Source: a virus
Strand: one strand, 5' to 3'
DNA: 63,928 nt
Virus record (IMG/VR): IMGVR_UViG_3300012147_000014
Coordinates: 1-63,928 of that record
Shown: piece after piece, positions 1-63,928 of the stretch
How positions within the stretch are numbered: position 1 is the stretch's first letter
Layout: each line of letters starts with the position of its first letter
Translations under genes and position numbers: made by a program
Notes under the pieces: generated by a model
Told to the model about the DNA's origin: nothing
Databases searched by the model: none
Seen by the model: only the letters and a program-made list of their open reading frames with translations

Positions 1-168
1 AAAAGGAAAGTGGTAGCTCTCAACGACTTATATAATAGTTTTCTTTTCTACGGTGGTGCTCTTTTTAAGCTCATAATACTATTGAGCTTGACAGGCGGCT
101 TGATGCTTGGCTTCACGAGCGTAGCGAGTGCACGGTACTGCTCTGCTTCATGTGCTGCTACTGCCCCT
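1..168. other. Left end; no supported gene
   Basis: The first 11 bases (AAAAGGAAAGT) are identical to the last 11 bases of the window. A GTG-initiated frame of 77 codons starts at 10 and has a hydrophobic N-terminal stretch, but its second half runs opposite the MT-A70 gene and its ribosome site is only 3 nt from the GTG, so it is not called. A 7-bp inverted repeat (AAGCTCA/TGAGCTT, about 67-90) has no T-run on either strand. If the molecule is circular, this stretch joins the end of the SNF2-type helicase gene to the end of the methyltransferase gene. Confidence 0.4.
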
Positions 169-780
169 TCACCCTACCGATACATCGCTCTCGATCTCAT
201 TACCCCACGAGCACCAGCCTTCCCGCTTACGCCTTGCAAATAGCTCAAGGTATGGGCCAGGACTCACGCCCTCTACCATGTCTTGAAGGGCGTCGGGCTT
301 GCGGCTGTGCTGCGGCTTACCAGTTGCGCCATATTGGCGCTTCCAGTTGAACCACGTCCCCTTGACTCTACCGATCGCTGGCAATGTGCCACGCCTACAG
401 AACAGAATATATTCGGTCGATATACCGTAGGCACCGCCCAGCCCTCCTCCCATCGGGTTCTTAGCCCACACCAGCAGGGTGCTTGGCTTGAAGCCCCACG
501 CTCTCGCGATCTTGTACGCGTCCTCAACGTAGCGGTTGATCACCCAGAGATAAAGATGCGCATCCTTACACGCCAAGTCACCCACGGGCAAGGCGGCAAT
601 CTCATCTACCCTCATTGATCCGTAGGGTAGGTCGCGAGACGGGCGACTCACCTTGTCCCACGACTGCACACCATTTGCGTCGAGGCAGTAGGGCGCTCCG
701 GCGGGCCCGGCCTTAACCTGCCAAGGTGGGTCGGCTACTATGCAGGTGTACTGCGCGGGGACTGGTGTGTTGATGTTCAT
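169..780 (-). CDS. MT-A70 family N6-adenine DNA methyltransferase
   Basis: A 203-residue protein of the MT-A70 family, which transfers methyl from S-adenosylmethionine to the N6 of adenine. The catalytic DPPW motif is at residues 17-20 (CIVADPPWQ). Further family features follow: LYLWVINRY near residue 97, GFKPSTLLVWAKN, and EYILFCRRG. The length is typical of phage and bacterial members. It is the last gene of the minus-strand early operon, directly after a D12-class adenine methylase. Likely role: self-methylation against host restriction, or epigenetic control. The family is certain; target and role are inferred. Confidence 0.9.
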   Translation of the reverse strand: MNINTPVPAQYTCIVADPPWQVKAGPAGAPYCLDANGVQSWDKVSRPSRDLPYGSMRVDEIAALPVGDLACKDAHLYLWVINRYVEDAYKIARAWGFKPSTLLVWAKNPMGGGLGGAYGISTEYILFCRRGTLPAIGRVKGTWFNWKRQYGATGKPQHSRKPDALQDMVEGVSPGPYLELFARRKREGWCSWGNEIESDVSVG

Positions 781-814
781 AGTTTCTTTCCTTGCATTGA
801 CTAGTGATCTAATT

Positions 815-1681
815 TCACCAGAGAGAAGTTTGAGCCTCTGTCACGTTACGGAGCCAAAGGCATTCAGTGCGCTGCCTAGCACCGTCTGCAAGCGCACGCC
901 GTTCTACGCGCTGCCAACCAGCGAAAAGTTCATCGTAAAGTGTCGAGCGATAGCCACTTATTATGACCATTCCTTCTAATCCGTTGAGGCCTCCTGCCAT
1001 TTTGATATGGTCATCGACCGTCATTTCGTGCCGGTAGTCTTCCCCCTTGTTGCGAGTCTCAGGCACATGCGGGGGATCGACATAATGCAGCGTATCCCTG
1101 CAGTCGTGCCTCTGCATTACTTCTAGCGCGTCCCGATTCTCAATTACGACGCCTCGTAGCCGATCAATCATCGCTGGCATTGCCTTCGGGTAGTTCCGCC
1201 AGTCTGCCGCTGGAGTAGTCCCACTGCGATTAGAGTTCGAGCGGAATCCAGTATTCTGATTGTGAGAGTTCGACCCGAATCCCATATATGACCGAACCAC
1301 AGTCCGACGCGCTTGCTCCATTGGATCGCCTGAAGGTTCGTAGCTCTCTTTGAAATCCACCCGCGAGAATGGTGTGAGTTCGAGCTGCTCGACCAACTTA
1401 CGGCCGTCGCCACGGATCACCTTAAAAAGATTTACGATCTCACCATCCAAGTCGTTATACACCTCAGCATAGCTTCGATCTTTCCGCATCAAGACAGATC
1501 CGCCTCCACCATAGGGCTCGATATACACCCGATGAGCCGGAAAGTAGCTGATTATCCACGGAGCGAGTATCCACTTGCCACCATGCCATCGAACGACCGG
1601 ACGGGTAGGTGAACCAGACGATTGAGTATCAACTCCATTACGCGCCGTTCGTTCCTCACTATGCTTCATTACGTGACTCAT
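815..1681 (-). CDS. D12-class (Dam-like) N6-adenine methyltransferase with DPPH motif
   Basis: A 288-residue class D12 adenine methylase. The N-terminal SAM-binding motif is seen as VVRWHGGKW (residues 29-37), followed by YIEPYGGGGSVLMRK. The catalytic tetrapeptide reads DPPH (HYVDPPHVPETR) where the family normally has DPPY. The Tyr-to-His change may reduce or alter activity, although the rest of the fold looks intact. An alternative start is Met5. The gene abuts the upstream small gene and precedes the MT-A70 methylase, so the operon carries two different adenine methylases. Confidence 0.88.
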   Translation of the reverse strand: MSHVMKHSEERTARNGVDTQSSGSPTRPVVRWHGGKWILAPWIISYFPAHRVYIEPYGGGGSVLMRKDRSYAEVYNDLDGEIVNLFKVIRGDGRKLVEQLELTPFSRVDFKESYEPSGDPMEQARRTVVRSYMGFGSNSHNQNTGFRSNSNRSGTTPAADWRNYPKAMPAMIDRLRGVVIENRDALEVMQRHDCRDTLHYVDPPHVPETRNKGEDYRHEMTVDDHIKMAGGLNGLEGMVIISGYRSTLYDELFAGWQRVERRALADGARQRTECLWLRNVTEAQTSLW

Positions 1682-1942
1682 CTATTTGTTCGATTGTGTG
1701 TATTTTTCGAGAAGGTCGAATGCCTGATCCTCTCCGATGTGTCCAGCCGCCACGTCAGCATTTAATCCCCCGCGATATTTATACTCGTTGAAGTCCATTC
1801 GGTGGCGGAAGTTTTTACTCCAGTCCTTCACCTCCCACTGGTATCGAGCATTTGCACGCTCAGCCACATGCTCGGATATTGGCATTATGGACAGGATCGA
1901 ACCAGGCGGATTATTCAATGTATTTCGCTTAGGCTCATCCAT
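1682..1942 (-). CDS. Hypothetical early protein, 86 aa
   Basis: An unrecognised 86-residue protein, rich in charged residues, with a central basic segment (KDWSKNFRHRMDFNEYKY). Its start overlaps the end of the upstream gene by 8 nt and its stop abuts the D12 methylase start, so it is almost certainly translated in the same operon. No membrane segment, signal peptide or known motif is visible. Confidence 0.6.
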   Translation of the reverse strand: MDEPKRNTLNNPPGSILSIMPISEHVAERANARYQWEVKDWSKNFRHRMDFNEYKYRGGLNADVAAGHIGEDQAFDLLEKYTQSNK

Positions 1943-2243
1943 GATTATCCTCCTTGTTCAACCTGTAACCATTGTGCGTGTCCTCGGCCTCCATTGCTTC
2001 CAGAAGACTTTTTGTGATTTCAGCAGCTAGGCTGGATGCCAGCAGCTTTCGATCCGCCTTTAATGGTCGCGCTTCCTCTACGTAAAGCTCACCAAGAAGC
2101 TTCCCGAGCCTATCATCTGTAGTTCGGATTGGTCGAAACTGTTTGTGGTAGGGTGGCTTAATCTCAATGATTTGTGCCCATCTTTTGTAACTCAGAGGGG
2201 GTAATATCTCGACAAATAGCCTGTAGTTTTTTGAATGATTCAT
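1935..2243 (-). CDS. Hypothetical early protein, 102 aa
   Basis: An unrecognised 102-residue protein. The N-terminal part (RLFVEILPPLSYKRWAQ) resembles a compact mixed alpha/beta fold and the C-terminal third is an amphipathic helix. It follows the helicase-loader gene and overlaps the next gene, which suggests a replication-associated accessory role by position only. Confidence 0.6.
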   Translation of the reverse strand: MNHSKNYRLFVEILPPLSYKRWAQIIEIKPPYHKQFRPIRTTDDRLGKLLGELYVEEARPLKADRKLLASSLAAEITKSLLEAMEAEDTHNGYRLNKEDNHG

Positions 2244-2274
2244 CTTGTTTTGGTTGGCGGGGTTCTGCGCCCGT

Positions 2275-3114
2275 TTATACTTCTAAACTCTCCTGCACTG
2301 GTGCCTTTCCGAAAAGCCGAAATGTATTCACATCACAGTAGTCGTTTAAGCGTCTGGCAATGTCATGCCCTTTGGTGTGATCGTCTGAGAAGCGGGTATG
2401 GAGGTTTTTACCAGTGAATCGCGTTGTCATTATGATCGGCAAATCGTATTCAGTCCTTCGGTTGATCAGGTCGAACACGAAAGCACCAAGCCCCTCAGTG
2501 ATTAAGCTTTTACCGAAATCATCGAAGGCTAGAACTGGAACGGTTGCTAGCTCTTCGAGTAGTGCGTCGACACTCCGACTCTTAACGGCTGCAAAAAAGG
2601 CCTGGGTGAGCTTACTGCCGCAATATAGCCTCCAATTGACCCGAGCTCTCTCAACCCTAAGCATTAAGTGCCAGAGAGTCGTTGATTTACCCGCTCCACT
2701 CTCTCCGACTATGACAAGACCTTTACTTGATGCAGGATCCCACTTCATAGACAAGTCGTATTGCTTCCAGTCGATGCGTGGATAATTTTTACGGAGGATT
2801 GGCTTAATTTTACGATAGAGTGGCGGACATTGGCGATCCCACTTGGTTCGGTAATTCGCCTCTAACTTGTCGGCCTCATCCACTAGGTTGAGCGCGTTAT
2901 CGCAGTAGAGGTTAGCCACTTTCATGTGGAACGGTTCGCCCTCTTCTCCGATATGGTAATGGGTCTCCGCAAAGCAGTGTCCGCAGATAACGCACACCCC
3001 CGGTGTGCATTGAGTGTTCCCCAGCCGCTCAGCGTTTGTTCGCTTGCGAGCTTGCGCAACATCATCGGGGGTAGGGGTGCAGGTTAGTTCAGAATTTTCC
3101 ATTTTCGTATTCAT
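2275..3114 (-). CDS. DnaC-like helicase loader (AAA+ ATPase)
   Basis: An AAA+ ATPase of the DnaC/IstB type. Walker A is GESGAGKST, Walker B is VLAFDDFG, and a sensor-like MTTRF follows. A Cys-rich N-terminal segment (CVICGHCF with later Cys/His) could bind zinc. The family loads the replicative helicase at the origin, with the initiator encoded by the preceding gene. I place the start at an ATG at 3114, preceded by a GGAGA about 11 nt upstream; Met codons at 3144 and 3102 are alternatives. All overlap the upstream initiator gene, a typical translational coupling. Confidence 0.85.
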   Translation of the reverse strand: MNTKMENSELTCTPTPDDVAQARKRTNAERLGNTQCTPGVCVICGHCFAETHYHIGEEGEPFHMKVANLYCDNALNLVDEADKLEANYRTKWDRQCPPLYRKIKPILRKNYPRIDWKQYDLSMKWDPASSKGLVIVGESGAGKSTTLWHLMLRVERARVNWRLYCGSKLTQAFFAAVKSRSVDALLEELATVPVLAFDDFGKSLITEGLGAFVFDLINRRTEYDLPIIMTTRFTGKNLHTRFSDDHTKGHDIARRLNDYCDVNTFRLFGKAPVQESLEV

Positions 3115-3910
3115 TTTTCGTATTTTCTCCGTATTTGCCTTCAAGGATATTGGTGAGTGTTTCGGGTCGCAGAAACCATTCGATGTTAGCCACCCAATTT
3201 CGGCTATTTGTGCCTAAACAGAAATCACTTTGAGCCGCAATCGAGACGCCTTTTTGCCAGTTTTCGCGCCACCAAACCTCCTTGAGCCGCGCCCGCAAAG
3301 TCTTCCTGCGTCCTTCGCTAAAATTAGCGCACTTGCGGAAGACCCCTTGCAGGTTCCATAGCTTGATCAGGTCTGCTTCGACAGTTTGGTAAGGTTCAGG
3401 TTTTGATGAAAGTTTAAGTTCCTCCACCGCAGGCACAGTAGTGGTAGTTCTTAATACTTTCTTACCTTCTTTACCTTCTTCTTCTTTGTGCCCTTCGTGT
3501 GCCCTTCGTGTGCCCAAAGGTGTGCCCTTTGGTGTGACCTTGTAATTATCTACATTGTTGTAAGTGTCGTAGTTTAAGAGCTTTATGACGGTTATTGACT
3601 GTGCCCCAACGTGTGCCCTTTGGTGTGTCTCAATCATTTTCATCGCTGTTAAGCGCTTCAGAAAGACACGAACTTTCTTCTCTCCCCAATTCCAGCGTTT
3701 TGCGAGGTAGCGGACTGAGCCGACGAGTTCCCCGCGCTGTAATTTCAAGACTCCAACACCCCTTATGACGACCTCGACTTCGGATTTACCGAAGCGAGCA
3801 GTGCCAATCATATCAAACCACGCTTCAAAATCAGAGAACTCACGTTCCTGAGTCCACAGCGGGTTCGCAAAGATGCTGCGCCCTATTGGGAGATAGCCAT
3901 TTTCTTCCAT
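3089..3910 (-). CDS. Lambda O-like replication initiator with internal iterons
   Basis: A 273-residue protein with the layout of phage replication initiators. It has an N-terminal winged-helix region (residues about 15-115, including LRGELVGSVRYLAKRWNW-type spacing), a low-complexity linker rich in Gly, Lys and Glu, and a C-terminal domain with EWFLRPETLTNILEGKY, a sequence characteristic of DnaD/O-like proteins. It is followed at once by a DnaC-like loader, as O is followed by P in lambda. The linker-coding DNA carries repeated TGTGCCC units, suggesting the origin lies inside the gene. Confidence 0.8.
   Translation of the reverse strand: MEENGYLPIGRSIFANPLWTQEREFSDFEAWFDMIGTARFGKSEVEVVIRGVGVLKLQRGELVGSVRYLAKRWNWGEKKVRVFLKRLTAMKMIETHQRAHVGAQSITVIKLLNYDTYNNVDNYKVTPKGTPLGTRRAHEGHKEEEGKEGKKVLRTTTTVPAVEELKLSSKPEPYQTVEADLIKLWNLQGVFRKCANFSEGRRKTLRARLKEVWWRENWQKGVSIAAQSDFCLGTNSRNWVANIEWFLRPETLTNILEGKYGENTKNEYENGKF
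3482..3634. repeat. TGTGCCC iterons, probable replication origin
   Basis: Within the initiator gene, the unit TGTGCCC recurs in two clusters, followed by CTTCG, CTTTGG or AAAGG. One cluster of four to five units spans about 3486-3538. A second, of two to three units, spans about 3600-3628. Lambdoid phages place the origin as iterons inside the O gene at the linker, and the same position is seen here. The repeats also encode residues, so part of the pattern could be protein-driven. Confidence 0.55.
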
Positions 3911-3923
3911 GGGTTACCGGTGC

Positions 3924-4073
3924 CTACAAGCTCCAGATGCTACGGTTGCGCGGCATTTGACCCCGCAGTATGGGGCCAAGGAAGTCGCGGACTCTCAGTC
4001 CGGGCTTCCAGCCTCGGGCGACTGCTCTGGTGATCTTATTTAGGCCACTTTTACTGATTCTTTTTTTACTCAT
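3924..4073 (-). CDS. Small basic protein, 49 aa
   Basis: A 49-residue, strongly basic protein starting MSKKRISKSGLNK and containing WKPGLRVRDFLGP. The ATG at 4073 overlaps the stop of the preceding small gene (AATGAGTAA) and the stop lies just before the initiator gene. Upstream in-frame codons lack coding character, so this start is preferred. Possibly a nucleic-acid-binding early protein; function unknown. Confidence 0.5.
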   Translation of the reverse strand: MSKKRISKSGLNKITRAVARGWKPGLRVRDFLGPILRGQMPRNRSIWSL

Positions 4074-4224
4074 TTTTATTTTTGGTTGATTGGTTAAGTG
4101 AAGGTGTTGATTCGTTTCCTCCTGCTCGCAATTGATCGGCTCGGCTCTCGTCCACCACCAAGGTCGAGCATTCCGACTCCGGAACAAAGCGAGAGGGTAT
4201 TGATGATGGGAGTATCCATGTCAT
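4066..4224 (-). CDS. Small hypothetical protein, 52 aa
   Basis: A 52-residue frame starting two bases after the stop of the DUF5131 gene and overlapping the next small gene. It includes the plausible structured segment STLVVDESRADQLRAGG followed by a polar tail. The tight packing supports translation. No family recognised. Confidence 0.4.
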   Translation of the reverse strand: MTWILPSSIPSRFVPESECSTLVVDESRADQLRAGGNESTPSLNQSTKNKNE

Positions 4225-4225
4225 C

Positions 4226-5251
4226 TTACGCCTCTGGGAATCCGTTGTGCTCAACTCCGTCAAGCAGGCGACCGGCGGCTTTCTTTCCGACCTTGGTTGC
4301 GACTAATCCGTCGCAAAAGTAATACTTTAGACCCGTCTCACTACTTTCATTGTCAAGCGGTGCCCATTCGCCCCACTGCTTGAACAAAAACGGCACGCCA
4401 GCAGCCCTACACTGGTCGCGGAGGCTCAGTGCCCACTCTGGGGACATGGGGCGCGCCTTAGCCCCGCTCTCGCCACCGCAGATCACCCAATCAATGCCGC
4501 GCAGCCATGGAGAGAACCCGCTTGGGGTTCTGGGGCGCAGATCGACCGCCCCGAGCATTGGCTCGCAGGAAAGAAAGCGCACCCGAGCGGGTATATCCAG
4601 TAGTGCTGGAATCCGCTTTTCAGCATTCTCTTGATCTTCGACAGTAGTGCCCATCCACACGTTGTGCGGAGGGTTTCCGGTGAGCCAATCGCGGAGCCAT
4701 TTAACCAAAGGGTTCGGGTCATTTGGGTTGTTGTGAGCCCTGCAAATCTCATACACCTCACGCAGCATCTTCTCTACGTTTTCAGGCCGCTTAGTGAGCA
4801 GTAGCCAATCAAGGCAAGGTGTGCGGTAAATTAGATCGAACAGCCGTAACCGCACAAGCGTCAGATCATCAAAAACATTATCGATCGTCCCGTCCTTCCT
4901 GATCGGGCCAACCTTCCCCCCTTGGTAGTCTTCGAATACATCGGCCAGACTGGCGCAAAAGACGCGCGGCCGCTCTGGGGGGACGTAACCATCTTCGCTG
5001 AAGTCATGCAGCTCGGCGTCTATTTCGTCCTCGGCTTCGCGGTTCCATCTCTCGGGCTCTCGCCACATTGATTCGCTCGCTACAATCCGAGAAGCATTCT
5101 TTCCCCATGTCTCAATCCCTTTACCTCGAGCCACGCGACTCGGGGCACTGATCTCTGCGTAACAGTTCGAGCAGCCGGCGCTTACTTTGAAGCAGCCGCG
5201 CCAAGGGTTGAAGGTGTGGGTAGTCCATTCGATTTTTGAATTCTTTGCCAT
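4226..5251 (-). CDS. DUF5131 (phage Gp37/Gp68 family) protein
   Basis: A 341-residue member of the Gp37/Gp68 family. Characteristic features are SKIEWTTHTFNPWRGC at the N-terminus, a CxxxxxCxxCYAE cysteine cluster, then DWLLLTKRPE, NVWMGTTVE, LSCEPMLG and WVICGGESG. The cysteine cluster and TIM-barrel-like spacing suggest metal or cofactor binding, but the biochemical role of the family is not established. It is common in phage early regions next to nucleases and methylases, as here. Confidence 0.9.
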   Translation of the reverse strand: MAKNSKIEWTTHTFNPWRGCFKVSAGCSNCYAEISAPSRVARGKGIETWGKNASRIVASESMWREPERWNREAEDEIDAELHDFSEDGYVPPERPRVFCASLADVFEDYQGGKVGPIRKDGTIDNVFDDLTLVRLRLFDLIYRTPCLDWLLLTKRPENVEKMLREVYEICRAHNNPNDPNPLVKWLRDWLTGNPPHNVWMGTTVEDQENAEKRIPALLDIPARVRFLSCEPMLGAVDLRPRTPSGFSPWLRGIDWVICGGESGAKARPMSPEWALSLRDQCRAAGVPFLFKQWGEWAPLDNESSETGLKYYFCDGLVATKVGKKAAGRLLDGVEHNGFPEA

Positions 5252-5257
5252 GCTTGC

Positions 5258-5812
5258 TTAGTGGGTTGATGTGAATAATTCAGATTGGAGGTCTTTGAGA
5301 GAGCGTTCGCGGGCAAGTTCCCCTGCGAGACGTGCCGTCTTGGTTTTATGGCAAGGAACGCAAAGCGTCTGATAGTTATCCAGACCGCATTCACCTCCGC
5401 CCCGCACGACTTCAATGATGTGATCAGCGTCCCACCAAGAGCGCGACAAGTCCGGAAAGCGACTCACCTCATGCCACTTGGAAAGATGCCTAACTCTGTG
5501 GAGACCATAGTGTGCCGAAGGGTAAACTGCCCGCGCGGAAATTCCCTTAGTCTCCATGTAGAGGCGGTGAAATCGGCGGCGCAACTTTTCAACGTCCCGC
5601 CCGCAATTAGCGCAGCAACCCTTGTCGCGCTCGAATACTTGCTGGCGCACATATCCGGGGTCGCTCCGCATTCTACCGCGATGCACGCACTCAGGACTAA
5701 ACCAATTGCGCTTTGGCGCGATTGGTTTTTTTCCGCACCCACAAGAGCACAGGTAGCCCTTGCCCGATGGATCCTTGATTGAGTTATTGGGAGTGCTTCG
5801 ACGAGTGCTCAT
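5258..5812 (-). CDS. HNH endonuclease
   Basis: A 184-residue HNH nuclease. Zinc-type cysteine pairs occur near the N-terminus (CSCGCGKK) and at CCANCG. The catalytic core is WDADHIIEVVRGGG followed by LDNYQTLCVPCHKTKT. Its start overlaps the stop of the upstream peptidase-like gene by 4 nt. It lies far from the terminase, so it is more likely an early-region or homing-type nuclease than a packaging cofactor. Confidence 0.9.
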   Translation of the reverse strand: MSTRRSTPNNSIKDPSGKGYLCSCGCGKKPIAPKRNWFSPECVHRGRMRSDPGYVRQQVFERDKGCCANCGRDVEKLRRRFHRLYMETKGISARAVYPSAHYGLHRVRHLSKWHEVSRFPDLSRSWWDADHIIEVVRGGGECGLDNYQTLCVPCHKTKTARLAGELARERSLKDLQSELFTSTH

Positions 5813-6213
5813 ACCTCAGCCTTGCTAAACTCAGGCAGTACAATCCATACGTCGGTGTAAGACTTTAGCGTCTCGGCCGTGTAGAATTTCGCATTTTCAC
5901 GGCCTTGATTTGGGTCATAGACCACGATCTTACGCTCGCCTAGTTTCCAGTGTAGGATCATCCGGTGAGTGCCACCTTCGATGTTTAGCGAAGGAACCGT
6001 CACCACATGGTAATGGTCGGGGAATAGTTGTGGCATCGTGCAAATATTGAAGAACATCCCTATTTTGTTCGCTAATTCGTATTCAGCCTGCCACGAGAGT
6101 CCGTCATCCGTGCCGGCCAACTCGATAACTTGGTCAACCGTCCAGCCAGATAACATCGCCCAGCATGTATGGACGCAGGTAGTTGAGTTGGGTTGAGCCT
6201 GGTGCCTTATCAT
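5809..6213 (-). CDS. C39-like cysteine peptidase domain protein
   Basis: A 134-residue papain-like protein resembling the C39 peptidase fold. The nucleophile region is QPNSTTCVHTCWAMLSG, the His region is GTHRMILHW, and VYDPNQG supplies the Asp. ATG at 6213 overlaps the upstream stop and places the active-site segment near the N-terminus, so it is preferred over 6249. C39 domains usually cleave double-glycine leaders next to transporters; no transporter is present, so the substrate is unknown. Confidence 0.7.
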   Translation of the reverse strand: MIRHQAQPNSTTCVHTCWAMLSGWTVDQVIELAGTDDGLSWQAEYELANKIGMFFNICTMPQLFPDHYHVVTVPSLNIEGGTHRMILHWKLGERKIVVYDPNQGRENAKFYTAETLKSYTDVWIVLPEFSKAEV

Positions 6214-6797
6214 GCCTCGACCTCCAGAAGTTTGAATGAGTAAACCCACACCATTGGGTTATCTTGCCAAGTGTTCTCCTTGGGGTTGATTGAATCCCAA
6301 AGCGCAATAAACCAGAGCCTTGGGTCAGGCCCGATATGCCTATTCGGAAAGGGGCAACCTTCTTCCATGCAGCTGCCTCGGTTGATCTCCTGTAACCTTT
6401 CGGTGCGAACCTGAGTAATGATAACGAAATGGCGAGCAAATGATTTGCGCATGAAGCGAGCAGTCGTAGGCTTGCTGATACCAAGCTTACGCTTGCGTAG
6501 GGCTTTCACATCGCTGGCCGTGAGCTCCATATTCGAGTTAGAGTCGGGCAAGGCAGGGGACTTCCAGTGGTAGAGCACATCAGCACAGCCCCCGTCATCG
6601 TCTATCGAGTAAGAGAATATTTCCAGCGGTTCGCTCAGATAGCAAATGTCACCCGCACTATACCTTGGCTTAACTGACCATTCCCTTACTCTACGGGTCT
6701 GAGTTTTATGACCGTCGAGCACCTTGCAGTAATTTTCCTCAATCATGGACAGCGGCTTTGCCGTGCTAAGTATGTCGTTTCTTTTCATTTTTTTCAT
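6210..6797 (-). CDS. ASCH-domain protein
   Basis: A 195-residue PUA/ASCH-like protein. The hallmark TQTRRV is near residue 33, followed by YSAGDICYLSEPLE, a central segment ending ITQVRTERLQEI, and a C-terminal NPMVWVYSFKL. Phage ASCH proteins of this layout are common in early operons and probably bind RNA or modified nucleotides. Met4 at 6788 is an alternative start. Confidence 0.75.
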   Translation of the reverse strand: MKKMKRNDILSTAKPLSMIEENYCKVLDGHKTQTRRVREWSVKPRYSAGDICYLSEPLEIFSYSIDDDGGCADVLYHWKSPALPDSNSNMELTASDVKALRKRKLGISKPTTARFMRKSFARHFVIITQVRTERLQEINRGSCMEEGCPFPNRHIGPDPRLWFIALWDSINPKENTWQDNPMVWVYSFKLLEVEA

Positions 6798-6817
6798 CGT
6801 TTGCTTGCGTTTGGTTG

Positions 6818-7525
6818 TTAAATTAGTGATTCGTCCGCTTCTGCGGGCTCATCAACGGGTAGTTGGAATTCAACCACTTCTTCATTTATGGTGCGGGGCA
6901 GTATCTTCGCCTTTACGGCCTCGCGCTCGTCAGCATAACCAACGATGAACTTGTCGAGTTCGCGGCCAACCTTCTCGGTAAAGTCGTCGCGCTCCACTTT
7001 TAGCAGAAACGGATTAAGCCCTGGGAAGTAGCTAAAAAAATACCAAACATCTAACCCCGTGACGGCCATTGAGCCATGCACTTGCAGCTTGTAACTATTC
7101 GGCAATCTACCCTCCATAATGTAGCCTACGTGGGTATCAACGGCAGGACACTTAAGCTCCAAGCCTGCGCTCCATGTGCTTATCGCATGATTCATTATGA
7201 GACCGTCAGGTGAGCACCCGACAGGCGCTTCATCATCGCGGGCGACGAAACCGACCTGAGTAACCTGGAGTCCGGTGAGGTCGGTAAAAGCCCTCCGCGC
7301 GTCGGCCTCGTGCTCATTGCCCCAATCAGTATGGCGGTTGCCTTGCCATTCGTTTGGGTTGTCGACTAAGACCTCGCGGGCGAGCTTGCGCATATACCCG
7401 ATCGCTTGCTTTGAGATCGCCCCGCTAGGCGTGAGTATCTTGTCGAACTCGCTAGCAGTGGCTCGGCCAAGGCGGACTTGCTCCCATGCCTCGCTGCCTT
7501 GGAGTAATTGGTCTAGTACGATCAC
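6818..7525 (-). CDS. YqaJ-family (lambda Exo-like) recombination exonuclease
   Basis: A 235-residue PD-(D/E)XK exonuclease. GSEAWEQVRLGRATAS at the N-terminus, GCSPDGLI, LELKCP and the Gln-containing KLQVHGSMAVTG match the YqaJ/lambda Exo catalytic layout, with Asp, Glu and Lys all present. The family resects double-stranded DNA ends to give single strands for annealing. RecT is encoded three genes upstream, so the pair forms a phage recombination system. Confidence 0.92.
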   Translation of the reverse strand: MIVLDQLLQGSEAWEQVRLGRATASEFDKILTPSGAISKQAIGYMRKLAREVLVDNPNEWQGNRHTDWGNEHEADARRAFTDLTGLQVTQVGFVARDDEAPVGCSPDGLIMNHAISTWSAGLELKCPAVDTHVGYIMEGRLPNSYKLQVHGSMAVTGLDVWYFFSYFPGLNPFLLKVERDDFTEKVGRELDKFIVGYADEREAVKAKILPRTINEEVVEFQLPVDEPAEADESLI

Positions 7526-7950
7526 TCAAGCCCCCCTTCTTCGCCTTGACTCAAGTCCATAGGACTGTTCGCAGATAGGATGGCCTTCTGCATCTCATCC
7601 AGCGTGCCGAGCAGCTCTTTCTCGACAGCTGCCTCTTCATCGCGCCAAAGCTTTTTAGGGAACGTGCCTCCCTTGCTGGCCGATCCTAGTGTTACGAGCG
7701 CCAAGTTATGAACATATTCCGTATAATGACTGTTCACCTTGGCCGCCTCCTTCAATCGCTCTTCTGGCGTGCCCTTGATGTATTTAATGAGATAGCTCTG
7801 GTCTGGCGGAGAAAAACCACCGCTAACAAAGCCTAGCTTTTTTAATGCCGCCTGCATCTCCTCGCGGAAAACTTTCAGCCTAGCTTGAACGCGATCGTTG
7901 GCGCGGGACTTAACAATCCTCCCGAAGGTTTCTGCGTCTGTGATCTTCAT
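7522..7950 (-). CDS. Hypothetical early protein, 142 aa
   Basis: A 142-residue predominantly helical protein with no recognised motif. It overlaps both neighbours by 4 nt, between a coiled-coil protein and the YqaJ exonuclease, so it is translationally coupled to the recombination module. Confidence 0.65.
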   Translation of the reverse strand: MKITDAETFGRIVKSRANDRVQARLKVFREEMQAALKKLGFVSGGFSPPDQSYLIKYIKGTPEERLKEAAKVNSHYTEYVHNLALVTLGSASKGGTFPKKLWRDEEAAVEKELLGTLDEMQKAILSANSPMDLSQGEEGGLE

Positions 7951-9041
7951 TCTGCACCCCCACCATCAAGCAGTTTCCAGCCCTCCATGAGCTTGTCAGC
8001 GAACACCTGAGCAAGCTCGATATTTCGATGGTGCTTTAAATTGCCCCGTGCTACCTTGAGTGGCGCAAATGCCAGCTTTAAACGCTCCTTAAAGTCGGCC
8101 ATTTCTTCGGCTACCGTGGGGCCTAATCTCTGAGCCGCCGAACCCATTTCTTCCTCGCTCGCATTGCGCGGAATTGTCACAGAACGAGCGGTGGAAGAGA
8201 TCGTGACTGAATCACCGACAAGGGGAGCCGGGGCGTGAGTTCGTGAGGTCGCTTTTTCTTCGACCACGGTAGAAGTTGACTTGCTTTCATCCCCAGCCCG
8301 ATTTTGCTCCTGAGCGGCGGCCAGCTCCTTTGCTTGAGTGGCGCGAAGCGCTGCGGCATCGGCCTCTAATTTCTCCTGCTGGGCTTTGAGCTTAGCCGTT
8401 TCCTTCGCAAGGTTTGCGCGTTCAAACCGGCGCGACATTTCGACAAGGAGATCAGACCTCTTCATTTGCTCGAGCTTCTCTTGGTCGGGCATCAGCACGG
8501 AAGCTTCGGGGTTCTCCGCTATCATTTCCTCCATAGCCTGACGGGTGGCAACGATCTGGGCATTGACCGACTCAACAACGTCATTGGCCGCCCACTTAAT
8601 TGTATCGATCGTGCGCCGGCCCTTTATTGCCGCCTCGATCTGCGGGCGATAGCCATCCTTTAAGATCGCTTTGATTGAGTTGACGGCATCCTCAACGATT
8701 TCTTTCGCGCGAGTTGCCTTACGCTCCTTAATCTGCCGATCAAGCTTGAGTCGCGCCTCGCGAGCAACGGCGCTAACGTCGTCAATTGCCGCAAAGAGTT
8801 TCTGAATGTCTTCGGCCTGCTTGAGCGCTTCCTCTTTGGATTCTTCGAGCGCTTCCTCGGCCCCCTTGAGCGACTTCACGTTCTTTGCAGCCGCATCAAA
8901 ATCGGCATCCGTGGATAGCTCGTAATTGAGCGCGCGAATCTGTTCTTTAAGCTCGGCGCTCCACACATCAAAATTGCTTTTGACAATCTCGCCCTTGATC
9001 TGAATCGCAAGGGCAGTTTGGGTTTCGGTTTGGACACTCAT
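7947..9041 (-). CDS. Coiled-coil protein of the recombination operon (DUF1351-like)
   Basis: A 364-residue protein that is mostly helical coiled coil at residues about 20-240, rich in Ala, Glu and Lys. A Ser/Thr-rich linker and a compact C-terminal region follow. It lies between RecT and YqaJ, touching RecT at a shared base. The position and architecture resemble DUF1351-type proteins found with phage SSAP/exonuclease pairs, but this assignment is tentative. Confidence 0.6.
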   Translation of the reverse strand: MSVQTETQTALAIQIKGEIVKSNFDVWSAELKEQIRALNYELSTDADFDAAAKNVKSLKGAEEALEESKEEALKQAEDIQKLFAAIDDVSAVAREARLKLDRQIKERKATRAKEIVEDAVNSIKAILKDGYRPQIEAAIKGRRTIDTIKWAANDVVESVNAQIVATRQAMEEMIAENPEASVLMPDQEKLEQMKRSDLLVEMSRRFERANLAKETAKLKAQQEKLEADAAALRATQAKELAAAQEQNRAGDESKSTSTVVEEKATSRTHAPAPLVGDSVTISSTARSVTIPRNASEEEMGSAAQRLGPTVAEEMADFKERLKLAFAPLKVARGNLKHHRNIELAQVFADKLMEGWKLLDGGGAE

Positions 9042-10081
9042 TATACAAGCCCCCCTTCTTCTTCGCTACCATTATCCACCGATGCAATGCTCGTGACCGT
9101 CGAACCCTTTTCAGTGGTCTCGTATTCAACGAAGACTTCACTGCCTTTTAGCTTCAGCATGGTCGAGCCAATCGTCTTACTGAATGTGCCAATCTTGAGA
9201 GTCTTACCCTCCAAGAAGAACTCGCCGATCCATGCAGTCCACGGCCGTTTCGCGCTGGGAGGACTTTCCTTGATTTCCACATCGGAAAGCACCGCGACCG
9301 GTCGAGAAGAATCAGCACCCGACGGCATCTGCTCCTCGCTGGGTGCCTTTGCCTTTTGCGCCGGCGTTTCCGTGCTTGATTCCAGCTTAGGCAGCTTAGT
9401 AGGATCCACTTCGGTTTTCCGAACGTAAGTGCCGCCATCCGTATCAGCCCTCTTCATTTGATTGAAGTCGACCGCTTCATCGTCGGCGATAACGCCAAAG
9501 ATTACGCCAGGTGCATGTGCCCGAGCCCATTCGCGCGCCCCGCGGTAGCGCAGTTGTCGCTTGTAGTTCTGGCTGTTGCCCCACGGGGAATTGTCGCCCG
9601 TAGTTTTCCATTGCTCGACCGTGCCCTCGACCGTGCGCGGGTTTTCTTCTCCAGAGAATAGGCCAGACACGACCACTCCAAGCTTGTCGCCTTGCGCCTC
9701 GTCAAAAACGAAGTCCAGCTTTATACCAAGCTTGGCCTCAATCACTCCGTGGATGAGCTTACCCTCCCACATTAACCGTCCATAGACCACTGACGCGCAG
9801 GCCGCTACCGCGAAAGGCGACATTGCCCATCGGTGCGCTTGCTCGACTACGAGAAAACAGTTGGCTACACGTTGCTGGAGCGGAAACTCGGTGAACGTGC
9901 CTGCCTTCTTGGTGCCTCGAAGCGTGTCGGGGACAAGGGTTGAGTGTGCCAACATTTCGGCGATCTTGTAGAGGCTTTCAAATACCTCTGGATTAAACAC
10001 AGTTGCCTCGTGGGCACCCGTGGTGACTAGCGCAGACCCATTGGTCGGGACAAATGATTGGGGGGATAGGAGATTACTCAT
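9041..10081 (-). CDS. recT: RecT-family single-strand annealing protein
   Basis: A 346-residue RecT family protein. Family features are RWAMSPFAVAACASVVYG, GKLIHGVIEAKLGI and the strongly conserved QLRYRGAREWARAHAPGVI followed by GVIADDE. RecT anneals complementary single strands and promotes strand invasion. It acts here with the downstream YqaJ exonuclease and the upstream RuvC-like resolvase. The C-terminal 130 residues are an acidic and then beta-rich extension not needed for the core fold. Confidence 0.93.
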   Translation of the reverse strand: MSNLLSPQSFVPTNGSALVTTGAHEATVFNPEVFESLYKIAEMLAHSTLVPDTLRGTKKAGTFTEFPLQQRVANCFLVVEQAHRWAMSPFAVAACASVVYGRLMWEGKLIHGVIEAKLGIKLDFVFDEAQGDKLGVVVSGLFSGEENPRTVEGTVEQWKTTGDNSPWGNSQNYKRQLRYRGAREWARAHAPGVIFGVIADDEAVDFNQMKRADTDGGTYVRKTEVDPTKLPKLESSTETPAQKAKAPSEEQMPSGADSSRPVAVLSDVEIKESPPSAKRPWTAWIGEFFLEGKTLKIGTFSKTIGSTMLKLKGSEVFVEYETTEKGSTVTSIASVDNGSEEEGGLV

Positions 10082-10118
10082 ATTTGCTTTATTATTTTAG
10101 TTCTAGTTTAGTTGAAAT

Positions 10119-10679
10119 TTACAAGAGTTGGCCTTGGGCGTCCGGCGGTTTCTTTTTTGATTTGCGGGGCTTTTTCTTCTTCTCGGCCATGACCAGTTTA
10201 CCTGATCGCCATAGTTCGGCAGTACGGAGCACGCAGAGCGCGTCGGCCTCGTCTTCGCCCGGCAACGTATCGAGATTGTAGATACTCATCGCCGCATATT
10301 GCATGCGCTTCTTACCCGCGTGGCCGTTACCGCTGGCAGTAAGCTTTACCGTGCCCAAGGGAAAGCCCTTGCAGGGAATACGAGCGTATTCTGCAGTCAG
10401 GAGGGTGACGGTCAGCCAGCCAGACCAAAGCCTTGTCTGAGCCTGCGTGCTTTGAAATTGAACGTCCTCGAACGCGAGGAACTGCACATTGTTGGTGCTA
10501 ATTTGGAGCCGCAGCCACTGCATAAAGCGCCAGATTCTCTTGCCCTCGGAGTCATAGGATTGTTTCTTGAAAGGTTGCTCGCCGTACTGAACGGAGCCGT
10601 CGACATCGCGACGAGCCCAACCGCAGTAAGTCCCTAGATCAAGAGCCAGCACAGCCCCGCCAGTATTTTGAGTTTCCAT
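10119..10679 (-). CDS. RuvC-like Holliday junction resolvase
   Basis: A 186-residue RNase H-fold nuclease. VLALDLGTYCGWA carries the first catalytic Asp, LAFEDVQF the Glu, and GEDEADALCVL the final Asp pair. The C-terminal tail is very lysine-rich. Such proteins cleave four-way junctions produced by recombination or replication. It is the first gene of the RecT/YqaJ cluster. Confidence 0.88.
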   Translation of the reverse strand: METQNTGGAVLALDLGTYCGWARRDVDGSVQYGEQPFKKQSYDSEGKRIWRFMQWLRLQISTNNVQFLAFEDVQFQSTQAQTRLWSGWLTVTLLTAEYARIPCKGFPLGTVKLTASGNGHAGKKRMQYAAMSIYNLDTLPGEDEADALCVLRTAELWRSGKLVMAEKKKKPRKSKKKPPDAQGQLL

Positions 10680-10690
10680 GGTGCTGCGAG

Positions 10691-10894
10691 TTAGTTTTTT
10701 TTGCGCAGAGCAACACGCCCAGTAGGGGTCTCGATAATCTCAGACGCTATCCCGGAACGCGCGAATCGATCGCGCTCAAGTTGCAGCCACTCGATCGAAG
10801 ACAGGCTGCCGTTAGGCGTCTCGACTCTCTCATGCTTTCGCAAGCAGCGAGTCACTACCCGAGGATCCACGCGAACGTTTTGTATGCAGACCAT
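10691..10894 (-). CDS. Hypothetical early protein, 67 aa
   Basis: A 67-residue basic protein that shares a base with the gene upstream. It contains SSIEWLQLERDRFARSG and ends in a basic tail. No family recognised; kept because of tight operon spacing. Confidence 0.55.
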   Translation of the reverse strand: MVCIQNVRVDPRVVTRCLRKHERVETPNGSLSSIEWLQLERDRFARSGIASEIIETPTGRVALRKKN

Positions 10895-11217
10895 TACGCA
10901 TCACCCCCTTCTTTTGGATCAATGTCGGCGAGCTCTCGCGCCCTTATCTTCTGCCAATCTACAAATCGCAAATGGCCGGAGCCATTTTGGACGATGGCGC
11001 TAGATTTATCCTGCGAGTCGCCAATGAACGTAGCCGGAGACCACTCCATTTCAGCGGACTCAACCATAACAGCGACTCCATTGGTCAGCTCGGGAATATC
11101 AATCACGGTCGCCCCGTGAGCCTCAAGCGCCTTAACTTCGAGACCCCCAGCAAAGCTAGAGTGGCCTTGGGTGAAAACCACGAACGCAGGCACTTGGATC
11201 ATCTTGAGGCGGCTCAC
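10894..11217 (-). CDS. Hypothetical early protein, 107 aa
   Basis: A 107-residue protein with an alternating beta/alpha pattern (FVVFTQGHSSFAGGLEVKAL). It overlaps the upstream gene by 4 nt. No family identified. Confidence 0.6.
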   Translation of the reverse strand: MSRLKMIQVPAFVVFTQGHSSFAGGLEVKALEAHGATVIDIPELTNGVAVMVESAEMEWSPATFIGDSQDKSSAIVQNGSGHLRFVDWQKIRARELADIDPKEGGDA

Positions 11218-11774
11218 TCTTCGCCCCCTTCCACTACTTCAAAGTCGGCGTCTTCGACAACAATGTCGTCGAGAGGTAGCTCGCCCTCACTATCGTCCTC
11301 TTCGGGGAGTGGCATTTGCTTGCGCTCGCCATTGATATACCTGATAGCCTCAGTCGCGACCTTATCGATCTTGAGCGCTTCGTCGTCGGTGACGCAAACG
11401 GCGTCCTCGCTCTCCGCGGTCACTTGGAGTCGTGATGTGTTACAGTTCGCGGGCCCGCCTTGGCGGAGCTTACGATGCGCTCCAATCATCACCTTGTAGT
11501 GAGCCTCAGCGCCAGCCGTATCGGTCTTTCCGTAAAAAAACGAGAGTGTTGTCACGGTGTAGTCCTCGAGGCGTAAAACGCCCTCTTCTCGGTAGGTGCG
11601 GACTGTCGCGGTGAGGGCTTGCAGTGACTCTCCTAAAGAGTCCAAGGGAGCCTCTGACTCCTCGACGGAGTATTTGCCCCAGTCTCGGATGGTTTCATTG
11701 AACTCCTGCCAATAAATAGTGACCTCATTGTCACTGGATAGATGGACTTTTGTTATGCGGATTGTCGTGTTCAT
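11214..11774 (-). CDS. Hypothetical early protein, 186 aa
   Basis: A 186-residue protein. The N-terminal 100 residues look beta-rich (VTIYWQEFNETIRDWGKYSV) and the C-terminus is strongly acidic (EEDDSEGELPLDD). It is the first gene after a 120-bp gap in the early operon. Function unknown. Confidence 0.6.
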   Translation of the reverse strand: MNTTIRITKVHLSSDNEVTIYWQEFNETIRDWGKYSVEESEAPLDSLGESLQALTATVRTYREEGVLRLEDYTVTTLSFFYGKTDTAGAEAHYKVMIGAHRKLRQGGPANCNTSRLQVTAESEDAVCVTDDEALKIDKVATEAIRYINGERKQMPLPEEDDSEGELPLDDIVVEDADFEVVEGGEE

Positions 11775-11926
11775 GTTTGCTTTCTTTTTTTGGTTTTAGT
11801 TCCGCGCGGGTTGCGCGGTAAATTATTGACAAAGGCTAGAGGGTGGGGTTGATTCCTGCTTCATGCGTGCGGGTCGTTCCGCCTCATGTTTGCCTTAGAC
11901 TCCAGTTAGCTCGCTAGCTGGAGTCT
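11775..11926 (-). other. Early-operon gap with hairpin over a stop codon
   Basis: Between two early genes. A near-perfect hairpin (AGACTCCAG / CTGGAGTCT with an inner TAGC/GCTA) lies at 11897-11926 and starts at the stop codon of the Xis-like gene. No T-run follows on either strand, so it is more likely an RNA-stability or attenuation element than a simple terminator. Confidence 0.4.
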
Positions 11927-12203
11927 TCTGGTTTTCGGGCACTTCCTCGAAGTTGTCGGCAACCCAGCGCTCCATTTCATCGCGGCGGACGATCAACATC
12001 CTGCCTTTGCCATCAGATCGCTTACGCCGCATGACTCGAAGCCTCGCAGTGCCCGTTTCAGTGATCGCCGAATTTAAGACCGACACACTGGGCCCAAAGA
12101 GGGCTGAAGCTTCGTTGAGGCGGAGGAATGTCGCCGTGCTGCGCAAAAGAACTTTCGCCATTTCCTTGCCGATCATGCGGGCGCTTTTTGCGTCAAGGGT
12201 CAT
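11895..12203 (-). CDS. Xis-like helix-turn-helix protein
   Basis: A 102-residue protein. FLRLNEASALFGPSVSVLNSAI followed by LRVMRR, LIVRRDEMERWVADNF matches the winged-helix layout of excisionase/HTH_17 proteins: a helix-turn-helix, a basic wing, then a domain-closing Asp/Glu-x-x-x-Trp helix. Its position near the integrase, but in the early operon, suggests excisionase or early regulation. Confidence 0.6.
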   Translation of the reverse strand: MTLDAKSARMIGKEMAKVLLRSTATFLRLNEASALFGPSVSVLNSAITETGTARLRVMRRKRSDGKGRMLIVRRDEMERWVADNFEEVPENQKTPASELTGV

Positions 12204-12367
12204 TTCTGGCTCCCTTCATTAAGCATCATTTCAGCCTTCTCGCGGAGCGCATCAATGATGACCTGCTTTAGTGGCTTATTCTCCTGCAGGGCGCGACGTT
12301 GGAAAAACTGTCTCTCGCCTTTGTCCAGTTTATTAAAATCAATATTTACACAATTTGCGTCTTCCAT
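12200..12367 (-). CDS. Ribbon-helix-helix-like small regulator
   Basis: About 55 residues from the ATG at 12367 (an upstream ATG at 12397 would add 10). A short beta strand (CVNIDFNKLD) is followed by two helices (GERQFFQRRALQENKPLKQ and IIDALREKAEMM), the pattern of an Arc/MetJ-type ribbon-helix-helix DNA-binding protein. It is the first gene of the minus-strand early operon, facing the plus-strand HTH gene, as expected for a Cro-like or early regulator. Confidence 0.55.
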   Translation of the reverse strand: MEDANCVNIDFNKLDKGERQFFQRRALQENKPLKQVIIDALREKAEMMLNEGSQK

Positions 12368-12397
12368 ATTGCCAATTAGGTAAACAAAATTACGCAT

Positions 12398-12510
12398 GTC
12401 AACTAATAAACTGAAGTAATTTCAAACAATTTTACGCCATAAGGACAAATGGTAATAAATTAATCGTTTTACAGTTGCAACTTTGCGTATTCCGTGTAAT
12501 CAGTAGCGTA
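12398..12510. promoter_or_regulatory. Divergent early/lysogeny control region
   Basis: A 113-bp AT-rich intergenic region between the leftward early operon and the rightward HTH gene. On the minus strand TTGACA at about 12399-12404 resembles a -35 box. A perfect 10-bp palindrome, AGTTGCAACT, lies at 12473-12482 just upstream of the HTH gene. This is the natural place for the phage's lysis-lysogeny operators. Confidence 0.5.
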
Positions 12511-12843
12511 ATGACTGACCTTATTGAGATTAGAAAATGGCTCTCTAGTAATGGAAGAGATCGTAATTGGCTTGCCTTACAGTGTGGCGTGTCTAAGCGA
12601 ACCGTTGACGGTTGGTTTAGTAGCGAGCGCAAACTGCCAAAACTAGCCGAGCAGTTCATTGAGCGAATCATGCAGGAGAATAGTTTCGGCGAGATTCAAA
12701 TGAGCTTCAGTGACTGGCAGCTCATAAACGAAGCCATGCGCTATTCAGGCTACACGAAGTTTGACGAGTTTGCAGTTGATGCTGTTAAAAGTTACGTCGC
12801 GCAGAAAAATAAGGATGCAGGGCAACCATTAACCAACAAATAA
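12511..12843 (+). CDS. Small HTH regulator, candidate repressor
   Basis: 110 residues from ATG 12511. RNWLALQCGVSKRTVDGWFSSERKLP is a clear helix-turn-helix of the XRE/YdaS type, and the remaining helices end in a Lys-rich tail. It is divergent from the early operon and next to the integrase, so it is the best candidate for the lysogeny repressor, although it lacks a LexA-like cleavage domain. Confidence 0.7.
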   Translation: MTDLIEIRKWLSSNGRDRNWLALQCGVSKRTVDGWFSSERKLPKLAEQFIERIMQENSFGEIQMSFSDWQLINEAMRYSGYTKFDEFAVDAVKSYVAQKNKDAGQPLTNK

Positions 12844-12851
12844 AAGTAAAT

Positions 12852-13106
12852 ATGAAAAGAGCCCTGATACTTCTATTCCTTTCCATTGCTCTAGTTTTAG
12901 GCACGGCCTGCACAAAAGAGCCGACCGGCTACGAAACTAAGATACATTTTGTCGTCGATAACGATTACTTAACGAACAAGAACTTTGAAGACTTGATGGT
13001 CGACAACTGGGAAGTTATCAATGTTCGTCGCGCGACCTCGACACGCTTTGGCCCGAATGAACGGTGGGGCAACGAATACACCATGCGAAAGGCTACCTAT
13101 GACTAA
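12852..13106 (+). CDS. Small lipoprotein, candidate conversion or exclusion factor
   Basis: 84 residues with a classic lipoprotein signal: basic N-terminus, hydrophobic core (LILLFLSIALVLG), then lipobox GTAC with Cys20. The mature part is about 65 residues. It is co-oriented with the HTH gene 9 bp upstream and its end overlaps the end of the integrase gene. Prophage-expressed lipoproteins in this position often block superinfection at the cell envelope; that role is inferred. Confidence 0.65.
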   Translation: MKRALILLFLSIALVLGTACTKEPTGYETKIHFVVDNDYLTNKNFEDLMVDNWEVINVRRATSTRFGPNERWGNEYTMRKATYD

Positions 13107-14242
13107 ACCTTAGCCAGCTCCGACCGCAAGTGCTCGATCCTGACATGGGTATAGCCTCGGTTAATTGACTTGTCTGAGTGGCCGACGAGCGCCATGCGAT
13201 CAACCTCAGAGACCCCGACCTCATTGAGCGCCGTGCTCAGTGCATGCCTGAACGAGTGAAACGAGTATTTGCTCTGCGTCCGGCCAGGCTGCCCCTTTAT
13301 GTATGGCTGCTCAATTCCGATCGCGGGCAAGATAGTCATCCGAAACACATGAGGAAAGCCTGCTGTGCCTGTCTGGGGCAGTCGCGATAGCTCTGGAAGG
13401 ACATAGCTACCCTTGAGCCTGCGGAACCACCAGCGTAGATGTCGCTCAAGCCTCGGGTGTATCGGCACCGCAAATAAGTCACGATTCTTTAGGCGAGGAA
13501 ATCGTATCACCGACTGCTCAAAGTCGACCGCAGCACGAGACAACTCTCGGCAGTCACGATCACGTTGACCAGTATAATATCCGATCAAGAATAGTATGCG
13601 CCACTCCGCGGTGTTTGTTCGTAGAAGCGCCTCCAGATGCTCGCGAGTGAATGGCACCTTCACGCTCGCATTTCGGTTCACTTTCACAGGCGTCAGTCCG
13701 ACGAACGGATTCTCGATCAAGACACCCTGAGCCAGCGCTTCACGGAACGCAGATTTCAGGAATACAACTTGATTCTTGATTGTGGCCGGAGCGGCACCTT
13801 TGACGAGTCGATCATCACGCCACTGAGCCAGCGCCGCCGTATCGATGAACGCCATAGGCCTGCTGGCCGCAGAACCCATGCCTACCAAAAATTGGTTGAT
13901 GTATTCGCGGTAACGCTTCCGGGTGCCCGCAACTACGTGCTTGGTGTTGACCGCGTAGAACCGGTCAAGGAATTCACGGGTGCTCGACGGATTGACTAGC
14001 GATCGCATGCCAGCCGCGCCCGCTATCTCGTCAAGGAGCGAAAGGACACGCTGACGAGTGAGTAGACCCCTCTTAGCGAGATTACCAGCCTGCTCAAGCC
14101 GTAAAGCAATCTGTAACGCTTCATTCTGATACTCCTTGGATTTACTCGTAAACCCTGTCGATACCTGCTTCCGCTTACCATTTGGTAGCGAGTAGCACGC
14201 CACCCAGCAATTTCGGTCATTTCTCCATCTTACACTTGCCAT
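13103..14242 (-). CDS. int: Tyrosine recombinase, phage integrase
   Basis: 379 residues from the ATG at 14242 (MASVRWRNDRNCWVACYS fits the usual arm-binding N-terminus better than the longer 14305 start). The catalytic domain shows Arg in YYTGQRDRDC, HSFRH (His-x-x-Arg), GHSD and the nucleophile Tyr in NRGYTH. The core-binding SAM-like domain covers residues about 75-160. The attP-like tRNA 3' end lies about 110 bp upstream of the start, the usual arrangement. Confidence 0.93.
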   Translation of the reverse strand: MASVRWRNDRNCWVACYSLPNGKRKQVSTGFTSKSKEYQNEALQIALRLEQAGNLAKRGLLTRQRVLSLLDEIAGAAGMRSLVNPSSTREFLDRFYAVNTKHVVAGTRKRYREYINQFLVGMGSAASRPMAFIDTAALAQWRDDRLVKGAAPATIKNQVVFLKSAFREALAQGVLIENPFVGLTPVKVNRNASVKVPFTREHLEALLRTNTAEWRILFLIGYYTGQRDRDCRELSRAAVDFEQSVIRFPRLKNRDLFAVPIHPRLERHLRWWFRRLKGSYVLPELSRLPQTGTAGFPHVFRMTILPAIGIEQPYIKGQPGRTQSKYSFHSFRHALSTALNEVGVSEVDRMALVGHSDKSINRGYTHVRIEHLRSELAKV

Positions 14243-14349
14243 AGGCAGAAACTGCGCCCACAAATTCGCCCACGCAACATTATTCACATTACTCGCATTG
14301 CGCACTTTTCTTATTAAAAAATACGTAATTGAAGTGTTTTTAGGTCAAT

Positions 14350-14373
14350 GTTCGATTCCGTCTACCCGCACCA
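14350..14373 (+). other. attP core: 3' end of a tRNA gene
   Basis: The 24 bases GTTCGATTCC-GTCTACCCGCACCA have the form of a tRNA 3' end: T-loop TTCGATT, T-stem 3' half CCGTC, acceptor TACCCGC, discriminator A and CCA. The phage sequence to the left cannot form the T-stem, so it is a fragment, not a tRNA. It lies next to the integrase, so it is the probable attachment core. The host tRNA should begin GCGGGTA. Confidence 0.8.
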
Positions 14374-14471
14374 TTTATTACATAAGCTCTTACCTGCTAG
14401 CGTTTTGCAAGGTTTATAGAAATTAAACGCCCACAGATGGTTGCACTGTTAATCTAATGGTGGCTTTGCAC

Positions 14472-14498
14472 GTTCTATCATTAAAATAATGATAGAAC
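14472..14498. repeat. Palindromic hairpin element, copy 1
   Basis: A 27-bp perfect palindrome with arms GTTCTATCATTA and TAATGATAGAAC and an AAA centre. It lies between attP and the last gene of the late operon. It is the first of ten copies of the ATCATTA-NNN-TAATGAT family. Confidence 0.85.
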
Positions 14499-14553
14499 CA
14501 CTCTGGCGGCTATGAAGGAGGACAACTAACCCCCCCCGAGAGCATCTTAGTAG

Positions 14554-14973
14554 CTAAACGGCCAGAGTGGCTTTAAATCGTGGGCCGAACCATGCGACCA
14601 TGTAATACATCACACTCGCTTTTGCGCGGTTTACGCCTGCAGTAAGCATAGCCTCATGGAAAATCTTTGCGGCTGTTTTGCTGCTGATCCCCGTTGAGCC
14701 TAATAACTCGCACAGATAGTCGTGGATGACCGCTGCACGCTGGTAGCGGCCAAAGGGAGGGATTAATCGCCAAAACATACGGGGCACGCTAGCAAAATCC
14801 GTCCGGTAGCCTTGGGGAGCCTCAATCACCTTACCAGTTATCTTGGAGTAATATCGTAATGGACGGAGTAGTTCGTATGGGCGTTCTCTGATAGGAACGT
14901 CGTGCGCCTTGAGAAATAGATCGGTAAGAAATCCACCTGCCTCGGGCTCTGCTTTATAAAATGATGTGGTCAT
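14554..14973 (-). CDS. DUF1353 family protein
   Basis: A 139-residue phage DUF1353 protein. YRTDFASVPRMFWRLIPPFG followed by RAAVIHDYLCE is the family signature, with a conserved Asp/His region suggestive of a metallo-active site. Such proteins often occur in lysis or tail-end regions. It is the last late gene, ending 56 bp after the palindromic hairpin. Confidence 0.8.
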   Translation of the reverse strand: MTTSFYKAEPEAGGFLTDLFLKAHDVPIRERPYELLRPLRYYSKITGKVIEAPQGYRTDFASVPRMFWRLIPPFGRYQRAAVIHDYLCELLGSTGISSKTAAKIFHEAMLTAGVNRAKASVMYYMVAWFGPRFKATLAV

Positions 14974-15080
14974 TTGTCTTCAGGGATTGGGATTTTTGAA
15001 TTAGGAAAGAGCCATTTGCGGAAATGATACCACGCAAGGCGGCGATGATAGCCCGGGTTACTGTCGGTTGCTCCACGCAT
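14970..15080 (-). CDS. Very small ORF, 36 aa
   Basis: A 36-codon frame starting shortly after the stop of the papain-like gene and ending with an ATGA overlap with the DUF1353 gene. The peptide contains NPGYHRRLAWYHFRKWLFPN, an aromatic and basic segment resembling small proteins seen beside phage lysis genes. The spacing argues for translation. Function unknown. Confidence 0.4.
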   Translation of the reverse strand: MRGATDSNPGYHRRLAWYHFRKWLFPNSKIPIPEDK

Positions 15081-15084
15081 TCCA

Positions 15085-15816
15085 TCACTTCCAAATTTGC
15101 CACCATCGGCGTACTTTTGGTTTAGACTCGTATTTCCCGAGTGGTCGCTCGGTAGGGAATGTGATCGACGGGCGCGTAAGCATCAACTGTCCGACATCGG
15201 CAAAGCTCATGTAGACTCGCCCGTCGACGCCGTGCCTTCGCCCCCACGACTGAACAAATCCAATACGCTTATTTTCAAAATCAACCTCGTCGGCGCAGAG
15301 GCAGTGCCCGCCCTTTTTGCGGCCAATGAATCGTATAACGCCGTAGAAATCTGGCTCAAAACAGCCTTCACGCCACTCGGCACCGACAATCACGGCTCCT
15401 TTAAGGGAGAGCGTTTGAATCAACTCTTCAAAATTGAATATCCAGCGGTATTCGCCGATTACGCCGATCTTTGTAAGAAATCGCATCAAACCGGTTACGC
15501 TTGTGCCCTCGTAGTTGCTTCCCGGCCATTGGTCGTGATCCTGCGCTCCGTCGTAGAACAGCCGTGCCAGTATTTTGCTGACTGACTGCTCTAGTGGAGC
15601 ACACGCAAACCAATGAGCGGCACCAAAGCCCACGCATTCGCCTTCATCACCTTGGTCGAGCCTGGGCTTACACTCCCATCGTTTTGACTTCAGCTCGCCG
15701 ACCGGAGCCGACAAGACGCTACTCATGCGAAAGTCTCTGTTGCGCGGATCTTGAGCAAGCGATACATCAAGCTTGCGGCCTCGGTGGAGGCGAGAGTCTG
15801 AGCGGCGGTGCTTCAT
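15085..15816 (-). CDS. Papain-like (C1A) cysteine protease
   Basis: A 243-residue C1A peptidase-like protein. The active-site region is LDQGDEGECVGFGAAHWF (Gln and Cys of the oxyanion hole and nucleophile), the His region is KKGGHCLCADEVD, and FVQSWGRRHG corresponds to the Asn/Trp segment, with Gln in place of Asn. It shares a base with the upstream lipoprotein gene. In this late, post-fibre position it may act in lysis, entry or particle processing. Confidence 0.75.
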   Translation of the reverse strand: MKHRRSDSRLHRGRKLDVSLAQDPRNRDFRMSSVLSAPVGELKSKRWECKPRLDQGDEGECVGFGAAHWFACAPLEQSVSKILARLFYDGAQDHDQWPGSNYEGTSVTGLMRFLTKIGVIGEYRWIFNFEELIQTLSLKGAVIVGAEWREGCFEPDFYGVIRFIGRKKGGHCLCADEVDFENKRIGFVQSWGRRHGVDGRVYMSFADVGQLMLTRPSITFPTERPLGKYESKPKVRRWWQIWK

Positions 15817-16583
15817 TATTTTGTCAGCGCGAGGTAGGTGTTGTGATCGACATTGCCGGTGTCGGGATCGGTGGCGATCATTAGCGCGTTGAGCTTTGTT
15901 GCCCTATTTCGGTGATCGGCGGCGATTGCAGCGTCGTAGCTCTCGGCGGTCATGGCATACTGCTCGTCGATGGGCACGCCATCGCGGTAGGCGTAATAGT
16001 CGCGGCACCATGCGCGGGTCTCTGCGCTGGTTAGATAGCCCCATAGGCTGAGGTCAATCGGATCATTTACGCTAGATGTGGTGAGTGGCTGTGAGAGTTC
16101 GGCCCGCGTGATGCTTGCGGCTTCGCGTATCCAGCCGACTGCCTGGGTGACGGTGACGAGAGATTGAGCGTCGATCAGTGTTGTGTCTCTGTCGGCTAGC
16201 TGTGCGCTCACGTAGGCGCTCACGCCGTCGATTAGGTTGAGCACTAGCACGGTCTCGGTGGGTGTGAGTTGCGCCCAATCGATCTCGTTTTTGAGCGACT
16301 GCGTGACGTGCTCGACCGTGTATGCCGTGCCGTCGCCACCGGTGATGAATTCGACGTAATCGAGGTGTTCGAGGACGCTGGCGGCTCGGGCTGCATCGCC
16401 GTCGATATACCGCACAGTGGCGATTTGGATGACCGCTTTACTGGCGATAGGATTGTCAGCGACGATGCCGCCGACGTTACCGACTGTCGCGCAACCTGGC
16501 ATCGTGATGCCGATAAACGCGATTAGTGCGGTGACGAGCATCGCGGTTAGAGAGCATCGGGTTTGTTTTTTGTAGTAGTTCAT
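15816..16583 (-). CDS. Lipoprotein of the late operon
   Basis: 255 residues with a signal peptide (basic N-terminus, AMLVTALIAFIGITM) and lipobox PGC near residue 31. The rest is helical and soluble with no recognised family. It lies between a membrane coiled-coil protein and a papain-like protease in the presumed lysis region. It is much longer than a typical o-spanin, so a spanin role is not claimed. Confidence 0.65.
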   Translation of the reverse strand: MNYYKKQTRCSLTAMLVTALIAFIGITMPGCATVGNVGGIVADNPIASKAVIQIATVRYIDGDAARAASVLEHLDYVEFITGGDGTAYTVEHVTQSLKNEIDWAQLTPTETVLVLNLIDGVSAYVSAQLADRDTTLIDAQSLVTVTQAVGWIREAASITRAELSQPLTTSSVNDPIDLSLWGYLTSAETRAWCRDYYAYRDGVPIDEQYAMTAESYDAAIAADHRNRATKLNALMIATDPDTGNVDHNTYLALTK

Positions 16584-16609
16584 GGGTGTTTTGTGGGTTG
16601 GGTTGGTGG

Positions 16610-16984
16610 TTATTTTTGCTGAATCGATTTGTCTAATTTGTCCTCCATGCGGGCTAGCCGCGTGGTGATTGCGTTGATGACATCTTTGAGCTTGTCGTCG
16701 GTGTAGTCACGGTTGCGCAATTCTAGGGCATTGCCGTGGCTCTGACTAAAACGTTCACCGCTAGCGCGAAACATATCGTCGAGCGACTGCTGGTTGCGAA
16801 GCCTGCCGAGTTCGGTCTGCTGATTGCTGACGACCTCTTTGATCTCGACGCGCCAGTCGTTGAGCGATTGCAGATCCTTTTGAGTCTCGACGCGGAAGCC
16901 GATATAGCAGGCAGCACCGACTATGATCGCGGGCAATAACCGTTTGATCCAGTCGTTTGCGAATAGTTTAAAATCGTCGGGCAT
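16610..16984 (-). CDS. Membrane-anchored coiled-coil protein (holin/spanin-like)
   Basis: 124 residues. One N-terminal transmembrane helix (LLPAIIVGAACYIGF) is followed by a long coiled coil to the C-terminus. This layout fits i-spanins and XhlA-type lysis accessories. The neighbouring lipoprotein supports a lysis cassette, but no sequence family is recognised. Confidence 0.55.
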   Translation of the reverse strand: MPDDFKLFANDWIKRLLPAIIVGAACYIGFRVETQKDLQSLNDWRVEIKEVVSNQQTELGRLRNQQSLDDMFRASGERFSQSHGNALELRNRDYTDDKLKDVINAITTRLARMEDKLDKSIQQK

Positions 16985-16993
16985 GTGTATTGT

Positions 16994-17545
16994 TTACCAG
17001 CTGATTGCGGCGATTTGATCGGCAGTGGTGGCTGCTTCCACGGCTTCGAGTTTTGCGCCCTCAATTGCAAATGCGGTAACTTTGCGGACAACACCCTCAT
17101 TGAGCGCTAGGGCGAACTGTTCGCGGCTTAGATCACGGCGAACACCATCTGCGCATTTGTAACCAGCAAAGATTTCCTTTGGAGCTAACATTTGGAGCAT
17201 CATTTGAATGTCGATCTGAGTCTGTACATCTGTGTGAAACGGAACGCCAAAGCTCGTCATTAGCGTCCCTTGCCAAGCTGCGTCGCGCTCTTGTTTAAGC
17301 GCTTGAATCTTTTCGAGCTTTTGCTCGGCTAGTGTCAACGCTGCCACTCTGTCGAGTTCGCGCTTTTCGAGTAGTGTCATAAGCTCACCTTCAACTAGGA
17401 ACACAGGCTTCTGCATGGATTCAAAATCAGTTGCTTGTTGATTACTAATCTCCACAGCTTCCAAATCCTCTAGTAGATTTTGCGGTTGAGTGTCGTTAAT
17501 TCGGCGGATGCGTCTGCGCTCGATGTTTACAATGGCGTATTTCAT
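16994..17545 (-). CDS. DUF4376-like tail fibre-associated protein
   Basis: 183 residues. The C-terminal half (FAGYKCADGVRRDLSREQF through to ADQIAAISW) matches the DUF4376 pattern found in phage tail fibre assembly proteins. The N-terminal half is a helical region. It overlaps the sulfotransferase gene by 4 nt and lies shortly after the fibre gene. Confidence 0.6.
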   Translation of the reverse strand: MKYAIVNIERRRIRRINDTQPQNLLEDLEAVEISNQQATDFESMQKPVFLVEGELMTLLEKRELDRVAALTLAEQKLEKIQALKQERDAAWQGTLMTSFGVPFHTDVQTQIDIQMMLQMLAPKEIFAGYKCADGVRRDLSREQFALALNEGVVRKVTAFAIEGAKLEAVEAATTADQIAAISW

Positions 17546-18339
17546 AGTTCTTGAATCCAGTTGAATTTTTGGTTGATTTGCTCAGAGAGATTGCGGCCTA
17601 GTGTGTCGTGCCAGTCGGGGACGAGTGGTTTGACTTCGGGTCGTATGACATGATCCCCATAAGGGAACCCCACATCATGTTCTTGTGTGTATTGCTGCAC
17701 GTTCTTGGCGTCGTGGATGACTGATTCTTCGCCTAGGTAATCCCAGACCTTGAGCATGGTGCCTTGTGGGTCAGTTGTTAAATCTTCTGCGTGCACGAAG
17801 TGCAGGCGGTCTTTGAATCTTAGGGCTTCATGCAACCGTTCGATGGCGATACCAATTGGTGGGCTTGAGAGCCAGCCATTAACGCGCTTCTCGATGGTTG
17901 TCCAGTTGGCTGGGTTGGCTTTTTCGATGCCGTTAAATACTTCGGGGTGTTGACGGCGTTTCTTTTCAAAGCTGCTAAGGATTGCCCGAACATCACGCAC
18001 TGGAACAATGACTTTAGCATCTGGCCATATCTTGAAGAGTTGATCCAAGTGACCTACCCACGAGCGGCATTTGTCGACCACGACAGGTCGGTCGGTTAGG
18101 GAGTTAAAAGCGTTCTCGCAGCCCGCCTTGACGTAATCAAGATACATTGGCTCAAGGACATTCTGCATGTCTGTGGCCTTTGCCTCCTCGGTTTGAAATA
18201 CTTGCCTAGCTATATAACCAATCTCATGGAGTGCGCTGGTTGGTGTGCTGTGGACGCGGGGATTCTGGGCGAGTAGTTGCATTAGCAGGGTGCTACAAGC
18301 GCGGGGTAAACCGCTTACGAAGTGTAATTGTTTAGCCAT
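17542..18339 (-). CDS. PAPS-dependent sulfotransferase-like protein
   Basis: 265 residues of the sulfotransferase fold. The 5' phosphosulfate loop is SGLPRACSTLLMQLLAQNP, and the 3'-phosphate-binding strand and helix are VIVPVRDVRAILSSF. DLTTDPQGTMLKVWDYLG is the usual family C-terminal segment. It would transfer sulfate from PAPS to a carbohydrate or protein. It sits directly after the LRR fibre gene, suggesting modification of the fibre or of the host surface. Confidence 0.85.
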   Translation of the reverse strand: MAKQLHFVSGLPRACSTLLMQLLAQNPRVHSTPTSALHEIGYIARQVFQTEEAKATDMQNVLEPMYLDYVKAGCENAFNSLTDRPVVVDKCRSWVGHLDQLFKIWPDAKVIVPVRDVRAILSSFEKKRRQHPEVFNGIEKANPANWTTIEKRVNGWLSSPPIGIAIERLHEALRFKDRLHFVHAEDLTTDPQGTMLKVWDYLGEESVIHDAKNVQQYTQEHDVGFPYGDHVIRPEVKPLVPDWHDTLGRNLSEQINQKFNWIQEL

Positions 18340-18341
18340 GA

Positions 18342-20633
18342 TTATAGTTTGACGACATCAACGCTGGTGTTACCGCCGATTGTTAGCCCCGTTCCTGCTG
18401 TCCATGAATCCTTAACGGGTTGTGCCGCGTCCACTGGAATCGTGATCACCAGTGACGCATTCGTCCCTGACAACATGTTGGACGCTGAATCAATAACTGT
18501 TTTGTTGATATAGCAATCAATGGACGTTAGAGCGCTGCAATCACGGAACGCAGAGCTGCCGATTGACGTGACAGAGTCGCCAATCGTGACACTCGTTAGA
18601 CCGCTGCAAAAAAGGAACGCATAGCTGCCGATTGTCGTGACAGAGTCGGGAATCGTGACACTCGTTAGACCGCTGCAAAAAAGGAACGCAGAGCTGCCGA
18701 TTGTCGTGACAGAGTCGGGAATCGTGACACTCGTTAGAGCGCTGCAATCACGGAACGCAGAGCTGCCGATTGACGTGACAGAGTCGCCAATCGTGACACT
18801 CGTTAGACCGCTGCAATAACTGAACGCATAGCTGCCGATTGACGTGACAGAGTCGGGAATCGTGACACTCGTTAGAGCGCTGCAATCATAGAACGCAGAG
18901 CTGCCGATTGACGTGACAGAGTCGGGAATCGTGACACTCGTTAGAGCGCTGCAATCACGGAACGCAGAGCTGCCGATTGTTAGTAGTCCCTGGTTTAAAG
19001 TGACAGACTCAAGGCTTAGACTAGATTTAAACGCATCTGTTCCGAGCGATGTCACTGATCTACCGATTGAGGCATGTTCAACATTCGAGGGCGTGTCACC
19101 CGCTACAAGTTCTCCAATTACGAGCTTACTGGTGACAGCCCCCGTAGTCGTTGCGGAAAAGAGCGTCTCTTGGAGACCGCTATGCGCATCCACTCCGAGC
19201 TTAATCATCGCAGGCGACATGCTGCGGATAGCCGCCTCGGTGCCTGCGATGATTTCGGCGTTGGTGGCGGTGACGCCCGAAACAAGTGCCTGCCAATACT
19301 TGTTTGAGTCGTCGTCGGGATGCACAACTTGAGGAGATTCAGCCGGCCGGCTGGCTGAGGTTTCCAAGACCCACCAGCGCGACACTACGGATGCCCCTAT
19401 TACGATACGAGGAAGAACGACCACGGAGCCGACTGCGAGGGTTGCGGCCACTATGGAGTCGAGGTCGGTGCCTGCGCCGCCCGTGAGCCCAGTGATGGCA
19501 GAAAGTGGGCGGGCGTACCGCTGATCGCCTACGGACTGCGCGACCAATGGTGACCCCGAGGTGTCGCTCGAGATATTCTCTCCAAGCCCGTCGTTCACGA
19601 TCTCGCAATCGTACCGGTACGATGTCGCGTTCCCGTCAGCGTCTTTGATCTCGATCTCAAGGTAAGCGAAGGCTATTCCGTTTTCGACAGCATTGGCGTC
19701 TAGGTAGTTTTGAACTGCTGCGCGACGAATCGAAAGGCGGCCGGTCTTACCCTCGTAAGAGAGAAGGCCGGTCGCGCTACCCGTCATTTCAGGTTGATTG
19801 GCAAGGGCTAGATCGCCAATAAACTCAATAAGCCAGGAGCCGGATGCGACCTTGGTGACGATCACCGCAGCGTCCGCAATGTTGGAGAGTGCTATAAGGG
19901 CAGCCTGGACGGTTGCGGCGGTGGCGTCGTAGCTGATACTCGCGGTAGTCTGGCCATCGAAGCTCAAAGTAAAGTTACCACTGCGCGGAAAAGGGGACAG
20001 GGAAACTTTTTGCACCTCATTCACGGAGCCGGATCCTGCCTGAACAGTCGCGACGACGACTGCCGCAGCCGGAATGTCTGCCCAGGTGGCTTGCTCGGCA
20101 AGCGCAGCCTGTTTAATGCGAAGATATTGCACGCTGGATGAGTCAGCGTCACCGACATTCTCCTCGTGAATTTGAGCTTCACCTGAAGGTAAAATCAGTT
20201 CGGCATTCACCCCGAGCAAACTTCGGGTGCCGGGGTCGTCAAATTTGATTCGCCATGGCCCGCCCGCCTCGCCCGTAACTGTAACGTCTCCGGCGGTAGC
20301 GATTGATGCGAGTCCATTGATCGCAGTCTCGAGAGCCGCCGCAGTGACGCTATAGGGAAGGGCGGCAGTTTCGTTGCCCCCAAATCCAAGGGTGAAGGTT
20401 CCCCCCGTGACAGCTTGATCGGGATTAACGATGCCGACCCGCATACTTCCGCCTGATGGAAAGGAAATGGGATCAAACCCCGCATTGGCCTCTTCGGAAG
20501 TCTTCTTGAGCTGGAGGTTGATCGAGGGGTTGTCGCCCTGGAAAAACCGGAAACCGGATAGCATCAAAGTAGTGTCGAGACGTTGATGTATCGAACGTGA
20601 AGTTTGGTCTAGCCACCAGTTGTAATCCGCCAT
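18342..20633 (-). CDS. Tail fibre with C-terminal BspA-like leucine-rich repeats
   Basis: 763 residues. The N-terminal 350 residues are beta-rich with two related segments (GGTFTLGFGGNETAALPYSV and SGNFTLSFDGQTTASISYDA). A hinge region follows. Residues about 540-720 form seven BspA-type leucine-rich repeats of 23 residues (SVTIPDSVTSIGSSAF-type). The repeats probably bind a host surface ligand. There is no Shine-Dalgarno before the ATG at 20633, and a group I intron core lies just upstream, so this could be the 3' exon of a longer gene. Confidence 0.85.
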   Translation of the reverse strand: MADYNWWLDQTSRSIHQRLDTTLMLSGFRFFQGDNPSINLQLKKTSEEANAGFDPISFPSGGSMRVGIVNPDQAVTGGTFTLGFGGNETAALPYSVTAAALETAINGLASIATAGDVTVTGEAGGPWRIKFDDPGTRSLLGVNAELILPSGEAQIHEENVGDADSSSVQYLRIKQAALAEQATWADIPAAAVVVATVQAGSGSVNEVQKVSLSPFPRSGNFTLSFDGQTTASISYDATAATVQAALIALSNIADAAVIVTKVASGSWLIEFIGDLALANQPEMTGSATGLLSYEGKTGRLSIRRAAVQNYLDANAVENGIAFAYLEIEIKDADGNATSYRYDCEIVNDGLGENISSDTSGSPLVAQSVGDQRYARPLSAITGLTGGAGTDLDSIVAATLAVGSVVVLPRIVIGASVVSRWWVLETSASRPAESPQVVHPDDDSNKYWQALVSGVTATNAEIIAGTEAAIRSMSPAMIKLGVDAHSGLQETLFSATTTGAVTSKLVIGELVAGDTPSNVEHASIGRSVTSLGTDAFKSSLSLESVTLNQGLLTIGSSAFRDCSALTSVTIPDSVTSIGSSAFYDCSALTSVTIPDSVTSIGSYAFSYCSGLTSVTIGDSVTSIGSSAFRDCSALTSVTIPDSVTTIGSSAFLFCSGLTSVTIPDSVTTIGSYAFLFCSGLTSVTIGDSVTSIGSSAFRDCSALTSIDCYINKTVIDSASNMLSGTNASLVITIPVDAAQPVKDSWTAGTGLTIGGNTSVDVVKL
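18520..19010 (-). repeat. 69-bp tandem repeats encoding the LRR array
   Basis: About seven near-identical 69-bp units, each encoding one 23-residue BspA-like repeat. Units differ mainly in the two or three codons before the Cys (AFRDC, AFYDC, AFSYC, AFLFC) and in IPD/IGD, while the rest is nearly invariant at nucleotide level. Such identity indicates recent unit duplication or gene conversion. Confidence 0.9.
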
Positions 20634-20666
20634 AGATGGGGGCGAGTGTCAACGGCAGGAAAGGGG

Positions 20667-20681
20667 TCAACCACATCGACA
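20667..20681. repeat. Inverted repeat arm flanking the group I core (3' side)
   Basis: TCAACCACATCGACA on the plus strand is a perfect 15-base inverted match to 20932-20946. In minus-strand RNA the two arms would pair and enclose the ribozyme core. Confidence 0.8.
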
Positions 20682-20742
20682 CCCTCTTTGAGCTGGCCTC
20701 TCGGCGCATTGTGTTATCGCGTGGGCTGTTTATCCCGCGCTT

Positions 20743-20946
20743 CTGCATGTTGCCATGCAGTTCAGACTATCTCTTCGGCGGCTAGGCCGTGGGGCGCTCG
20801 TGGGTAGATTACTGGCCGTTCTGGCCTCGCTACCTAGTCGTTGCACCTTCAATCGCATTCCTGCGAAAGCTTGGCTCAGGATTGTCCGCGTGGGAGTTTC
20901 CCTGAGTTCACCCCATAATGCCCGATGTCGATGTCGATGTGGTTGA
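20743..20946 (-). ncRNA. Group I intron catalytic core (IA-like)
   Basis: On the minus strand all four group I core elements are present: P (TGAACTCAGGGAAA), Q (AATCCTGAGCCAAG), R (GGTGCAACGACTA) and S (AAGAGATAGTC). Pairings found are P3 TGGGGTG (20909-20915) with CGCCCCA (20790-20796), P4 CTCAGG with CCTGAG, P6 TCGCAggaaTGCGA, P7 GACTA (20835-20839) with TAGTC (20765-20769), P8 CGGC-CTA-GCCG and P9 hairpin CTGCATG (20743-20760). A helix GGTAG/CTACC between P7 and P3 corresponds to the P7.1/P7.2 insertion of subgroup IA. P1 and the splice sites are not resolved, and no intron ORF is present. Confidence 0.87.
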
Positions 20947-20953
20947 AAAATCA

Positions 20954-21694
20954 TTAGTAGAGATAGGGTAGATAGTAAACGTCGCAGTCCTTGACAGCTC
21001 GTAATTCTGTCAGCCGTCCTGAAAGTCCTTGCGATGGCCTGTCCTCTCCGTCGTGGAACTCAGTTGCTCCACCATCATACCCTGCCCACATCCATGCGAT
21101 GATGCAGAGGTTCCACACTTGCGGGAGGGCGGCGAGCGCGGAAAGGCTAGTGCTTTTGCTAACGAGAAATGCCTCTAGCCCCGTTTCAATATTGCTGAGG
21201 TCGGTCGTAGTCGGCACCCAGAAGAACCCTGAATCCTCTGCGGCAGGCAACCACCCGCAGGTCTTCCCCGTAAAAGGGAAGCCCGTGCCCACGCTTACGC
21301 CTCTATAATCATATAGGTGGTAAGGGACTTCTTCGGATGGGAATCTGTATCGAGTAAACGCGCTATCTAGATCGACTGATCCACCGCTCGTCCGAATGCC
21401 GTAGGCGTCGCTTACATGGTAGCTGCCAAGATCGCCGAACCGCTTAGTCTTATTGATCGTTGGCGTGCCGCTCACCGTGAAGGGATCAAGGTTGATGTCA
21501 TTCCACCTCAACATTCGCGTGCAGTAATGCATATACTTCTGCACGGCGTTACCCGCGTTGCCGATAGATTCTTTTTGGAAAAACCCGTTGGGGTTGTCTT
21601 GCACACCATCGGCCTGCGAGACATAAGGTAGGCCAGGCACGTAGCAAGTCGGCGCGTCGGAATCGTCTTTATTGTTGGGTAGCCAGATTGCCAT
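20954..21694 (-). CDS. Tail-associated protein or 5' exon of the fibre gene
   Basis: 246 residues with aromatic- and Gly-rich composition, consistent with a tail or baseplate protein, but no family recognised. Its stop codon (TAA) lies only about 40 nt upstream of the group I core. The final few residues may therefore be intron-encoded, and the true product could continue into the downstream fibre ORF after splicing. It begins with a TAATG overlap with the upstream gene. Confidence 0.65.
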   Translation of the reverse strand: MAIWLPNNKDDSDAPTCYVPGLPYVSQADGVQDNPNGFFQKESIGNAGNAVQKYMHYCTRMLRWNDINLDPFTVSGTPTINKTKRFGDLGSYHVSDAYGIRTSGGSVDLDSAFTRYRFPSEEVPYHLYDYRGVSVGTGFPFTGKTCGWLPAAEDSGFFWVPTTTDLSNIETGLEAFLVSKSTSLSALAALPQVWNLCIIAWMWAGYDGGATEFHDGEDRPSQGLSGRLTELRAVKDCDVYYLPYLY

Positions 21695-23250
21695 TAGGGG
21701 GACGGTGTTTTGGGTTCGGTCATCATGATGTAGCTCTCCTTCAGGTCGTCGCCATCACAGACCATAGTTGAGCGAAACTTAGCCACTCCCGACGCGGGTA
21801 AGTCGACTAGAGCGGCGGTAATTGATTTGGCGTCCTGATCGTCTATTATTATGGAGTTTGGCGAGATAGCCGTGCCCACCTCCGAGGTTATGTCACCTGC
21901 AAAGAAAGACGCTAGATCCTGAACATTCACATGGGCTGAGCCCATGCGTAGGTAGGATAGCTCAGCGCGAATGGGATCCACTACGAAGGCAAAATCGGCC
22001 CCACCTACAAGACTAAGTTGACCCGTAAAACCTATCGTAAGGTCTGCTACTCCATCGGTGGAGGCTCCCCCGATCTTAAGGTTTCCTGCATCGTAATCCG
22101 CCCACGGGACTCCGGCACCCGAAAGGGCAGAAAGGTCAATATCATCAGTAGCAAAGGTGCGGATCTCGTCACCATTGGGCATAGTGATGAGCTTAACCTG
22201 AATCGACTCACCGCTTGGAACTTCTCCCGCATCAAGCAAGAACTCCCCCGCTGCTGTATCGACGCCTTTAACGGTCGCTGGCCGAATGTCCACATACTCG
22301 CTCAGGGCTGTATTCGCGGCTAGTAAGTAACCTGAGTCGTCCTCTGCTCCGCCCGCGAGTGAGCCGACACCAATATAGCCGCCCGCCGTTGACCAATACG
22401 CCCCCGCCGTCTCTTCCGTGCCGAGCTTAGTGCCAATCTGAAAGGCGGGTTGCCCCTCCGTGGCACCGCCGCGCTGGAACTCGCCGCCATATCCGTTGAT
22501 ATTGAGGTCTTCCTCTGTCCAGATGGTGAGGTCGGTAATTACCGTGGGGTCAGCGGTTGTGGGGGCCTCGTCGGAATTATAATCCTGCCCGAATGTAACA
22601 TCGTTTTCCGCCTCATCGAATCCGAGCCATGGTGGGCGCGGAGGCCAGCTCAGGAAGCCTGCCGTGAGATTCTCCACGACTCCCACCGATAGGACGCTGC
22701 CCGTCTTGATCACCTCGACCGTGCCGACCTCAAGCAATACTTCTCCGTCCTCCGGGGCGATTTCTCCCTCCTCCGAGGCGATTTCTCCCTCCTCAACTGC
22801 CCACTCTATAGCAGTCACTTTTTTGCCTACGGCTTGATCTATCGAGACGCGGACAAATGCTGTGTAGTTCCCGGCAGCAGACAGGGCAATGGGCTCGGCC
22901 GGGGTGATGTCAAATTTCGCAGGCGCAGTTGAACCGACGGTGTAATCGTAGAGGAATGACGGCACGACATCGACTAGCACATCGCCATTATCTGGGTCGA
23001 TCGCCGTTTTTATTTTAAGAGGGTAATCGGACGATCCACCGCCGCCGCCGCCGGGAGTTCCGGAGAGCGAAATCGTGTGCGGGTTGAGTAGGTTTTTTGT
23101 GATATACTTCCCCGACACTATGTTGTCTCCACGCGCCAAAGCCTTGATCGCCTCTTGCATAGAATTTAGGCGCTCTTGCGTCTTCTTCCATCTTCCGTTC
23201 CCGACCGCCACTTCGGTCAGTTCGGTGAGTAGTTGCCCTAATTTACTCAT
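21694..23250 (-). CDS. Tail fibre or baseplate protein, 518 aa
   Basis: Beta-rich protein with an N-terminal helical segment, a polyglycine hinge (GGGGGGSSDYP near residue 80) and acidic repeat EEGEIASEEGEIAPEDGE. The C-terminal half is rich in Gly, Ser and Thr. This is typical of appendage proteins of phage tail tips. The start at 23250 avoids overlap with the upstream gene; 23289 is the longer alternative. Confidence 0.65.
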   Translation of the reverse strand: MSKLGQLLTELTEVAVGNGRWKKTQERLNSMQEAIKALARGDNIVSGKYITKNLLNPHTISLSGTPGGGGGGSSDYPLKIKTAIDPDNGDVLVDVVPSFLYDYTVGSTAPAKFDITPAEPIALSAAGNYTAFVRVSIDQAVGKKVTAIEWAVEEGEIASEEGEIAPEDGEVLLEVGTVEVIKTGSVLSVGVVENLTAGFLSWPPRPPWLGFDEAENDVTFGQDYNSDEAPTTADPTVITDLTIWTEEDLNINGYGGEFQRGGATEGQPAFQIGTKLGTEETAGAYWSTAGGYIGVGSLAGGAEDDSGYLLAANTALSEYVDIRPATVKGVDTAAGEFLLDAGEVPSGESIQVKLITMPNGDEIRTFATDDIDLSALSGAGVPWADYDAGNLKIGGASTDGVADLTIGFTGQLSLVGGADFAFVVDPIRAELSYLRMGSAHVNVQDLASFFAGDITSEVGTAISPNSIIIDDQDAKSITAALVDLPASGVAKFRSTMVCDGDDLKESYIMMTEPKTPSP

Positions 23251-23254
23251 AAGT

Positions 23255-23953
23255 TCAGGTTTCGCTGTAAATGTCTGGGTTCGCGCCATCTGGGCCAGAC
23301 AGCTTCCACTCTTTTGATCGCTGAAATGTCTTACCTCGTTGCGAATAAGGGTTGGAAATCAGTATCCAGTCGCGGCCAGCTGGCGTCGGTGGACTGCCGT
23401 CGGGGTTATCAATCTTACCAATAGCCTGAATATCGCTATCGCTTGGGGCGCTTCGGGCACTCCATATCTTGCGCCAAACAACTTCTCCATAGCTCAAGAA
23501 AGCTTCCACGCCTGCAAGGTTTCTTTTTCCCGGGTAGTCTTCGCCGTCCACTTTGGCAGGGAAGCCCGTAAATTTACCGTCCTCGTCGGTTACATCATCC
23601 AGTGTAAGCCCTGCGCCGGAAAGTATCTGGTCAAAGTTTGGGTGGCCTTCGATTGCAAACTCACCAGCTGAGTTGCCTAGCTCATAAATGGGCTCACTTT
23701 CATTACCCTCGATGCCAAAAAACTCGCCATCAATTGCGACAAATGCCCCCACGCCTCGCATTGACCATCGCTCGAGCTCAAGCCATGGAAATAGCGGGTG
23801 TCCTGAGTTGGGTGCAGGTACGGCCGCCCTGAAGTTGTCGGGGTCGGTCATCCAGGTGACGCGCCCTTGGAAGAGCCCATATCGATCTTGCGATACGTCG
23901 TGCACCTTATTCAGCCAAACGCGGCCACTTCTGAACCTGTATGTAATTCCCAT
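23255..23953 (-). CDS. Minor tail protein, hypothetical
   Basis: 232 residues of mixed beta structure with many aromatic residues; no recognised family. It follows the tape measure gene by 2 nt, the position of distal tail/minor tail proteins in lambda-like phages, which is the only basis for the call. Confidence 0.55.
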   Translation of the reverse strand: MGITYRFRSGRVWLNKVHDVSQDRYGLFQGRVTWMTDPDNFRAAVPAPNSGHPLFPWLELERWSMRGVGAFVAIDGEFFGIEGNESEPIYELGNSAGEFAIEGHPNFDQILSGAGLTLDDVTDEDGKFTGFPAKVDGEDYPGKRNLAGVEAFLSYGEVVWRKIWSARSAPSDSDIQAIGKIDNPDGSPPTPAGRDWILISNPYSQRGKTFQRSKEWKLSGPDGANPDIYSET

Positions 23954-23955
23954 GT

Positions 23956-26775
23956 TTAGATCGGGCCTCCTTCGCCTATGATGGCGTCAAGTTTCGTGTT
24001 GCTGGACTCAAGTGCTTTCACCATACGGTCGCGTGAGCGCTGGGCGGGATCGCTGCCAGAGGCAAAGCCTCCGAGCCCGAGCCGCTGGAATTGATCGGCT
24101 ACAATGCTTGAGCCCTTCGCTTTCTCTTGAGCGCCGATTTCGGCTTTGAGTTGGCGCTCTGCCATCGCTTCGGCGTCACTACGAGTCATGTCGCCTTCAA
24201 TGATGTTCTGGAGAGTAAGGGATCGTAGGCGCTCTTGGTCTTCGATTCCCCGCGCACCCCTCTTGTCTCCTTTAACGCGGGCTTCATTGGCCGCAATCTC
24301 GACGGCTTGGTCGCGACGGAAGTTGCGCGTGTCGGTATCGCGCTGCTCTTTTCGGTTAGCAAGCTCGCCGTCAGCAATACCAGGGTCTAGTCCTTGGTCG
24401 AGCAGTTCTTGGCGGCGCTGGGATAGGAACACCTCGTCTTTTTTCGCTTCTAATTCTTGGCGGGAACGGCGAACATTACTCATGTTGCCCCTACCTGCGT
24501 GATAAGTAAGAGAGCTTTCCATATCCGCGATCTCGAGTTGATCCTTAGCCAGCTTGCCCGCGCGCTCACGCTCTTTGTTCTGCAAAAGAAGCTCTTGGGT
24601 AATCTGCTCTTGCTCAGCCTTCAAGCTATTGAGATTCTTAAGGTCATCCTGAGCGTTTATTGATCCCTCATCCCATGCGCCCAGAGATGCGATTTTGGTG
24701 CGGATTTCTTGTAGTCGCCTAAGCGCTGCAATCCGTAGGTTAATTGGGGCGAGCTCATTACGCGCCTGAGCACGCTCCTGCTTGGCACGCTCCTGCTCGG
24801 CTTCTTGCGCCCCCACCCCGAATCCCCTGCTACCAACGCCAGTAAATTTCCCGTCTGGCGCATCAGGCATAGCTCCCTTGATCACATTTGCTCGGCCTTC
24901 GAGTTCGGTAATGCTATCAGCTATTTTAGTATCGAAGTCGTTGGATTTTCGGTTACCTTCCCGCAGTTCTGTAGCAACATTGATGCGATCTTGAATGTCC
25001 TTTTGGCGCTGTGCTAGTAAGACAGATTTCTCTTCGCCATTTGCGCGAGCCATTAGGCCACTAAAAACTACGTCCTTGATTTGCTTTTCGAGTTTCAGCC
25101 GCTCAATGAGGTCGTCCTTGTCGCGGCTGTCAGTTAAGCCCTCCGTGCCTTTGGCGCGCGCTCGCTCAAGTCGCTCTTCCGCATCCCTTGCCCCTTTCTC
25201 AGCAATCGCAACCCCTTCCTTGTTTCCGAAAAATTTCTGCCTATCCATAGCCTTGGCCTCGGCCAGTGCCTCGTACGACTTGATAAGTGAAGCGACTAGC
25301 TGACGCTCCGCTTCCATCTTTTCCTGCACAGTCGTGATCGCACGAGCCTGCTTGTTCGCTTCCTCCCGAACGCCCTTCTGGGCTTCCTTGAGGTCGTTCA
25401 AATACTGAGTCTGTTCCTTGGTCGCACGGTGCCATAGGTAGAGGCTGGCGATAAGGACGCCGACGGCTGCGGCGGCGGCACCAATGGGAGTTACCAGGAC
25501 GGCAAACGCGGCCTTGAAAGCAGCTCCCACTAAACCTACAATAGCCTTGAGACCTTTCATTATGCCCGTAAGTATCTTTCCTCGAATCGTTGACCCGGCG
25601 ACGGCTGCATCCATCGTCTTGGTTCCGGCGGCAGTCGCGAACATGTTAGCGGCTGTTTGCTTGAGCGCTGCGCTAAGTGAGCCGAGTTGGCTCCTGAGCA
25701 CCTTGATGCCATTTATCGTGACGGCGGCCTGCGCGAAGATCGCCGCAGCGCTAAACACAATGAAAGCACGCATCGCAAGGGTAGCTGCGGTCGCTACGGC
25801 CTCCATGGCGGCCTTGTTTTGCTTAATTTTATTCGTAAAATCGCCCATCATCCCCATTGCCCGGAGGTGATCCCCTAGTTCTGCGATCACCGGCGTAAAG
25901 GCTTCAGTCGCCACGATGGCGGCCTTAATGCCGTCCTTCTCGCGCTCAAGGAAGTTGTTGCCGAAACCCCGCGCCATCGCGTCTTGAGCGTCGAGCAAGG
26001 TTGAGCTCAAACCTTCTGCGGTTTGAGAAAGTAACTCCATCCCGCCCGCGTTGCGCTGCAGCTGTTTCTCGACTAGCGCCCACATACTGCGGGTACTTGC
26101 GCCCGCCTCGGTAAGTTGTTCGATTTCGCGGCGCACCGAACCAGAGACGACCCCCATTTCCTGCAGCCGCATCATGGCTTCACCCGTAGGGGCTCCACTC
26201 TTGAGAGCATCGTAGAGTCGCCCGACCCAGAAGGAGACCTCTTCGAGCGGCCGTCCTGCGATCGCAGCACTGTCGCCGATCATGCGCAGACCCGCAGAAG
26301 TAGCGAGTGCGCCTTGCGTCATAATCTCCAGCAGGCGCGAAGACTCAGCAATACCTTTGATTGAAAAAGGAGTGGTTTCGGCAAATTTAAAAAGTTCAGC
26401 AAGGCGCGTTCTAGCTGCCTGAATGCCTCCGAGCAGTGGAGTGAACTGAGTGACGAGCTTCTCCATGCCACGCGCTTCTTTCAGCCCGTCTGCCATGAGG
26501 CGCGTTTGCCCCACAACTAGACTCATTGCGTATCCAATGCCGACGACGGCACCAGAGATTAGTCCGAGCGGGCCCAATACTCGCGTGAGCAAAATGCCAC
26601 GAAGACCTGCCCACGACGCTTGCGCGGCACTGCCACCGGATGCCAAGATGATACCAGGTTCAGCCAGATCGCCAGCCATGTCGCCCAAGCTGTTCTTGAA
26701 CGCGGCCTTGCCAACGAGCTTAGGTCGAACGCTCGCTTCAATGGGTACTTTTTTGGGCGTGTTGGGTTCGTCCAT
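23956..26775 (-). CDS. Tape measure protein
   Basis: 939 residues. The N-terminal region has hydrophobic segments (LGPLGLISGAVVGIGYAMSL). A TMP-type domain follows (TRLAELFKFAETTPFSIKGI, then RPLEEVSFWVGRLYDALKSG), then a Gly/Ala-rich membrane-like segment (VLVTPIGAAAAAVGVLIAS) near residue 440 and long coiled coil to the end. At about 0.15 nm per residue it predicts a tail near 140 nm. It is preceded by the putative chaperone gene, as in lambda. Confidence 0.92.
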   Translation of the reverse strand: MDEPNTPKKVPIEASVRPKLVGKAAFKNSLGDMAGDLAEPGIILASGGSAAQASWAGLRGILLTRVLGPLGLISGAVVGIGYAMSLVVGQTRLMADGLKEARGMEKLVTQFTPLLGGIQAARTRLAELFKFAETTPFSIKGIAESSRLLEIMTQGALATSAGLRMIGDSAAIAGRPLEEVSFWVGRLYDALKSGAPTGEAMMRLQEMGVVSGSVRREIEQLTEAGASTRSMWALVEKQLQRNAGGMELLSQTAEGLSSTLLDAQDAMARGFGNNFLEREKDGIKAAIVATEAFTPVIAELGDHLRAMGMMGDFTNKIKQNKAAMEAVATAATLAMRAFIVFSAAAIFAQAAVTINGIKVLRSQLGSLSAALKQTAANMFATAAGTKTMDAAVAGSTIRGKILTGIMKGLKAIVGLVGAAFKAAFAVLVTPIGAAAAAVGVLIASLYLWHRATKEQTQYLNDLKEAQKGVREEANKQARAITTVQEKMEAERQLVASLIKSYEALAEAKAMDRQKFFGNKEGVAIAEKGARDAEERLERARAKGTEGLTDSRDKDDLIERLKLEKQIKDVVFSGLMARANGEEKSVLLAQRQKDIQDRINVATELREGNRKSNDFDTKIADSITELEGRANVIKGAMPDAPDGKFTGVGSRGFGVGAQEAEQERAKQERAQARNELAPINLRIAALRRLQEIRTKIASLGAWDEGSINAQDDLKNLNSLKAEQEQITQELLLQNKERERAGKLAKDQLEIADMESSLTYHAGRGNMSNVRRSRQELEAKKDEVFLSQRRQELLDQGLDPGIADGELANRKEQRDTDTRNFRRDQAVEIAANEARVKGDKRGARGIEDQERLRSLTLQNIIEGDMTRSDAEAMAERQLKAEIGAQEKAKGSSIVADQFQRLGLGGFASGSDPAQRSRDRMVKALESSNTKLDAIIGEGGPI

Positions 26776-26776
26776 A

Positions 26777-27526
26777 TTAGTCGTCGAGGGTCAAATTAGG
26801 TAATTCAAAGGACAGTTCCTTTAAGAGCACCTTGCGCTCCTTCGCTCGAGCCTTCTGCCAGGCTTGAACCAGTTTGAAGCAATCGTCCGCAAGTAGGCCG
26901 GCTTCTCTAAGCTGCGTAGCGGGCGCGATCGCTTCGCCTCCGCTCTTTAGCGCTTCGCAGAGTGCCGCCATACCGTCGCGCAGTAGATTGAGCTTTGCCA
27001 TGCCTTCCTCGCTCTCAGGCTGCACGAAGTCGAGATCATCGCCGCTGTGGACGCCCCGGGCGGCCTTGAGCCATTCACCCTTACCGACGGGGTAGTTCCA
27101 TGCCTCTTTCTCTGATAGCCCCAAAAGCATGAGGCCTGACACTCCAGAAAGAGATTGTGGCATTTGACCTCGGGTAGCTGTCGCACGCTCAGAAATCCAA
27201 AACTCTGGGCCTTGTGTGTGGAAGCTAATGTACCTCCCGAACTCAATCGCTTGCTGCTCTACATCGCGGAGACGTATCGCGGAAAGCCATCGAAGCCACT
27301 TTGGGTACGATCTAGCCTGCCGGGGATAGCGAGTGCGGCAAATACAAGTAGCGATATTTATCGCGCCTGCGAGCACCCTAGTCTCGTCGACCCCTTTACC
27401 GTCGATGAAAGGAGAATCGCTAGCCTCCAACTGAAATAAGTGCCAGTATGAAAAAGGCCGGAGTTTCCGGCCTAGTATGGTGAACCGACCCCCTAATACG
27501 GAGTCGCTGTATCGGGAGTCTTGCAC
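26777..27526 (-). CDS. Putative tail assembly protein (chaperone position)
   Basis: Up to 249 residues, helical, ending at the tape measure gene start. The position between tail tube and tape measure matches lambda G/T chaperones, though no motif is recognised. The reported 5' end is doubtful: GTG at 27526 has poor ribosome-site spacing, and codons about 18-26 are made by a strong terminator hairpin (27451-27473). Translation may start further in, for example at a TTG near 27434. Confidence 0.6.
   Translation of the reverse strand: MQDSRYSDSVLGGRFTILGRKLRPFSYWHLFQLEASDSPFIDGKGVDETRVLAGAINIATCICRTRYPRQARSYPKWLRWLSAIRLRDVEQQAIEFGRYISFHTQGPEFWISERATATRGQMPQSLSGVSGLMLLGLSEKEAWNYPVGKGEWLKAARGVHSGDDLDFVQPESEEGMAKLNLLRDGMAALCEALKSGGEAIAPATQLREAGLLADDCFKLVQAWQKARAKERKVLLKELSFELPNLTLDD
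27451..27473 (-). terminator. Rho-independent terminator after the tail tube gene
   Basis: On the minus strand AGGCCGGA-AAC-TCCGGCCT is followed by TTTTT. The stem is GC-rich and perfect. It lies after the tail tube gene but inside the 5' end of the next reading frame. Confidence 0.8.
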
Positions 27527-27535
27527 ATTCTCCCG

Positions 27536-27877
27536 CTAGGTGGTGATACCGTCATAGCCCTTGGCGGTGATGCTGGCTTTCTTCCAATCGCGATTAGCCC
27601 AAGAGGTCTCAACGTTGGTCATGTAAAGGGTAACCCCTTGCGCTACAAACTTGGTGCCGGGAGCAGGGGGGTTTCCCGTAAACTTGCCCGATACGGTGAC
27701 TTCGTATTGAAGGCCCCCAATCGCGTAAGCTTCAACAATACCAAGATTATTAACCCCCTCTTCATCTACCTGAACGGAAGATCGGAGTGTCGCACTTTCC
27801 AAGACCAGACCCGTGATAGTAATTTGATTGGTCGGAATGCCGAAGGTATATTGAGTTCCTTTTACTGCTACTGTCAT
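27536..27877 (-). CDS. Putative tail tube protein
   Basis: 113 residues, predominantly beta, beginning MTVAVKGTQYTFGIP. The size and strand-rich pattern, the position between tail terminator-like and chaperone-like genes, and a terminator right after it (suiting a highly expressed structural gene) support a tail tube role. The sequence family is not certain. Confidence 0.6.
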   Translation of the reverse strand: MTVAVKGTQYTFGIPTNQITITGLVLESATLRSSVQVDEEGVNNLGIVEAYAIGGLQYEVTVSGKFTGNPPAPGTKFVAQGVTLYMTNVETSWANRDWKKASITAKGYDGITT

Positions 27878-27905
27878 AGCGTCTGCAGTATGTCAACTGA
27901 ACCCA

Positions 27906-28343
27906 TTATGCTTCCAGCACGGCCAAGACCAGTCGCATGCCGTCGCCCACGTAGTCGCCCGAATCACCTCCACCGATTGACTCAATAAACCATCCTTTCA
28001 GGAAGACCCCTGGAACAATTCGCCCGTGCGCCCAAAGGGGCAGGTTGCCCTTGAAAATACCCTGTAGTTTACCAACCGCTTCTTTGCGCTCAGCATGGGT
28101 GCTGTGAGCGTAATGCGCCATCCGGATCACATCAATCGGCACATTATAGATCGGCCCAGAAGGAAGCTGCGGTTCCGCATCTTCGCCCTCGGGTTGCATA
28201 ACTGAAATGTAAACGGGGTGCGGTAGGTCGCATGTTTGGTCAGATCCTTCGACGATCAGATCAGCCACTCCGGGGAGTGCTCGGCGTATGATCGCGGCTA
28301 CGAGTTCTTCGCATTTGAGAGTGATTGCACTGTTATTGGACAT
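27906..28343 (-). CDS. Tail terminator/completion-like protein
   Basis: 145 residues. The N-terminal helix CEELVAAIIRRALPG and central PIYNVPIDVIRMAHYAH resemble phage minor tail/terminator proteins that cap the tail tube. Position directly upstream of the tube gene agrees. It overlaps the upstream small gene by 11 nt. Confidence 0.6.
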   Translation of the reverse strand: MSNNSAITLKCEELVAAIIRRALPGVADLIVEGSDQTCDLPHPVYISVMQPEGEDAEPQLPSGPIYNVPIDVIRMAHYAHSTHAERKEAVGKLQGIFKGNLPLWAHGRIVPGVFLKGWFIESIGGGDSGDYVGDGMRLVLAVLEA

Positions 28344-28521
28344 GGGTGTTTTCCTTCCGGGTTTTATTGCGCTCGATCCTCTCCACCTCGCGCTGTATAG
28401 ATCGAGCTACGGGTGAGCGGTTGCCTCGCTTAATGTTGTCGGCTACTTCCACCACAGACTGCTCAACCGATCGAAGATCAGACTTAATTTCGTAACCTAC
28501 ACTCAGACCCTTACCACTCAT
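28333..28521 (-). CDS. Small head-tail region protein, 62 aa
   Basis: 62 residues, helical and charged, with ATGA overlap to the gene before it and overlap with the gene after it. Probably a head-tail joining factor by position; no motif recognised. Confidence 0.55.
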   Translation of the reverse strand: MSGKGLSVGYEIKSDLRSVEQSVVEVADNIKRGNRSPVARSIQREVERIERNKTRKENTHVQ

Positions 28522-28832
28522 GCTCCGGTGCCCTCGATGTTGAATCGCGCCGTGCTCGCGGTCAGTGTCGGCTTACTCGTGATACGCGCCAGCCCATCGG
28601 GGAGAGTGATCGAACCCCCCTCAGCGCCGGCCGCCGTTGTCCAGTCGATTAGCTTCATCGTAACGCGCCCACTCATCACAGTCCTGCGCCCGCCCCGCGA
28701 GCCCCGTTCTGTGCCGGCCTCATTGACCTGGACGATCGCTTGGTAGTCTCCGCCGTTAAGCGTGACTGTATCGCCCATGCCCAGTTTGAGAGCTTGTATA
28801 AGGGATTTAGCCATGAAGGTTCTGAAGCTCAT
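28518..28832 (-). CDS. Head-tail connector region protein, 104 aa
   Basis: About 104 residues (98 if Met7 at 28814 is used). The beta-rich body (DTVTLNGGDYQAIVQVNEAG) is like small head-completion or tail-attachment proteins. It is the first gene of the tail cluster after a terminator. Confidence 0.5.
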   Translation of the reverse strand: MSFRTFMAKSLIQALKLGMGDTVTLNGGDYQAIVQVNEAGTERGSRGGRRTVMSGRVTMKLIDWTTAAGAEGGSITLPDGLARITSKPTLTASTARFNIEGTGA

Positions 28833-28850
28833 TGCCTGTATCGAGTTGTC

Positions 28851-28886
28851 AAAAAAAACCCACCCTTCGCGAGAAAGGTGGGTTTT
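28851..28886 (-). terminator. Rho-independent terminator between head and tail genes
   Basis: Minus-strand stem AAAACCCACC / GGTGGGTTTT with a 12-nt loop, followed by eight T residues. It divides the capsid gene group from the tail group. Confidence 0.85.
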
Positions 28887-28935
28887 GATCTACAACTAAT
28901 TATCCCTCAATAACTACGTATCTTATGCAAAAATG

Positions 28936-29340
28936 TTAAGCCGTCGGATCAAGGATCGCATCAAGGGTAAGCGTTCCAGCGGTACCACTTGTATTGGTCA
29001 CGAAGAGAGCGGTAATGTCAGTGGTCACGGCGTCTGCTTCGGTGTCGACAAATGCCGCTCCGTTGGTCGAAGGCCAAACGTAAGGCACCCCGGCGGCGAG
29101 CGTAAATGTATTACCCGCTTCAGTGCCGGAGTTCGTCTCGACAAGCATATCTTGGTCAGCTAAAAGCATGAAAGATTTAGCTTGAGACACATCAAGCGCA
29201 AACGCTACTTGAAGGTCAGTAGAGCTGTCGGGGATCGGCTCTTGCACTCGGTGACTCGCCCCGCCTGTTACTGAGTGACTCTTAGAGTACAAACCGGAAA
29301 TATCTCCAGAAACACTGATCTGTATAGTTGCGCTTGGCAT
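28936..29340 (-). CDS. Capsid-region beta protein, possible head fibre or decoration
   Basis: 134 residues, Ser/Thr/Gly-rich and strand-rich, beginning MPSATIQISVSGDISGLYS. It lies directly after the major capsid gene and before a terminator, consistent with a capsid surface protein. Family not recognised. Confidence 0.5.
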   Translation of the reverse strand: MPSATIQISVSGDISGLYSKSHSVTGGASHRVQEPIPDSSTDLQVAFALDVSQAKSFMLLADQDMLVETNSGTEAGNTFTLAAGVPYVWPSTNGAAFVDTEADAVTTDITALFVTNTSGTAGTLTLDAILDPTA

Positions 29341-29388
29341 GGCTTAAAGTTCTTTGGGTTGCGTTAAAATTGGAGGCTAAACACCAGC

Positions 29389-30375
29389 TTAGTCAGCCGA
29401 AGTCGGGATGAGGATACCGCAGTTCTCATTGACAATCTTCTCGTCCGTATTGTGGCGGACGCGAACAATATCAGAGCGGATTCCTTCTTCGCGGTAAGAC
29501 TCAGTTACGAAGAAACCGGGGGAATCTTCTTCCCATACAATTGTGCGGCCTGCGCCGCCTGCTTCGAGGACGCCGCCCATGACGCAACCCATCCAAATAT
29601 ATGATTTAGACCAGACAAATTCCATATCGGCTGCGGTGGCTTTGCCTGTCTTCTTCTTCGTGTTCTCGTAGGCCGATTGGCCGATATAGAGCCTGATTGG
29701 AAGCTGGAGCATTTCAGAAATAAAGGCTTCGACTGCGCCAACTCCCATGATCTTGCTGCTTGAGTTTGCGCCGAAGATGCGAGTCGAGAGTAGGGTCGAC
29801 ATACTAATGCGATCCCAAAGCTCGTCGCTCATGGCGATCGCATTGGGGCGCTCGAGCAACTTGAGCATTTGACTCTTCGCTGCCTTCATGTCCTGCAAGA
29901 AGTCGATCGTGGCGAGGTTGGCAGCCTCGTAGGCTTCAACCGGATCAAGGGTTGGAAACACGGTGGTGTCGAAAATCTTATTCTTGACCCGGATCTCGTG
30001 GTCGAGGCGGATGGTGCGAGTCACACGTTTGAGTGCCACTGTCTCAAGCGCATAGTAGCGGGCCTTGTCTGCCTTTTCGGAGTCGTCGACCGCTTCTTCG
30101 AGACCGCGATCCTTACAGGAGTAGCTATCCGCTTCGTCGGTACCATCAATGCGAGGGTAGGAAGAGCGGGGCGCGCGGAGCGTGCCATTGCCATCAGAAC
30201 TGCGAGCAAGCTGGCCTGTGCGGAGGCGGAGGCGCTTGTATTCGCCGGTCTTAGTGCCGTAGCCGACATAAGGCATGAGAGCCTGGCCGATGTAGCCTTC
30301 GTCGGCATACATTGCTTCTTCGACAACTGCTTGGAGATCAGGCCGGATTTCGGCGCTTGTATTTTCGTAGGCCAT
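29389..30375 (-). CDS. Major capsid protein
   Basis: 328 residues, typical length for lambda E-type capsid proteins of the HK97 fold. Features are MPYVGYGTKTGEYKRL near the N-terminus, ETVALKRVTRTIRLDHEIRV as spine-like helix, SMSTLLSTRIFGANSSSKIMG, and C-terminal FFVTESYREEG. It follows the decoration protein gene as D precedes E in lambda. Confidence 0.88.
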   Translation of the reverse strand: MAYENTSAEIRPDLQAVVEEAMYADEGYIGQALMPYVGYGTKTGEYKRLRLRTGQLARSSDGNGTLRAPRSSYPRIDGTDEADSYSCKDRGLEEAVDDSEKADKARYYALETVALKRVTRTIRLDHEIRVKNKIFDTTVFPTLDPVEAYEAANLATIDFLQDMKAAKSQMLKLLERPNAIAMSDELWDRISMSTLLSTRIFGANSSSKIMGVGAVEAFISEMLQLPIRLYIGQSAYENTKKKTGKATAADMEFVWSKSYIWMGCVMGGVLEAGGAGRTIVWEEDSPGFFVTESYREEGIRSDIVRVRHNTDEKIVNENCGILIPTSAD

Positions 30376-30431
30376 AAATGGGTTTCCTTAGTAGGTGGTG
30401 TGTTTTGTGAGTGAAAAAGGCGGGCTAGTTT

Positions 30432-31100
30432 CTAGTTGCCGGAGATTGTGGCGGTGGCGGTCTTAACGATGCCCCCGATCGATACGTTCACGTGCATAGC
30501 GCCGTCGGCTGCTGTGATTGTGAGAACAAGATCGCCGTCGGCGTCTGTCGCGCATTCCAGGTCGCCGTGGGCGGTGTGGCTGGTAATAACTGCGCCGGTC
30601 GTTGCGGCCACCGAAGTTTCGGCGGGATTGACTGCCCCCAAGGCGGTGTTAGAAAGCCAGGCTCGGACAAGAGACAGCTGATTCGATTCAACCGTAGCGG
30701 TTGCAGTGCCGTCTTCGTTATCGACTACAGCGACTGAGAAGTCTTCAGCGTCGACTTCGGGATCAAGGAGCAAGCACTCAATCTCTGCGTTGGCACCGGG
30801 AGCGGCTTCCTTGGTCAAGCCAAGTTTGATCGAACCGGTTGCGCTGATAGTGCCGTCGTCACCAGCGAAGAAGGGCGCAAAAGCTGCAATGGCACCACTG
30901 GCTTCAAAGCCGAAAGACCCAGTGTCATTAAAAAGACGCACGCCAATGGGCGAACCGGATGCGCAACCGTGCTGCGTGATGCCGTGCCCGGCGTCGGTGG
31001 CGTCTGCATAGACGGCAGTCCCGCCACTGATTTTAACGCGGCGGCCATACAGGAGGGCTTCGCCTGCGATGAAAGTTTGCTTGGAGTTATCGTTGTTCAT
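30432..31100 (-). CDS. Head decoration-like protein
   Basis: 222 residues. The first 110 (FIAGEALLYGRRVKISGG, then GVRLFNDTGSFGFEASGAI) resemble the DUF2190/gpD-type decoration fold. The remainder is a beta-rich Ig-like segment (VAVVDNEDGTATATVESN). It lies between protease/scaffold and major capsid genes. A TCAC tandem repeat precedes its start. Confidence 0.7.
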   Translation of the reverse strand: MNNDNSKQTFIAGEALLYGRRVKISGGTAVYADATDAGHGITQHGCASGSPIGVRLFNDTGSFGFEASGAIAAFAPFFAGDDGTISATGSIKLGLTKEAAPGANAEIECLLLDPEVDAEDFSVAVVDNEDGTATATVESNQLSLVRAWLSNTALGAVNPAETSVAATTGAVITSHTAHGDLECATDADGDLVLTITAADGAMHVNVSIGGIVKTATATISGN

Positions 31101-31122
31101 GGTAAGAAATCGTTCCCAGTGG

Positions 31123-31146
31123 GTGAGTGAGTGAGTGAGTGAGTGA
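31123..31146. repeat. Tetranucleotide tandem repeat (GTGA)6
   Basis: Six perfect GTGA units (TCAC on the coding strand) fill the 49-bp gap between the protease/scaffold stop and the decoration protein start, about 25 bp upstream of the ATG. Confidence 0.95.
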
Positions 31147-31149
31147 ACC

Positions 31150-32487
31150 CTAGAGGTTAGTTACTTTGCCTCCGGCGCGGAATTCAGTGTAGCCGTCAGG
31201 GTCTTCCGAGATGCACTGGTGCCACGCTTTAGCCTTGGCGGATTGCGGCGTCATAGTGCTGTCTTTGGCAGTAAGCTCGGTGATCCGCTTAGCGACTTTG
31301 CTTTCAAAGGCGGCTTCGTCGGGATTCACCAGAGTGCCAGCGGCAGAGAAGTTAGTGGGGATCGGGCGACGACCAGCGCCGCTCAGTGCTTTCTTGAGCT
31401 GAGAGTTTTCAGATTGCAGCTCAGTGACCTTTTTGGCCTTTTCGGTTAGTTCGAGGATCGTCTTGTCGATCTCGGCGAATTCGGCCTTAATCGCAGCCTT
31501 TTCAACTGCGAGGTCTTTAGCGTCAAGCTTTGCAGTCAGGTTGGTGACTTGCTTGATGAGGGCGCTCATGGCAGTTGCAGTGGCGGTGCCAGCTTCGGCG
31601 GCAATTGCACCTTCGCCGCCTTCGCCGCCTTCGTAGCCTTCGCCGCCTTCGCCGCCTTCGTAGCCTTCGCCGCCTTCGCCTTGAGCGTAGTGCGCTTGGG
31701 TTTCTTGCTGAAGACTAGCGAGACCTTCATCCCCTTCAACTTCGGCAATAAATTCTTGAGCGGCTGCGAGGTCTTCGGCATCAATGCCAAGCTCGGCGGC
31801 TTGCTCTTCGGTGAGTCCGGCGATTTGGTAAGCTTGCGCCTCCGCTTGCTCGGTTTGCTGAGACTCAATGTATTGACCCTGCGCGTCGACTTTTTCAGTC
31901 AATCCAGAGATTGCGGCCATTACTTCGGCGAGAGTAGGTTCTTTAGGAATTGTATTTTCTGGTGGCATCTTATGGTTATTTGGGTTGTCAACTTTCTGCT
32001 GAAACAACCCGGTCGGATTGGCTGCAGGGTGGATTACGTAGTCGGTTGAAAGTAGTTTCTCACAGCGCGCCTTTACGCGTCCTTCAAAGATCACTGGGCT
32101 ATCGGGCTGCTTCATTGAAATGCTTAACCCGACGGTCTCGGGCTGCTCTTCGGCGGTCTCGAGTATCTGCGCAAATTGTGGGTGGCTCTTTAGAAGTTTC
32201 CAGTCGGCCAAAACCTTGTCATCTTTTCGGCGAAAATTCACCAGATGGCCGCATACCGCGTCGACGCCTGACCCGTGATTGATTTTTACTGGCACCTTCT
32301 TCTTTTCACGCCCTTGGAATTCGATCTGATCGAGCGTGGTGTCATCCACATCGATGTCGTGTCCAATCGCGGTAAGGTTTCCTGTGATCACAGAGACGCC
32401 ACGGATCATCCCCGCTTCGCGATCAACCTTCGGTTGCCCCGAATCGAGCTTTGCGTAAAATTGAACTAGGTTGCCGTCTTCTGCCAT
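31150..32487 (-). CDS. Prohead protease fused to scaffold
   Basis: 445 residues from ATG 32487; a longer frame to 32661 would cross a terminator. The N-terminal domain (about 1-175) resembles phage prohead serine proteases: GMIRGVSVITGN, KINHGSG with a candidate catalytic His, and VGLSISMKQ with a candidate Ser. The second part is a scaffold: acidic helices, a Gly/Glu/Tyr repeat (EGGEGYEGGEGGEG units) and a coiled coil (residues about 290-360). Fusion of protease and scaffold recalls lambda C/Nu3. Confidence 0.82.
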   Translation of the reverse strand: MAEDGNLVQFYAKLDSGQPKVDREAGMIRGVSVITGNLTAIGHDIDVDDTTLDQIEFQGREKKKVPVKINHGSGVDAVCGHLVNFRRKDDKVLADWKLLKSHPQFAQILETAEEQPETVGLSISMKQPDSPVIFEGRVKARCEKLLSTDYVIHPAANPTGLFQQKVDNPNNHKMPPENTIPKEPTLAEVMAAISGLTEKVDAQGQYIESQQTEQAEAQAYQIAGLTEEQAAELGIDAEDLAAAQEFIAEVEGDEGLASLQQETQAHYAQGEGGEGYEGGEGGEGYEGGEGGEGAIAAEAGTATATAMSALIKQVTNLTAKLDAKDLAVEKAAIKAEFAEIDKTILELTEKAKKVTELQSENSQLKKALSGAGRRPIPTNFSAAGTLVNPDEAAFESKVAKRITELTAKDSTMTPQSAKAKAWHQCISEDPDGYTEFRAGGKVTNL

Positions 32488-32524
32488 TTCAACGGCTTGG
32501 GAAGCGTCAACCCGCGCGGGCACG

Positions 32525-32555
32525 AAAAAGCCCCGGCCAGCTAAGGGCGGGGCTT
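32525..32555 (-). terminator. Rho-independent terminator before the protease gene
   Basis: Minus-strand stem AGCCCCG / CGGGGCT with a 12-nt loop, followed by TTTTT. It separates the small glycine-rich genes from protease/scaffold and shows that the protease start lies downstream of it. Confidence 0.8.
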
Positions 32556-32581
32556 GGGTAAAGTATATATATGTTCGATTT

Positions 32582-32905
32582 TTACTGAGCTGGCTTCTTT
32601 TCCTTGCGTATGTGCGAGCCAATACGCCCGCCGATCGTTCCAAGAACCGCTGCGCCCGCAAGTCCGCCTACCAATTTTGAGCGCTTAAGGCGGCGAGCTA
32701 GTAATGATCCGACCGTTGCGCCGCCGATTATTCCAGCCCTGCTACCTTTAATCTCTTGACTTGAATCGACGCGCTTCTGCATCGCGTCATCTAGGTCGTC
32801 GTAGTATTCTCGACGAGGCGACTTAAACTCAGTTGGCGCAAGTGCCGATTGTAGATTGAGAATGCCGCGCTGTTGCACGTTGATTAGAATGGTTTGCTTC
32901 TTCAT
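32582..32905 (-). CDS. Small protein with TxF head and Gly-rich hydrophobic segment
   Basis: 107 residues from ATG 32905. N-terminus MKKQTILINVQQRGILNLQ is followed by APTEFKSPRREYYDD. The central part is a Gly/Ala-rich hydrophobic stretch (GLAGAAVLGTIGGRIGSHI). The layout is shared with the two neighbouring small genes and with internal parts of the 769-residue protein. Function unknown; location suggests an internal head protein. Confidence 0.6.
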   Translation of the reverse strand: MKKQTILINVQQRGILNLQSALAPTEFKSPRREYYDDLDDAMQKRVDSSQEIKGSRAGIIGGATVGSLLARRLKRSKLVGGLAGAAVLGTIGGRIGSHIRKEKKPAQ

Positions 32906-32909
32906 GGGT

Positions 32910-33089
32910 TTATCGGCGGCGCGCAAATTTAAGCCGTTCGCGGAGTGGCTTCACGTAGGCTAGGCGCATTTTCTCGGGTGTCGTATCGGAGGTTCCGGCA
33001 AACTGACCCATCTCATCACGTGAACGCTCGAAGTTGATCGTGCGCTGCAATTCGCGGATACGGGTCGTTTGATAAATTTGGAGATTCAT
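32910..33089 (-). CDS. Very small TxF-type protein, 59 aa
   Basis: A 59-residue frame from ATG 33089 to TAA 32910. It contains IRELQRTINFERSRDEMGQF, closely matching the N-terminal pattern of its two neighbours (Leu, spacing, Thr-x-(N)F, Arg, Asp/Glu-Glu, Gly), and ends in a basic tail. Too short for most automatic gene calls, but conserved pattern and gap-free packing support it. Confidence 0.6.
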   Translation of the reverse strand: MNLQIYQTTRIRELQRTINFERSRDEMGQFAGTSDTTPEKMRLAYVKPLRERLKFARRR

Positions 33090-33098
33090 CAGGATGGA

Positions 33099-33638
33099 CT
33101 AAGCGCCACGAGCCAGCGCCTTGCTCGTGCGAGTAAGGAAAGAGCGAAGTCCGCCACGAGAGATTCGGCCAGCGCGGCGAACTTTCTTGACCAAACTAGC
33201 ATCAGGGCCTGTAACGCGGTCAGTGCCCTGGAAGACTCCGGAAACGCCAGTTTTAGCTCCGCGATAAGCGGTTCGGGCTTCGCGGCCTACTCGGCTAGCT
33301 TGCTCGCGAACACCAGCCGCGCGACTCATCCCACCATTGACCGTGCCGGTTTGTCTGCCCGTGACCCCTTCTCTGCTGTTGGCCATGCGTTCGCGGAGGC
33401 CTGAAATCCTCCTTTCGACACCAGAGGGGCCGATCGCGCCACTCATGCGGCCACGCGCATAAAGTCCACCCCCCACGGCACCGACTGCGGCCACGCCACC
33501 GATACCCGGGCCACCGCTTTCCTCTTGTCTGTAGCGCCCGTATTCATCGCGATACGCGAAGTCGGTCGTTTTCAGTTTAGCGTTCAGTTCAGCGATTTTG
33601 CGGCCGCGTAGGCGAAAGAGAATTGTTTGTGTGTCCAT
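33099..33638 (-). CDS. TxF-type Gly/Arg-rich protein, 179 aa
   Basis: N-terminus MDTQTILFRLRGRKIAELN followed by TTDFAYRDEYGRYRQE, the shared head motif. Then a Gly-rich hydrophobic segment (GIGGVAAVGAVGGGLYARG) and a strongly basic C-terminal half, which could bind DNA. Possibly an ejected or internal head protein. Confidence 0.6.
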   Translation of the reverse strand: MDTQTILFRLRGRKIAELNAKLKTTDFAYRDEYGRYRQEESGGPGIGGVAAVGAVGGGLYARGRMSGAIGPSGVERRISGLRERMANSREGVTGRQTGTVNGGMSRAAGVREQASRVGREARTAYRGAKTGVSGVFQGTDRVTGPDASLVKKVRRAGRISRGGLRSFLTRTSKALARGA

Positions 33639-33673
33639 GGTGCAGTTTTAAGAATGTCAAATGATGGGCTGGG

Positions 33674-33694
33674 CTATCATTATTTTAATGATAG
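33674..33694. repeat. Palindromic hairpin element, copy 2
   Basis: CTATCATTA-TTT-TAATGATAG, a perfect 21-bp palindrome in the 64-bp gap between the two Gly/Arg-rich late genes. Confidence 0.85.
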
Positions 33695-33702
33695 AAGAAA
33701 GG

Positions 33703-36012
33703 TTAGGCGCGTTTTGGGAATTTTATTACTTTCGCCATAGGCGTAATCGGAGTCTTGTTGGCTTTACGCATGATGCCTCGAATTGCGCTTCTGCGGCTGG
33801 CGAGGCCATAGCTTCCAAGTCCGATACCAAGTATCCCGACCCCGATCGCGACATTGCGCTGAGTCCGGATACTGCCAACCCGCTCATGTGGTTTCTTCTC
33901 GCGACGATTTCGCGGGAGCGAGCCAGGCGTAAAAACGCGAGCGCTCTTACCTCGTGCATCACGAACATCCCATCCTGCCCCGCGAGTCTCGTCAGAGTCT
34001 AAGTAAGAAAGCTCTAGGGTGCGGCTTAACTGAGCCGTAAACACTGGCATATTCCTCCCGTGCTGGCGGTTAATGGCCGAGCCAATTTTACCCCCGTACT
34101 TTTTAAGCAACTTCGACTGATAACCTTGTGAGGCTGCGACACGGGACGCATACATGGGCGCTGCAATGGCCGCAGCTCCAAGCGCGTTCTTGAACCAACT
34201 TTTTTCGTAGAAGCGCTTTTTCTTGGGGTTTCGCGCACGGCCGCTTACCATGTCGTCAACGTCTTGCGCTGCCCCGCCTGCACGGCCTGCCCACTTGCGA
34301 GTACTCTGTGCCTTACGCATCATCCCCGGATAACTCAAGGTGCCAGAATACTGATTATTGTGATCTGCATTCGGAAGATTGAGCTCAATGACTCCGGTGC
34401 GATTTGCAGTCATACTACGGCTTGTGCCGCGAACGCCGCCAGTCAAGGGAGGAATATTTCTCCTGCGAGTGCTCTTCTTGACTACCTTCTTCTTAGCTAA
34501 CTTCGCGGCTTCTCTTGATGCCGTTCTTGCTGTAGCCTTGCCTTCACGGATTACGCTACCGCGCGCCGCATTCTCTGCTACCCGCGCAGCCTTCCGCGCA
34601 GTTGGTTCGAGGCTAGTGCCGGCCGCCCAATGGATACCTTTTTGAAATGGCACTTTAGGGCGAACCCGGTGGCGCATCGCCAGTCCACCCGCTATGGTGA
34701 GACCTGCGCCGACTGCAAACGGCGCAGCCTTGCGCAAGAAGCTGCGGTTATCTTCAAATTTATTGGTCTCAGGATTGATACCGGTCTTGCCATCCCATTC
34801 ACCACGAGCGCGAAAGTTGGTGACACTATCAATTGATTCTAAATGGCGAAGTAAGCGAGATTTACGGAGGCGAATTGAGAGTTTTGGAGTTTTCCGGACA
34901 GCACTATCAGGCCAATTCCGGTGAGCGCGTTCTAGTGCATGGGGAGTATTCAGCCCTTTTATGCTATCGCTGTATCCACTATTTTTCATGCCTGTATGGC
35001 GGACGCTAACATCAATTGACTTGCTATATTTTTGCTGGTGGTAGCCTTTGGCTTTCGATTGATCTCTAGGGAATCCCATTAAATTATCTGGCGTGTCCCG
35101 GTAAGGGCGCCCCCGACCTTGAAATTCAGTGACGCCCATGCGAGCACTGAAGAGCTTCCTTCGCCCACGAGTCGCGCCCTTGATAAGCCGATTTGCAAGC
35201 TTGCCGGTTGTCCAGTTCTTCGGGTTGGCTGAAGCGCGCAGTCGCTTCCCTATAAGGTGCGAATTCACAACAACTCTCTGTGATGCTTTATCGGCGCGTC
35301 TGGCAGTTCTCGCGGCGCTATGTGCAGTGCTTTTAGCGTTTCTGGAAATCGAATCTATATTGTCCTGCACAGAATCTACCACCTTGCCTGCCTTCAATGC
35401 AGTGCGGTAGGAGTAAAGCCCCAGCCCTAGACTGCCAACGACCCCTACGGTGTTGACGGCGGTTTGCACGTTGCGCTGCTTGCGCTCTTCTTGCTTGAGA
35501 GTTGAGCTGAAATTAGTGATACGACCTTCCATGGGGAGATTGCGAACGTCAAACTTCACCGGTGCCATCTTGCGCCCAGAGCGCACCCATTTCTTGAATT
35601 GATTAAGACCCATCGTAGTGGCGGATCCCATGCCTTTCCACCCTGGCGCATAGGCCGCATGGTAGGCGCGAATCGCTTCGTCCTTCGTAAAGAACCCGAG
35701 CATACATTTATGCTCGTCGAACTTGCGGGTCTTCGGTTCGACTTGGTTAATAATGACGATAAGCTCGCTTCGAGTGTGAGGCCCCATGAATACATCAATG
35801 TGGTCGCCGTCGCGTCCAGTCGTACCGCGGATATAGCCATAGTCGTACGGCATTACCGACGACCATTTCTTGCCGGACTTGTCTGTGCCGGATCGTGCCC
35901 CGCCTGCGGGGTTCTCGATCGAGATAGGCAACCCGTTCCATCTCAGTTTACGCTTACGGTAGTTGCCTGCACGTTTCTTCGCCTCAGATGGATTTAGGTC
36001 GGTGTGGTTCAT
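33703..36012 (-). CDS. Large polyvalent-type head protein with inorganic pyrophosphatase-like domain
   Basis: 769 residues from ATG 36012. Residues about 10-160 match the phage polyvalent InPase domain: ENPAGGARSGTDKSGKKW, MPYDYGYIRGTTGRDGDHID, VFMGPHT, FDEHKCMLGFFTKDEA and GWKGMGSATTMGLNQFKKW. The rest is very basic, with at least four repeats of a TxF/TNF motif paired with short Gly-rich hydrophobic segments (PFAVGAGLTIAGGLAMRH; AIGVGILGIGLGSYGLA). It may be a capsid-carried protein delivered with DNA. InPase domain confident, role inferred. Confidence 0.75.
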   Translation of the reverse strand: MNHTDLNPSEAKKRAGNYRKRKLRWNGLPISIENPAGGARSGTDKSGKKWSSVMPYDYGYIRGTTGRDGDHIDVFMGPHTRSELIVIINQVEPKTRKFDEHKCMLGFFTKDEAIRAYHAAYAPGWKGMGSATTMGLNQFKKWVRSGRKMAPVKFDVRNLPMEGRITNFSSTLKQEERKQRNVQTAVNTVGVVGSLGLGLYSYRTALKAGKVVDSVQDNIDSISRNAKSTAHSAARTARRADKASQRVVVNSHLIGKRLRASANPKNWTTGKLANRLIKGATRGRRKLFSARMGVTEFQGRGRPYRDTPDNLMGFPRDQSKAKGYHQQKYSKSIDVSVRHTGMKNSGYSDSIKGLNTPHALERAHRNWPDSAVRKTPKLSIRLRKSRLLRHLESIDSVTNFRARGEWDGKTGINPETNKFEDNRSFLRKAAPFAVGAGLTIAGGLAMRHRVRPKVPFQKGIHWAAGTSLEPTARKAARVAENAARGSVIREGKATARTASREAAKLAKKKVVKKSTRRRNIPPLTGGVRGTSRSMTANRTGVIELNLPNADHNNQYSGTLSYPGMMRKAQSTRKWAGRAGGAAQDVDDMVSGRARNPKKKRFYEKSWFKNALGAAAIAAPMYASRVAASQGYQSKLLKKYGGKIGSAINRQHGRNMPVFTAQLSRTLELSYLDSDETRGAGWDVRDARGKSARVFTPGSLPRNRREKKPHERVGSIRTQRNVAIGVGILGIGLGSYGLASRRSAIRGIMRKANKTPITPMAKVIKFPKRA

Positions 36013-36018
36013 GGTCAA

Positions 36019-36282
36019 TCAATACCACCAAGCCCACGCGGTTGCAGTCAGCGGAATTGCAAACCACGCCAACGCGACGAGGAAGGTGAAAGAGAGCAGG
36101 AGGTTAATCCTCGCTACCAGTGGCGGCGTTATCGGCGGATTTCTCAGCTTGTCCATCAGCTCCGCGGCGCGCTCTAGATTTCCGGCTTCGAGTGCTTCTC
36201 GTATCTGATCCTTGATCAGACTGTCCGCATACAATGGTTGGCTCGCTTCGGGTGACGGTTTCTTTGATCGTTTTTGGCTCAT
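36019..36282 (-). CDS. Small membrane protein, 87 aa
   Basis: 87 residues from ATG 36282. A soluble charged helix (IKDQIREALEAGNLERAAELM) precedes a C-terminal transmembrane segment (LLLSFTFLVALAWFAIPL). It overlaps the 3' half of the preceding gene by about 179 nt in another frame, yet its composition is protein-like. Confidence 0.5.
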   Translation of the reverse strand: MSQKRSKKPSPEASQPLYADSLIKDQIREALEAGNLERAAELMDKLRNPPITPPLVARINLLLSFTFLVALAWFAIPLTATAWAWWY

Positions 36283-36484
36283 AAGGTTCCTTTGCAATGG
36301 GCCCGAGTGTCCACTTGATTCCGCCCTTCTGGACGTAGTAGTGCGCGATCACTCCCTCGGAGTTGACCGCAACAAGGGCGAGTCGGTTGGGAGCGGTCAC
36401 AACCGTCCCGGCCAGCTCGAACCCCTCAGGCAATTCAATCGATTTAGGTTTAGCATCTCCGTAAACTAGGATGGATTCATTCAT
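36104..36484 (-). CDS. Hypothetical head-region protein, 126 aa
   Basis: 126 residues with ATGA overlap to the portal gene. The first 80 residues look like a beta-domain (VYGDAKPKSIELPEGFELAG); the last 45 are low-complexity polar and coincide with the overlapping membrane-protein gene. Function unknown. Confidence 0.55.
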   Translation of the reverse strand: MNESILVYGDAKPKSIELPEGFELAGTVVTAPNRLALVAVNSEGVIAHYYVQKGGIKWTLGPIAKEPYEPKTIKETVTRSEPTIVCGQSDQGSDTRSTRSRKSRARRGADGQAEKSADNAATGSED

Positions 36485-38226
36485 GGTTGTTGTGTGGGTT
36501 GGTTGATGGGGCCGGCGGGCACCTCGGCGTCGCCTTGATTTGGCACAATGGATTCAGCTTTACCGCGAGGCATTTGGTAGGTGTAGCACAGTAACTCGAT
36601 CGCTTCGTCGCGTGGCAAGACTCCCTCGGCCACGTTGTTAATCACCTCTAGTATCTGCTTGGCCACTTTATCACCTGCGTCTTGAATCGTAGGCTTGATT
36701 TTCGGGGCAGGCTTCTGCGCGGCTAGGAGGTCGGCGAACATGCTAGTTGCGTTGCTCAAGCTTGGGTTGATGAGTTCAATCGGAACTCCTTGGAAGATTG
36801 CCTCCGCGTGAGTTTTCTTGATCTCGGAGATGCGTCCGCGCAAGACCTGATCAAAGTCGAGCCCTTGTGCGGCGACGAGCTTGCTTGCGGTGGTGAGCCC
36901 AGCATTGAGCATCGCTAGGTCGGCATTAGTTTGGTAGCCTAGGTCGGCGGTGATGTGTGCGCCGAATGTCCATGAGCCACCACTAGCGTCAGGCGCTGGC
37001 GGTAAGTCACCCATCAAGACTGCCTTCCGGAAGACCATATCCCGCAGTGGGTTTAATACCGATCGTTTAATCACGTTCTGCCAAGCGGTAATTTTCCGCT
37101 GAATTTGATGCGCCTCGAGTCGAGAATTTGCGCCACCGAAGCCCCGCATGTCAAAGAAGCCAAAAGGCAGATCAAGACCCATTGCTATGTCGCGAAGAGT
37201 GGCGTCGATTAGAGCGATAAATGCCCCGGAGGGGCGGTTGGAGGGCGGGAAGGCCGATACATCTTCACCGGTGGTCAGGCGCAGTAACTTATTTGGCACG
37301 ACGGACTGAGTAGGGGTGCCCTCGGCGGTCACCCCATCGAATTCGGCCGCACCTGTGCCTCGACCGCTACGACTGTCCTTCTCGAACACGACACCTGCGT
37401 AGCTGGCCGCCCACTTGGCCGCGCCGCGCTCCATTTCAAAAGACTCGTAAAGATCGTTGATCTGATCAAGGACTCGACAGAAAAATGAGATGCCACGAAC
37501 CTGGTCGGAGCTCTCCATGCTCATCAGCATTAAAATTTGTTCGGCGGGGATTACGCCATCAGGAACGGCTTTGTAGTTTCCGTGCTTATCGCGGTTAAAG
37601 ATTTCGTAGCCGAGCGGCTTACCTGAATCATCCATGAAGACTCCCGATACCTTATTCGGATCCACGTCGCCACCAGCAAGGTCGGGGTGCCCGATGCGGT
37701 CAGCCTCAATACACTGGAGGGAATAGCTTCTTTCTGTGTGGATAGGGTGAAAGGAGAAATCTCCATCCACGAGCATTTGGATAAAAGCCACCTTGCACAA
37801 GCCTGCTAGGTCAGTCATTTGACGCATATCGGCCTCATTTGTTGACCAGTTTTTCCAGTAGGCCTCGTAGATGGTATCGAGTTCATCGTCGCCCGTGTTG
37901 GCTTGATACATGATCTGGGGGATCACATACTCAGCGAGACGGTTGGTGGCGCAAGCAACGACAGGCACATCGCGGTAAGACTTACGCGCATCCCAAATAA
38001 GCTTTACGCGATCGCGCTGGCTCGCAGGGCTTTGGGTGGTGGCGTTCCTTGATCGCCCTCCTGATGGAGCGCGTCGTTTGCCCGGACTGGCGGCACGCCA
38101 CTGAAACTCGAGCATCTGGTGCCGGGCTTGCATGCGAGTGACCGCAGCCTTGGGAGCAATCTTGACCAAGCCGCGTTCAAAGCGGGTCGGCGCGAGCTGA
38201 TCTAATTTCTTTTGTAAATCGCTCAT
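36481..38226 (-). CDS. Portal protein, lambda B family
   Basis: 581 residues of the lambda-type portal family. Recognisable stretches are VPVVACATNRLAEYVIPQI, CKVAFIQMLVDGDFSF, LQCIEADRIGHP, GVIPAEQILMLM, and the C-terminal ALMGLDLPFGFFDMRGFGGAN-type region with SRLEAHQIQRKITAW. It forms the DNA entry ring. It overlaps the small gpW-like gene by 4 nt. Confidence 0.93.
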   Translation of the reverse strand: MSDLQKKLDQLAPTRFERGLVKIAPKAAVTRMQARHQMLEFQWRAASPGKRRAPSGGRSRNATTQSPASQRDRVKLIWDARKSYRDVPVVACATNRLAEYVIPQIMYQANTGDDELDTIYEAYWKNWSTNEADMRQMTDLAGLCKVAFIQMLVDGDFSFHPIHTERSYSLQCIEADRIGHPDLAGGDVDPNKVSGVFMDDSGKPLGYEIFNRDKHGNYKAVPDGVIPAEQILMLMSMESSDQVRGISFFCRVLDQINDLYESFEMERGAAKWAASYAGVVFEKDSRSGRGTGAAEFDGVTAEGTPTQSVVPNKLLRLTTGEDVSAFPPSNRPSGAFIALIDATLRDIAMGLDLPFGFFDMRGFGGANSRLEAHQIQRKITAWQNVIKRSVLNPLRDMVFRKAVLMGDLPPAPDASGGSWTFGAHITADLGYQTNADLAMLNAGLTTASKLVAAQGLDFDQVLRGRISEIKKTHAEAIFQGVPIELINPSLSNATSMFADLLAAQKPAPKIKPTIQDAGDKVAKQILEVINNVAEGVLPRDEAIELLCYTYQMPRGKAESIVPNQGDAEVPAGPINQPTQQP

Positions 38227-38471
38227 TGGAAACTAGAGAAATCGGCAAAGCCGTGGCGTGGGGTTTTAGGAGCAGAGCGCTCACGCTTGATCTGAGAGGC
38301 TGCGCTCAATCGGTCACGGGTGTCGTTGGTTGATCGAGTGTAGCCGCTCTGCCCCTCAGTCTGTGTCACGTAGGGATTCTCTACCTGTTCTTTCAGCGTG
38401 GCGACTTCGGCCGCTAGTTCGGCATCCGTGTAACCATCATAAATCTCAACCCAATCTTCTTTCGCTCCCAT
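38223..38471 (-). CDS. Putative gpW-like head-tail joining protein
   Basis: 82 residues just before the portal gene. Helix YTDAELAAEVATLKEQVENP followed by a polar middle and a C-terminal basic patch resembles gpW-type joining proteins, which occupy this position in lambda. Assignment is by size and synteny. Confidence 0.5.
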   Translation of the reverse strand: MGAKEDWVEIYDGYTDAELAAEVATLKEQVENPYVTQTEGQSGYTRSTNDTRDRLSAASQIKRERSAPKTPRHGFADFSSFQ

Positions 38472-38528
38472 GCAGTTGACGGTATTTCGTCAACCTCTAG
38501 GGCGGCATTTTGATTTCCATAATTCTCG

Positions 38529-39665
38529 TTACGCCGTAATCTCTCGCTTGGCAATTTGCCCAAACCGATAGGCTGGCTTGGGCTTCGGAGCAGGTTCAGA
38601 AGGCTCTGGCCGAGGCCTTCCCGCCAGCTCCTCATTCCAGGGTTCTGCTAGTGGCACCCCCATATCTCGGCTGATCCCATCAAATTGCTGCCGAGTGGCT
38701 TCGGCCGTTCGGCCTATGCTGCGTCCGGATCGAGCCGCAGCATCACTCAGACGCCTAAACTCAGAGCTTCGTTCTGCGTATGCGTCATTTGCTAGTAATA
38801 ACCTTCGAGCGCGGTCAATTTCTGCCCAGTCAAAGGGAGCGCCAGTAGCGGATCTGCGTATTGCAGGTGTATCCAAAGCTCTATTAAGAAATCTGCGCAT
38901 ACTTGACTCTTCTCGAACATGCACGTCTTCAGGCGGAACCAGGGCATCGCCAATAAAGGATGCCACTCGCCGAGCATCTGCCCAATCCTGAGCCCTCTCC
39001 TGATGTGACGCTTGGATGTTTGGCGTGATCGTAAAATCTCGAGCGATCCATTTTCTCTCTTCCGAGGTAGTCTCTTGACTAATTCCGCCCCGCACCGTCA
39101 ATTCAACTGAACGGCTGGAGTTGGAATATGCCTGCCGCCAAGTGACTTCTTGAATTTGGCCTCGAAAAAACTGCATCGGTGCATTCGAGTCGACTATAAA
39201 ACAGATTGGCCGTCCGTGAGAGAAAAGCTCGTCCCCCTCGTTTGGGCGCTCAAAATGTAAATGGAAAACTGCCGTGTGGGTCATCCTGGGCATTGGGGGC
39301 GGTATCGCCACATTTGTGCCTCTCCCGGTAGGCGGAGTAAATTCATGGTCGGGGATTCCGTGCATACTGACCAGATGGCCATAAAAGGCACAGTTCCGAG
39401 AGGGCGGATGGTAGCCAGAAGGGCGACCGATCAAAGTAATGCGGGCATTTACCTCTTTTCTATAAGCGTCATCGGAAACTTCTACGCCTTCAATGACTCC
39501 AGTGAAGCACCTTGGTGAATCCCCCGTGCCTGCTCTATACGACACAGTTTCAGTGGTGCCCACCCTGGATTGCAAACTTCGCTCAAACGCTGGATCATTA
39601 TGATCCCACCCAAGGGGGATTCTAAACTCAGCTCTGTGTTGCCCCTGACCTGTTTCGTTTGCCAT
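38529..39665 (-). CDS. Hypothetical virion-region protein, 378 aa
   Basis: 378 residues. The N-terminal 200 are beta-rich (RIPLGWDHNDPAFERSLQ, FHLHFERPNEGDELF), followed by a helical, Arg-rich part and a proline-rich C-terminus (EPSEPAPKPKPAYRFG). It lies between the terminase-associated genes and the portal cluster. No family recognised. Confidence 0.55.
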   Translation of the reverse strand: MANETGQGQHRAEFRIPLGWDHNDPAFERSLQSRVGTTETVSYRAGTGDSPRCFTGVIEGVEVSDDAYRKEVNARITLIGRPSGYHPPSRNCAFYGHLVSMHGIPDHEFTPPTGRGTNVAIPPPMPRMTHTAVFHLHFERPNEGDELFSHGRPICFIVDSNAPMQFFRGQIQEVTWRQAYSNSSRSVELTVRGGISQETTSEERKWIARDFTITPNIQASHQERAQDWADARRVASFIGDALVPPEDVHVREESSMRRFLNRALDTPAIRRSATGAPFDWAEIDRARRLLLANDAYAERSSEFRRLSDAAARSGRSIGRTAEATRQQFDGISRDMGVPLAEPWNEELAGRPRPEPSEPAPKPKPAYRFGQIAKREITA

Positions 39666-39724
39666 GCGATGAATTGAGCATATTTACCTCGCCCGCGCAA
39701 TAACGCGTCGCGCACAAATTTAGC

Positions 39725-40378
39725 CTAAGCGTAAAGGCGCTCGCAGAACTGCTGAAGCGCTTGAAACTCTTGCCTGAGTTGTGCCTGAATAGCGAATTCC
39801 CATGTATCGACCGCACCGTGTTTGGCTTCCATATCTTCCGACCACCGGGTGAGCTTAATAAGAGTTATGGAGTGGGGCTCGGAGCCCCGAGAGTCATGGA
39901 TGTTTCCCTTATTTTCCTTCTCTTTCTGCAGCTCAATTGTAGTCACGACGCGGCCACGCTTGAGGGAGGCGTCCAGTTCGCGAGAAGAGAGGCGGAGGGC
40001 AGTCGCGGTTTCGATCCATTCGCGCCGGCCTTCATTGGTCTTCACCTTAGAGACGATCATGCGGTGCTGCGTGTAATCAAGGTTTTCGTTGCGCAACGAA
40101 ATCGGGAGATTGCGTGCCACGTAGGAAATGTCGGCAAGCGTTTGATAAGTCATTCCAGTGAGTTGCATCCACTCATCGTACTTACTGCCAAACTCGTGCT
40201 CGGCAAAATTGATTAAATCCCCTAAGCAAAACTGAGAAGTTCGGGTCAGTCGACCCACGTGTTCAATCGCTTTCTCGACGAGTTCCAGTGATGGCCGTCC
40301 GGATCCACTAAAGACAACCCCAGTGGGAGTCATTTCTATTCCAGTCGACGGCTCGTAAGGGATAGCTGCAAGTTCCAT
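39725..40378 (-). CDS. Hypothetical protein with phage ParB-like helical region
   Basis: 217 residues. The segment LGDLINFAEHEFGSKYDEW, MTGMTYQTLADISYVARNL-type spacing, then LDYTQHRMIVSKV is seen in a family of phage/plasmid proteins with ParB-like helical DNA-binding regions. Located 16 bp after a putative HTH gene near terminase. Could regulate late genes; unproven. Confidence 0.5.
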   Translation of the reverse strand: MELAAIPYEPSTGIEMTPTGVVFSGSGRPSLELVEKAIEHVGRLTRTSQFCLGDLINFAEHEFGSKYDEWMQLTGMTYQTLADISYVARNLPISLRNENLDYTQHRMIVSKVKTNEGRREWIETATALRLSSRELDASLKRGRVVTTIELQKEKENKGNIHDSRGSEPHSITLIKLTRWSEDMEAKHGAVDTWEFAIQAQLRQEFQALQQFCERLYA

Positions 40379-40393
40379 GGTTCAGCCGCAAGG

Positions 40394-41035
40394 TCAACTA
40401 TCGCGCATCTTCAGGCTACGGTTGCGGGCTTTACGGTAGACCTCCCTCATGTTGAGAGAGCGCATAAACTGGCTGGGGCGTAACCCGAGCAACTTAGTTT
40501 GCCTGACGCAGCGCTTCGATATAGCCGCACGAGTCAGTCCGTGCTTACGGGCGATCGAGGCTTCGGTAATGTCGTCGAGTTCGCCTAAACCTGAACTAAT
40601 ACGAAAGCATTCGGCTTCGAGCCGAGAATTAGGTGCAGAGATGATCATGTCCAGAACTTGTCGTAGCGCATACCAGGTTCGCTCGTCGGCAGACAGTTCA
40701 GTAATCGGGTGAGCTGTTTTTGCTCCGCATTCAATTTTCTCGGCGGACTCCATAATCTCTTCGGGGTCGAGTTGACTGTCAGCGATCGGCAACTCTTCTA
40801 CGGAGATCCCGGAGTGGGTTTGATAGTCATCGCCCTTGAAGGCTATTCCTTTTCTTCTGGCTGCCTGCTTCTCATCTTTAGTCAGTCTGTTCCATGCAGC
40901 TCGAGGAACAATGTGCAGGTCGGCGACTTTATACTTGTCGAATTCTCGTTTTGAAAGACCAAGGAGGTGCCGAGCCATTTCTAGGCCCGCTTGTATGTCT
41001 CTCTCGGCTTCTCTGTGGTGTCCTGCTTCTGGCAC
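40394..41035 (-). CDS. Putative HTH (sigma region 4-like) regulator
   Basis: 213 residues. ITEASIARKHGLTRAAISKR near residue 165 is a good helix-turn-helix of the sigma region 4 or transposase type. The N-terminal part is helical and acidic. Lying between TerL and structural genes, it could be a late regulator. Confidence 0.55.
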   Translation of the reverse strand: MPEAGHHREAERDIQAGLEMARHLLGLSKREFDKYKVADLHIVPRAAWNRLTKDEKQAARRKGIAFKGDDYQTHSGISVEELPIADSQLDPEEIMESAEKIECGAKTAHPITELSADERTWYALRQVLDMIISAPNSRLEAECFRISSGLGELDDITEASIARKHGLTRAAISKRCVRQTKLLGLRPSQFMRSLNMREVYRKARNRSLKMRDS

Positions 41036-41092
41036 GTTGCGCGTAACTTCCAGCGGTTTTATTTGCTTGTCAAGGGGTAGCCGCGCACAAAT

Positions 41093-42958
41093 TTACTCAC
41101 CTACGTGAGGCGGTGCTAAGAGACCTGCAATCATCGATAGCGCGATAATCATGCGAGTGGTTGATCCGTAGTGATCGTCGGGCCGCATCTGGTGCCAATT
41201 GGTCGTCTGTGACCCGAATCGGTCGACCATTTGCACCCGGCGATACGCGGTGAGTTGCAGCTTGTATTCGTGGAGCTCAAAGGGGTCGGCTCCGCGCGGA
41301 TTTTCAGCCGAACGTGGAGACGGCATTAACCACGGGGAAGAGAGTCCGCGCATGAGCAGCTCCTGTCGTTCGAGCATGACAGCTTTCTTAAACAAATAGA
41401 GCTTAATTGGCGCACTCGCCCTGTAGCGACTGGTGCCGACAAAGGGCTCAAGGAAGCTGATCTGGTAAGGGAGTTTTACTCCGTCGACATTATAGTAATC
41501 GCCCTTATCGCCCATCATGGCTTTCCAGTTATAGGAGCCATCATTCATCAGCCCGCTTTCGACGATGTAGGTCGCCACTTCTTCAGGCACGAAGCGAGCA
41601 TCGATCCCGACCTGCGAGGCGGGCACCCGGTTGTCCTCTTGGATACTCCGGAGTTCAGCGGACGACCAAGCTTTACCCCACGCGACGGCTCGGCTTCCTC
41701 CACCCGGCACTACGTCGCGAACCTCCCAGTAAAAGTGGCGGCCTCCCTTGGCCTGCACATCGATCGCCATAAATCGGCGAGGTTTTGTGTGCTTACGCGA
41801 GTCCATATCCCATGCTCGCATTGCTTGCTCGAAGGGTTCCCATGGCGCGCGCGGATCATAGGGCGACTCACGCTGATCAATGAAACCATCATCGTGCTTG
41901 AACTTGAGCCTGTCTTCCCATGCTAATCCAAGGCTCTCCGTCCAGAAAACTTTGAACGGCTGGTGGTCTCCGACCTCTAGCGCCGCGGTACCCTTGATGA
42001 ACTCTTCGACCATTTCAGTCCACTTAGTCCACCACGGAAGTATTGCATTCCAGTTGTAGGAAGTTCGGTGGCTCGGAGATTTGTCGTTGTGCTCGACCCA
42101 TTGGCCTTGTCTTTGCAGCCGCTTGCGATCGGCGGGCGTGTCTTTCCACCGGTGATCACATTCAGGGTTCCAGCAGTCGTAACGCACGGTGCGGAAAACT
42201 TCTTGAAAATCCCAAGTTCCAGAGGGGCAGGTCGTTTCGTTGCGATCCCACTTCATCCCGCCCGAAACATCCTCGCGACCCCACTCGAGAATATGCTCAT
42301 TGCCGCAGTCAGGGCACGTGAGGTAAAACATGTTCTGGTTCCCGCTCAGGTAACCTCGGTGCAAGTGGTCTTGCTCCATGTCGGGTGTCGAGATAATGAC
42401 TCGCTTATAGTTGGGGTAGGAGCGCGTCCGCTTACTAAACATTTCCAACGCCCCCTTGGGCCAGCTCCGGACTTCATCACCGAAGGTGTATCGATACGGT
42501 GTCTGTTGCAGCGTGTTAGCGTTGTTAGCCGATCCAATGACGAGCTGTGCTCCCGGGAAGTAAACTTCGAGAGTGTTCTTCGCGCCGCGCTCTGTCGGCA
42601 AAGCGTCTTTGGCTGGTTGGCATTTTTCAACCATTGGCCAGAGTCGCCCTTTTGCGAATTTCTTGGCTTCCTGTTCGTTCGAGGTCGCCCACAAAGTCGG
42701 GCCCGGATCCATCGCAATCATGAACAAGAGCATCACCATTACGAGCACGGTCTTGCCGCTTTGTGCGCTACACATGCAGTAAATCTCGTGAATCTCAGGG
42801 TCTTGAAAGTCCTCTAGTATCTTACGCAGCCAGCGGGCGTCTTCGCTGTCCCACGGGGTTCCCTGCGGGGTGTTGGGCATCCGGATATACTTCTCCGCCC
42901 ACTCCCATATTACAACTCGGGCTGGAGGGGAAAGTGCGCTTCGCAAACCCGCCTCCAA
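41093..42958 (-). CDS. Terminase large subunit, GpA family
   Basis: 621 residues. Walker A-like CSAQSGKTVLVMVML and Walker B-like RYTFGDEVRSW, with GpA family stretches YCMCSAQSGKT, LYLTCPDCGNEHILEW-type zinc segment, and a C-terminal nuclease region with FMAIDVQ, VGIDARF, and DHYGSTTRMIIA. The family packages DNA from cos sites. It overlaps the small-subunit gene by 49 nt. Confidence 0.95.
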   Translation of the reverse strand: MEAGLRSALSPPARVVIWEWAEKYIRMPNTPQGTPWDSEDARWLRKILEDFQDPEIHEIYCMCSAQSGKTVLVMVMLLFMIAMDPGPTLWATSNEQEAKKFAKGRLWPMVEKCQPAKDALPTERGAKNTLEVYFPGAQLVIGSANNANTLQQTPYRYTFGDEVRSWPKGALEMFSKRTRSYPNYKRVIISTPDMEQDHLHRGYLSGNQNMFYLTCPDCGNEHILEWGREDVSGGMKWDRNETTCPSGTWDFQEVFRTVRYDCWNPECDHRWKDTPADRKRLQRQGQWVEHNDKSPSHRTSYNWNAILPWWTKWTEMVEEFIKGTAALEVGDHQPFKVFWTESLGLAWEDRLKFKHDDGFIDQRESPYDPRAPWEPFEQAMRAWDMDSRKHTKPRRFMAIDVQAKGGRHFYWEVRDVVPGGGSRAVAWGKAWSSAELRSIQEDNRVPASQVGIDARFVPEEVATYIVESGLMNDGSYNWKAMMGDKGDYYNVDGVKLPYQISFLEPFVGTSRYRASAPIKLYLFKKAVMLERQELLMRGLSSPWLMPSPRSAENPRGADPFELHEYKLQLTAYRRVQMVDRFGSQTTNWHQMRPDDHYGSTTRMIIALSMIAGLLAPPHVGE

Positions 42959-43599
42959 AACTCCCTGCTTGTGCCCAGAGTTTTTTTTTCATCGGGGATC
43001 GAAAGTCCCTCTAGGAGTTCGCGCATCCGCGCATCTAAAATCTTTTCGAGCGCGCCTTGGTCTTGGCCGGCCAGACGCTCGCTATTGCGCTGCGCAAATG
43101 TTAGGCACTCTTGCTTGAGGTCGCCGAACATACCGCCGAGCACTTGGATCACTTCATTGATATTGGCCGAGTCGCCTACGATCCGCTTATACTTCTCTTC
43201 TTTGATTAGCGCATCCATCTCGGCGCCTCGAGCGCGGGCGCTCTTGCCATCCTCCGATGTGTCCTTGAAATCCTTACCTGACGCCTCCATCCATGCTTGC
43301 CATGCGGGCACATTGAATTGCCTTGTCTCATCGCGACCCGGGTTGCCCGTTTCCTTGCTCCAAGTTTGCACGGTTGCTAGATCGCGAGAGAGCCGTATTG
43401 CTAGATTGCGGAAGGTTGGTGCGTGGTCGGCACTAGCGGGAAGCTTGCCGGTTCCTTTGGGGCGTCCGCCTGCGGCCTTCTTGGCCGCCACCTTCTTCGC
43501 GGACTTCTTCGCGGCCTTCTTTACGGTCTTCTTGGCCGCCACCTTCTTCACGGTCTTACTGGCGGGGCGTTTCTGTGCGGGTTTCTTTACGGCCATCAA
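42910..43599 (-). CDS. Putative terminase small subunit with histone H1-like tail
   Basis: 229 residues. The first 45 are almost only Lys and Ala (KKVAAKKTVKKAAKKSAKK), like bacterial histone H1 tails. Then a helix-turn-helix-like segment (LAIRLSRDLATVQTWSKETG) and a C-terminal helical part follow. Position before TerL supports TerS (Nu1-like). The tail is unusual for TerS and may provide sequence-independent DNA binding. Confidence 0.75.
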   Translation of the reverse strand: MMAVKKPAQKRPASKTVKKVAAKKTVKKAAKKSAKKVAAKKAAGGRPKGTGKLPASADHAPTFRNLAIRLSRDLATVQTWSKETGNPGRDETRQFNVPAWQAWMEASGKDFKDTSEDGKSARARGAEMDALIKEEKYKRIVGDSANINEVIQVLGGMFGDLKQECLTFAQRNSERLAGQDQGALEKILDARMRELLEGLSIPDEKKTLGTSREFWRRVCEAHFPLQPEL

Positions 43600-43621
43600 T
43601 TTCAGCCAACCGTCAACCTAT

Positions 43622-43646
43622 GGCTATCATTAAAATAATGATAGCC
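43622..43646. repeat. Palindromic hairpin element, copy 3
   Basis: A perfect 25-bp palindrome, GGCTATCATTA-AAA and its complement, just upstream of the terminase operon start in the divergent region. Confidence 0.85.
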
Positions 43647-43693
43647 GAGTGCGCTCCTGTGCGATTCCTCCAGCATTTCCGCACAGACGTAGA

Positions 43694-43714
43694 GCATCAT
43701 TATTTTAATGATGC
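43694..43714. repeat. Palindromic hairpin element, copy 4
   Basis: GCATCATTA-TTT-TAATGATGC, a perfect 21-bp palindrome. The T-A pair of copies 1-3 is replaced by C-G, keeping pairing. Centre-to-centre distance from copy 3 is 70 bp. Confidence 0.85.
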
Positions 43715-43725
43715 GGAGGTCTCGA

Positions 43726-43755
43726 CTGAATAAGTCACAGCCCTTACCCTTATTG
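43726..43755 (+). promoter_or_regulatory. Repeat family B, copy 1 (promoter- or iteron-like)
   Basis: CTGAATAAGTCACAG…TTACCCTTATTG, 30 bp, 52 bp upstream of the first plus-strand gene. Related to three copies at 45.35-45.63 kb. The conserved positions are TGAATAAGTCAC and TTACCCTTAT. Divergent late promoters may also lie in this 207-bp region. Confidence 0.65.
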
Positions 43756-43806
43756 CGCCGAAGCGTACTATCGGCATAAGTTCAACTACAACCAACCAAG
43801 ACAAAT

Positions 43807-44235
43807 ATGACTGATTCAAATACACCTGAAGGATTCACCCTCGACGAATGGAGAGCCATTCCGCCCGCCCAACGGCTGCACCTCTACCTTTCCGGGGAGA
43901 TGGCCGACGACCCCCCCGAGGGCTTCGACGGCGAGAGCCCTTTCACCGTTGCGCCGTACGCTGGCATGGTGATCGACCCCAAAACCTTGTCGCTAGATTT
44001 GCAGCGGGTAATCCTAGAAGCCAACGCGGTTCTAGCTGGCTCCCCGTGGTCATCTGCGTGGAAGGCTAGCGATCCCGATTGCCCACGGCACTACCGCGCG
44101 CCGGGCGACGGCGGACTAACGATCGGCGAGGTCGACGATTTTTGCAGCGGGGCAGCCACGTGGTATCGCCTGGCGGATGGGCTCGATGTGAATTTGCACT
44201 ACGGGCAAGGAGGGTTCGAGATTGAGGTGATTTAA
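43807..44235 (+). CDS. Hypothetical protein, 142 aa
   Basis: First gene of the plus-strand operon. 142 acidic residues beginning MTDSNTPEGFTLDEWRAIP and ending in LHYGQGGFEIEVI, a C-terminal pattern (GQGG-aromatic-E) that recurs in the 62-residue protein at 53.9 kb. No family known. Confidence 0.6.
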   Translation: MTDSNTPEGFTLDEWRAIPPAQRLHLYLSGEMADDPPEGFDGESPFTVAPYAGMVIDPKTLSLDLQRVILEANAVLAGSPWSSAWKASDPDCPRHYRAPGDGGLTIGEVDDFCSGAATWYRLADGLDVNLHYGQGGFEIEVI

Positions 44236-44460
44236 TTTTGCAACGGGCGGTCTGACTTGGCCGGTTCTAACGTTCAATACTTAGTTATGTATAACTATGT
44301 TTAAAAACGTGTATTTGTTGCGAATAAGTCACTTATACTTGGCGGAATTTCAAATCTAGTCTATTTTAAGCGCCTATGGTTCGTGCTCAAAATTTCAGTT
44401 TTTTAAAGGTTCAAGTCTTGAATCTTTCTGAAAATTTGCGCGAATCTATAAAAGGCAAAT
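44236..44460 (+). promoter_or_regulatory. AT-rich control region with two palindromes
   Basis: A 225-bp AT-rich region. It holds palindrome TAGTTAT-GT-ATAACTA (about 44283-44298), a partial family B repeat (GAATAAGTCAC, about 44322-44332) and palindrome TTCAAG-T-CTTGAA (44410-44422). The last resembles TTCAAAC-G-GTTTGAA at 45644. These are candidate operator sites for the next gene, whose ribosome site is AAAAGGCAAAT. Confidence 0.5.
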
Positions 44461-45360
44461 ATGAAAAATAACAAAAAAGTAACTAGTTATAGTGAGCGCG
44501 CGCAAATCTCAAAGTCAGTCGTACGCGCGTACAGGCAAATCAAATTCACTCCAGCGCCGGCCTTCAAGGCCTTTGCGCTCGCGGATGAATCGTTCGGAAA
44601 ACTTGCGTTTTCCTCTATTCCTTCGCGCGAATATCAAATGCAGAGCGACGTTGACGCAATCGCCTTTGCGCTAGCCTATCGTGTACAAGCTCATTTTCTC
44701 AAAACTCGTTTAGGCTGGAGTAGTGAACAAGTTCGGACTATGGAGAAAGCGAGCAAGACGAAAGCTGGAGCTTTTTCAGTAAAGGGGAAACGCTTTCTGC
44801 AGAGTCATTTACCTGCCCACAAGTCAGTTTCTCTTTACGATGAAAAGGGTAGGCTTTCAATATCTCCAGACTCTATCGAAGAAGCGGCACTCTCAGCGCG
44901 CGCCGTTCTTATAGCGTGCTGGAGTTTGAGAGATGAAAACGGAAAATTTCCCCTCGAGACTTTGGAAAATGGTAAAGTATTTTGCCCGGCCATTCGTCAA
45001 GCAAACAAAGCGGCGCGAATTGCGTTCAATCGTGAATGTGAAAGCGCTTTGCCTGAGTTTGAAACCGAGTCAATGGGATACTTGCCTGCAGGTCTCACTG
45101 ATTCGCCAGATAGAGAAGCTTTGCGAGTCTATGCGAAATCTATTCGCGAAATTCGCGCGTATTGGAAAGCGAGCGAATCGAGAAAGGCAAAGGCGGGGAA
45201 AAACGCTGATCTTTCACGGTTGCGCGAGATCGCATCTCACTCACTTGGGATTGCGTCAATTCGCCCTATTCAGTCCGCAAGCTACAGAAAAGGCCTGCAG
45301 CGTTTGCGTGAACGTCTCGAGCAAGGTTCAATGATAAGAAGCTTTCAAGTTTCTGAATAA
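44461..45360 (+). CDS. Hypothetical protein, 299 aa, AT-richer than neighbours
   Basis: 299 mostly helical, basic residues without a recognised family (segments FALADESFGKLAFSS and SARAVLIACWSLRDENGKF). The coding sequence is visibly richer in A and T than flanking genes, suggesting separate acquisition. It is flanked by its own control region and by a terminator, so it is a monocistronic unit. Confidence 0.6.
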   Translation: MKNNKKVTSYSERAQISKSVVRAYRQIKFTPAPAFKAFALADESFGKLAFSSIPSREYQMQSDVDAIAFALAYRVQAHFLKTRLGWSSEQVRTMEKASKTKAGAFSVKGKRFLQSHLPAHKSVSLYDEKGRLSISPDSIEEAALSARAVLIACWSLRDENGKFPLETLENGKVFCPAIRQANKAARIAFNRECESALPEFETESMGYLPAGLTDSPDREALRVYAKSIREIRAYWKASESRKAKAGKNADLSRLREIASHSLGIASIRPIQSASYRKGLQRLRERLEQGSMIRSFQVSE

Positions 45361-45382
45361 GTCACAAGCTTTACCCTTATAT
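45353..45382 (+). promoter_or_regulatory. Repeat family B, copy 2
   Basis: CTGAATAAGTCACAAGC…TTACCCTTATAT. It covers the stop codon of the preceding gene and lies 1 bp before a terminator hairpin. Confidence 0.65.
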
Positions 45383-45383
45383 C

Positions 45384-45415
45384 GAGCCCGCATTCTTATG
45401 AATGCGGGCTCTTTT
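45384..45415 (+). terminator. Rho-independent terminator
   Basis: Perfect 12-bp stem GAGCCCGCATTC / GAATGCGGGCTC with TTAT loop and TTTT tail. It ends the 299-residue gene and would also end any RNA started from repeat B copy 2. Confidence 0.9.
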
Positions 45416-45451
45416 ATGCACGCTTTCTTAGCGCGCAAGGGAAGGCAGTTT

Positions 45452-45481
45452 CTGAATAAGTCACAAGCTTTACCCTTATAT
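45452..45481 (+). promoter_or_regulatory. Repeat family B, copy 3
   Basis: Same 30-bp sequence as copy 2 except for the final base or two. It is followed at once by the structured segment called below. Confidence 0.65.
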
Positions 45482-45482
45482 T

Positions 45483-45559
45483 GGGCAATGAAGTGAAAGC
45501 ACTTGATAGCCCACTGGCAAGCGCCAGCTCCGATGCGAGCTAGGCCGCCAAGGTTTTTT
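45483..45559 (+). ncRNA. Putative small structured RNA
   Basis: A gene-free segment beginning 2 bp after repeat B copy 3. It can fold as GGGC…GCCC enclosing AAGTG-AAAG-CACTT, then CTGGC-AAGC-GCCAG, then AGCTC-CGATGC-GAGCT, and it ends in TTTTTT. The combination of upstream conserved element, hairpins and T-run suggests a roughly 77-nt small RNA. No known family recognised. Confidence 0.45.
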
Positions 45560-45590
45560 GAATCTATCATTAAAATAATGATAGATTCAA
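45558..45590. repeat. Palindromic hairpin element, copy 5 (33 bp)
   Basis: The longest copy: 15-bp perfect arms beginning TTGAATCTATCATTA with AAA centre. The outer bases (TTGAATC/GATTCAA) are unlike those of other copies yet fully complementary. Confidence 0.9.
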
Positions 45591-45603
45591 GGCAAGCCAC
45601 TGA

Positions 45604-45658
45604 CTGAATAAGTCACAAGCTTTACCCTTATACTGAGCAATGGTTCAAACGGTTTGAA
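45604..45658 (+). promoter_or_regulatory. Repeat family B copy 4 and palindrome upstream of the EA-repeat gene
   Basis: Repeat B (45604-45633) is followed by a perfect 15-bp palindrome TTCAAAC-G-GTTTGAA (45644-45658), then the ribosome site AAAGGAAAAT and ATG 45689. The arrangement suggests a promoter with an operator near or just after the start site. Confidence 0.6.
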
Positions 45659-45688
45659 TCATTCAAAATAACAAGACAAAGGAAAATT

Positions 45689-46564
45689 ATGTCGAATAAA
45701 CTAATATCCGTAGAAGAGCTTAGCTCCGGAACCCGCAAAGAAATCGTCTCGACTGCCGTTACGGCATTTGAGACTGGCCGCAAGGCCTATGTTGTCGCCG
45801 GCAAGGCGTGTGTAGCCCTGGCTTCCGTTTTGCGCGGAAAAGAGACTGTTTATGGCTTGCTTGAAAAAGCAGGACTTTCCAAGTCTCAAATCGCCAACGG
45901 CCGTCAAATAGCGATGGTCTACGAGACCTACGTCGCGACCGGAAAAATGACTGAGGTGGAGTTTGATAATTCCATCAATTACGGTCTCGCCGTGTCGTTG
46001 AACAAGCTCACGGCGAAAAACGCGACCATGGCGGAAGCCTACCTAGGCGAGCCCGAAGAGTGGAAGTCGCTCGCCGATACGGGAATGACAACCCAAGCGC
46101 ACAGCGATTTCCTCGTATCAGAAGCCAAAGCTAAGGCTGAGACCGATGCAAAGATCCATGCCGCGAAAGTTAAAGCGGAAGCTGAGAAGCTGAACGCTGA
46201 GGCTGAACCCGAAGCCGAAGCCGAAGCGGAAGTCGCGGTCGAGGCCGAAGCGGAGGCCGAAGCGGAAGCCGAAGCGGAAGCCGAAGCGGAGGTCGCGGTC
46301 GAGGCGGAAGCGGAAACGGAAGTCGAACCCGAAACGAAAGCAAAGGCCACAAAGCCGGACACTGCTCCAGTTCCAATGCCGAAACTCCCCATGCTTCGCA
46401 ATTCCCTCAACAAGCTTGAGGCACTCGCGACCGAAATCGCGATGGAGCAGCCCGGTCACGCGAATGAGGCCCTTGCCCTAGTCGACCAGTACCTCACGGC
46501 GATCAAGTCTACACTCGAAGTGGTCGCGACTAGCGAAGCTCAGCTCGAAAGTGTAAACTTCTAA
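45689..46564 (+). CDS. Protein with Glu-Ala repeat linker, 291 aa
   Basis: Three parts. Residues 1-150 are helical with a possible HTH (EKAGLSKSQIANGRQI). Residues about 150-225 are an extended Glu/Ala repeat (EAEAEAEAEVAVEAEAEAE) made by near-repeat GAAGCC/GAGGCC codons. Residues 235-291 form a conserved-looking helical tail. It could be a DNA-binding protein with an acidic spacer. It has its own control region and terminator. Confidence 0.65.
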   Translation: MSNKLISVEELSSGTRKEIVSTAVTAFETGRKAYVVAGKACVALASVLRGKETVYGLLEKAGLSKSQIANGRQIAMVYETYVATGKMTEVEFDNSINYGLAVSLNKLTAKNATMAEAYLGEPEEWKSLADTGMTTQAHSDFLVSEAKAKAETDAKIHAAKVKAEAEKLNAEAEPEAEAEAEVAVEAEAEAEAEAEAEAEAEVAVEAEAETEVEPETKAKATKPDTAPVPMPKLPMLRNSLNKLEALATEIAMEQPGHANEALALVDQYLTAIKSTLEVVATSEAQLESVNF

Positions 46565-46582
46565 GCCGAGCAAGATTCAACC

Positions 46583-46614
46583 AGCCCGCACCTTCACCGG
46601 TGCGGGCTTTTTTT
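46583..46614 (+). terminator. Rho-independent terminator
   Basis: Stem AGCCCGCACC / GGTGCGGGCT with a 6-nt loop and seven T residues, 19 bp after the EA-repeat gene. Confidence 0.92.
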
Positions 46615-46707
46615 GTATTCAATTGGAGAGCCGTTGCATTTCTGAGCCGCTGCGACTTGTCCTCGGTATCCGCTGTCGCGGGTGCCCCAAACGATCGCTC
46701 AAACCCT

Positions 46708-46730
46708 GCTATCATTATTCTAATGATAGC
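46708..46730. repeat. Palindromic hairpin element, copy 6
   Basis: GCTATCATTA-TTC-TAATGATAGC, the only copy with a centre other than AAA or TTT, 27 bp upstream of the next start codon. Confidence 0.85.
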
Positions 46731-46757
46731 TCACATAAACAAAACGAAAGGCAAATT

Positions 46758-46940
46758 ATGAATGTATCTATTAAAGGTAAAAAGATCATTATCGAGGCTG
46801 ATGTCACTGAAATCCCGCAACTCAGCAAGTCTGGGAAAACGCGCATCGTTGCGTCCAGCGGTGGCAACATTACCACTCAGGTCTTAGTCGATGGCAAGCC
46901 CGTGACCGTAGGTTTCAATGCCTACATCAAGGCTACATAG
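46758..46940 (+). CDS. Small beta-rich protein, 60 aa
   Basis: 60 residues from ATG 46758, preceded by GAAAGGCAAATT. Alternating strands (VSIKGKKIIIEADVTEIPQ; TQVLVDGKPVTVGFNAYI) suggest a compact beta domain. Upstream in-frame codons back to 46623 cross a hairpin element and lack coding character. Function unknown. Confidence 0.6.
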   Translation: MNVSIKGKKIIIEADVTEIPQLSKSGKTRIVASSGGNITTQVLVDGKPVTVGFNAYIKAT

Positions 46941-47240
46941 GCCACCTATTTCTAGCTCCCGTCGTACGGCAGGAGCCGCAACGGAGGACGCTTCGCGAGA
47001 AGCCAGTCTGTCTGCTCATTAACCATCAACCGAGTAGCGAAGCTCTGTAGTCTGAGTCCGGAAGAATCCCGTGGAACCTGCTGCCATGTGGTAGTCAGGT
47101 GAATGCCGTGGCCTAGCTTCCTTTCAGCACAACTTCGCTACTCACTCACTTTCACGCACAGGCAATGGGCGAAATGGCCGGAGGATAATAGCCCTCCTTG
47201 AGACTCGCCGCCTCTCTGTGCGTATATCTCACGCTCATGC
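46941..47240 (+). ncRNA. Gene-free region with nested RNA structures
   Basis: 356 bp without a gene (to 47296). Three foldable units are seen: a hairpin GCTCC…GGAGC (about 46955-46976), an 11-bp stem GAGTAGCGAAG (47032-47042) with CTTCGCTACTC (47133-47143) enclosing a 10-bp hairpin ACCTGCTGCC/GGTAGtCAGGT, and an 8-bp stem ACGCACAG (47154-47161) with CTGTGCGT (47216-47223) enclosing GGAGG/CCTCC. This suggests one or two structured RNAs. No known RNA family or tRNA was recognised. Confidence 0.5.
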
Positions 47241-47244
47241 TTCT

Positions 47245-47261
47245 ATCATTATTTTAATGAT
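47245..47261. repeat. Palindromic hairpin element, copy 7
   Basis: Core ATCATTA-TTT-TAATGAT, 35 bp upstream of the next start codon. The arms do not extend beyond the 17-bp core. Confidence 0.8.
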
Positions 47262-47296
47262 GGGGCGCACTAAGCAAAACCAACGAAAGGCAAATC

Positions 47297-47485
47297 ATGA
47301 ATGTTCTACCATATTTAAAAGTAATCTGGGTCGCCGGTGGCGTGACCTTTTTTCCGCTCAACTTCTGGAGCGTTGCTGAAGTCGAAGACAGTATCAACCC
47401 CGACGATGTGGCGGAAGTTCAATACGTCAAGATGGGCGCAGTCGAAGTGGATATTGAAAACGAAATGTCGGGGGAGGACGCTTAG
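47297..47485 (+). CDS. Small acidic protein, 62 aa
   Basis: 62 residues, ribosome site GAAAGGCAAATC. A hydrophobic N-terminal half (VLPYLKVIWVAGGVTFFPL) and an acidic C-terminal half. Two bp separate its stop from the next gene. Function unknown. Confidence 0.55.
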   Translation: MNVLPYLKVIWVAGGVTFFPLNFWSVAEVEDSINPDDVAEVQYVKMGAVEVDIENEMSGEDA

Positions 47486-47487
47486 CC

Positions 47488-47868
47488 ATGAGCAACAAAT
47501 ACTCAATCATACACGACAACGTGCTGCTCGACCCGAAAAAGGTAGAGAAGCTTTTCTCTGAAGTGAGCAACCCGCGCGACTACATGGCCGGGCTGCTTAC
47601 GATGGTCTTCCCCGATCTGGAAAAGATCGCCCGCATCGAAGACTATCCGCACGTAAACACTAAGACCACGCAGTGGCTCTTCCGTCTCTGCGTCGAGGCC
47701 GACAAGCGAATCCAAAACGAAGTGTTGAAGCTTCCGTGGCTCTCATCCGAGCGATGGATGGAGGGCGGCTACTGGCTTAACAATGGGTTCTCTACCGACA
47801 ACACCCTCGACGATTATGTCGTGAGCCCGTGCGCCGTCACCTACAAACACTCGGAGGCCGTCGCCTAA
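47488..47868 (+). CDS. Hypothetical protein, 126 aa
   Basis: 126 helical residues (NPRDYMAGLLTMVFPDLEK; WLFRLCVEADKRIQNEVLK) with no recognised family. Its stop is followed directly by an ATG of a short membrane-like frame that overlaps radC; that frame is not called. Confidence 0.6.
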   Translation: MSNKYSIIHDNVLLDPKKVEKLFSEVSNPRDYMAGLLTMVFPDLEKIARIEDYPHVNTKTTQWLFRLCVEADKRIQNEVLKLPWLSSERWMEGGYWLNNGFSTDNTLDDYVVSPCAVTYKHSEAVA

Positions 47869-47952
47869 TGGGCTACGTCCCTACTCCCTTTGAGGCCGTC
47901 GCTTGGGTGGTCTTCCTAATGCCCGCTGCGCTCGCGGGCTTCTTCTTCATCC

Positions 47953-48621
47953 GTGCAACTTTTTATGAAAAATTATCTTATCCAAGAGGTTCAAGAGCGT
48001 TCGGCGCTCTACGGCTCACAAACACTCTCCGACCGCGAATTGCTGGCGCTTATCATCGGCAATCTCCCCGTCGCGACTGCCTTGCTCGACATGGGCGAGA
48101 GCCTAAACAAAATATCGAAGTGGAGCCTTGAAGAGCTTTGCTTCGTGCCGGGTATCAGTAAAGCCACCGCGTCGAAACTTATGGCGAGCTTTTCATTGTT
48201 CGCCCGTAGCGCTCCACTTGACCGTGGATGCTTCACTACTCCAGATGCAGTCTCCCGCTACATGCACCCATTGACCGCCCCTCTGACGGTCGAAAAATTC
48301 TGGGTGCTCTGCCTTGATCGTAAAAATCGGCTGCTCAAGCGTGTCGAGATCAGCAGTGGCACTGCGACCAGTTGCTTGGTTCATCCCCGCGAAGCATTCC
48401 GCGCTGCCATCCTGCATACCGCTACCGCGATCATTGCGGTGCATAACCACCCAAGCGGCGACCCTGCGCCGAGCCGTGCCGACATGCAAGTAACGAGACA
48501 ACTCCGTGAGGCTTCCAAGATTATCGGCGTTGACCTCGATGATCACATTATTATGGGCGAGCGCGAGTTAGACCCGCTTGGAATCGGTTACTACTCATTT
48601 AGCGAGGCGGGGCTCATTTGA
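47953..48621 (+). CDS. radC: RadC-like JAB/MPN domain protein
   Basis: 222 residues (218 from Met5 at 47965). The N-terminal helix-hairpin-helix region is LCFVPGISKATASKLMASF. The JAMM metal motif is intact: HNHPSGDPAPSRAD with upstream Glu in HPREAFRAA. RadC family proteins occur in phages and mobile elements and are thought to act on DNA repair or recombination intermediates, but the activity is unsettled. Confidence 0.9.
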   Translation: MQLFMKNYLIQEVQERSALYGSQTLSDRELLALIIGNLPVATALLDMGESLNKISKWSLEELCFVPGISKATASKLMASFSLFARSAPLDRGCFTTPDAVSRYMHPLTAPLTVEKFWVLCLDRKNRLLKRVEISSGTATSCLVHPREAFRAAILHTATAIIAVHNHPSGDPAPSRADMQVTRQLREASKIIGVDLDDHIIMGERELDPLGIGYYSFSEAGLI

Positions 48622-48658
48622 GCTCGGCTCCACCAACAACCACAAATCAAAGGAAACC

Positions 48659-49861
48659 ATGAATGCCGTATTATCGACAAAGAGTTCTACTATCCACATG
48701 AACGTCAAGACGCTGCAACGCGCTTTGGCCGTACTCGGAAAAATCGTACCGAACAGCCCCAAACTGCCCGTAATGGAGTGCGTTGTTTTCATGGATGGCA
48801 ACATCCACGCAAATGACTTTGACCGCGAGCTCGTCTGGCGCGGCACCTTTGATCGCGACTTTGCGGCATTGGTGCCGCTCAAGAAACTCGCGGCAGCTCT
48901 TAAATCTGCGAAGCCCGGCGACACCGTGACGCTCGTCACTGAGGGCGAGACTTACACGGTTACTAGCGAGGATCCGGACGTAAGTCCATACCCCGCCGAG
49001 CGCCCGATACTGACGGTCTCCCATGATCGAGGGAGCAGTCAAATCATCTGCCGCGAACTCGAGGAATACAACACGTTCCCCCGTGGCGATTCCTTGGGTA
49101 GCCGCACAATCCACTCCAATCTCGCCGAGGACTTGAGTGATGCCGTAAAATTCGCTTCTGCGGATGAGACCCGCTATATCCTGAACGGTGTATTTCTGTC
49201 CCGTGAAGGTGCGATTGTGGCGACAGACGGACGACGCCTGCTCAAGATACCTAGTGGGGATATTGCCTCTTTACCGCGCAGTGTGATTGTTCCCGCTGCG
49301 ACGGCCAAGCTTTTCAGCCTCAAGGCACTGCAGGAGCGACCTTGCTCCGTTGAGTTGTTCGCTCACGTGGCGTCCGATTCGAATCCCGAAAATGCAGAAG
49401 CTAAATCCGCCCAGATCATTTTGGGTGATGGCGAGTGGACGATCGTTACCACTCTCGTAGAAGGGAACTTTCCGAATTACAAGCAGGTGATTCCTAAAAG
49501 TCCGGGGAACTGGATAGGCTTTCTAAGGAAAGCCGACGCCGAGAAGATATCGGCCTTCCTCAAGTCTGCACCGAAGTGCGGAAAGGAAGGTTCCGTCGCC
49601 GTAAAGATTACCGCTGATGGTAATGCCAAGAGCTTGCGCCTTGATGCGGGCTCCGAGATTACGGGGCGCTCTTCAGTGACGATCAATGGCATTATGACGC
49701 CTTCGCACGAGACCGTGGAGATTGCCTTCAACGCGCCATACCTACTAGGAGCACTCGCCGCTGGTTGCCTGACCTGGGCATTCAGGGACGAATTATCGAC
49801 GATGGTTGCCACTGGTGAGGATCAGCGCCTAGCAGTCGTGATGCCTCTGCGCCTGAGTTGA
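48659..49861 (+). CDS. dnaN: DnaN-type DNA polymerase sliding clamp
   Basis: 400 residues from ATG 48659 (ribosome site AAAGGAAACC), close to bacterial beta clamps. Conserved marks are FASADETRYILNGVFL, ATDGRRLLKI, VEGNFPNYKQVIP (domain 3 loop) and C-terminal LAVVMPLRL, matching the VMPMRL ending. The clamp tethers polymerase to DNA. No phage DNA polymerase is seen here, so it presumably recruits or redirects the host polymerase. Confidence 0.92.
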   Translation: MNAVLSTKSSTIHMNVKTLQRALAVLGKIVPNSPKLPVMECVVFMDGNIHANDFDRELVWRGTFDRDFAALVPLKKLAAALKSAKPGDTVTLVTEGETYTVTSEDPDVSPYPAERPILTVSHDRGSSQIICRELEEYNTFPRGDSLGSRTIHSNLAEDLSDAVKFASADETRYILNGVFLSREGAIVATDGRRLLKIPSGDIASLPRSVIVPAATAKLFSLKALQERPCSVELFAHVASDSNPENAEAKSAQIILGDGEWTIVTTLVEGNFPNYKQVIPKSPGNWIGFLRKADAEKISAFLKSAPKCGKEGSVAVKITADGNAKSLRLDAGSEITGRSSVTINGIMTPSHETVEIAFNAPYLLGALAAGCLTWAFRDELSTMVATGEDQRLAVVMPLRLS

Positions 49862-50025
49862 TGCCAGTAAACTACACCGCACGAATTTTGTGCGCGGCTC
49901 GACATTGCACGCTTGCCTTTCGCGGGCAGTGTCGAGTCGTCGCACCTCGTTTCCGCCATTTCGCCCATGAAGCCGACGAAGCCGACGAAGCCGACGAAGG
50001 CAAGGACGGCTGACCTTATATCCAC
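49862..50025 (+). other. Gap after the clamp gene with hairpin and 9-bp repeats
   Basis: Contains an imperfect hairpin CTCGACATTGC / GCAGTGTCGAG (about 49897-49938) and about four direct repeats of GAAGCCGAC (49968-50000). No T-run, so termination is not clear. Ends at the next palindromic element. Confidence 0.4.
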
Positions 50026-50046
50026 GCATCATTATTTTAATGATGC
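50026..50046. repeat. Palindromic hairpin element, copy 8
   Basis: GCATCATTA-TTT-TAATGATGC, identical to copy 4, 27 bp upstream of the next start. Confidence 0.85.
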
Positions 50047-50073
50047 TCAACCCAAACTCAACCAAGGCAAACA

Positions 50074-50961
50074 ATGAGTAACGAAAATAAAATCAAAGCA
50101 CTACTGAAAATCTCCTTTAAGGCGACTGGCATCGGCCTCAACATTCGAGACGAGGCCATGGAAGCCGAACTAGCGCGCAATCACCAGATGGACGCGAAGC
50201 GTGTCCGCACTACCAAGAAGATTCTTGCTGGTGCGATCGATCCGATCAACTCGGAAGTGGGTAAGATTCGCCGATTCCTCAAGCTGAACTCTTTCGAGGG
50301 TATCGGTGAGACCCGCATCATGGTAGCGGCCGAGAGCGACCGCATTCGCCGTCAAGTGGCGGTTCGCGTGTCTGCGGCCTACGACGCGCTAGATGCTCTA
50401 ATCGCGGACTGGGACAACCTGATCGAGATTGAGCGCCGTGAACTCAACGGGAGCTTCGACCCGACCAACTACCCGTCGAGCGGTGAAGCCCTGCGTAGCC
50501 TATTCTCTTTCGAGTTGCAAATCGAACCCATGCCTGACCCGCATCAGTTCAGGCTCATCCAAGAGCTGACCGAGACTGAGCGCGAAGACATGGCCGTGCG
50601 CCTCGAAGTGCAGATTCAAGCCGCGCGCGCCGGCATGGAAGCTGATACCATTCGCCGCACGCTTGATCTGATCAAGGAAGTGGCCGATACGCTTGGAGAT
50701 CCTGACAAGCCGATCGTGGATAGCGAAGGCCGCAAGGGCTGCATCCCGAAGCTCCGCGACCATTTGCAACGTCTCCCCGACCTCAATATTGAGGGCAACC
50801 CTGTACTGATTCAGCTACGCGCTGAAGCACTCGCAGCCCTAGACCTCAATGCCGAGAACCTCCGCGCCCACAAGGGCACCCGTAAGCGCGTCTCCTTTAT
50901 GGCCGATAACCTTCACAAGAAGTTCCAAGGCAGCTTTGGCGACCGTGCCATCACCGCATAA
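50074..50961 (+). CDS. Hypothetical helical protein, 295 aa (DUF3150-like)
   Basis: 295 residues, almost wholly helical. Motif-like stretches are GIVEGIGETRIMVAAESD-type and DALDALIADWDNLIEIERREL. Overall pattern recalls DUF3150 proteins of phages that accompany AAA+ ATPases, and an AAA+ gene lies 3 kb downstream. The family assignment is tentative. Confidence 0.55.
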   Translation: MSNENKIKALLKISFKATGIGLNIRDEAMEAELARNHQMDAKRVRTTKKILAGAIDPINSEVGKIRRFLKLNSFEGIGETRIMVAAESDRIRRQVAVRVSAAYDALDALIADWDNLIEIERRELNGSFDPTNYPSSGEALRSLFSFELQIEPMPDPHQFRLIQELTETEREDMAVRLEVQIQAARAGMEADTIRRTLDLIKEVADTLGDPDKPIVDSEGRKGCIPKLRDHLQRLPDLNIEGNPVLIQLRAEALAALDLNAENLRAHKGTRKRVSFMADNLHKKFQGSFGDRAITA

Positions 50962-50973
50962 CCCAAATCCACA

Positions 50974-51471
50974 ATGAACGACGAAACTGAACTTAAGCCC
51001 ATCGACCGCCGTAAACCGCTGGCCGTTTCAATGATGCTAATGGAAGCGTTTGGGCGTTTTCCCGTAGATCCAGATATGTTCTATCGGGTCGCCCGTCGCT
51101 CCTCACGAGCCAAGCGCTACGACCCCGCCCGCGCTAAGACCGAAGAAGATGTGGAGCGCATCGAAGCGGCGCAGCGGAAGCGCGAGCGGAAGGCCGCCAA
51201 GAAATCGAAAAGCATTGAGCCGCTCGTTTCGGTTGTGCTTCCCAACGGCGCGTTCTACGGCCGCGTCAAGGGGGTAAAGTGCGAGTGTGGCGGGCAACTA
51301 AGAATAGACGGAGAAAACGACTGCGAAGACCCCGACTTTCGATTCCAAGTGTTTTGCGACCGGTGTAAAACTTGCGACCCAAATGGGTATCCAAGCTCAG
51401 AAGCCATCATCGGCGGTATCGCCTCTTTTTGGCAAAACACTGAGTTCTCTCATCCGAGGAACGAGGATTGA
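50974..51471 (+). CDS. Lar-like zinc ribbon protein, 165 aa
   Basis: The N-terminal half is helical and basic (AAQRKRERKAAKKSKS). The C-terminal half is a zinc ribbon VKCECGGQLRIDGEN … FCDRCKTCDPNG followed by SSEAIIGGIASFW, the order seen in restriction-alleviation (Lar-type) proteins. Function as anti-restriction is inferred. Confidence 0.55.
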   Translation: MNDETELKPIDRRKPLAVSMMLMEAFGRFPVDPDMFYRVARRSSRAKRYDPARAKTEEDVERIEAAQRKRERKAAKKSKSIEPLVSVVLPNGAFYGRVKGVKCECGGQLRIDGENDCEDPDFRFQVFCDRCKTCDPNGYPSSEAIIGGIASFWQNTEFSHPRNED

Positions 51472-51498
51472 GAGCAACGTTTTGTTCGATTCTTAATT

Positions 51499-51711
51499 AT
51501 GACAACATACATACCAGACCCAATAGAGAGAGGTGAGGCACGAGCGGAAGCCGCTTACGACGAGATGATTCAGCCCGAAGGCAAATGGAAGTGTCCTTGC
51601 GGGAGGATCTATGACCCCAAGGAGGAGGGGGAAAACTACCTCTATCCAGACCCTTACGCTCCGCCCTCATGTGGGCAGTGTGCCGAGGGGTATTTTAAAT
51701 CGAACAAATAG
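51499..51711 (+). CDS. Small zinc-binding protein, 70 aa
   Basis: 70 residues with two cysteine pairs, KCPCGRIYDPKEEG and SCGQCAEGYF, likely binding one zinc. Function unknown. Confidence 0.6.
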   Translation: MTTYIPDPIERGEARAEAAYDEMIQPEGKWKCPCGRIYDPKEEGENYLYPDPYAPPSCGQCAEGYFKSNK

Positions 51712-51754
51712 AGTAGCCGATGCCGCCGAACAACCAACGAGAAAAGATACAATT

Positions 51755-51988
51755 ATGACTACTGAAAACCAAAAACCTAAAACGAAGCCAGCGACTAAGG
51801 CATTGCCTAGCTCGACTGGTTCTCTAGCAAAAGGCGGCGACTTCTACAACGGGATCGAATGGATGGCTGCATGGATGGTTGATAACGTCGAGGTTCAAAA
51901 AGTATCCGAAGAGAAACTTCGCGTGTGGGCAACTAAAGCGTGGTTACAGCATATAGAAAAGCAGAACGGAGAGCTGAATCATGAGTGA
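51755..51988 (+). CDS. Hypothetical protein, 77 aa
   Basis: 77 residues from ATG 51755. A Lys/Pro/Thr-rich N-terminus precedes an amphipathic helix region (FYNGIEWMAAWMVDNVEVQ). It overlaps the next gene by 8 nt. Confidence 0.55.
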   Translation: MTTENQKPKTKPATKALPSSTGSLAKGGDFYNGIEWMAAWMVDNVEVQKVSEEKLRVWATKAWLQHIEKQNGELNHE

Positions 51989-52187
51989 GGATACTAGAGA
52001 GATTTTTGAGATGATGCATCGCCCAGTGGATCGTTCGAGATGGAAAAACCCAGTAATCCATAAGCTGGGGGATGACGGGCTCCCTAAGTGTGGTGGGGTC
52101 TTGGCTCTTCACAACTTAACAAATCGCACTCGCGTTAAATGGGACAAGGTAACGTGCAAAGCGTGCCTTAATCAAAGATCCAAATAA
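51981..52187 (+). CDS. Small protein with cysteine pairs, 68 aa
   Basis: 68 residues with KCGGV and TCKACLNQ as candidate zinc ligands. Overlaps its upstream neighbour, supporting translation. Confidence 0.55.
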   Translation: MSEDTREIFEMMHRPVDRSRWKNPVIHKLGDDGLPKCGGVLALHNLTNRTRVKWDKVTCKACLNQRSK

Positions 52188-52321
52188 TAATGCAACCTAT
52201 TGAATGAGCCGTAGAGGAGATGTAATTCCAGACCTCCTACGAGGGTGTATCATTGGATGCATCTTGATCGCACAAACTATAACGACTAGCTCTGGCACCG
52301 CCGGAGACGGCACTAAAAATT

Positions 52322-52675
52322 ATGAAAACAAACACAAACACCGAGGCGGCGGAAACCGTCCAAACAAGGAGCGACCAGGCGGTTGCTCCAGCAGCGACTT
52401 GTTCTCTGCATCTTTTTGAGATCAGCGCACTGGTCAGCTATCACGCTGTTATTCTCGCCGAATCGAAGGAAGCCGCACTCGCCGAGGTAGAGACATGGGA
52501 AAACGCATGGCACGACACCGGCGAGTTCGTGGACGTGTCCGACGTGGACGTGTTCGATGTCCGACCGATGAAGTCGAAGATGGAAGACTGGAACGACGAG
52601 GCGCACTGCTATACCACGGCTGCCGGTGATGCGATCCGCGCTGCCAAGGCTGCCCGAGATTCGGCGAACCAATGA
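52322..52675 (+). CDS. Hypothetical acidic protein, 117 aa
   Basis: 117 residues. LFEISALVSYHAVILAESKEAALAEVETWE is a beta-alpha unit, followed by an acidic section (VDVSDVDVFDVRPMKSKME). A frame at 52204-52419 overlapping its start is considered spurious. Function unknown. Confidence 0.6.
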   Translation: MKTNTNTEAAETVQTRSDQAVAPAATCSLHLFEISALVSYHAVILAESKEAALAEVETWENAWHDTGEFVDVSDVDVFDVRPMKSKMEDWNDEAHCYTTAAGDAIRAAKAARDSANQ

Positions 52676-52751
52676 TGAGCGAAACTGCGAATAGCGCATT
52701 GTTTTCCCACGCATTTTATAGAGTTGAAAAACTCACGCAGTATCTAATCTC

Positions 52752-52774
52752 GCGGTCATTATTTTAATGATCGC
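52752..52774. repeat. Palindromic hairpin element, copy 9
   Basis: GCGGTCATTA-TTT-TAATGATCGC, 10-base arms with one mismatch (G opposite T, a wobble pair in RNA), 31 bp upstream of the Ycf35-like gene. Confidence 0.8.
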
Positions 52775-52805
52775 ATCAACCAAAACACACGAAAGGTAAT
52801 AAAGT

Positions 52806-53210
52806 ATGAGCCACGAAATTAAAGGAACCATCGAGGTTAAAGACCTCACCGCATTCGCGAAAGCGATCGAAGAACTCAAGGGGCGCTTCCACAAAAACAA
52901 GCGCAGCTACACGATGTATAAAGGCCAGATGCCTTGCGACCACGCTGCCTCATTTGAAGGCGTCAACTACGAGATTGGCCTCAAGGAAGAGCCCACTAAG
53001 CGCGGCACCTACACTCCAGTATGGGACACCTACGGCTCCGGGGGTCGTCACGACGGCAAAATGCTCGTCGAGCGCTGCGGCAAAGACATGGGTAAGCTCA
53101 AGCAGAACTACGGCCTGCACGTGGCCGAATGTGCTGCAAAACGTAAAGGCCACACCACTCGTCGCAAGCAAAAAGCTGACGGCACAATTCAACTCGTTAT
53201 CGGAGGATAG
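52806..53210 (+). CDS. DUF1257 (Ycf35-like) protein
   Basis: 134 residues. MSHEIKGTIEVKDLTAFAKA, then ASFEGVNYEIGLKEE, YTPVWDTYGSGGRHDG, and LKQNYGLHVAECAAKRKG follow the Ycf35/DUF1257 pattern. These proteins are typically encoded beside DUF2997 and a Ycf46-type AAA+ ATPase, and both follow here. The molecular role is unknown. Confidence 0.75.
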   Translation: MSHEIKGTIEVKDLTAFAKAIEELKGRFHKNKRSYTMYKGQMPCDHAASFEGVNYEIGLKEEPTKRGTYTPVWDTYGSGGRHDGKMLVERCGKDMGKLKQNYGLHVAECAAKRKGHTTRRKQKADGTIQLVIGG

Positions 53211-53216
53211 CCACTA

Positions 53217-53399
53217 ATGCCTATCCCTCTTTGCACATACGAATTGGTAGGCGAAGACGACTGGAGTCGCGGCCTATATCGGAACGAAGCTGGCCGCACC
53301 GTCGTGGACGTAGATGGCCAGCTTCATTCAATCTCCGACTGGGGTGAGCCTATCTCGCTCATCGGATACCCAACACCTAAACCAGAAACAAAGGAATAA
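53217..53399 (+). CDS. Small protein, 60 aa
   Basis: 60 residues; YELVGEDDWSRGLYRNEAGRT is a short beta-sheet-like segment. Six bp after the Ycf35-like gene and 4 bp before DUF2997, so part of the module by position. Confidence 0.55.
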   Translation: MPIPLCTYELVGEDDWSRGLYRNEAGRTVVDVDGQLHSISDWGEPISLIGYPTPKPETKE

Positions 53400-53403
53400 T
53401 ATC

Positions 53404-53610
53404 ATGGCAAAAGAACACGTAACTATTGATTTCTCGCCTGACGGCTCCGTCAAGGTAGAAGCTCACAATTACACGGGGAACTCCTGCGAAGAGGCGACCC
53501 GTTACATCGAAGAAGCGCTCGGTGTCGAAGGCACAAGCAAGAAGAAGGCTGAGTTCTACAAAGCCTCCCGTAAGGTCAGCGCGAAGCAAAAGCTTGGGGG
53601 TGTCCGGTGA
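53404..53610 (+). CDS. DUF2997 family protein
   Basis: 68 residues. VTIDFSPDGSVKVEAHNYTG, then SCEEATRYIEEALGVEGTS and a Lys-rich tail match DUF2997, a companion of Ycf35 and Ycf46-like proteins. The GTG of the next gene overlaps its stop. Confidence 0.75.
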   Translation: MAKEHVTIDFSPDGSVKVEAHNYTGNSCEEATRYIEEALGVEGTSKKKAEFYKASRKVSAKQKLGGVR

Positions 53611-53879
53611 GTGGCGGGCATATCATCAACTTCCGTCCTGACGGATCATTCGACGGGCTCCACACTGACCGCACCGACCTCTCTGAGATTGGTAGCATGG
53701 AGGTGAGGCGCGCGTCTTGGGTGAATTTCAATGGCACTTCCCAGAAATGGGAAGTGCGCTGGAAGCCGCAGGCGAAAGCGTCCGTATTCACGCACGAGTC
53801 GCGCGAGGAATGCCTCGCGTGGGAGCGTGAGCAACTTCAACAGGAGCCCCCGTATGAACTGGAAACAGCGACTCATTAG
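53607..53879 (+). CDS. Hypothetical protein, 90 aa
   Basis: 90 residues from a GTG start overlapping the DUF2997 stop. IINFRPDGSFDGLHTD at the N-terminus resembles the start of DUF2997, so it may be a divergent paralogue. The C-terminal part is WEVRWKPQAKASVF and helical. Confidence 0.6.
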   Translation: MSGGHIINFRPDGSFDGLHTDRTDLSEIGSMEVRRASWVNFNGTSQKWEVRWKPQAKASVFTHESREECLAWEREQLQQEPPYELETATH

Positions 53880-54042
53880 CGAGGCCGTGAGCCGTGTCCG
53901 CGCGGTTCTCACCTTCAGCGCCGACGAGAAGGGAGCTCGCCTCAATGGAGGCATTCACCTCGATCATGGGCAGGGCGGCTACGAGTTACCGTCGCCCAAG
54001 AAACCAACACGCAAACGCGCTAAAAAGCGCACAACCCGATAA
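53854..54042 (+). CDS. Small basic-tailed protein, 62 aa
   Basis: 62 residues from ATG 53854, overlapping the previous gene. GGIHLDHGQGGYELPSP is similar to the C-terminus of the 142-residue first gene of this operon; a Lys/Arg-rich tail follows. Function unknown. Confidence 0.55.
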   Translation: MNWKQRLISEAVSRVRAVLTFSADEKGARLNGGIHLDHGQGGYELPSPKKPTRKRAKKRTTR

Positions 54043-54070
54043 CGGTAACCACTAATCAGAAAGGCAAATT

Positions 54071-55654
54071 ATGATCTCAAAACGAATCGAATACTACTCA
54101 CGGGCGGGCTACCCCTGCCTATTCATTCCGACGCACGAAGAGCAGCGGATCGGTCGCGAAATTATCGCTGGCCTACAAAGTATCACCAAGGACATTGAGG
54201 GCGAGCCATGCCCCGCCCGCGAGGTCTACTCGTGGTCTTGCACCCAAGGCCTGAACCGCGTCGACACCGAGGAAGCTGGCGACTCTGACATGGATAGTCC
54301 CGTTGAAGTCCTGCAGGCGTTCCTTAACGTGGCGCGTCCGGGATCCGTATTCATCCTGCAAGACTTCCACTTGTTCTTAGATGATCCTTCCCCTCACATT
54401 ATCCGGCTCTTCAAGGACGCACTGGAGCACGCTAAATCGCACCAGAAGATGATGATTATTATCGGCTGCCGCGTCGTGCTTCCGCCTGAAGTCGAAAAGC
54501 TTGTCACGCTGGTTGAGTTCAACCTCCCGACCACAGAAGAGCTAGCTGAAGTGGTGCTTGATCCGCTGGCCGAATCAACTGGCGTTGTGTTGACTCCCGA
54601 GGCTCGCCGCAGCCTTGCCGTAGCCGGTGGCGGACTGACTAGCTACGAGTTTCAAGATGCGCTTGCACTCTCCTACGTGGAGGCGAAGAACGAGCACGGT
54701 AAGCTTGAGTTCTCTGAGAGTGTTGTTTATCGCGAAAAGATTCAGAACGTCAAGAAAAGCGGGTTGGTCGAGCACATTGAAAGCAACCTCAACCCCGACG
54801 ACCTTGGCGGCCTTGACGTGTTCAAGGAGGCTATGGGCAAAGTCCGCAAGCTGTTCAGTCAAGAAGCGGTCAATTTTCGGTTGCCCGTCCCGAAGGGCTG
54901 CTTGCTTGTCGGCCCTCCTGGGTGCGGAAAATCTCTCAGCGCAAAAGTTAGCGCCGTAATGCTAGGAGGCATTCCACTTTTCAAGTGCGATATGGGTAAG
55001 ATGTTCGCTGGCATCGTCGGTGCTAGCGAGGCGAACATGCGCAACATGATCGACCTCGTGGAAGCCATGAGCCCATGCGTTCTCTGGCTCGACGAAATCG
55101 AGCGCGGTCTCTCCGGCGGAGAGTCCTCTGGCAAAACTGACGGAGGCACGACCGATCGGATGATCGGCACCTTGTTAAACTGGCTGCAGGAGAAGACGAA
55201 GCCCGTCTACGTTATCGCAACATCCAATGACACCTCTCAGTTGCCGGCTCAACTTTTGCGGGCTGGCCGCTTTGATCAGCTTTGGTTTGCCGACCTCCCG
55301 AACGAAGTTGAGCGTGTAGAAATTTGGAGCATTATGATTCGACGCACCGAGGGCGACCCAGCGAAATACGACCTCCCTATGCTAGCCGCCGAAACCGTAG
55401 GCTGGTCGGGTTCAGAAATCGAAGCACTCTGGAATGATGCGCGGATCGACGCCTTCGCTCGCTCCGACGACCCAGCGAGCCCGGAAGAGCCGCATACGCT
55501 TGAAATCTGCAATCTCTCAAGATTCCGCACCCCTCTTTCTAAGAGTCAGTCTGGCAAGATCGAGAATATGCGTAAATGGGCGGAAGCCCAAGCACGCCCC
55601 GCTACCTCTCCGCTCAAGAAGTCCCAAGCCAAGTCGGTTCGGGTCTTGAACTAA
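54071..55654 (+). CDS. Ycf46-like AAA+ ATPase
   Basis: 527 residues. The N-terminal degenerate half (AGYPCLFIPTHEEQRIGREI; VFILQDFHLFL; MIIIGCRVVLPPEVEKLV) is typical of Ycf46. The C-terminal AAA+ domain has Walker A GPPGCGKS, Walker B VLWLDEIE, sensor 1 VIATSN and Arg finger RAGRFDQ. Ycf46 proteins form ATPase rings with unclear substrates. Linked to Ycf35 and DUF2997 homologues in one operon. Confidence 0.88.
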   Translation: MISKRIEYYSRAGYPCLFIPTHEEQRIGREIIAGLQSITKDIEGEPCPAREVYSWSCTQGLNRVDTEEAGDSDMDSPVEVLQAFLNVARPGSVFILQDFHLFLDDPSPHIIRLFKDALEHAKSHQKMMIIIGCRVVLPPEVEKLVTLVEFNLPTTEELAEVVLDPLAESTGVVLTPEARRSLAVAGGGLTSYEFQDALALSYVEAKNEHGKLEFSESVVYREKIQNVKKSGLVEHIESNLNPDDLGGLDVFKEAMGKVRKLFSQEAVNFRLPVPKGCLLVGPPGCGKSLSAKVSAVMLGGIPLFKCDMGKMFAGIVGASEANMRNMIDLVEAMSPCVLWLDEIERGLSGGESSGKTDGGTTDRMIGTLLNWLQEKTKPVYVIATSNDTSQLPAQLLRAGRFDQLWFADLPNEVERVEIWSIMIRRTEGDPAKYDLPMLAAETVGWSGSEIEALWNDARIDAFARSDDPASPEEPHTLEICNLSRFRTPLSKSQSGKIENMRKWAEAQARPATSPLKKSQAKSVRVLN

Positions 55655-55709
55655 ACCACAACCTGTCGGCGCGGGCATACCCGCGCCGGCATAACCTTCT
55701 GCAATAAAC

Positions 55710-56189
55710 ATGAAGATACACAAATTCATCACTGATTCCGACCACGGCATGCACTGCGGCCTCTTCTTAACTGAAGCCGAAGTCGAAGCCGCCATGCGAG
55801 ATTACATGCTCGGCCACAAGGCCGACATTCCTGAAGATGCCGGCCTCGAAGCCATGGGCGAATACTACTCCAAGTTCGGCCTTGGCGATAACTACATGAA
55901 CTGGGACTCCGAATGGGTTGACGTGCCAGATGCTCAACCCGAGTCGGATCACATCAAGATCAATCACTTCCTAACACTCGCCATGCTCGGCACCAGCGCA
56001 GGAAGTTCCACGGGCGAGAAGCGCGCCCACCGTCTTGCCTGGCTGATGCGCCAAGCTATCGAAGAATGCGCAGGTATCGACATAGACGGAGCCAAGGGCG
56101 CAACATTACTAATGAAATATGCCAACTCCGGCGGCGACGGTTTTTGCATGGTTCGAGATTTACTTCAAGAAAGGGGATTCACGCTATGA
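55710..56189 (+). CDS. Hypothetical protein, 159 aa
   Basis: 159 acidic residues, beginning MKIHKFITDSDHGMHCGLF. ATGA overlap with the next gene. No family known. Confidence 0.6.
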   Translation: MKIHKFITDSDHGMHCGLFLTEAEVEAAMRDYMLGHKADIPEDAGLEAMGEYYSKFGLGDNYMNWDSEWVDVPDAQPESDHIKINHFLTLAMLGTSAGSSTGEKRAHRLAWLMRQAIEECAGIDIDGAKGATLLMKYANSGGDGFCMVRDLLQERGFTL

Positions 56190-56746
56190 AAAAACTCACC
56201 GATGACGAACGTCACGACCTGATCGGCCGCACGATCCGTAACTTCAAGCAAGGCCGCCAGTGGCTGCAAGATATGCTTGACGCTGGAATCGGCTTCCATT
56301 GGGACGAAGACCCTTACGCAATTGTTTACTTTGGCGGCGAAAAGGCGGGGCAACGCTTTTTCTGTAGTATCGAAGCGCAGTTTGTCTCGGCCAACCTCAA
56401 CAAGTGCCGCAAAATAGCCGGAGACGAAACGATCTTCTGGGAGGAAATGGCACCCGATACTGGCCTTACCCCTACCCTTGCCTCTGTTCCTGTCCCTGCT
56501 CCGAAACTGTTCTACTTACAGCTAAAGGGAAACCATGGCTTTATGATCTGGTGGCGCGCGGGCGACCACGGTTACGGAACCTGCATTAAGGAAGCCCGGG
56601 CTTGGACGAAGGAGGAACTCGACAGAGAGGTCTCTAGTACTGACGACAGTAAGAAGTATAGAGTCTGGCCTAAGGATTTAATTGACGAAGCCGCCGCCCG
56701 CATAGGCAGCGGGGCTATCTGTGAACTGGAGTCCGCCCCGGCATGA
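56186..56746 (+). CDS. Hypothetical protein, 186 aa
   Basis: 186 residues from ATG 56186, overlapping the previous stop. Helical start (DDERHDLIGRTIRNFKQGRQ), Pro-rich middle, and aromatic segment NHGFMIWWRAGDHGYGTCI. Next gene overlaps by 4 nt. Confidence 0.6.
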   Translation: MKKLTDDERHDLIGRTIRNFKQGRQWLQDMLDAGIGFHWDEDPYAIVYFGGEKAGQRFFCSIEAQFVSANLNKCRKIAGDETIFWEEMAPDTGLTPTLASVPVPAPKLFYLQLKGNHGFMIWWRAGDHGYGTCIKEARAWTKEELDREVSSTDDSKKYRVWPKDLIDEAAARIGSGAICELESAPA

Positions 56747-56997
56747 ACTCGCCAAGTGAGCCAAAGGAACTGCCGCGCTTGCCCTGCGATATGACCTGCA
56801 AATGCGGGCATACCGCATGGTGGGAGCGGTTCAGCGAAGATGACCAAGGCGAAGAGCTTCCGCCGAGCATCTTTCGTTGCCCCGGCTGCGGGTGGATGTG
56901 GGAACGCACCTACGCACCCGCTCCCGAGTTTTCAAACTCACTGCGCGTCGTCGTTATTAAAACACTCTCCTATCAAACATCACTCAATCTAAAATAA
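56743..56997 (+). CDS. Zinc-ribbon protein, 84 aa
   Basis: 84 residues. CDMTCKCGHTAWWERF and FRCPGCGWMWER provide two CxxC-type knuckles, a zinc ribbon. Possibly DNA- or RNA-binding; role unknown. Confidence 0.6.
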   Translation: MNSPSEPKELPRLPCDMTCKCGHTAWWERFSEDDQGEELPPSIFRCPGCGWMWERTYAPAPEFSNSLRVVVIKTLSYQTSLNLK

Positions 56998-57000
56998 AAT

Positions 57001-57363
57001 ATGGAAATTCCAATTACAGTTAATGAAGATCTAATCCCGTTTCTCAAGTTGGAGCCACTCTGGGCTAAGGGTGTTGAGCGCCAACACAACCTGCACTCGC
57101 TTGTTAATGTGATGCTCATTAAGTCGCCGCAAGATTCAGGAGGGTTGCTGGAGGGGATACTCGCCAGCGCAGCGAAGCCTCGCTTCTTGGTCGTCGCAGC
57201 CACCCGCAGCACGAAGCCATGTGACTGCAGACTCGAAGGCTGTCAGCAAATCGACGGCAATAAGGTCACGTACTCGATGATGTATCGCGACCTCATGCAA
57301 GCCTGCCGCGATGCAGAGACAGAATTTCTCCGCCTAAATCCACCACTAACCCATCAACCATAA
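57001..57363 (+). CDS. Hypothetical protein, 120 aa
   Basis: 120 residues with no recognised family. FLVVAATRSTKPCDCRLEGC has a small Cys cluster. The stop shares one base with the next start. Confidence 0.55.
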   Translation: MEIPITVNEDLIPFLKLEPLWAKGVERQHNLHSLVNVMLIKSPQDSGGLLEGILASAAKPRFLVVAATRSTKPCDCRLEGCQQIDGNKVTYSMMYRDLMQACRDAETEFLRLNPPLTHQP

Positions 57364-57737
57364 TGAGCGTAAGAACATACAATATCACCCTTGAAGACGG
57401 TTCAAAGCATAAAATCAGATCCACCGTCACTTACGGCGAAATGCTGCAAGATGCGATCAAAGAATTTGAACACGAAATCGCCAAGATTGAAGAGACCACG
57501 CAAAACGCCGACGGCTACCTTGAGTGGCTAAAGCACCGGAACAGAGAGTATTTCGCCGACGACGTGCTTAAATTTATGTATGTCACCGATGGCACGATCG
57601 ACGACGAAAGCGACGACGAAATCAGCGGAGCAGACTTCGCGGAGCACGTCCTTTTTCTTGCGGGCGAGCAAGGCTTGACTCCGCACCGCTACTTTGAGGA
57701 TCGACGCGACGCCGACCAGACTTGGATGACCCGCTAA
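57363..57737 (+). CDS. Hypothetical acidic protein, 124 aa
   Basis: 124 residues, helical middle, strongly acidic C-terminal half (IDDESDDEISGADFAEHVL). Possibly a DNA mimic by charge, but this is only composition. Confidence 0.55.
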   Translation: MSVRTYNITLEDGSKHKIRSTVTYGEMLQDAIKEFEHEIAKIEETTQNADGYLEWLKHRNREYFADDVLKFMYVTDGTIDDESDDEISGADFAEHVLFLAGEQGLTPHRYFEDRRDADQTWMTR

Positions 57738-57755
57738 CCTTAACCACAGAAACAC

Positions 57756-58022
57756 ATGGAAAACGACCTGTCCGACCCAAAAAGATATACGCTCAAGAAA
57801 ATAGCAGACATGACCACGGTCAAGTCCGGTCTATTCGATCACTATGTAGATTACTGGTGGCCTGTGACGCCAGATGAAGAACTGATCTTTTCCCATGGGA
57901 GGTCTCCGCAGTGTAATCCGGATAAACGGATCGTTGCTCGCCTTCTCAGAATGTATCCGACATGCACCGCGCGTAAGATTCCCGTGGTCTTCATCCCTAT
58001 TGATCCGAGCGACTACTGCTAG
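57756..58022 (+). CDS. Hypothetical protein, 88 aa
   Basis: 88 residues (YTLKKIADMTTVKSGLFDHY), no family recognised. It ends 17 bp before hairpin copy 10. Confidence 0.55.
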   Translation: MENDLSDPKRYTLKKIADMTTVKSGLFDHYVDYWWPVTPDEELIFSHGRSPQCNPDKRIVARLLRMYPTCTARKIPVVFIPIDPSDYC

Positions 58023-58038
58023 TCGCTGGAACCACCTA

Positions 58039-58053
58039 TCATTAAAATAATGA
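58039..58053. repeat. Palindromic hairpin element, copy 10
   Basis: TCATTA-AAA-TAATGA (15-bp core), ending only 3 bp before the ATG of the methyltransferase gene, so it would occupy its ribosome-binding region. Confidence 0.8.
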
Positions 58054-58056
58054 CCC

Positions 58057-59655
58057 ATGACTGAAACCGTAATACGCCCACCGATTCCAAGGAGGCAGAA
58101 GGGTAAAACACTTGACCAAGACGGCCTCCAAGAAGCGCTGGATAGCTCGCCTGATGTGCTCAATAAAGGCACGGCGCAATTCTTCACGCCAAAGGATTAC
58201 GCGCGCGTCTTTGCGCTGCCACTTTCGCCAGTGCGCCCCGTGATATTCGACCCTCATTGCGGCGATCATTCGCTGCTCAGCGGAGCCAGTTTTGAGCACA
58301 CGAAAACGCTACTCGGCACCGACCTTGACCGTCGGTCGCAGTCCTCCCAAGTCCGCACAATTATCGGCGATCTAAATAACATTCTGCCGCTCATGCAGCA
58401 GGCTAAGTGTTACTTTGATTTACTCGTTATGAACCCGCCCTTTGGGCTTCGCTGGCCAGCCCCAGAAGTCAGCCTTAAGCACCGGCGCCCGTCTCGGGTA
58501 ATTGATGGAGTTGTCCACATGGATAGCGTCCAGGCGTCGTGGTTGATCGCACTTGACCGCCTCTCCGAGTATGGCGAGGGCATGATGATTGCGCCGCAAC
58601 CAGTTGTCGAAAAGCTCATTGTGCCGTGTCCAACCTACTCACGAGTCTGGATGCACGTCACCTTGCCGCAGTTCTTTCCCGGCGTGCGGGACACCCGCAA
58701 GATGGCCGTGCTCTACTTTGCTAAAAAACACCGCAACGGTGGAAAGCCGTGCAAGGTCAATATGCCGAGCTCCGCCCTGCAGGTTGTCGCTCAATATATG
58801 CGGCGCTACGCTAACCAGCGCCCAACATGGCTAGGCAAGACTGAGCGCATTGACGTAGGGACTCGCCACATGCGCGACACAACGACTCCCGAGCGCTTCC
58901 TTATGGTTCGTGAAGAGTGGGAAGCCCGTAAGCGCCAGAACCGCCCAAAATTCAACATTTGGCTGGGTGACAACGGATACATCGGCACTCACCTTTCTGG
59001 CTTTGATCAAGTCTCTCGCCGCATCTCCAAAGACTTGGCTCGGGCACTCCACGGGCTGCGGGGTCGCCGGCCTGTCGAACTCGTACTCACTAAGAGCGAT
59101 CGGCTCGCACTGCTCCACACTGTCCGCGAGGCGGGCTGGAAGGTTGACCCTAAACTGATCAAGGCTGTCGAGTATTCCGTTCAGGAATACCACCGCTCAC
59201 GCACTCCCTTTACCAAGCCCACCCTAGCTATGCGTGTGGCTTGGGCAGAAGAGGAAGACCGGCTTACTGCGGCCAACGATTGGCTTGGCTTCAAGGCCGG
59301 AGAAACCTATCGCTTAACAAGCGATACCTTCGAGGGTCGTAAAATTGAGTTTCGCGAGAACCCTGACCTCGGGGAAGAGGAAGTTCTCGTGTCCGGCCAA
59401 GAGTTGATGATCTGCGTCAACGACTCCGTTGGCCAAGTCCACGGATTCACTCAATACGCGCTCGATAAAGACACAATTCGCGCTGAATACGAAGACGACG
59501 ACGATACCTGTCGAGTCCTCTCCACTGTCGATGAATTTCACTCTATTCGTGATCTGATGCTGCACTTCAACATGCCGGACGTTCCCGACATAGCTGAAGT
59601 CAGTCCAGACCTTTACCAACACTACAGAAATAAACTCAAAGCACTAGAAACATGA
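58057..59655 (+). CDS. N6-adenine methyltransferase-like protein (NPPF)
   Basis: 532 residues. AQFFTPKDYARVFA and IFDPHCGDHSLL (motif I-like, atypical) lead to the catalytic DLLVMNPPFGLRW. This is the order found in HsdM/type IIG methylases. The C-terminal 280 residues may contain target-recognition or coupling functions. Third adenine methylase of this genome, on the plus strand and with no obvious nuclease partner. Its start codon is directly behind hairpin copy 10. Confidence 0.82.
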   Translation: MTETVIRPPIPRRQKGKTLDQDGLQEALDSSPDVLNKGTAQFFTPKDYARVFALPLSPVRPVIFDPHCGDHSLLSGASFEHTKTLLGTDLDRRSQSSQVRTIIGDLNNILPLMQQAKCYFDLLVMNPPFGLRWPAPEVSLKHRRPSRVIDGVVHMDSVQASWLIALDRLSEYGEGMMIAPQPVVEKLIVPCPTYSRVWMHVTLPQFFPGVRDTRKMAVLYFAKKHRNGGKPCKVNMPSSALQVVAQYMRRYANQRPTWLGKTERIDVGTRHMRDTTTPERFLMVREEWEARKRQNRPKFNIWLGDNGYIGTHLSGFDQVSRRISKDLARALHGLRGRRPVELVLTKSDRLALLHTVREAGWKVDPKLIKAVEYSVQEYHRSRTPFTKPTLAMRVAWAEEEDRLTAANDWLGFKAGETYRLTSDTFEGRKIEFRENPDLGEEEVLVSGQELMICVNDSVGQVHGFTQYALDKDTIRAEYEDDDDTCRVLSTVDEFHSIRDLMLHFNMPDVPDIAEVSPDLYQHYRNKLKALET

Positions 59656-59945
59656 TTGATCTAACACCACCTATTCCATTCAGCACCACGCCGCGCTTCC
59701 TGTTCGCAGATAGCGCGTATGGCGAGGGCGAGGGCGTGACTTATCGCTTCTTCGTCGTCCACACATCACACCCGCGCATGGTAGTCGAGGTCATACCCGA
59801 CGACGCAGGCAAAGTAGAGTTTCGTATGGCCGAACAAATCGACCCTTTTGCCAAAAACACTATCGGGGTTCTCATGCAAGAAATCGGCGAATTTGCCGTC
59901 GCTCAGCTCAACGCGAGAATTGAGGAAAGCGAAGAGGTCGAATAA
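59652..59945 (+). CDS. Hypothetical protein, 97 aa
   Basis: 97 residues with ATGA overlap to the methylase. Beta-rich (YRFFVVHTSHPRMVVEVIP) and acidic C-terminus. Last gene before the retron RNA region. Confidence 0.6.
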   Translation: MIDLTPPIPFSTTPRFLFADSAYGEGEGVTYRFFVVHTSHPRMVVEVIPDDAGKVEFRMAEQIDPFAKNTIGVLMQEIGEFAVAQLNARIEESEEVE

Positions 59946-59999
59946 CAATTTAGGTTCGTCGTCGCGCCTAGATCAGTAGCAGAACAAGTCGTCCGGAGA

Positions 60000-60020
60000 G
60001 TAGTGACCTCTAGTAAAAAG
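60000..60020 (+). promoter_or_regulatory. Conserved box upstream of retron RNA 1
   Basis: GTAGTGACCTCTAG followed by A-rich bases. The same box (GTAGTGACCCTCTAG) precedes retron RNA 2 at 60363. Both lie 82-85 nt upstream of the msr repeat, so they belong to the duplicated unit and may be a promoter or part of the RNA leader. Confidence 0.5.
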
Positions 60021-60063
60021 ATTACTTGGATGCAGCTAAATATCGAAGCGTGGTTACGGCCCC

Positions 60064-60300
60064 ATCGCTCTAGTTGGAGCTTGGCTATCCAAAACTGTTT
60101 CCGAGGTCTCGTGCGCATCGCCGAGGTTCAACCGTTCGCAGGAATCAGTAAAGCAAGGCCGTTGGTTCCGATCACCCGGGCTGCAACCGCCGAGCTGGAT
60201 CTCGTAAGTGGGAAGAGGTCGCAAGCGACCTCCGAAATCCCCATCGGCGGATGCCTCCCGGGTTCAATGAAATCAACTTCGCAAGCCCAACTAGAGTGAT
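60064..60300 (+). ncRNA. Retron msr-msd RNA, copy 1
   Basis: a1 (60064-60083) pairs with a2 (60282-60300) over 19 bp with one bulged A. The msr segment 60082-60151 is identical to 60448-60517 except at one base. The msd is a long imperfect hairpin (60161-60277): GTTGGTT/AATCAAC, CCCGGG/CCCGGG, CCGCCGA/TCGGCGG, GGAT/ATCC and a tip GAGGTCG-CAAG-CGACCTC. The a1-msr-msd-a2 order and the retron RT downstream identify the element. Confidence 0.85.
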
Positions 60301-60362
60301 AAACTTTCAGGCAAATCAACAAGCTCATGGGACTGAAGAGAAAGGAAACCCGATCGGGGGGC

Positions 60363-60384
60363 GTAGTGACCCTCTAGCAGAAAG
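60363..60384 (+). promoter_or_regulatory. Conserved box upstream of retron RNA 2
   Basis: GTAGTGACCCTCTAG followed by CAGAAAG, the counterpart of the box at 60000, 85 nt upstream of the second msr repeat. Confidence 0.5.
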
Positions 60385-60430
60385 TCGGTAGATCTGAGTA
60401 TCTGAAACCATAGGTGAGTTGTGACTCCTG

Positions 60431-60647
60431 GCACCCAAATGAACGTCTGGCTATCCAAAACTGTTTCTGAGGTCTCGTGCGCATCGCCGAGGTTCAACCG
60501 TTCGCAGGAATCAGTAAGAACGTCCCGCGTTCCTGGAGAACTAAAGCCTGAATGCGTGCCGTATATTTCCTTAGTGAGAAGAAAATATACCCGCACGCAT
60601 TCCTGCTTTAGTGATCCAGGAACGCTTCGCAGGCCTCGTGAGGGTGC
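60431..60647 (+). ncRNA. Retron msr-msd RNA, copy 2
   Basis: a1 (60431-60449) and a2 (60630-60647) pair over 15 bp in three blocks (GCACCC/GGGTGC and two inner blocks), with sequences unlike copy 1 but preserved complementarity, for example T-A to C-G near the msr border. The msr is 60448-60517. The msd hairpin (60528-60624) is nearly perfect: 9 bp CGTTCCTGG/CCAGGAACG, 8 bp ACTAAAGC/GCTTTAGT, 10 bp GAATGCGTGC/GCACGCATTC, 8 bp GTATATTT/AAATATAC. Confidence 0.87.
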
Positions 60648-60687
60648 AAAACTTTCATCCAACTAAATCAACTAAAACCAATCCATT

Positions 60688-60912
60688 ATGGCACATCAAA
60701 AATACAGCAAATCGCAATACCAGCGCGACCTTGAAGACGGTATCGTCACCTACGATAAGGCGACGATCGAGCAAATCGAAAAGATACCAACCAGTAAGCA
60801 CGACCCGAAGAAGCGCGGCCGGAAAGCGAACACGTTCTCGCCGAACTTCATCCGGACACACCACGTCGATTTATTCAATGCTGCTTACGAGCGGTACTTG
60901 AAGAGTAATTAA
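60688..60912 (+). CDS. Small basic protein of the retron locus, 74 aa
   Basis: 74 residues between the second retron RNA and the reverse transcriptase, 20 bp before the latter. Helical N-terminus (QYQRDLEDGIVTYDKATIE), a basic patch with an AT-hook-like core (DPKKRGRKANTF) and an aromatic C-terminus. No family recognised. As the only small gene between RNA and RT it is the leading candidate for a retron accessory or effector. Confidence 0.65.
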   Translation: MAHQKYSKSQYQRDLEDGIVTYDKATIEQIEKIPTSKHDPKKRGRKANTFSPNFIRTHHVDLFNAAYERYLKSN

Positions 60913-60932
60913 CCATCACCCCAAGGAAATCC

Positions 60933-61856
60933 ATGAACCGAATTGAGATACCAAAGGGCAACGGCAAGACCCGCGTGATCTGGGTGCCGACAGCTACTGA
61001 AAAGCATATCGCTCGCGAAGTGCTCACCTCCTTGGAATCGGTCTATCGGCCTCGGGAGTGTGTTCACGGGTTTACCTTTGGGCGCAGTCCCGTCACCAAC
61101 GCACTCGCGCACGCGGGCGAATGGCGCTTCACCCTCTCGATGGATATTTCCGCGTTCTTTGACAACGTAGATGTTCGGAAGGTTACTGGGGTTATGTGGG
61201 CGGTAGATGGTGCCAACAACAGAGCCTTCGTGGAACACACTCCTGACTGCGATCTGCTCGCTTTCCCCGACTGTAGAGCCGTCCAAGGCCTGCCGTGTTC
61301 ACCTATTATCGCGAACATGGCAATGGATGATGCCGACGGCCGCATACTCGCCATGCGCGAGCAGTCGCGGCTTGGGTGGAATTTCGTCTACACTCGCTAC
61401 GCCGACGACCTGACCTTTTCCTTCAACCATCCTAATGTCGGGCGGCGCTTAATTGCAGCCATCCCGGGAGTGTTGGCCGACTACGGATTTGAGCTCAACC
61501 CGAGCAAGACGCACTGGCAGGAGGCTACCTGTGGCTACCGTAAAGTGACCGGCGTATCCGTGGGGAAGAGCAACATACATATTCCCCGATCAGTGAAGCG
61601 TAAAATCCGTGCCGCCGAGCACCAAGCTAAGGTCGGGATGAAGCCGAAAACTTGGGCGCGATTCGAGGGCAACAAATACCGCCAACAAGACCAACTCGAA
61701 GGACTCATGGAGTGGGCGACTCTCAAGCGTCCGAGGCGGCGCAGCACCGGCACCGTAGAATCGCCGCTGCCCGTCCACGGAAGTCGAGAAGTCCCTGGTC
61801 GGCCGCTCACTAGAAACACTTTCGCGACTGTCCAAGAGAGAGTCATCACGGCATAA
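60933..61856 (+). CDS. Retron reverse transcriptase
   Basis: 307 residues, the usual retron RT length. In order: RT1 IPKGNGKTRVIWVPT; RT2 with GFTFGRSPVTNALAHAG, containing the retron-specific NAxxH (NALAH); RT3 LSMDISAFFDNV; RT4 QGLPCSPIIANMAM; RT5 catalytic YTRYADDLTFSF; RT6 GFELNPSKTHW; RT7 YRKVTGVSV with the retron-specific VTG; then a basic thumb. It would copy msd RNA into branched msDNA from the tandem RNAs upstream. No fused effector domain. Confidence 0.94.
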   Translation: MNRIEIPKGNGKTRVIWVPTATEKHIAREVLTSLESVYRPRECVHGFTFGRSPVTNALAHAGEWRFTLSMDISAFFDNVDVRKVTGVMWAVDGANNRAFVEHTPDCDLLAFPDCRAVQGLPCSPIIANMAMDDADGRILAMREQSRLGWNFVYTRYADDLTFSFNHPNVGRRLIAAIPGVLADYGFELNPSKTHWQEATCGYRKVTGVSVGKSNIHIPRSVKRKIRAAEHQAKVGMKPKTWARFEGNKYRQQDQLEGLMEWATLKRPRRRSTGTVESPLPVHGSREVPGRPLTRNTFATVQERVITA

Positions 61857-61873
61857 TTAAAGAAACCTAACCT

Positions 61874-62119
61874 ATGATTAAATCAAAATCCTTCGGACAA
61901 CTTGCAACAATGCTTTCAGAAAAGCACGGGAAAAACCGACTGCGGTCGCACTTAGGTTTGTCGTGGCGCGATTTCAATATGCGGTTAAAGGGGTACCTTC
62001 CCCCTGGCTCGCGTCAGTGGCTATTTAGAGCTGACTGGGCTGAGGCGAGCCAAGAGATAACAAATCAAAACCCGAACGGTTCAAGTGAGCCAACTCAACC
62101 AAAACCAAACCATGCTTAA
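61874..62119 (+). CDS. Small hypothetical protein, 81 aa
   Basis: 81 residues, basic (SEKHGKNRLRSHLGLSWRDFN could be a helix-turn-helix-like region). It lies 17 bp after the RT and overlaps the helicase start by 8 nt, so RT, this gene and helicase form one unit. Confidence 0.55.
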   Translation: MIKSKSFGQLATMLSEKHGKNRLRSHLGLSWRDFNMRLKGYLPPGSRQWLFRADWAEASQEITNQNPNGSSEPTQPKPNHA

Positions 62120-63890
62120 ATTCAAAAATTTCCAATTGGACGACCTGGCGCGAGCCGGCTGTCGTGATTCACTCATTCTCTCGTGGGACAAAGGCGGAGG
62201 CAAGACCTACGCCGCATTCGCGTGGCCTCTCATCAAAGACGCCAAGCGTGTTCTGATCGTCGCGCTCGAAGACCTGCACCCGCAGTTCAAGGACACGGCT
62301 CGACAGTTTGGCTACAGCCTGCTCCCACTTACGTCGATCAGCGACCTCTACTCGTGGAAGCTCGACAGGAAGAGCAGGGTCAATAAACCGCAGTTCTTCA
62401 TCACCACCTTCCAGCAGCTCGGCTACAACGCATCCGACGAAACCGCCGGCGAAGAAAAGTTCGATGGCTCCGTGGAGTATCCGGCTACAGTGATCAAGAG
62501 CCGCAAGCAACTAATCAAGGGCATGCAGTCTAAGGTGACTTTCTTGGAGCTTTCGGAGGGTGTCGGTGAATCTCAAAATGGTATTTTCTGCACCTTAAAG
62601 CCATCGCTCGCGACTATGCTGGCGACACACGACTCATTTGACTGCGTTGTGGTCGACGAAGGCGTGCGGCTCCAATCGACTGACTCCTATATTTCAAAGG
62701 GTGTCCGGCGGCTTGAGCCACTTTATCGAATGATTATGACCGCGACTCCGATCAAAAACCGACTAGAGTCGTTCTTTTGGCTCGGGCATTGGGTTGCAGG
62801 CTCTCCGAAAGTTGCAAATGAAATTTGGCCTTATGATCCCACTTCCGAGTCCCGTGAGCGTTTCGCGAATGACCACTCACAGGAAGATCGATTTCTCACG
62901 CGGGAGGACGTTTACTTCGAGACGAATCGAAAGACGAGGAAGATTGCCAAGCGGTCGGCGCGCATTTGCAACATTCACCGCCTATGGAAACTCCTCAGTC
63001 CGCTAGTTTTGCGCCGACGGAAGTGCGATTTCGGAGAGGATATTGTGCCGAAACTCTTTCATTTTGTCGCCGTCCCATTTGGCGCAGCGCAGAAAAACAC
63101 CTATCGGGAGTGGGTTGAGAATCCTCCGACGGTAACAAAGGATGGGGCGGATATTAAAAACGCCCGAGTTAGAGCAGCTATCCAAATCGGCTTGCTGCGC
63201 CAAGCGGCGCTCTGCCCAAATTCGATTAAGCTCTACCCTTATCAAAGTGGTGAAGCTATGACCCCGAAACTCGCCGCTGTTCTCGGAATTATTTCGGAGC
63301 GGTTGATGCTCGGCGAACAAGTGATGGTTGGATCAAGTTTTCACGACTTCTCTGAAACACTCGACGGCCTACTTCGCGGAGCTGGCGTGGCTAGTCTTCG
63401 GCTTGACGGCCTGACCGCACCAAAGAAACGCGGAGCTCTCGCTCAGAAATTTAAGAACCGGGAGTACTCTGTTATGGTTGCCGGCCAAAAAGCGATGTCG
63501 GAAGGCCACTCTTTCGAGTGCTGTAACAACCTTATCGTGCCATCGATTGATTGGGCGTTCGATGTGAACGACCAAATCATCGACCGGGTTCATCGGCTCA
63601 CCTCGACCAAGCCTGTAAATATCTGGATCATCCAAACGGATGATTCGATCGATCAGCCGATTGCCAAGCTCTTCAAGGACAAATCCGATTCGTCCAGTCT
63701 AGCTTTTGACGGGGTTCTGACGGAGGAAGTTATTCAGGAGGTGAGCCTTCAGCAACTTGCGAACACTGCCTGCGAAACTTTCAACTCGGCCTCACAGACT
63801 CTCGATGAGAGTGCTCTCTACGAGGACTGGATAGCCAAGCTGAAACCGAAGTTGAGAGAGGCTCAAGCTTGTTTCTGTGCGAAATCCTAA
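62112..63890 (+). CDS. SNF2/SF2-type helicase
   Basis: 592 residues from ATG 62112 (the frame extends to 62085). Motif I is SWDKGGGKTYAAFAW, the DEAH-like motif II is CVVVDEGVRL (His replaced), motif III is IMTATPIKNRLE. The C-terminal lobe has GVASLRLDGLT, MSEGHSFECCNNLIVPSIDW and DQIIDRVHRL (motif VI). Likely a DNA translocase of the Snf2 group. Paired with an NPPF methylase 2.5 kb upstream, as in anti-restriction or recombination units; role inferred. Confidence 0.85.
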   Translation: MLKFKNFQLDDLARAGCRDSLILSWDKGGGKTYAAFAWPLIKDAKRVLIVALEDLHPQFKDTARQFGYSLLPLTSISDLYSWKLDRKSRVNKPQFFITTFQQLGYNASDETAGEEKFDGSVEYPATVIKSRKQLIKGMQSKVTFLELSEGVGESQNGIFCTLKPSLATMLATHDSFDCVVVDEGVRLQSTDSYISKGVRRLEPLYRMIMTATPIKNRLESFFWLGHWVAGSPKVANEIWPYDPTSESRERFANDHSQEDRFLTREDVYFETNRKTRKIAKRSARICNIHRLWKLLSPLVLRRRKCDFGEDIVPKLFHFVAVPFGAAQKNTYREWVENPPTVTKDGADIKNARVRAAIQIGLLRQAALCPNSIKLYPYQSGEAMTPKLAAVLGIISERLMLGEQVMVGSSFHDFSETLDGLLRGAGVASLRLDGLTAPKKRGALAQKFKNREYSVMVAGQKAMSEGHSFECCNNLIVPSIDWAFDVNDQIIDRVHRLTSTKPVNIWIIQTDDSIDQPIAKLFKDKSDSSSLAFDGVLTEEVIQEVSLQQLANTACETFNSASQTLDESALYEDWIAKLKPKLREAQACFCAKS

Positions 63891-63928
63891 AATATTTTTT
63901 CACAGATAAACCTCGAGAAAAGGAAAGT
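63891..63928. other. Right end with 11-base direct repeat
   Basis: 38 bases after the helicase gene, AT-rich (AATATTTTTTCAC). The last 11 bases (AAAAGGAAAGT) equal the first 11 bases of the window. Confidence 0.9.

Follow-up and report, generated by a model that had tools for sequence, protein, structure and literature searches.

What do genes of the Ycf35, DUF2997 and Ycf46 families do for a phage? These families have remained unexplained for decades despite being retained in chloroplasts, in cyanobacteria and in numerous other bacteria and archaea. Among freshwater red algae, many lack the plastid genes ycf35 and ycf46 (PMC5940233). The DNA analysed here is one virus record, IMG/VR record IMGVR_UViG_3300012147_000014, positions 1 to 63,928, and this whole stretch of 63,928 nucleotides is called the window below. 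Genes for an integrase (13103–14305), a major head protein (29389–30375) and a large terminase (41093–42958), all on the minus strand, show that the virus is a tailed, probably temperate phage of bacteria. This agrees with the phage setting assumed in an earlier sequence-only reading of the window. A DNA-level search against phages with the right part of the window (40000–63928) gave no match.

The genes of interest lie at 52806–55654, where six open reading frames, A to F, follow each other on the plus strand with intergenic gaps of 6, 4, −4, −26 and 28 bp. The tight operon of DUF1257, DUF2997 and Ycf46-like genes with three small genes, as described in the sequence-only reading, is thus present. 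A (52806–53210) encodes a DUF1257 (Ycf35-type) protein of 134 aa and C (53404–53610) a DUF2997 protein of 68 aa. D (53607–53879), whose GTG start overlaps the stop of C, encodes a 90 aa member of the phrog_38408 family, and F (54071–55654) a Ycf46-type AAA+ ATPase of 527 aa. B (53217–53399; 60 aa) has a good ribosome-binding site (CGGAGGA), while E (53854–54042; 62 aa, with a basic C-terminus) overlaps D and its coding status is less sure; searches of Pfam domains and phrogs found no relatives of either. Scans for promoters and terminators gave matches no more numerous than in shuffled sequence. The operon is part of a rightward block, which upstream contains genes on the plus strand for a RadC-like JAB-domain protein (47953–48621; PF04002, 136.8 bits), a DnaN-like sliding clamp (48578–49861; phrog_947, 6.5e-37) and, not adjacent to the operon, a DUF3150-like protein of 295 aa (50074–50961). 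Onward from the operon the block continues with genes for a methyltransferase-like protein, a reverse transcriptase and a SNF2-type helicase.

The ATPase F matches PF00004 (AAA) with 92.6 bits, AAA_lid_3, and over its full length the phage family phrog_8638 (2.5e-99). It contains Walker A (281–288), Walker B (D341/E342), sensor-1 (N386) and arginine fingers (R397/R400). All 137 relatives keep G281, G284, G286 and K287 of Walker A as well as E342, N386, R397 and R400, and 136 of them keep D341. Phe or Tyr occupies position 312 in 110 of the 137, and we equate F312 with the pore-loop aromatic of threading AAA+ proteins such as FtsH and p97. The best solved relatives are the CDC48/p97 ATPases. 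These motifs would equip F for pulling on or remodelling a protein in the manner of a ring ATPase; that it assembles into a ring we infer. Its assignment to the Ycf46 type is based on sequence comparison with copies on cyanobacterial plasmids. Full-length plasmid homologues, cyanobacterial ones included, are 33–37% identical to F across 97–99% of its length, and the copies of Pseudanabaena and Geminocystis plasmids align over 97–99% of F with the N-terminal region included. Taken together, the cyanobacterial plasmid homologues cover 82–99% of F at 32–36% identity, with an intact AAA core, and by sequence resemble F in full-length architecture. The Ycf46-like AAA+ ATPase of the first reading is therefore upheld. 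F differs from the slr0374-type Ycf46 of cyanobacteria and plastids in being phage-borne and in sharing an operon with DUF1257, DUF2997 and D. A copy on a Verrucomicrobiota contig is the closest to F by identity (44%) in the set sampled. F groups with other mobile copies and not with the bulk of chromosomal ones, a grouping in which its exact placement is not firm.

The two DUF assignments differ in strength. Residues 20–131 of A align to the whole PF06868 profile (DUF1257) with 23.4 bits, a narrow pass at a Pfam gathering cut-off of 22.2; against a profile iterated on phage relatives, which includes A itself, the score is 127.6 bits. C matches PF11211 (DUF2997) with 52 bits, far above the cut-off of 24.1. 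Both identities proposed from the sequence alone hold, the first marginally and the second comfortably. G14, G25 and C28 are invariant in the 46 rows of the DUF2997 alignment, and the Cys core is kept in 67 of 67 sequences. Single-sequence queries of viral contigs with A and with D of the window found no close relatives.

Several observations indicate that the two DUF proteins belong together. In three clostridial loci (L113, L140 and L096) DUF1257 and DUF2997 are naturally fused in one protein. An AlphaFold2 model of the L113 fusion, calculated from 71 aligned rows for the two DUFs without the ATPase, reached a pLDDT of 91.9 and a pTM of 0.84. In this model a C-terminal hairpin of DUF1257 (105–119) is followed by a hairpin (125–141) and a helix (145–158) of DUF2997, which we infer to form one composite sheet and a compact unit. 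Natural fusion and a confident, compact model together make it probable that a single subunit is built from both proteins, and the fusion represents a ready construct. When the model was compared with known structures, the best Z value (6.2) was obtained for KA1 domains over residues 85–160, spanning both DUFs. We do not assign a KA1 fold or function to the pair, since the Z values are too low and in the range of common arrangements; no match in the PDB had an E value below 0.04. Gene content points in the same direction as the fusion: of 45 phage or virus loci with a full-length ATPase, 18 carry both DUFs, 4 only one and 23 neither (Fisher test, 1.3e-8, uncorrected for relatedness), and for AAA-bearing genome contigs the numbers are 23, 13 and 44 (2e-9, likewise uncorrected).

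The module is not peculiar to this phage. A tblastn search with F retrieved 127 phage records of the 50,697 in INPHARED and 714 plasmid records; matches spanning 80% or more of the query account for 39 and 78 of them, respectively. A DUF1257 was detectable by tblastn in 17 INPHARED records, every one of which also belongs to the 127 with the AAA gene. The grouping is therefore not due to chance, even though these 17 stem from few genera (Pseudomonas, Rhizobium and Aeromonas phages) and represent far fewer than 17 independent cases. The module further occurs in 21 other contigs of IMG/VR, on plasmids, and in numerous genomes of bacteria and archaea. Scanning of genome contigs revealed the three-gene module in Myxococcota, Planctomycetota, Actinomycetota, and contigs of Asgard and other archaeal MAGs, and partial modules in Clostridia and Spirochaetota; these loci were retrieved via the ATPase, which is therefore present in them by construction. 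In two cyanobacterial genomes the DUF1257 and DUF2997 genes adjoin each other. Genes known mainly as unexplained members of chloroplast and bacterial genomes thus form a block shared by numerous phages and mobile elements.

Rhizobium phages RHph_I4 and L338C, Aeromonas phage HJ05 and Pseudomonas phage PA_L9 resemble the window in carrying AAA, DUF1257, DUF2997 and D within a few kb. In these phages, however, the AAA gene comes first and genes for other proteins are interspersed. The Rhizobium and Aeromonas phages further differ from the window by a replication-initiator gene downstream of the module, and such genes directly follow the module in Rhizobium and Aeromonas phages and in two IMG/VR phages. 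A survey of phages for the same gene order, as suggested in the sequence-only reading, confirms that the module recurs, but the order differs from phage to phage. In public phage genomes the module is mostly unannotated, RHph_I4 having both DUFs annotated. A literature search, which scarcely covered subscription journals, found no paper on the module in phages. Its presence in isolated phages of Pseudomonas aeruginosa, Rhizobium and Aeromonas makes the function testable, and in this respect the phage version is the useful handle that it had been expected to be.

One small gene of the operon, which we take to be D, had been regarded as resembling a DUF2997 paralogue. This similarity is restricted to a hairpin: hhalign aligns only 16 columns (strand-PDG-strand) with a probability of 88%, PF11211 gives no match, and D lacks the G..C core. 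D instead matches phrog_38408 (E 1.6e-7), and the gene following DUF2997 in phage RHph_I4 belongs to phrog_38408 as well (7e-56). Going by these matches, D is a family of its own, not a paralogue of DUF2997, and the fourth conserved member of the mobile-element form. A structural model of D was weak (pLDDT 71.5, pTM 0.55), and a fold search with it gave no match. Profile matches of D to designed beta-trefoils rest on a stretch of 18 residues and were disregarded.

That D genuinely belongs to the mobile form is best supported by 195 Verrucomicrobiota genomes, which were searched for D by profile and for DUF2997 by Pfam, without the ATPase as an anchor. D was found in 8 copies in 6 genomes, DUF2997 in 12 copies in 9 genomes. 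Each of the 8 copies of D directly adjoins a DUF2997 gene, within about 260 bp and on the same strand. Six of these loci were extended; all six contain DUF1257, DUF2997 and D, five have a DUF3150-like gene, and in five the stretch read includes an ATPase with 40–42% identity to F. Several also carry relatives of the RadC, DnaN or integrase of the window phage. In contrast, DUF2997 loci of the chromosomal type in Verrucomicrobiota (L188, L192 and L193) have an ATPase and DUF1257 without D, and their ATPases are only 33–34% identical to F. In Verrucomicrobiota mobile elements the complete set of genes is found again with its order unchanged. What is new here is hence a mobile-element version of a module that has long been unexplained, with D as a previously unrecognised fourth protein.

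Modules of bacterial chromosomes and plasmids often include a radical SAM protein (PF13353). Among 79 module loci this protein was present in 15 and D in 23, and the two never occurred together. The radical SAM gene was absent from all 28 viral module loci, read for about 6 kb to each side, and all D-bearing bacterial loci among the 79 are from Verrucomicrobiota. The mutual exclusion is confounded by the split between phages and bacteria. It nevertheless provides a concrete hypothesis on what the complex exchanges. The module of the Paenibacillus plasmid pPPM1a, with the order AAA, DUF1257, DUF2997, radical SAM, and similar ones of Paenarthrobacter and Rhodococcus have the three core genes in one operon like the window, but with the Fer4_12/radical SAM protein added. 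No Fer4_12 protein was found in the window. Over whole records, one was above the cut-off in 2 of 29 phage or virus module records and in 14 of 14 control genomes; a host protein could therefore supply this function.

A second candidate companion is the protein encoded at 50074–50961. It matched a profile built without it (E 2.8e-12), whose members exceed the Pfam cut-off for DUF3150, but gave no match to PF11348 (DUF3150) itself at E 0.5, and for this reason we call it only DUF3150-like. Such a gene is present in 12 of 28 module-bearing viral loci, the window counted, and the Verrucomicrobiota elements have it as well. When whole records were searched with the DUF3150 profile, none was found in the Rhizobium, Pseudomonas, Aeromonas, Rhodobacter and Agrobacterium phages covered (RHph_I4, HJ05 and PA_L9 among them), and a plasmid search with a phage DUF3150 gave no match. 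RadC and DnaN occur in 5 and 3, respectively, of 8 Verrucomicrobiota mobile loci; they are not general companions of the module, being restricted to the window and the Verrucomicrobiota elements, plus RadC in one archaeal contig. One could imagine that phages and mobile elements have made the Ycf35-DUF2997-Ycf46 module over into their own five-part AAA+ machine (AAA, DUF1257-DUF2997, D, DUF3150-like), in which D replaces the radical SAM partner and which acts on phage replication or takeover proteins; this is conceivable, but we tend to doubt it.

The survey of Verrucomicrobiota mobile elements also makes a host from this phylum plausible. Such a putative host is favoured by the shared gene order; the capsid protein did not discriminate, with matches in 6 of 195 Verrucomicrobiota genomes and in 4 of 200 genomes from the phylum of Stutzerimonas.

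Our confidence that the module and its variant exist is high, while for its function it is moderate to low. We think it rather likely that the module proteins form one physical complex. We are evenly divided on whether the operon encodes the phage version of a widespread ATP-driven complex that remodels proteins, with a composite DUF subunit and a use in phage DNA metabolism. F would act as a ring ATPase of the p97/FtsH class with a Ycf46-type N-terminal region, threading or remodelling a protein substrate. The DUF1257-DUF2997 pair might serve as its composite adaptor or co-factor subunit, presenting the substrate or sensing metal or redox state, and the invariant Cys of DUF2997 may have a thiol, metal or redox function. 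In the mobile-element form, D and the DUF3150-like protein encoded upstream would be accessory subunits, in a position often taken by a radical SAM protein in bacterial forms. The varying partner (radical SAM or ferredoxin in bacteria, D in mobile elements) could then set what is acted on. The complex would most likely assemble, activate or dismantle a protein complex at the time of phage DNA metabolism, and a replication or takeover protein appears as the likeliest substrate. The link to DNA metabolism is drawn from the block of RadC, sliding clamp, DUF3150, module, methyltransferase and helicase in the window and from the replication-initiator genes downstream elsewhere. This neighbourhood argument is weak, because phage early regions mix functions. 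Moreover, cyanobacteria in which Ycf46 is inactivated have less activity of the extracellular carbonic anhydrase EcaB (Jiang et al. 2015, as cited in PMC7496141), an effect pointing away from DNA metabolism. Taken by itself, a role there is somewhat less than an even prospect.

The genes might instead be an auxiliary metabolic module, acquired from a host Ycf35/Ycf46 system and tuning the iron-sulfur or carbon metabolism of the host during infection. The slr0374 (Ycf46) operon responds to iron and sulfur deficiency (PMC7496141), a radical SAM protein adjoins many bacterial copies, and in Synechocystis DUF2997 and ycf35 cluster with the ferredoxin gene fed7 (PMC4284462). DUF1257 lies beside DUF2997 in that cluster as in the window, but the window operon, which starts with DUF1257, has D and the AAA+ gene instead of a ferredoxin or radical SAM gene. 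The phages with the module infect non-photosynthetic hosts (Pseudomonas, Rhizobium, Aeromonas), Fer4_12 proteins are as rare in their records as described above, and the window ATPase groups, if without firm placement, with mobile copies. We judge this metabolic role quite improbable. Chance neighbourhood of unrelated passenger genes might account for the variable gene order between phages and for the unrelated small genes interspersed, but hardly for co-occurrence across phages, plasmids, bacteria and archaea, for the natural fusion, or for the adjacency of D and DUF2997 in all eight cases, and has next to no probability.

The genes could also be a conflict set, which the phage carries as defence against competitors or as counter-defence against a host system, with the AAA+ protein as motor. 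The distribution is patchy, and bacterial forms occur on plasmids and genome contigs, some of them beside a MkoA-like helicase, a VWA protein or a 615 aa protein without known family. The radical SAM partner has weak pVip-like matches (1.5e-6), and the sole PADLOC matches of F are IetA ATPases (5.5e-20). The latter match, however, comprises only the shared AAA core, with the N-terminal region outside, and NF042959 scores 73 bits at a cut-off of 510. The protease partner of ietAS is a subtilase; a domain search found no protease among operon genes A to E. With neither a whole-protein match nor an adjacent protease, F was rejected as IetA of ietAS. DUF1257, DUF2997 and D match no PADLOC family, and the phage module sits with replication genes. 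A conflict function is unlikely in our view.

Most of the 23 viral ATPase loci without either DUF form a group characterised by two other proteins, c3 and c9. It includes Corndog-type mycobacteriophages, for which an AAA ATPase has been listed without a role (PMC4351075). Both DUFs are lacking in 20 of 21 loci of the c3 type, suggesting that the ATPase can work without them. The small protein c9 was considered as a disguised DUF2997 and rejected (hhalign, 16% over 18 columns). For c3, alignment with DUF3150 gave 78% over 92 columns, and c3 may thus be a distant relative of DUF3150.

A second phage type, found at 21 phage loci (e.g., L005, L024, L028, and L033), consists of a Ycf46-like ATPase together with the protein c3 and usually also c9. 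DUF1257 and DUF2997 are nearly always absent from these 21 loci, and the ATPases of this type form a single branch in the ATPase tree (support 99). The small protein c9 carries an invariant MxC at its start and an HSHDxG motif at its end; c3 is possibly a DUF3150-like protein.

In bacteria and archaea, ATPase copies adjoin an MkoA-like helicase (1,100 aa) and a 615-aa protein without known family (L102, 7629-9476; L103, 7624-10911; and relatives), and these three proteins may constitute a separate conflict system. Proteins of cluster K3 adjoin the ATPase on myxobacterial, deltaproteobacterial, and Treponema contigs (loci L101, L109, L115, L119, L130, and L148), and the one from L119 contains a von Willebrand factor A domain.

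Near the right end of the window a reverse transcriptase of 307 aa is encoded (60933-61856, + strand; PF00078, 76 bits), which matched retron-type and RT-fusion families in PADLOC and is a possible retron or RT-based defence carried by the phage. The record's right end carries the gene for a SNF2-type helicase (62085-63890, + strand; PF00176, PF00271). Distant from the Ycf46-type module lies a member of the phage family DUF5131/PF07505 (4226-5251, - strand; 271 bits); the cysteine-rich start of this family looks similar to radical-SAM.

Follow-up and report, generated by a model that had tools for sequence, protein, structure and literature searches.

Two predicted msr-msd RNA units upstream of a single retron reverse transcriptase in a phage genome

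Retrons are best known as bacterial defense cassettes composed of one RNA, one reverse transcriptase (RT), and one effector. Their RTs carry a VTG motif, and phage-linked members such as Ec73 have one RNA per RT. Diversity-generating retroelements are another setting in which a phage RT accompanies a variable sequence part. Sections of a review (PMC6868368) describe the standard retron cassette, in which a single msr and msd precede the RT, and give NAxxH as the region X motif of retron RTs. The same sections describe Retron-Nex1 (Ne160) of Nannocystis exedens, where several msr/msd copies, apparently duplicates, have no RT within a kilobase; Retron-Sen1 (Se72), for which a second msr-like part (an “alternative msr”) was proposed within one cassette; and the Ec73 retron, which is carried by the phage-like element phiR73 (PMC6868368).

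The DNA analyzed here (the window) constitutes a 63,928-base virus record whose source is probably a temperate phage. Its genes include an integrase (13103–14305, minus strand), a terminase, a sliding clamp, RadC, adenine methyltransferases, RecT, and a RecE-like gene. Close to the right end of the record lies a retron-type RT of 307 amino acids (60933–61856, plus strand). The RT matches Pfam RVT_1 (3.5e-21) and PADLOC retron RT models down to 1.2e-39, with the type not clear. Alignment places NALAH (NAxxH-type), YADD (YxDD), and VTG motifs within it, the set expected of a retron RT. The solved structures closest to it in a PDB sequence comparison are retron RTs, and the top 18 Foldseek matches of its AlphaFold2 model (pLDDT 77, 12 sequences in the input) against the PDB are retron RT chains. 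In contrast to diversity-generating retroelements, then, the window has an RT nearest to those of retrons in both sequence and fold, and msr and msd queries found no copy in the window beyond chance except the second unit described below, which is not the pattern of such an element.

Judged by its sequence, the plus strand upstream of this one RT holds two complete msr-msd units. In each, the order is a 5′ box (GTAGTGACC..TCTAG), arm a1, msr, an msd hairpin, CTTCG, arm a2, and a 3′ box (AAACTTTCA). An initial annotation of the window had proposed two units of roughly 310 nt, each headed by an upstream box. It placed them correctly; the units recur every 366 nt, and their boxes match at 12 of 14 positions (59995–60008 and 60358–60371). 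The 5′ box of unit 1 (GTAGTGACC TCTAG..AAAAAG) spans 59995–60023, an extent set by eye and alignment. Arm a1, recognized as an inverted repeat, follows at 60064–60083, its final G preceding GCT, and the msr at 60084–60151 begins with the candidate branching G (60084). This msr folds into a helix, P1, that encloses a hairpin, P2, with a bulged U and a CAU loop. The msd template (60152–60281; 130 nt with a CTTCG end) has inferred boundaries and is followed by arm a2 at 60282–60300, which pairs with its own a1, and by the 3′ box at 60301–60309, read directly and aligned with that of unit 2. In unit 2 the 5′ box covers 60358–60387 (extent by eye), arm a1 covers 60430–60449 (pairing starts at 60431, and the final G again precedes GCT), and the msr covers 60450–60517, with the candidate branching G at 60450. 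The msd template at 60518–60629 (112 nt, CTTCG end, boundaries likewise inferred) is a long hairpin with arms at 60527–60559 and 60593–60625; arm a2 at 60630–60647 pairs with its own a1, and the 3′ box, read and aligned in the same way, lies at 60649–60657. The hallmark of a retron, an a1/a2-closed msr-msd RNA beside an RT, is found twice. An open reading frame (ORF) of 74 amino acids (60688–60912, plus strand) with no family match separates the RNA units from the RT. The heptamer GAACGTC occurs at both 60441–60447 and 60518–60524, flanking the 70-nt repeat of unit 2 on both sides; it may reflect chance or a trace of template exchange.

The two units are alike in one part and different in the others. 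A 70-nt repeat (60082–60151 and 60448–60517, spacing 366) is identical at 69 positions, confirming that the msr copies differ at one base. In gapped alignments, identity is 67/68 for the msr counted from the branching G on, 68/125 for the msd, 11/20 for a1, and 10/19 for a2, so the arms and msds are close to unrelated. Pairing is nonetheless kept. The units' own a1/a2 duplexes reach −30.1 and −21.1 kcal/mol for units 1 and 2, the latter with internal loops in the helix, whereas crossed duplexes reach −12.9 and −4.9 kcal/mol. The annotation had proposed just this, a constant msr joined to divergent templates and arms that preserve their pairing. Compared with shuffles, the RNA units fold with z scores of −4.2 (unit 1) and −6.0 (unit 2), and the predicted DNA products fold with −4.1 and −13.1.

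The near identity of the msr copies, in what is a virus record, could also indicate a recent duplication or an assembly artefact in which one copy is a relic. This strikes us as very improbable. Each unit is closed by its own pair of arms, both msds are stable, and copy 1 is not degenerate, since it keeps the candidate branching G and scores 35.8 with our unit descriptor compared with 28.9 for copy 2. Furthermore, several units with diverged or different sequence are carried by three of the retron-type RT loci compared with the window (designated by L-numbers, with W for the window), namely L012, L014, and L074.

It is useful to contrast this arrangement with the described systems. Single-RNA retrons (Retron-Eco1/Ec86, Eco7/Ec78, Eco2/Ec67) resemble the window in RT family and fold, in their NAxxH-type and VTG motifs, and in an a1-msr-msd-a2 RNA upstream of the RT. 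The window type differs from them by having at least two different templates per RT, no recognized effector, a short RT N-terminus, a grouping with viral contigs among the sampled rows, and, in some relatives, exchangeable stems. The nearest precedent is the set of Retron-Nex1 repeats; in the window, by contrast, the tandem copies precede a single RT, their msr being constant and their msds unrelated. Retron-Sen1 has one msd copied in both directions, whereas the window has two msds, each with its own msr and arms. Compared with Ec73, the window has two RNAs and lies in a phage region with replication and nucleotide genes. Among the papers listed by our open-access literature searches, we found no report of a retron with several templates for one RT. 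The retron class itself is known; the multi-template form appears to be a variant that we have not found described.

Several scans bear on how readily such units arise by chance. In dinucleotide shuffles of the 2.2 kb upstream of the window RT, none of 2000 gave a unit at the weaker window score; the descriptor used was partly shaped on the window units themselves. A pair of units, whatever their scores, arose in 1 of 2000 shuffles for the window, in 0 of 2000 for L012, and in 2 of 2000 for L014. W, L012, L016, and the L010 group served to shape the descriptor over its four versions; L014 stood outside the msr alignment, though its fold had been inspected beforehand. A first a1/a2 descriptor that disallowed bulges was dropped, as it passed over the true arms of the window and reported a false pair there. 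The annotation had suggested a search with known retron msr-msd models; 4227 Rfam covariance models searched against 50000–63928 at E up to 1 gave 0 matches. Between 59900 and 61000, a sigma-70 promoter scan found none, and a terminator scan found 1 terminator-like site compared with 1.7 in shuffles.

Relatives of the window RT were gathered by profile. The RT's own peptides gave three stretches in IMG/VR, none confirmed as relatives, and a search with an exact 30-nt msr pattern gave none. A profile search returned 348 relatives in 402 viral stretches, a second profile returned 359 in 567 viral stretches, and bacterial genomes yielded at least 582 relatives among at least 589 stretches; the best 80 were taken in each case. 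In a tree of 74 chosen rows, the window falls within an all-viral group of 18 (support 96/95), which three gammaproteobacterial loci adjoin; in most rows of the group the RT starts almost at the fingers, leaving a short N-terminus. At E ≤ 1e-55, bacterial genomes gave 0/387 in the phylum of G009, where the positive control was absent, and around G010 they gave 1/369 in the class and 1/140 in the family, both being the genome of L089, a training row.

The msr is recognizable across these relatives. GGCT is common to 11 msrs in seven loci, as is a hairpin whose N(A/T)T loop has a closing G-C pair. The GGCT, which follows the a1 arm, is invariant among the 11 aligned msrs, which were partly chosen by it, and a MAFFT alignment leaves helix P1 unaligned. 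A P1/P2 descriptor matched 12 times in the 21.7 kb upstream of 22 clade RTs compared with 34 times in 530 kb elsewhere; for 169 other retron-type loci the counts were 17 in 161 kb upstream and 122 in 2,987 kb. With the whole-unit descriptor, 14 units were found in the 22 clade loci compared with 1.5–1.6 expected from shuffles: two in the window, four in L012, two in L014, and one each in L008, L010, L011, L015, L019, and L020. No unit was found in 13 of the 22 loci, and the single units in L015 and L019 may be chance matches, since shuffles predict 1.5–1.6 over the same loci. The stronger window unit has the highest score of the 14, and the weaker one scores below the units of L008, L010, L011, and L020. 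In 140 of the 169 control loci, 13–18 units were found compared with 6–8 expected. One of these, L147 on an Acidisphaera contig, has two whole-unit matches (3679 and 4338), which may be chance or another double unit.

The window is not the sole locus with more than one template. L012 has four units, at 4087, 4285, 4503, and 4790; every a1 pairs best with the a2 of its own unit, with a margin of only 0.6–1.3 kcal/mol for two of the four, and for two of the four a2 arms the strongest partner is an a1 from another unit. L014 has two units, with own arms at −13.8 and −6.6 and crossed arms at −5.6 and −3.3. The largest array seen, in L074 (IMGVR_UViG_3300031950_000001, 3862–4866), comprises about five tandem units before one RT. 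Here a1, msr, and a2 are near-identical in four units, the fourth unit is divergent, and the msds differ, being most alike in units 2 and 5. In L185 (IMGVR_UViG_3300037247_001602, 4164–4500), whose retron RT falls outside the clade of the window, an msr-like part occurs twice (47 nt, 87% identical) with hairpins after each copy. Some related viruses thus appear to carry up to about five templates per RT. The annotation's premise that one RNA per RT is usual agrees with the review sections cited above; the rarity it implied has a limit, because several viral contigs among the fetched RT loci carry more than one template, and the window locus is not a lone oddity. Upstream of the RT in L174 (4170–4870) lie several long arm-like helices, each enclosing hairpins, which are perhaps another multi-unit array.

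How widely the trait is distributed depends on how it is sought. A search for direct repeats in the first 30 relatives saw no tandem msrs, missing them because the msrs have diverged, and folding scans of relatives revealed structured stretches. Direct repeats were also surveyed over the 1.5 kb upstream of the RT at 184 of 191 loci. Only W, L074, and L185 have both copies within ~1.1 kb of the RT; in L027, L119, L126, L137, and L144, one repeat copy lies 1.2–1.5 kb upstream of the RT. In a second tree, of 42 rows, L074 belongs to a mostly viral clade (20 rows, 100/99) that excludes L185. On this tree the “several templates” label requires 6 changes compared with a mean of 5.7 for shuffled labels. 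As this is no fewer than for shuffled labels, the trait is scattered and does not form a single inherited block; it may have been gained or lost often, or been missed where msrs diverged.

A second kind of array separates the recognition part from the templates even further. L008, L010, L011, and L020 have one msr head followed by 3, 4, 3, and 3 msd/a2 modules, respectively. The head is nearly constant, being identical over 70 nt in L008 and L010, and its single a1 forms duplexes of similar strength with all of the a2 arms (−28.9 to −34.7). The module stems differ both between modules and between close relatives, with the same alleles turning up in different combinations: L008 and L020 have module 2 in common, as L010 and L011 largely do, and module 3 is identical in L011 and L020. 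Ungapped arm identity at one position falls as low as 0.14, partly through register shifts. Native module arms average −36.2 (13 modules) and arms drawn from different modules average −21.9 (150 of 156 combinations, 6 near-identical ones having been dropped); 4 of these 150 are as stable as the weaker native arms. Folding of native and mixed arms thus indicates that stems change while pairing is kept. The later modules of such arrays, which have no msr, may yield a single long msDNA. In L010, a queuine tRNA-ribosyltransferase-like gene (3937–4998, phrog_887), possibly for base modification of phage DNA, separates the msd array from the RT.

We think it likely that the window encodes a two-template phage retron, in which one RT joins a constant recognition part to exchangeable templates and makes two different msDNAs. 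The RT would recognize the constant msr (UGGCU, helix P1, and bulged hairpin P2) in the RNAs of both tandem units. Through its own a1/a2 helix, each RNA would present its branching G (60084 or 60450) across from the point where the template starts, CUUCG|a2; the RT would prime at the G after a1 and copy the msd up to the msr boundary. We infer priming at this G, the cDNA ends, and the use of both RNAs. The expected outcome is two unrelated hairpin msDNAs of ~130 and ~112 nt, which, as the annotation had proposed, might serve two triggers or two targets.

The role of these stems is a more tentative matter. In the L010 group, changing stems between constant flanks point to an outside partner that itself changes. 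It is possible, with rather less than even confidence on our part, that the stems are under changing selection and work on other players with no dedicated toxin, the simplest form being decoys or ligands for DNA-binding or defense proteins of the host or of a rival phage; stem variability is the one observation that suggests this role. The broader proposition is a little more doubtful still: that phage-borne multi-template retrons use one RT and an array of 2 to about 5 exchangeable msd cassettes to produce changing decoys or inhibitors in conflict with host defenses or other phages. If so, a multi-template retron would be the hairpin counterpart of a cassette array.

The genes around the RT were considered with other roles in mind. 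One is an ordinary defense retron of RT, RNA, and effector, whose effector would be the 74-amino-acid ORF, an 81-amino-acid ORF, the SNF2-type helicase, or a distant gene, and whose second unit would widen sensing. The clear retron RT and msr-msd are those of such a cassette, and some known retrons have ORFs between RNA and RT, as parts of the review note (PMC6868368). The helicase matches the defense-system ZorD/DpdE helicases in PADLOC (4.9e-18 and 3.1e-16) but is better matched by the phage helicase family phrog_62 (4.4e-39), and a search of the two small ORFs for family matches found none. Methyltransferases near the window RT also matched PADLOC defense models. No PADLOC retron effector model matched any of 5 window neighbor proteins or 10 neighbor proteins of relatives, the latter set taking in a clamp loader, DnaB, thymidylate synthase, and a queuine tRNA-ribosyltransferase-like protein, and no known effector was found in or beside the cassette. 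The ATPases neighboring relatives gave weak IetA and mad8 PADLOC matches only, among them the ATPase near the L007 RT (IetA, 2.3e-4). When ORFs of 28 loci were clustered, those shared most widely encoded an AAA ATPase (8 loci), a VWA-type protein (5), and a MoxR-type ATPase (4), all 1.3–7 kb from the RT, and no gene directly adjoining the RT was shared beyond close relatives; antisense ORF clusters over RT and ATPase genes were set aside as by-products. A defense retron of this kind seems unlikely to us, and an effector, if there is one, may be of an unrecognized kind. MoxR-type ATPase and/or VWA metallopeptidase (DUF2201) genes lie near the RTs of L014, L015, L167, L174, and L184; other members of the set of loci, the window included (54071–55654), have a different AAA ATPase.

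Replication or nucleotide genes lie in these neighborhoods as well. The SNF2-type helicase is near the window RT and the sliding clamp gene is 11 kb upstream of it; near the RTs of relatives are DnaB helicase (L016), a clamp loader (L007), and thymidylate synthase (L012). The msDNAs or RNAs could accordingly be hairpin primers, loading sites, or titrants of phage proteins that serve phage replication or regulation and not conflict. Such sites should be conserved, yet close relatives swap stems, and a comparison of the window msds with the rest of the window gave nothing above chance level (best E 0.35, 12 nt). We regard this role as improbable.

That same phage carries RecT- and RecE-like genes, and engineered retrons have been used for recombineering, as another source also describes (PMC12548924). 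RecT might then anneal msDNA donor strands into phage or host DNA. The annotation had described the locus as beside a RecT system, which is too strong: RecT (9041–10081, minus strand) is ~50 kb off in the record, or ~11 kb if the ends join. The best match of the msds within the window is at chance level, and the window units, whose msds the annotation had suggested comparing with host and phage genomes, matched none of the 50,697 phage records searched at E ≤ 1. The L012 array DNA had no match in phage records either, the L010 array found in eight relatives' records only homologous arrays and matches of E 0.05–0.8, and its search against plasmids gave 9 records with a best E of 0.2. The hairpins are, moreover, long and self-paired. 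Natural recombineering was rejected on this lack of matches in the window, the phage records, and the relatives' records, and is highly unlikely.

Overall, the interpretation offered by the initial annotation was partly supported, and the two-template reading may be relevant in several ways. If it is correct, viruses with several exchangeable templates per RT and no recognized effector would be using retron chemistry to make sets of structured DNAs, and the apparent presence of up to about five templates in some relatives suggests that these small DNAs form a set open to change. The split between a constant recognition part and a free template part would bear on the purpose of msDNA, as well as on the design of retrons for producing several DNAs simultaneously. 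Because the two hairpins are unrelated and share an RT, the RT's requirements and the action of the msd can also be tested cleanly.

Two further features were noted among the relatives. The RTs of L009, L013, and L017 (431–456 amino acids) have similar-looking C-terminal extensions and match RVT_1 alone in Pfam; the extension is perhaps a fused accessory domain. L009 also has, at 1727–2674, an ORF rich in 24-nt in-frame repeats.
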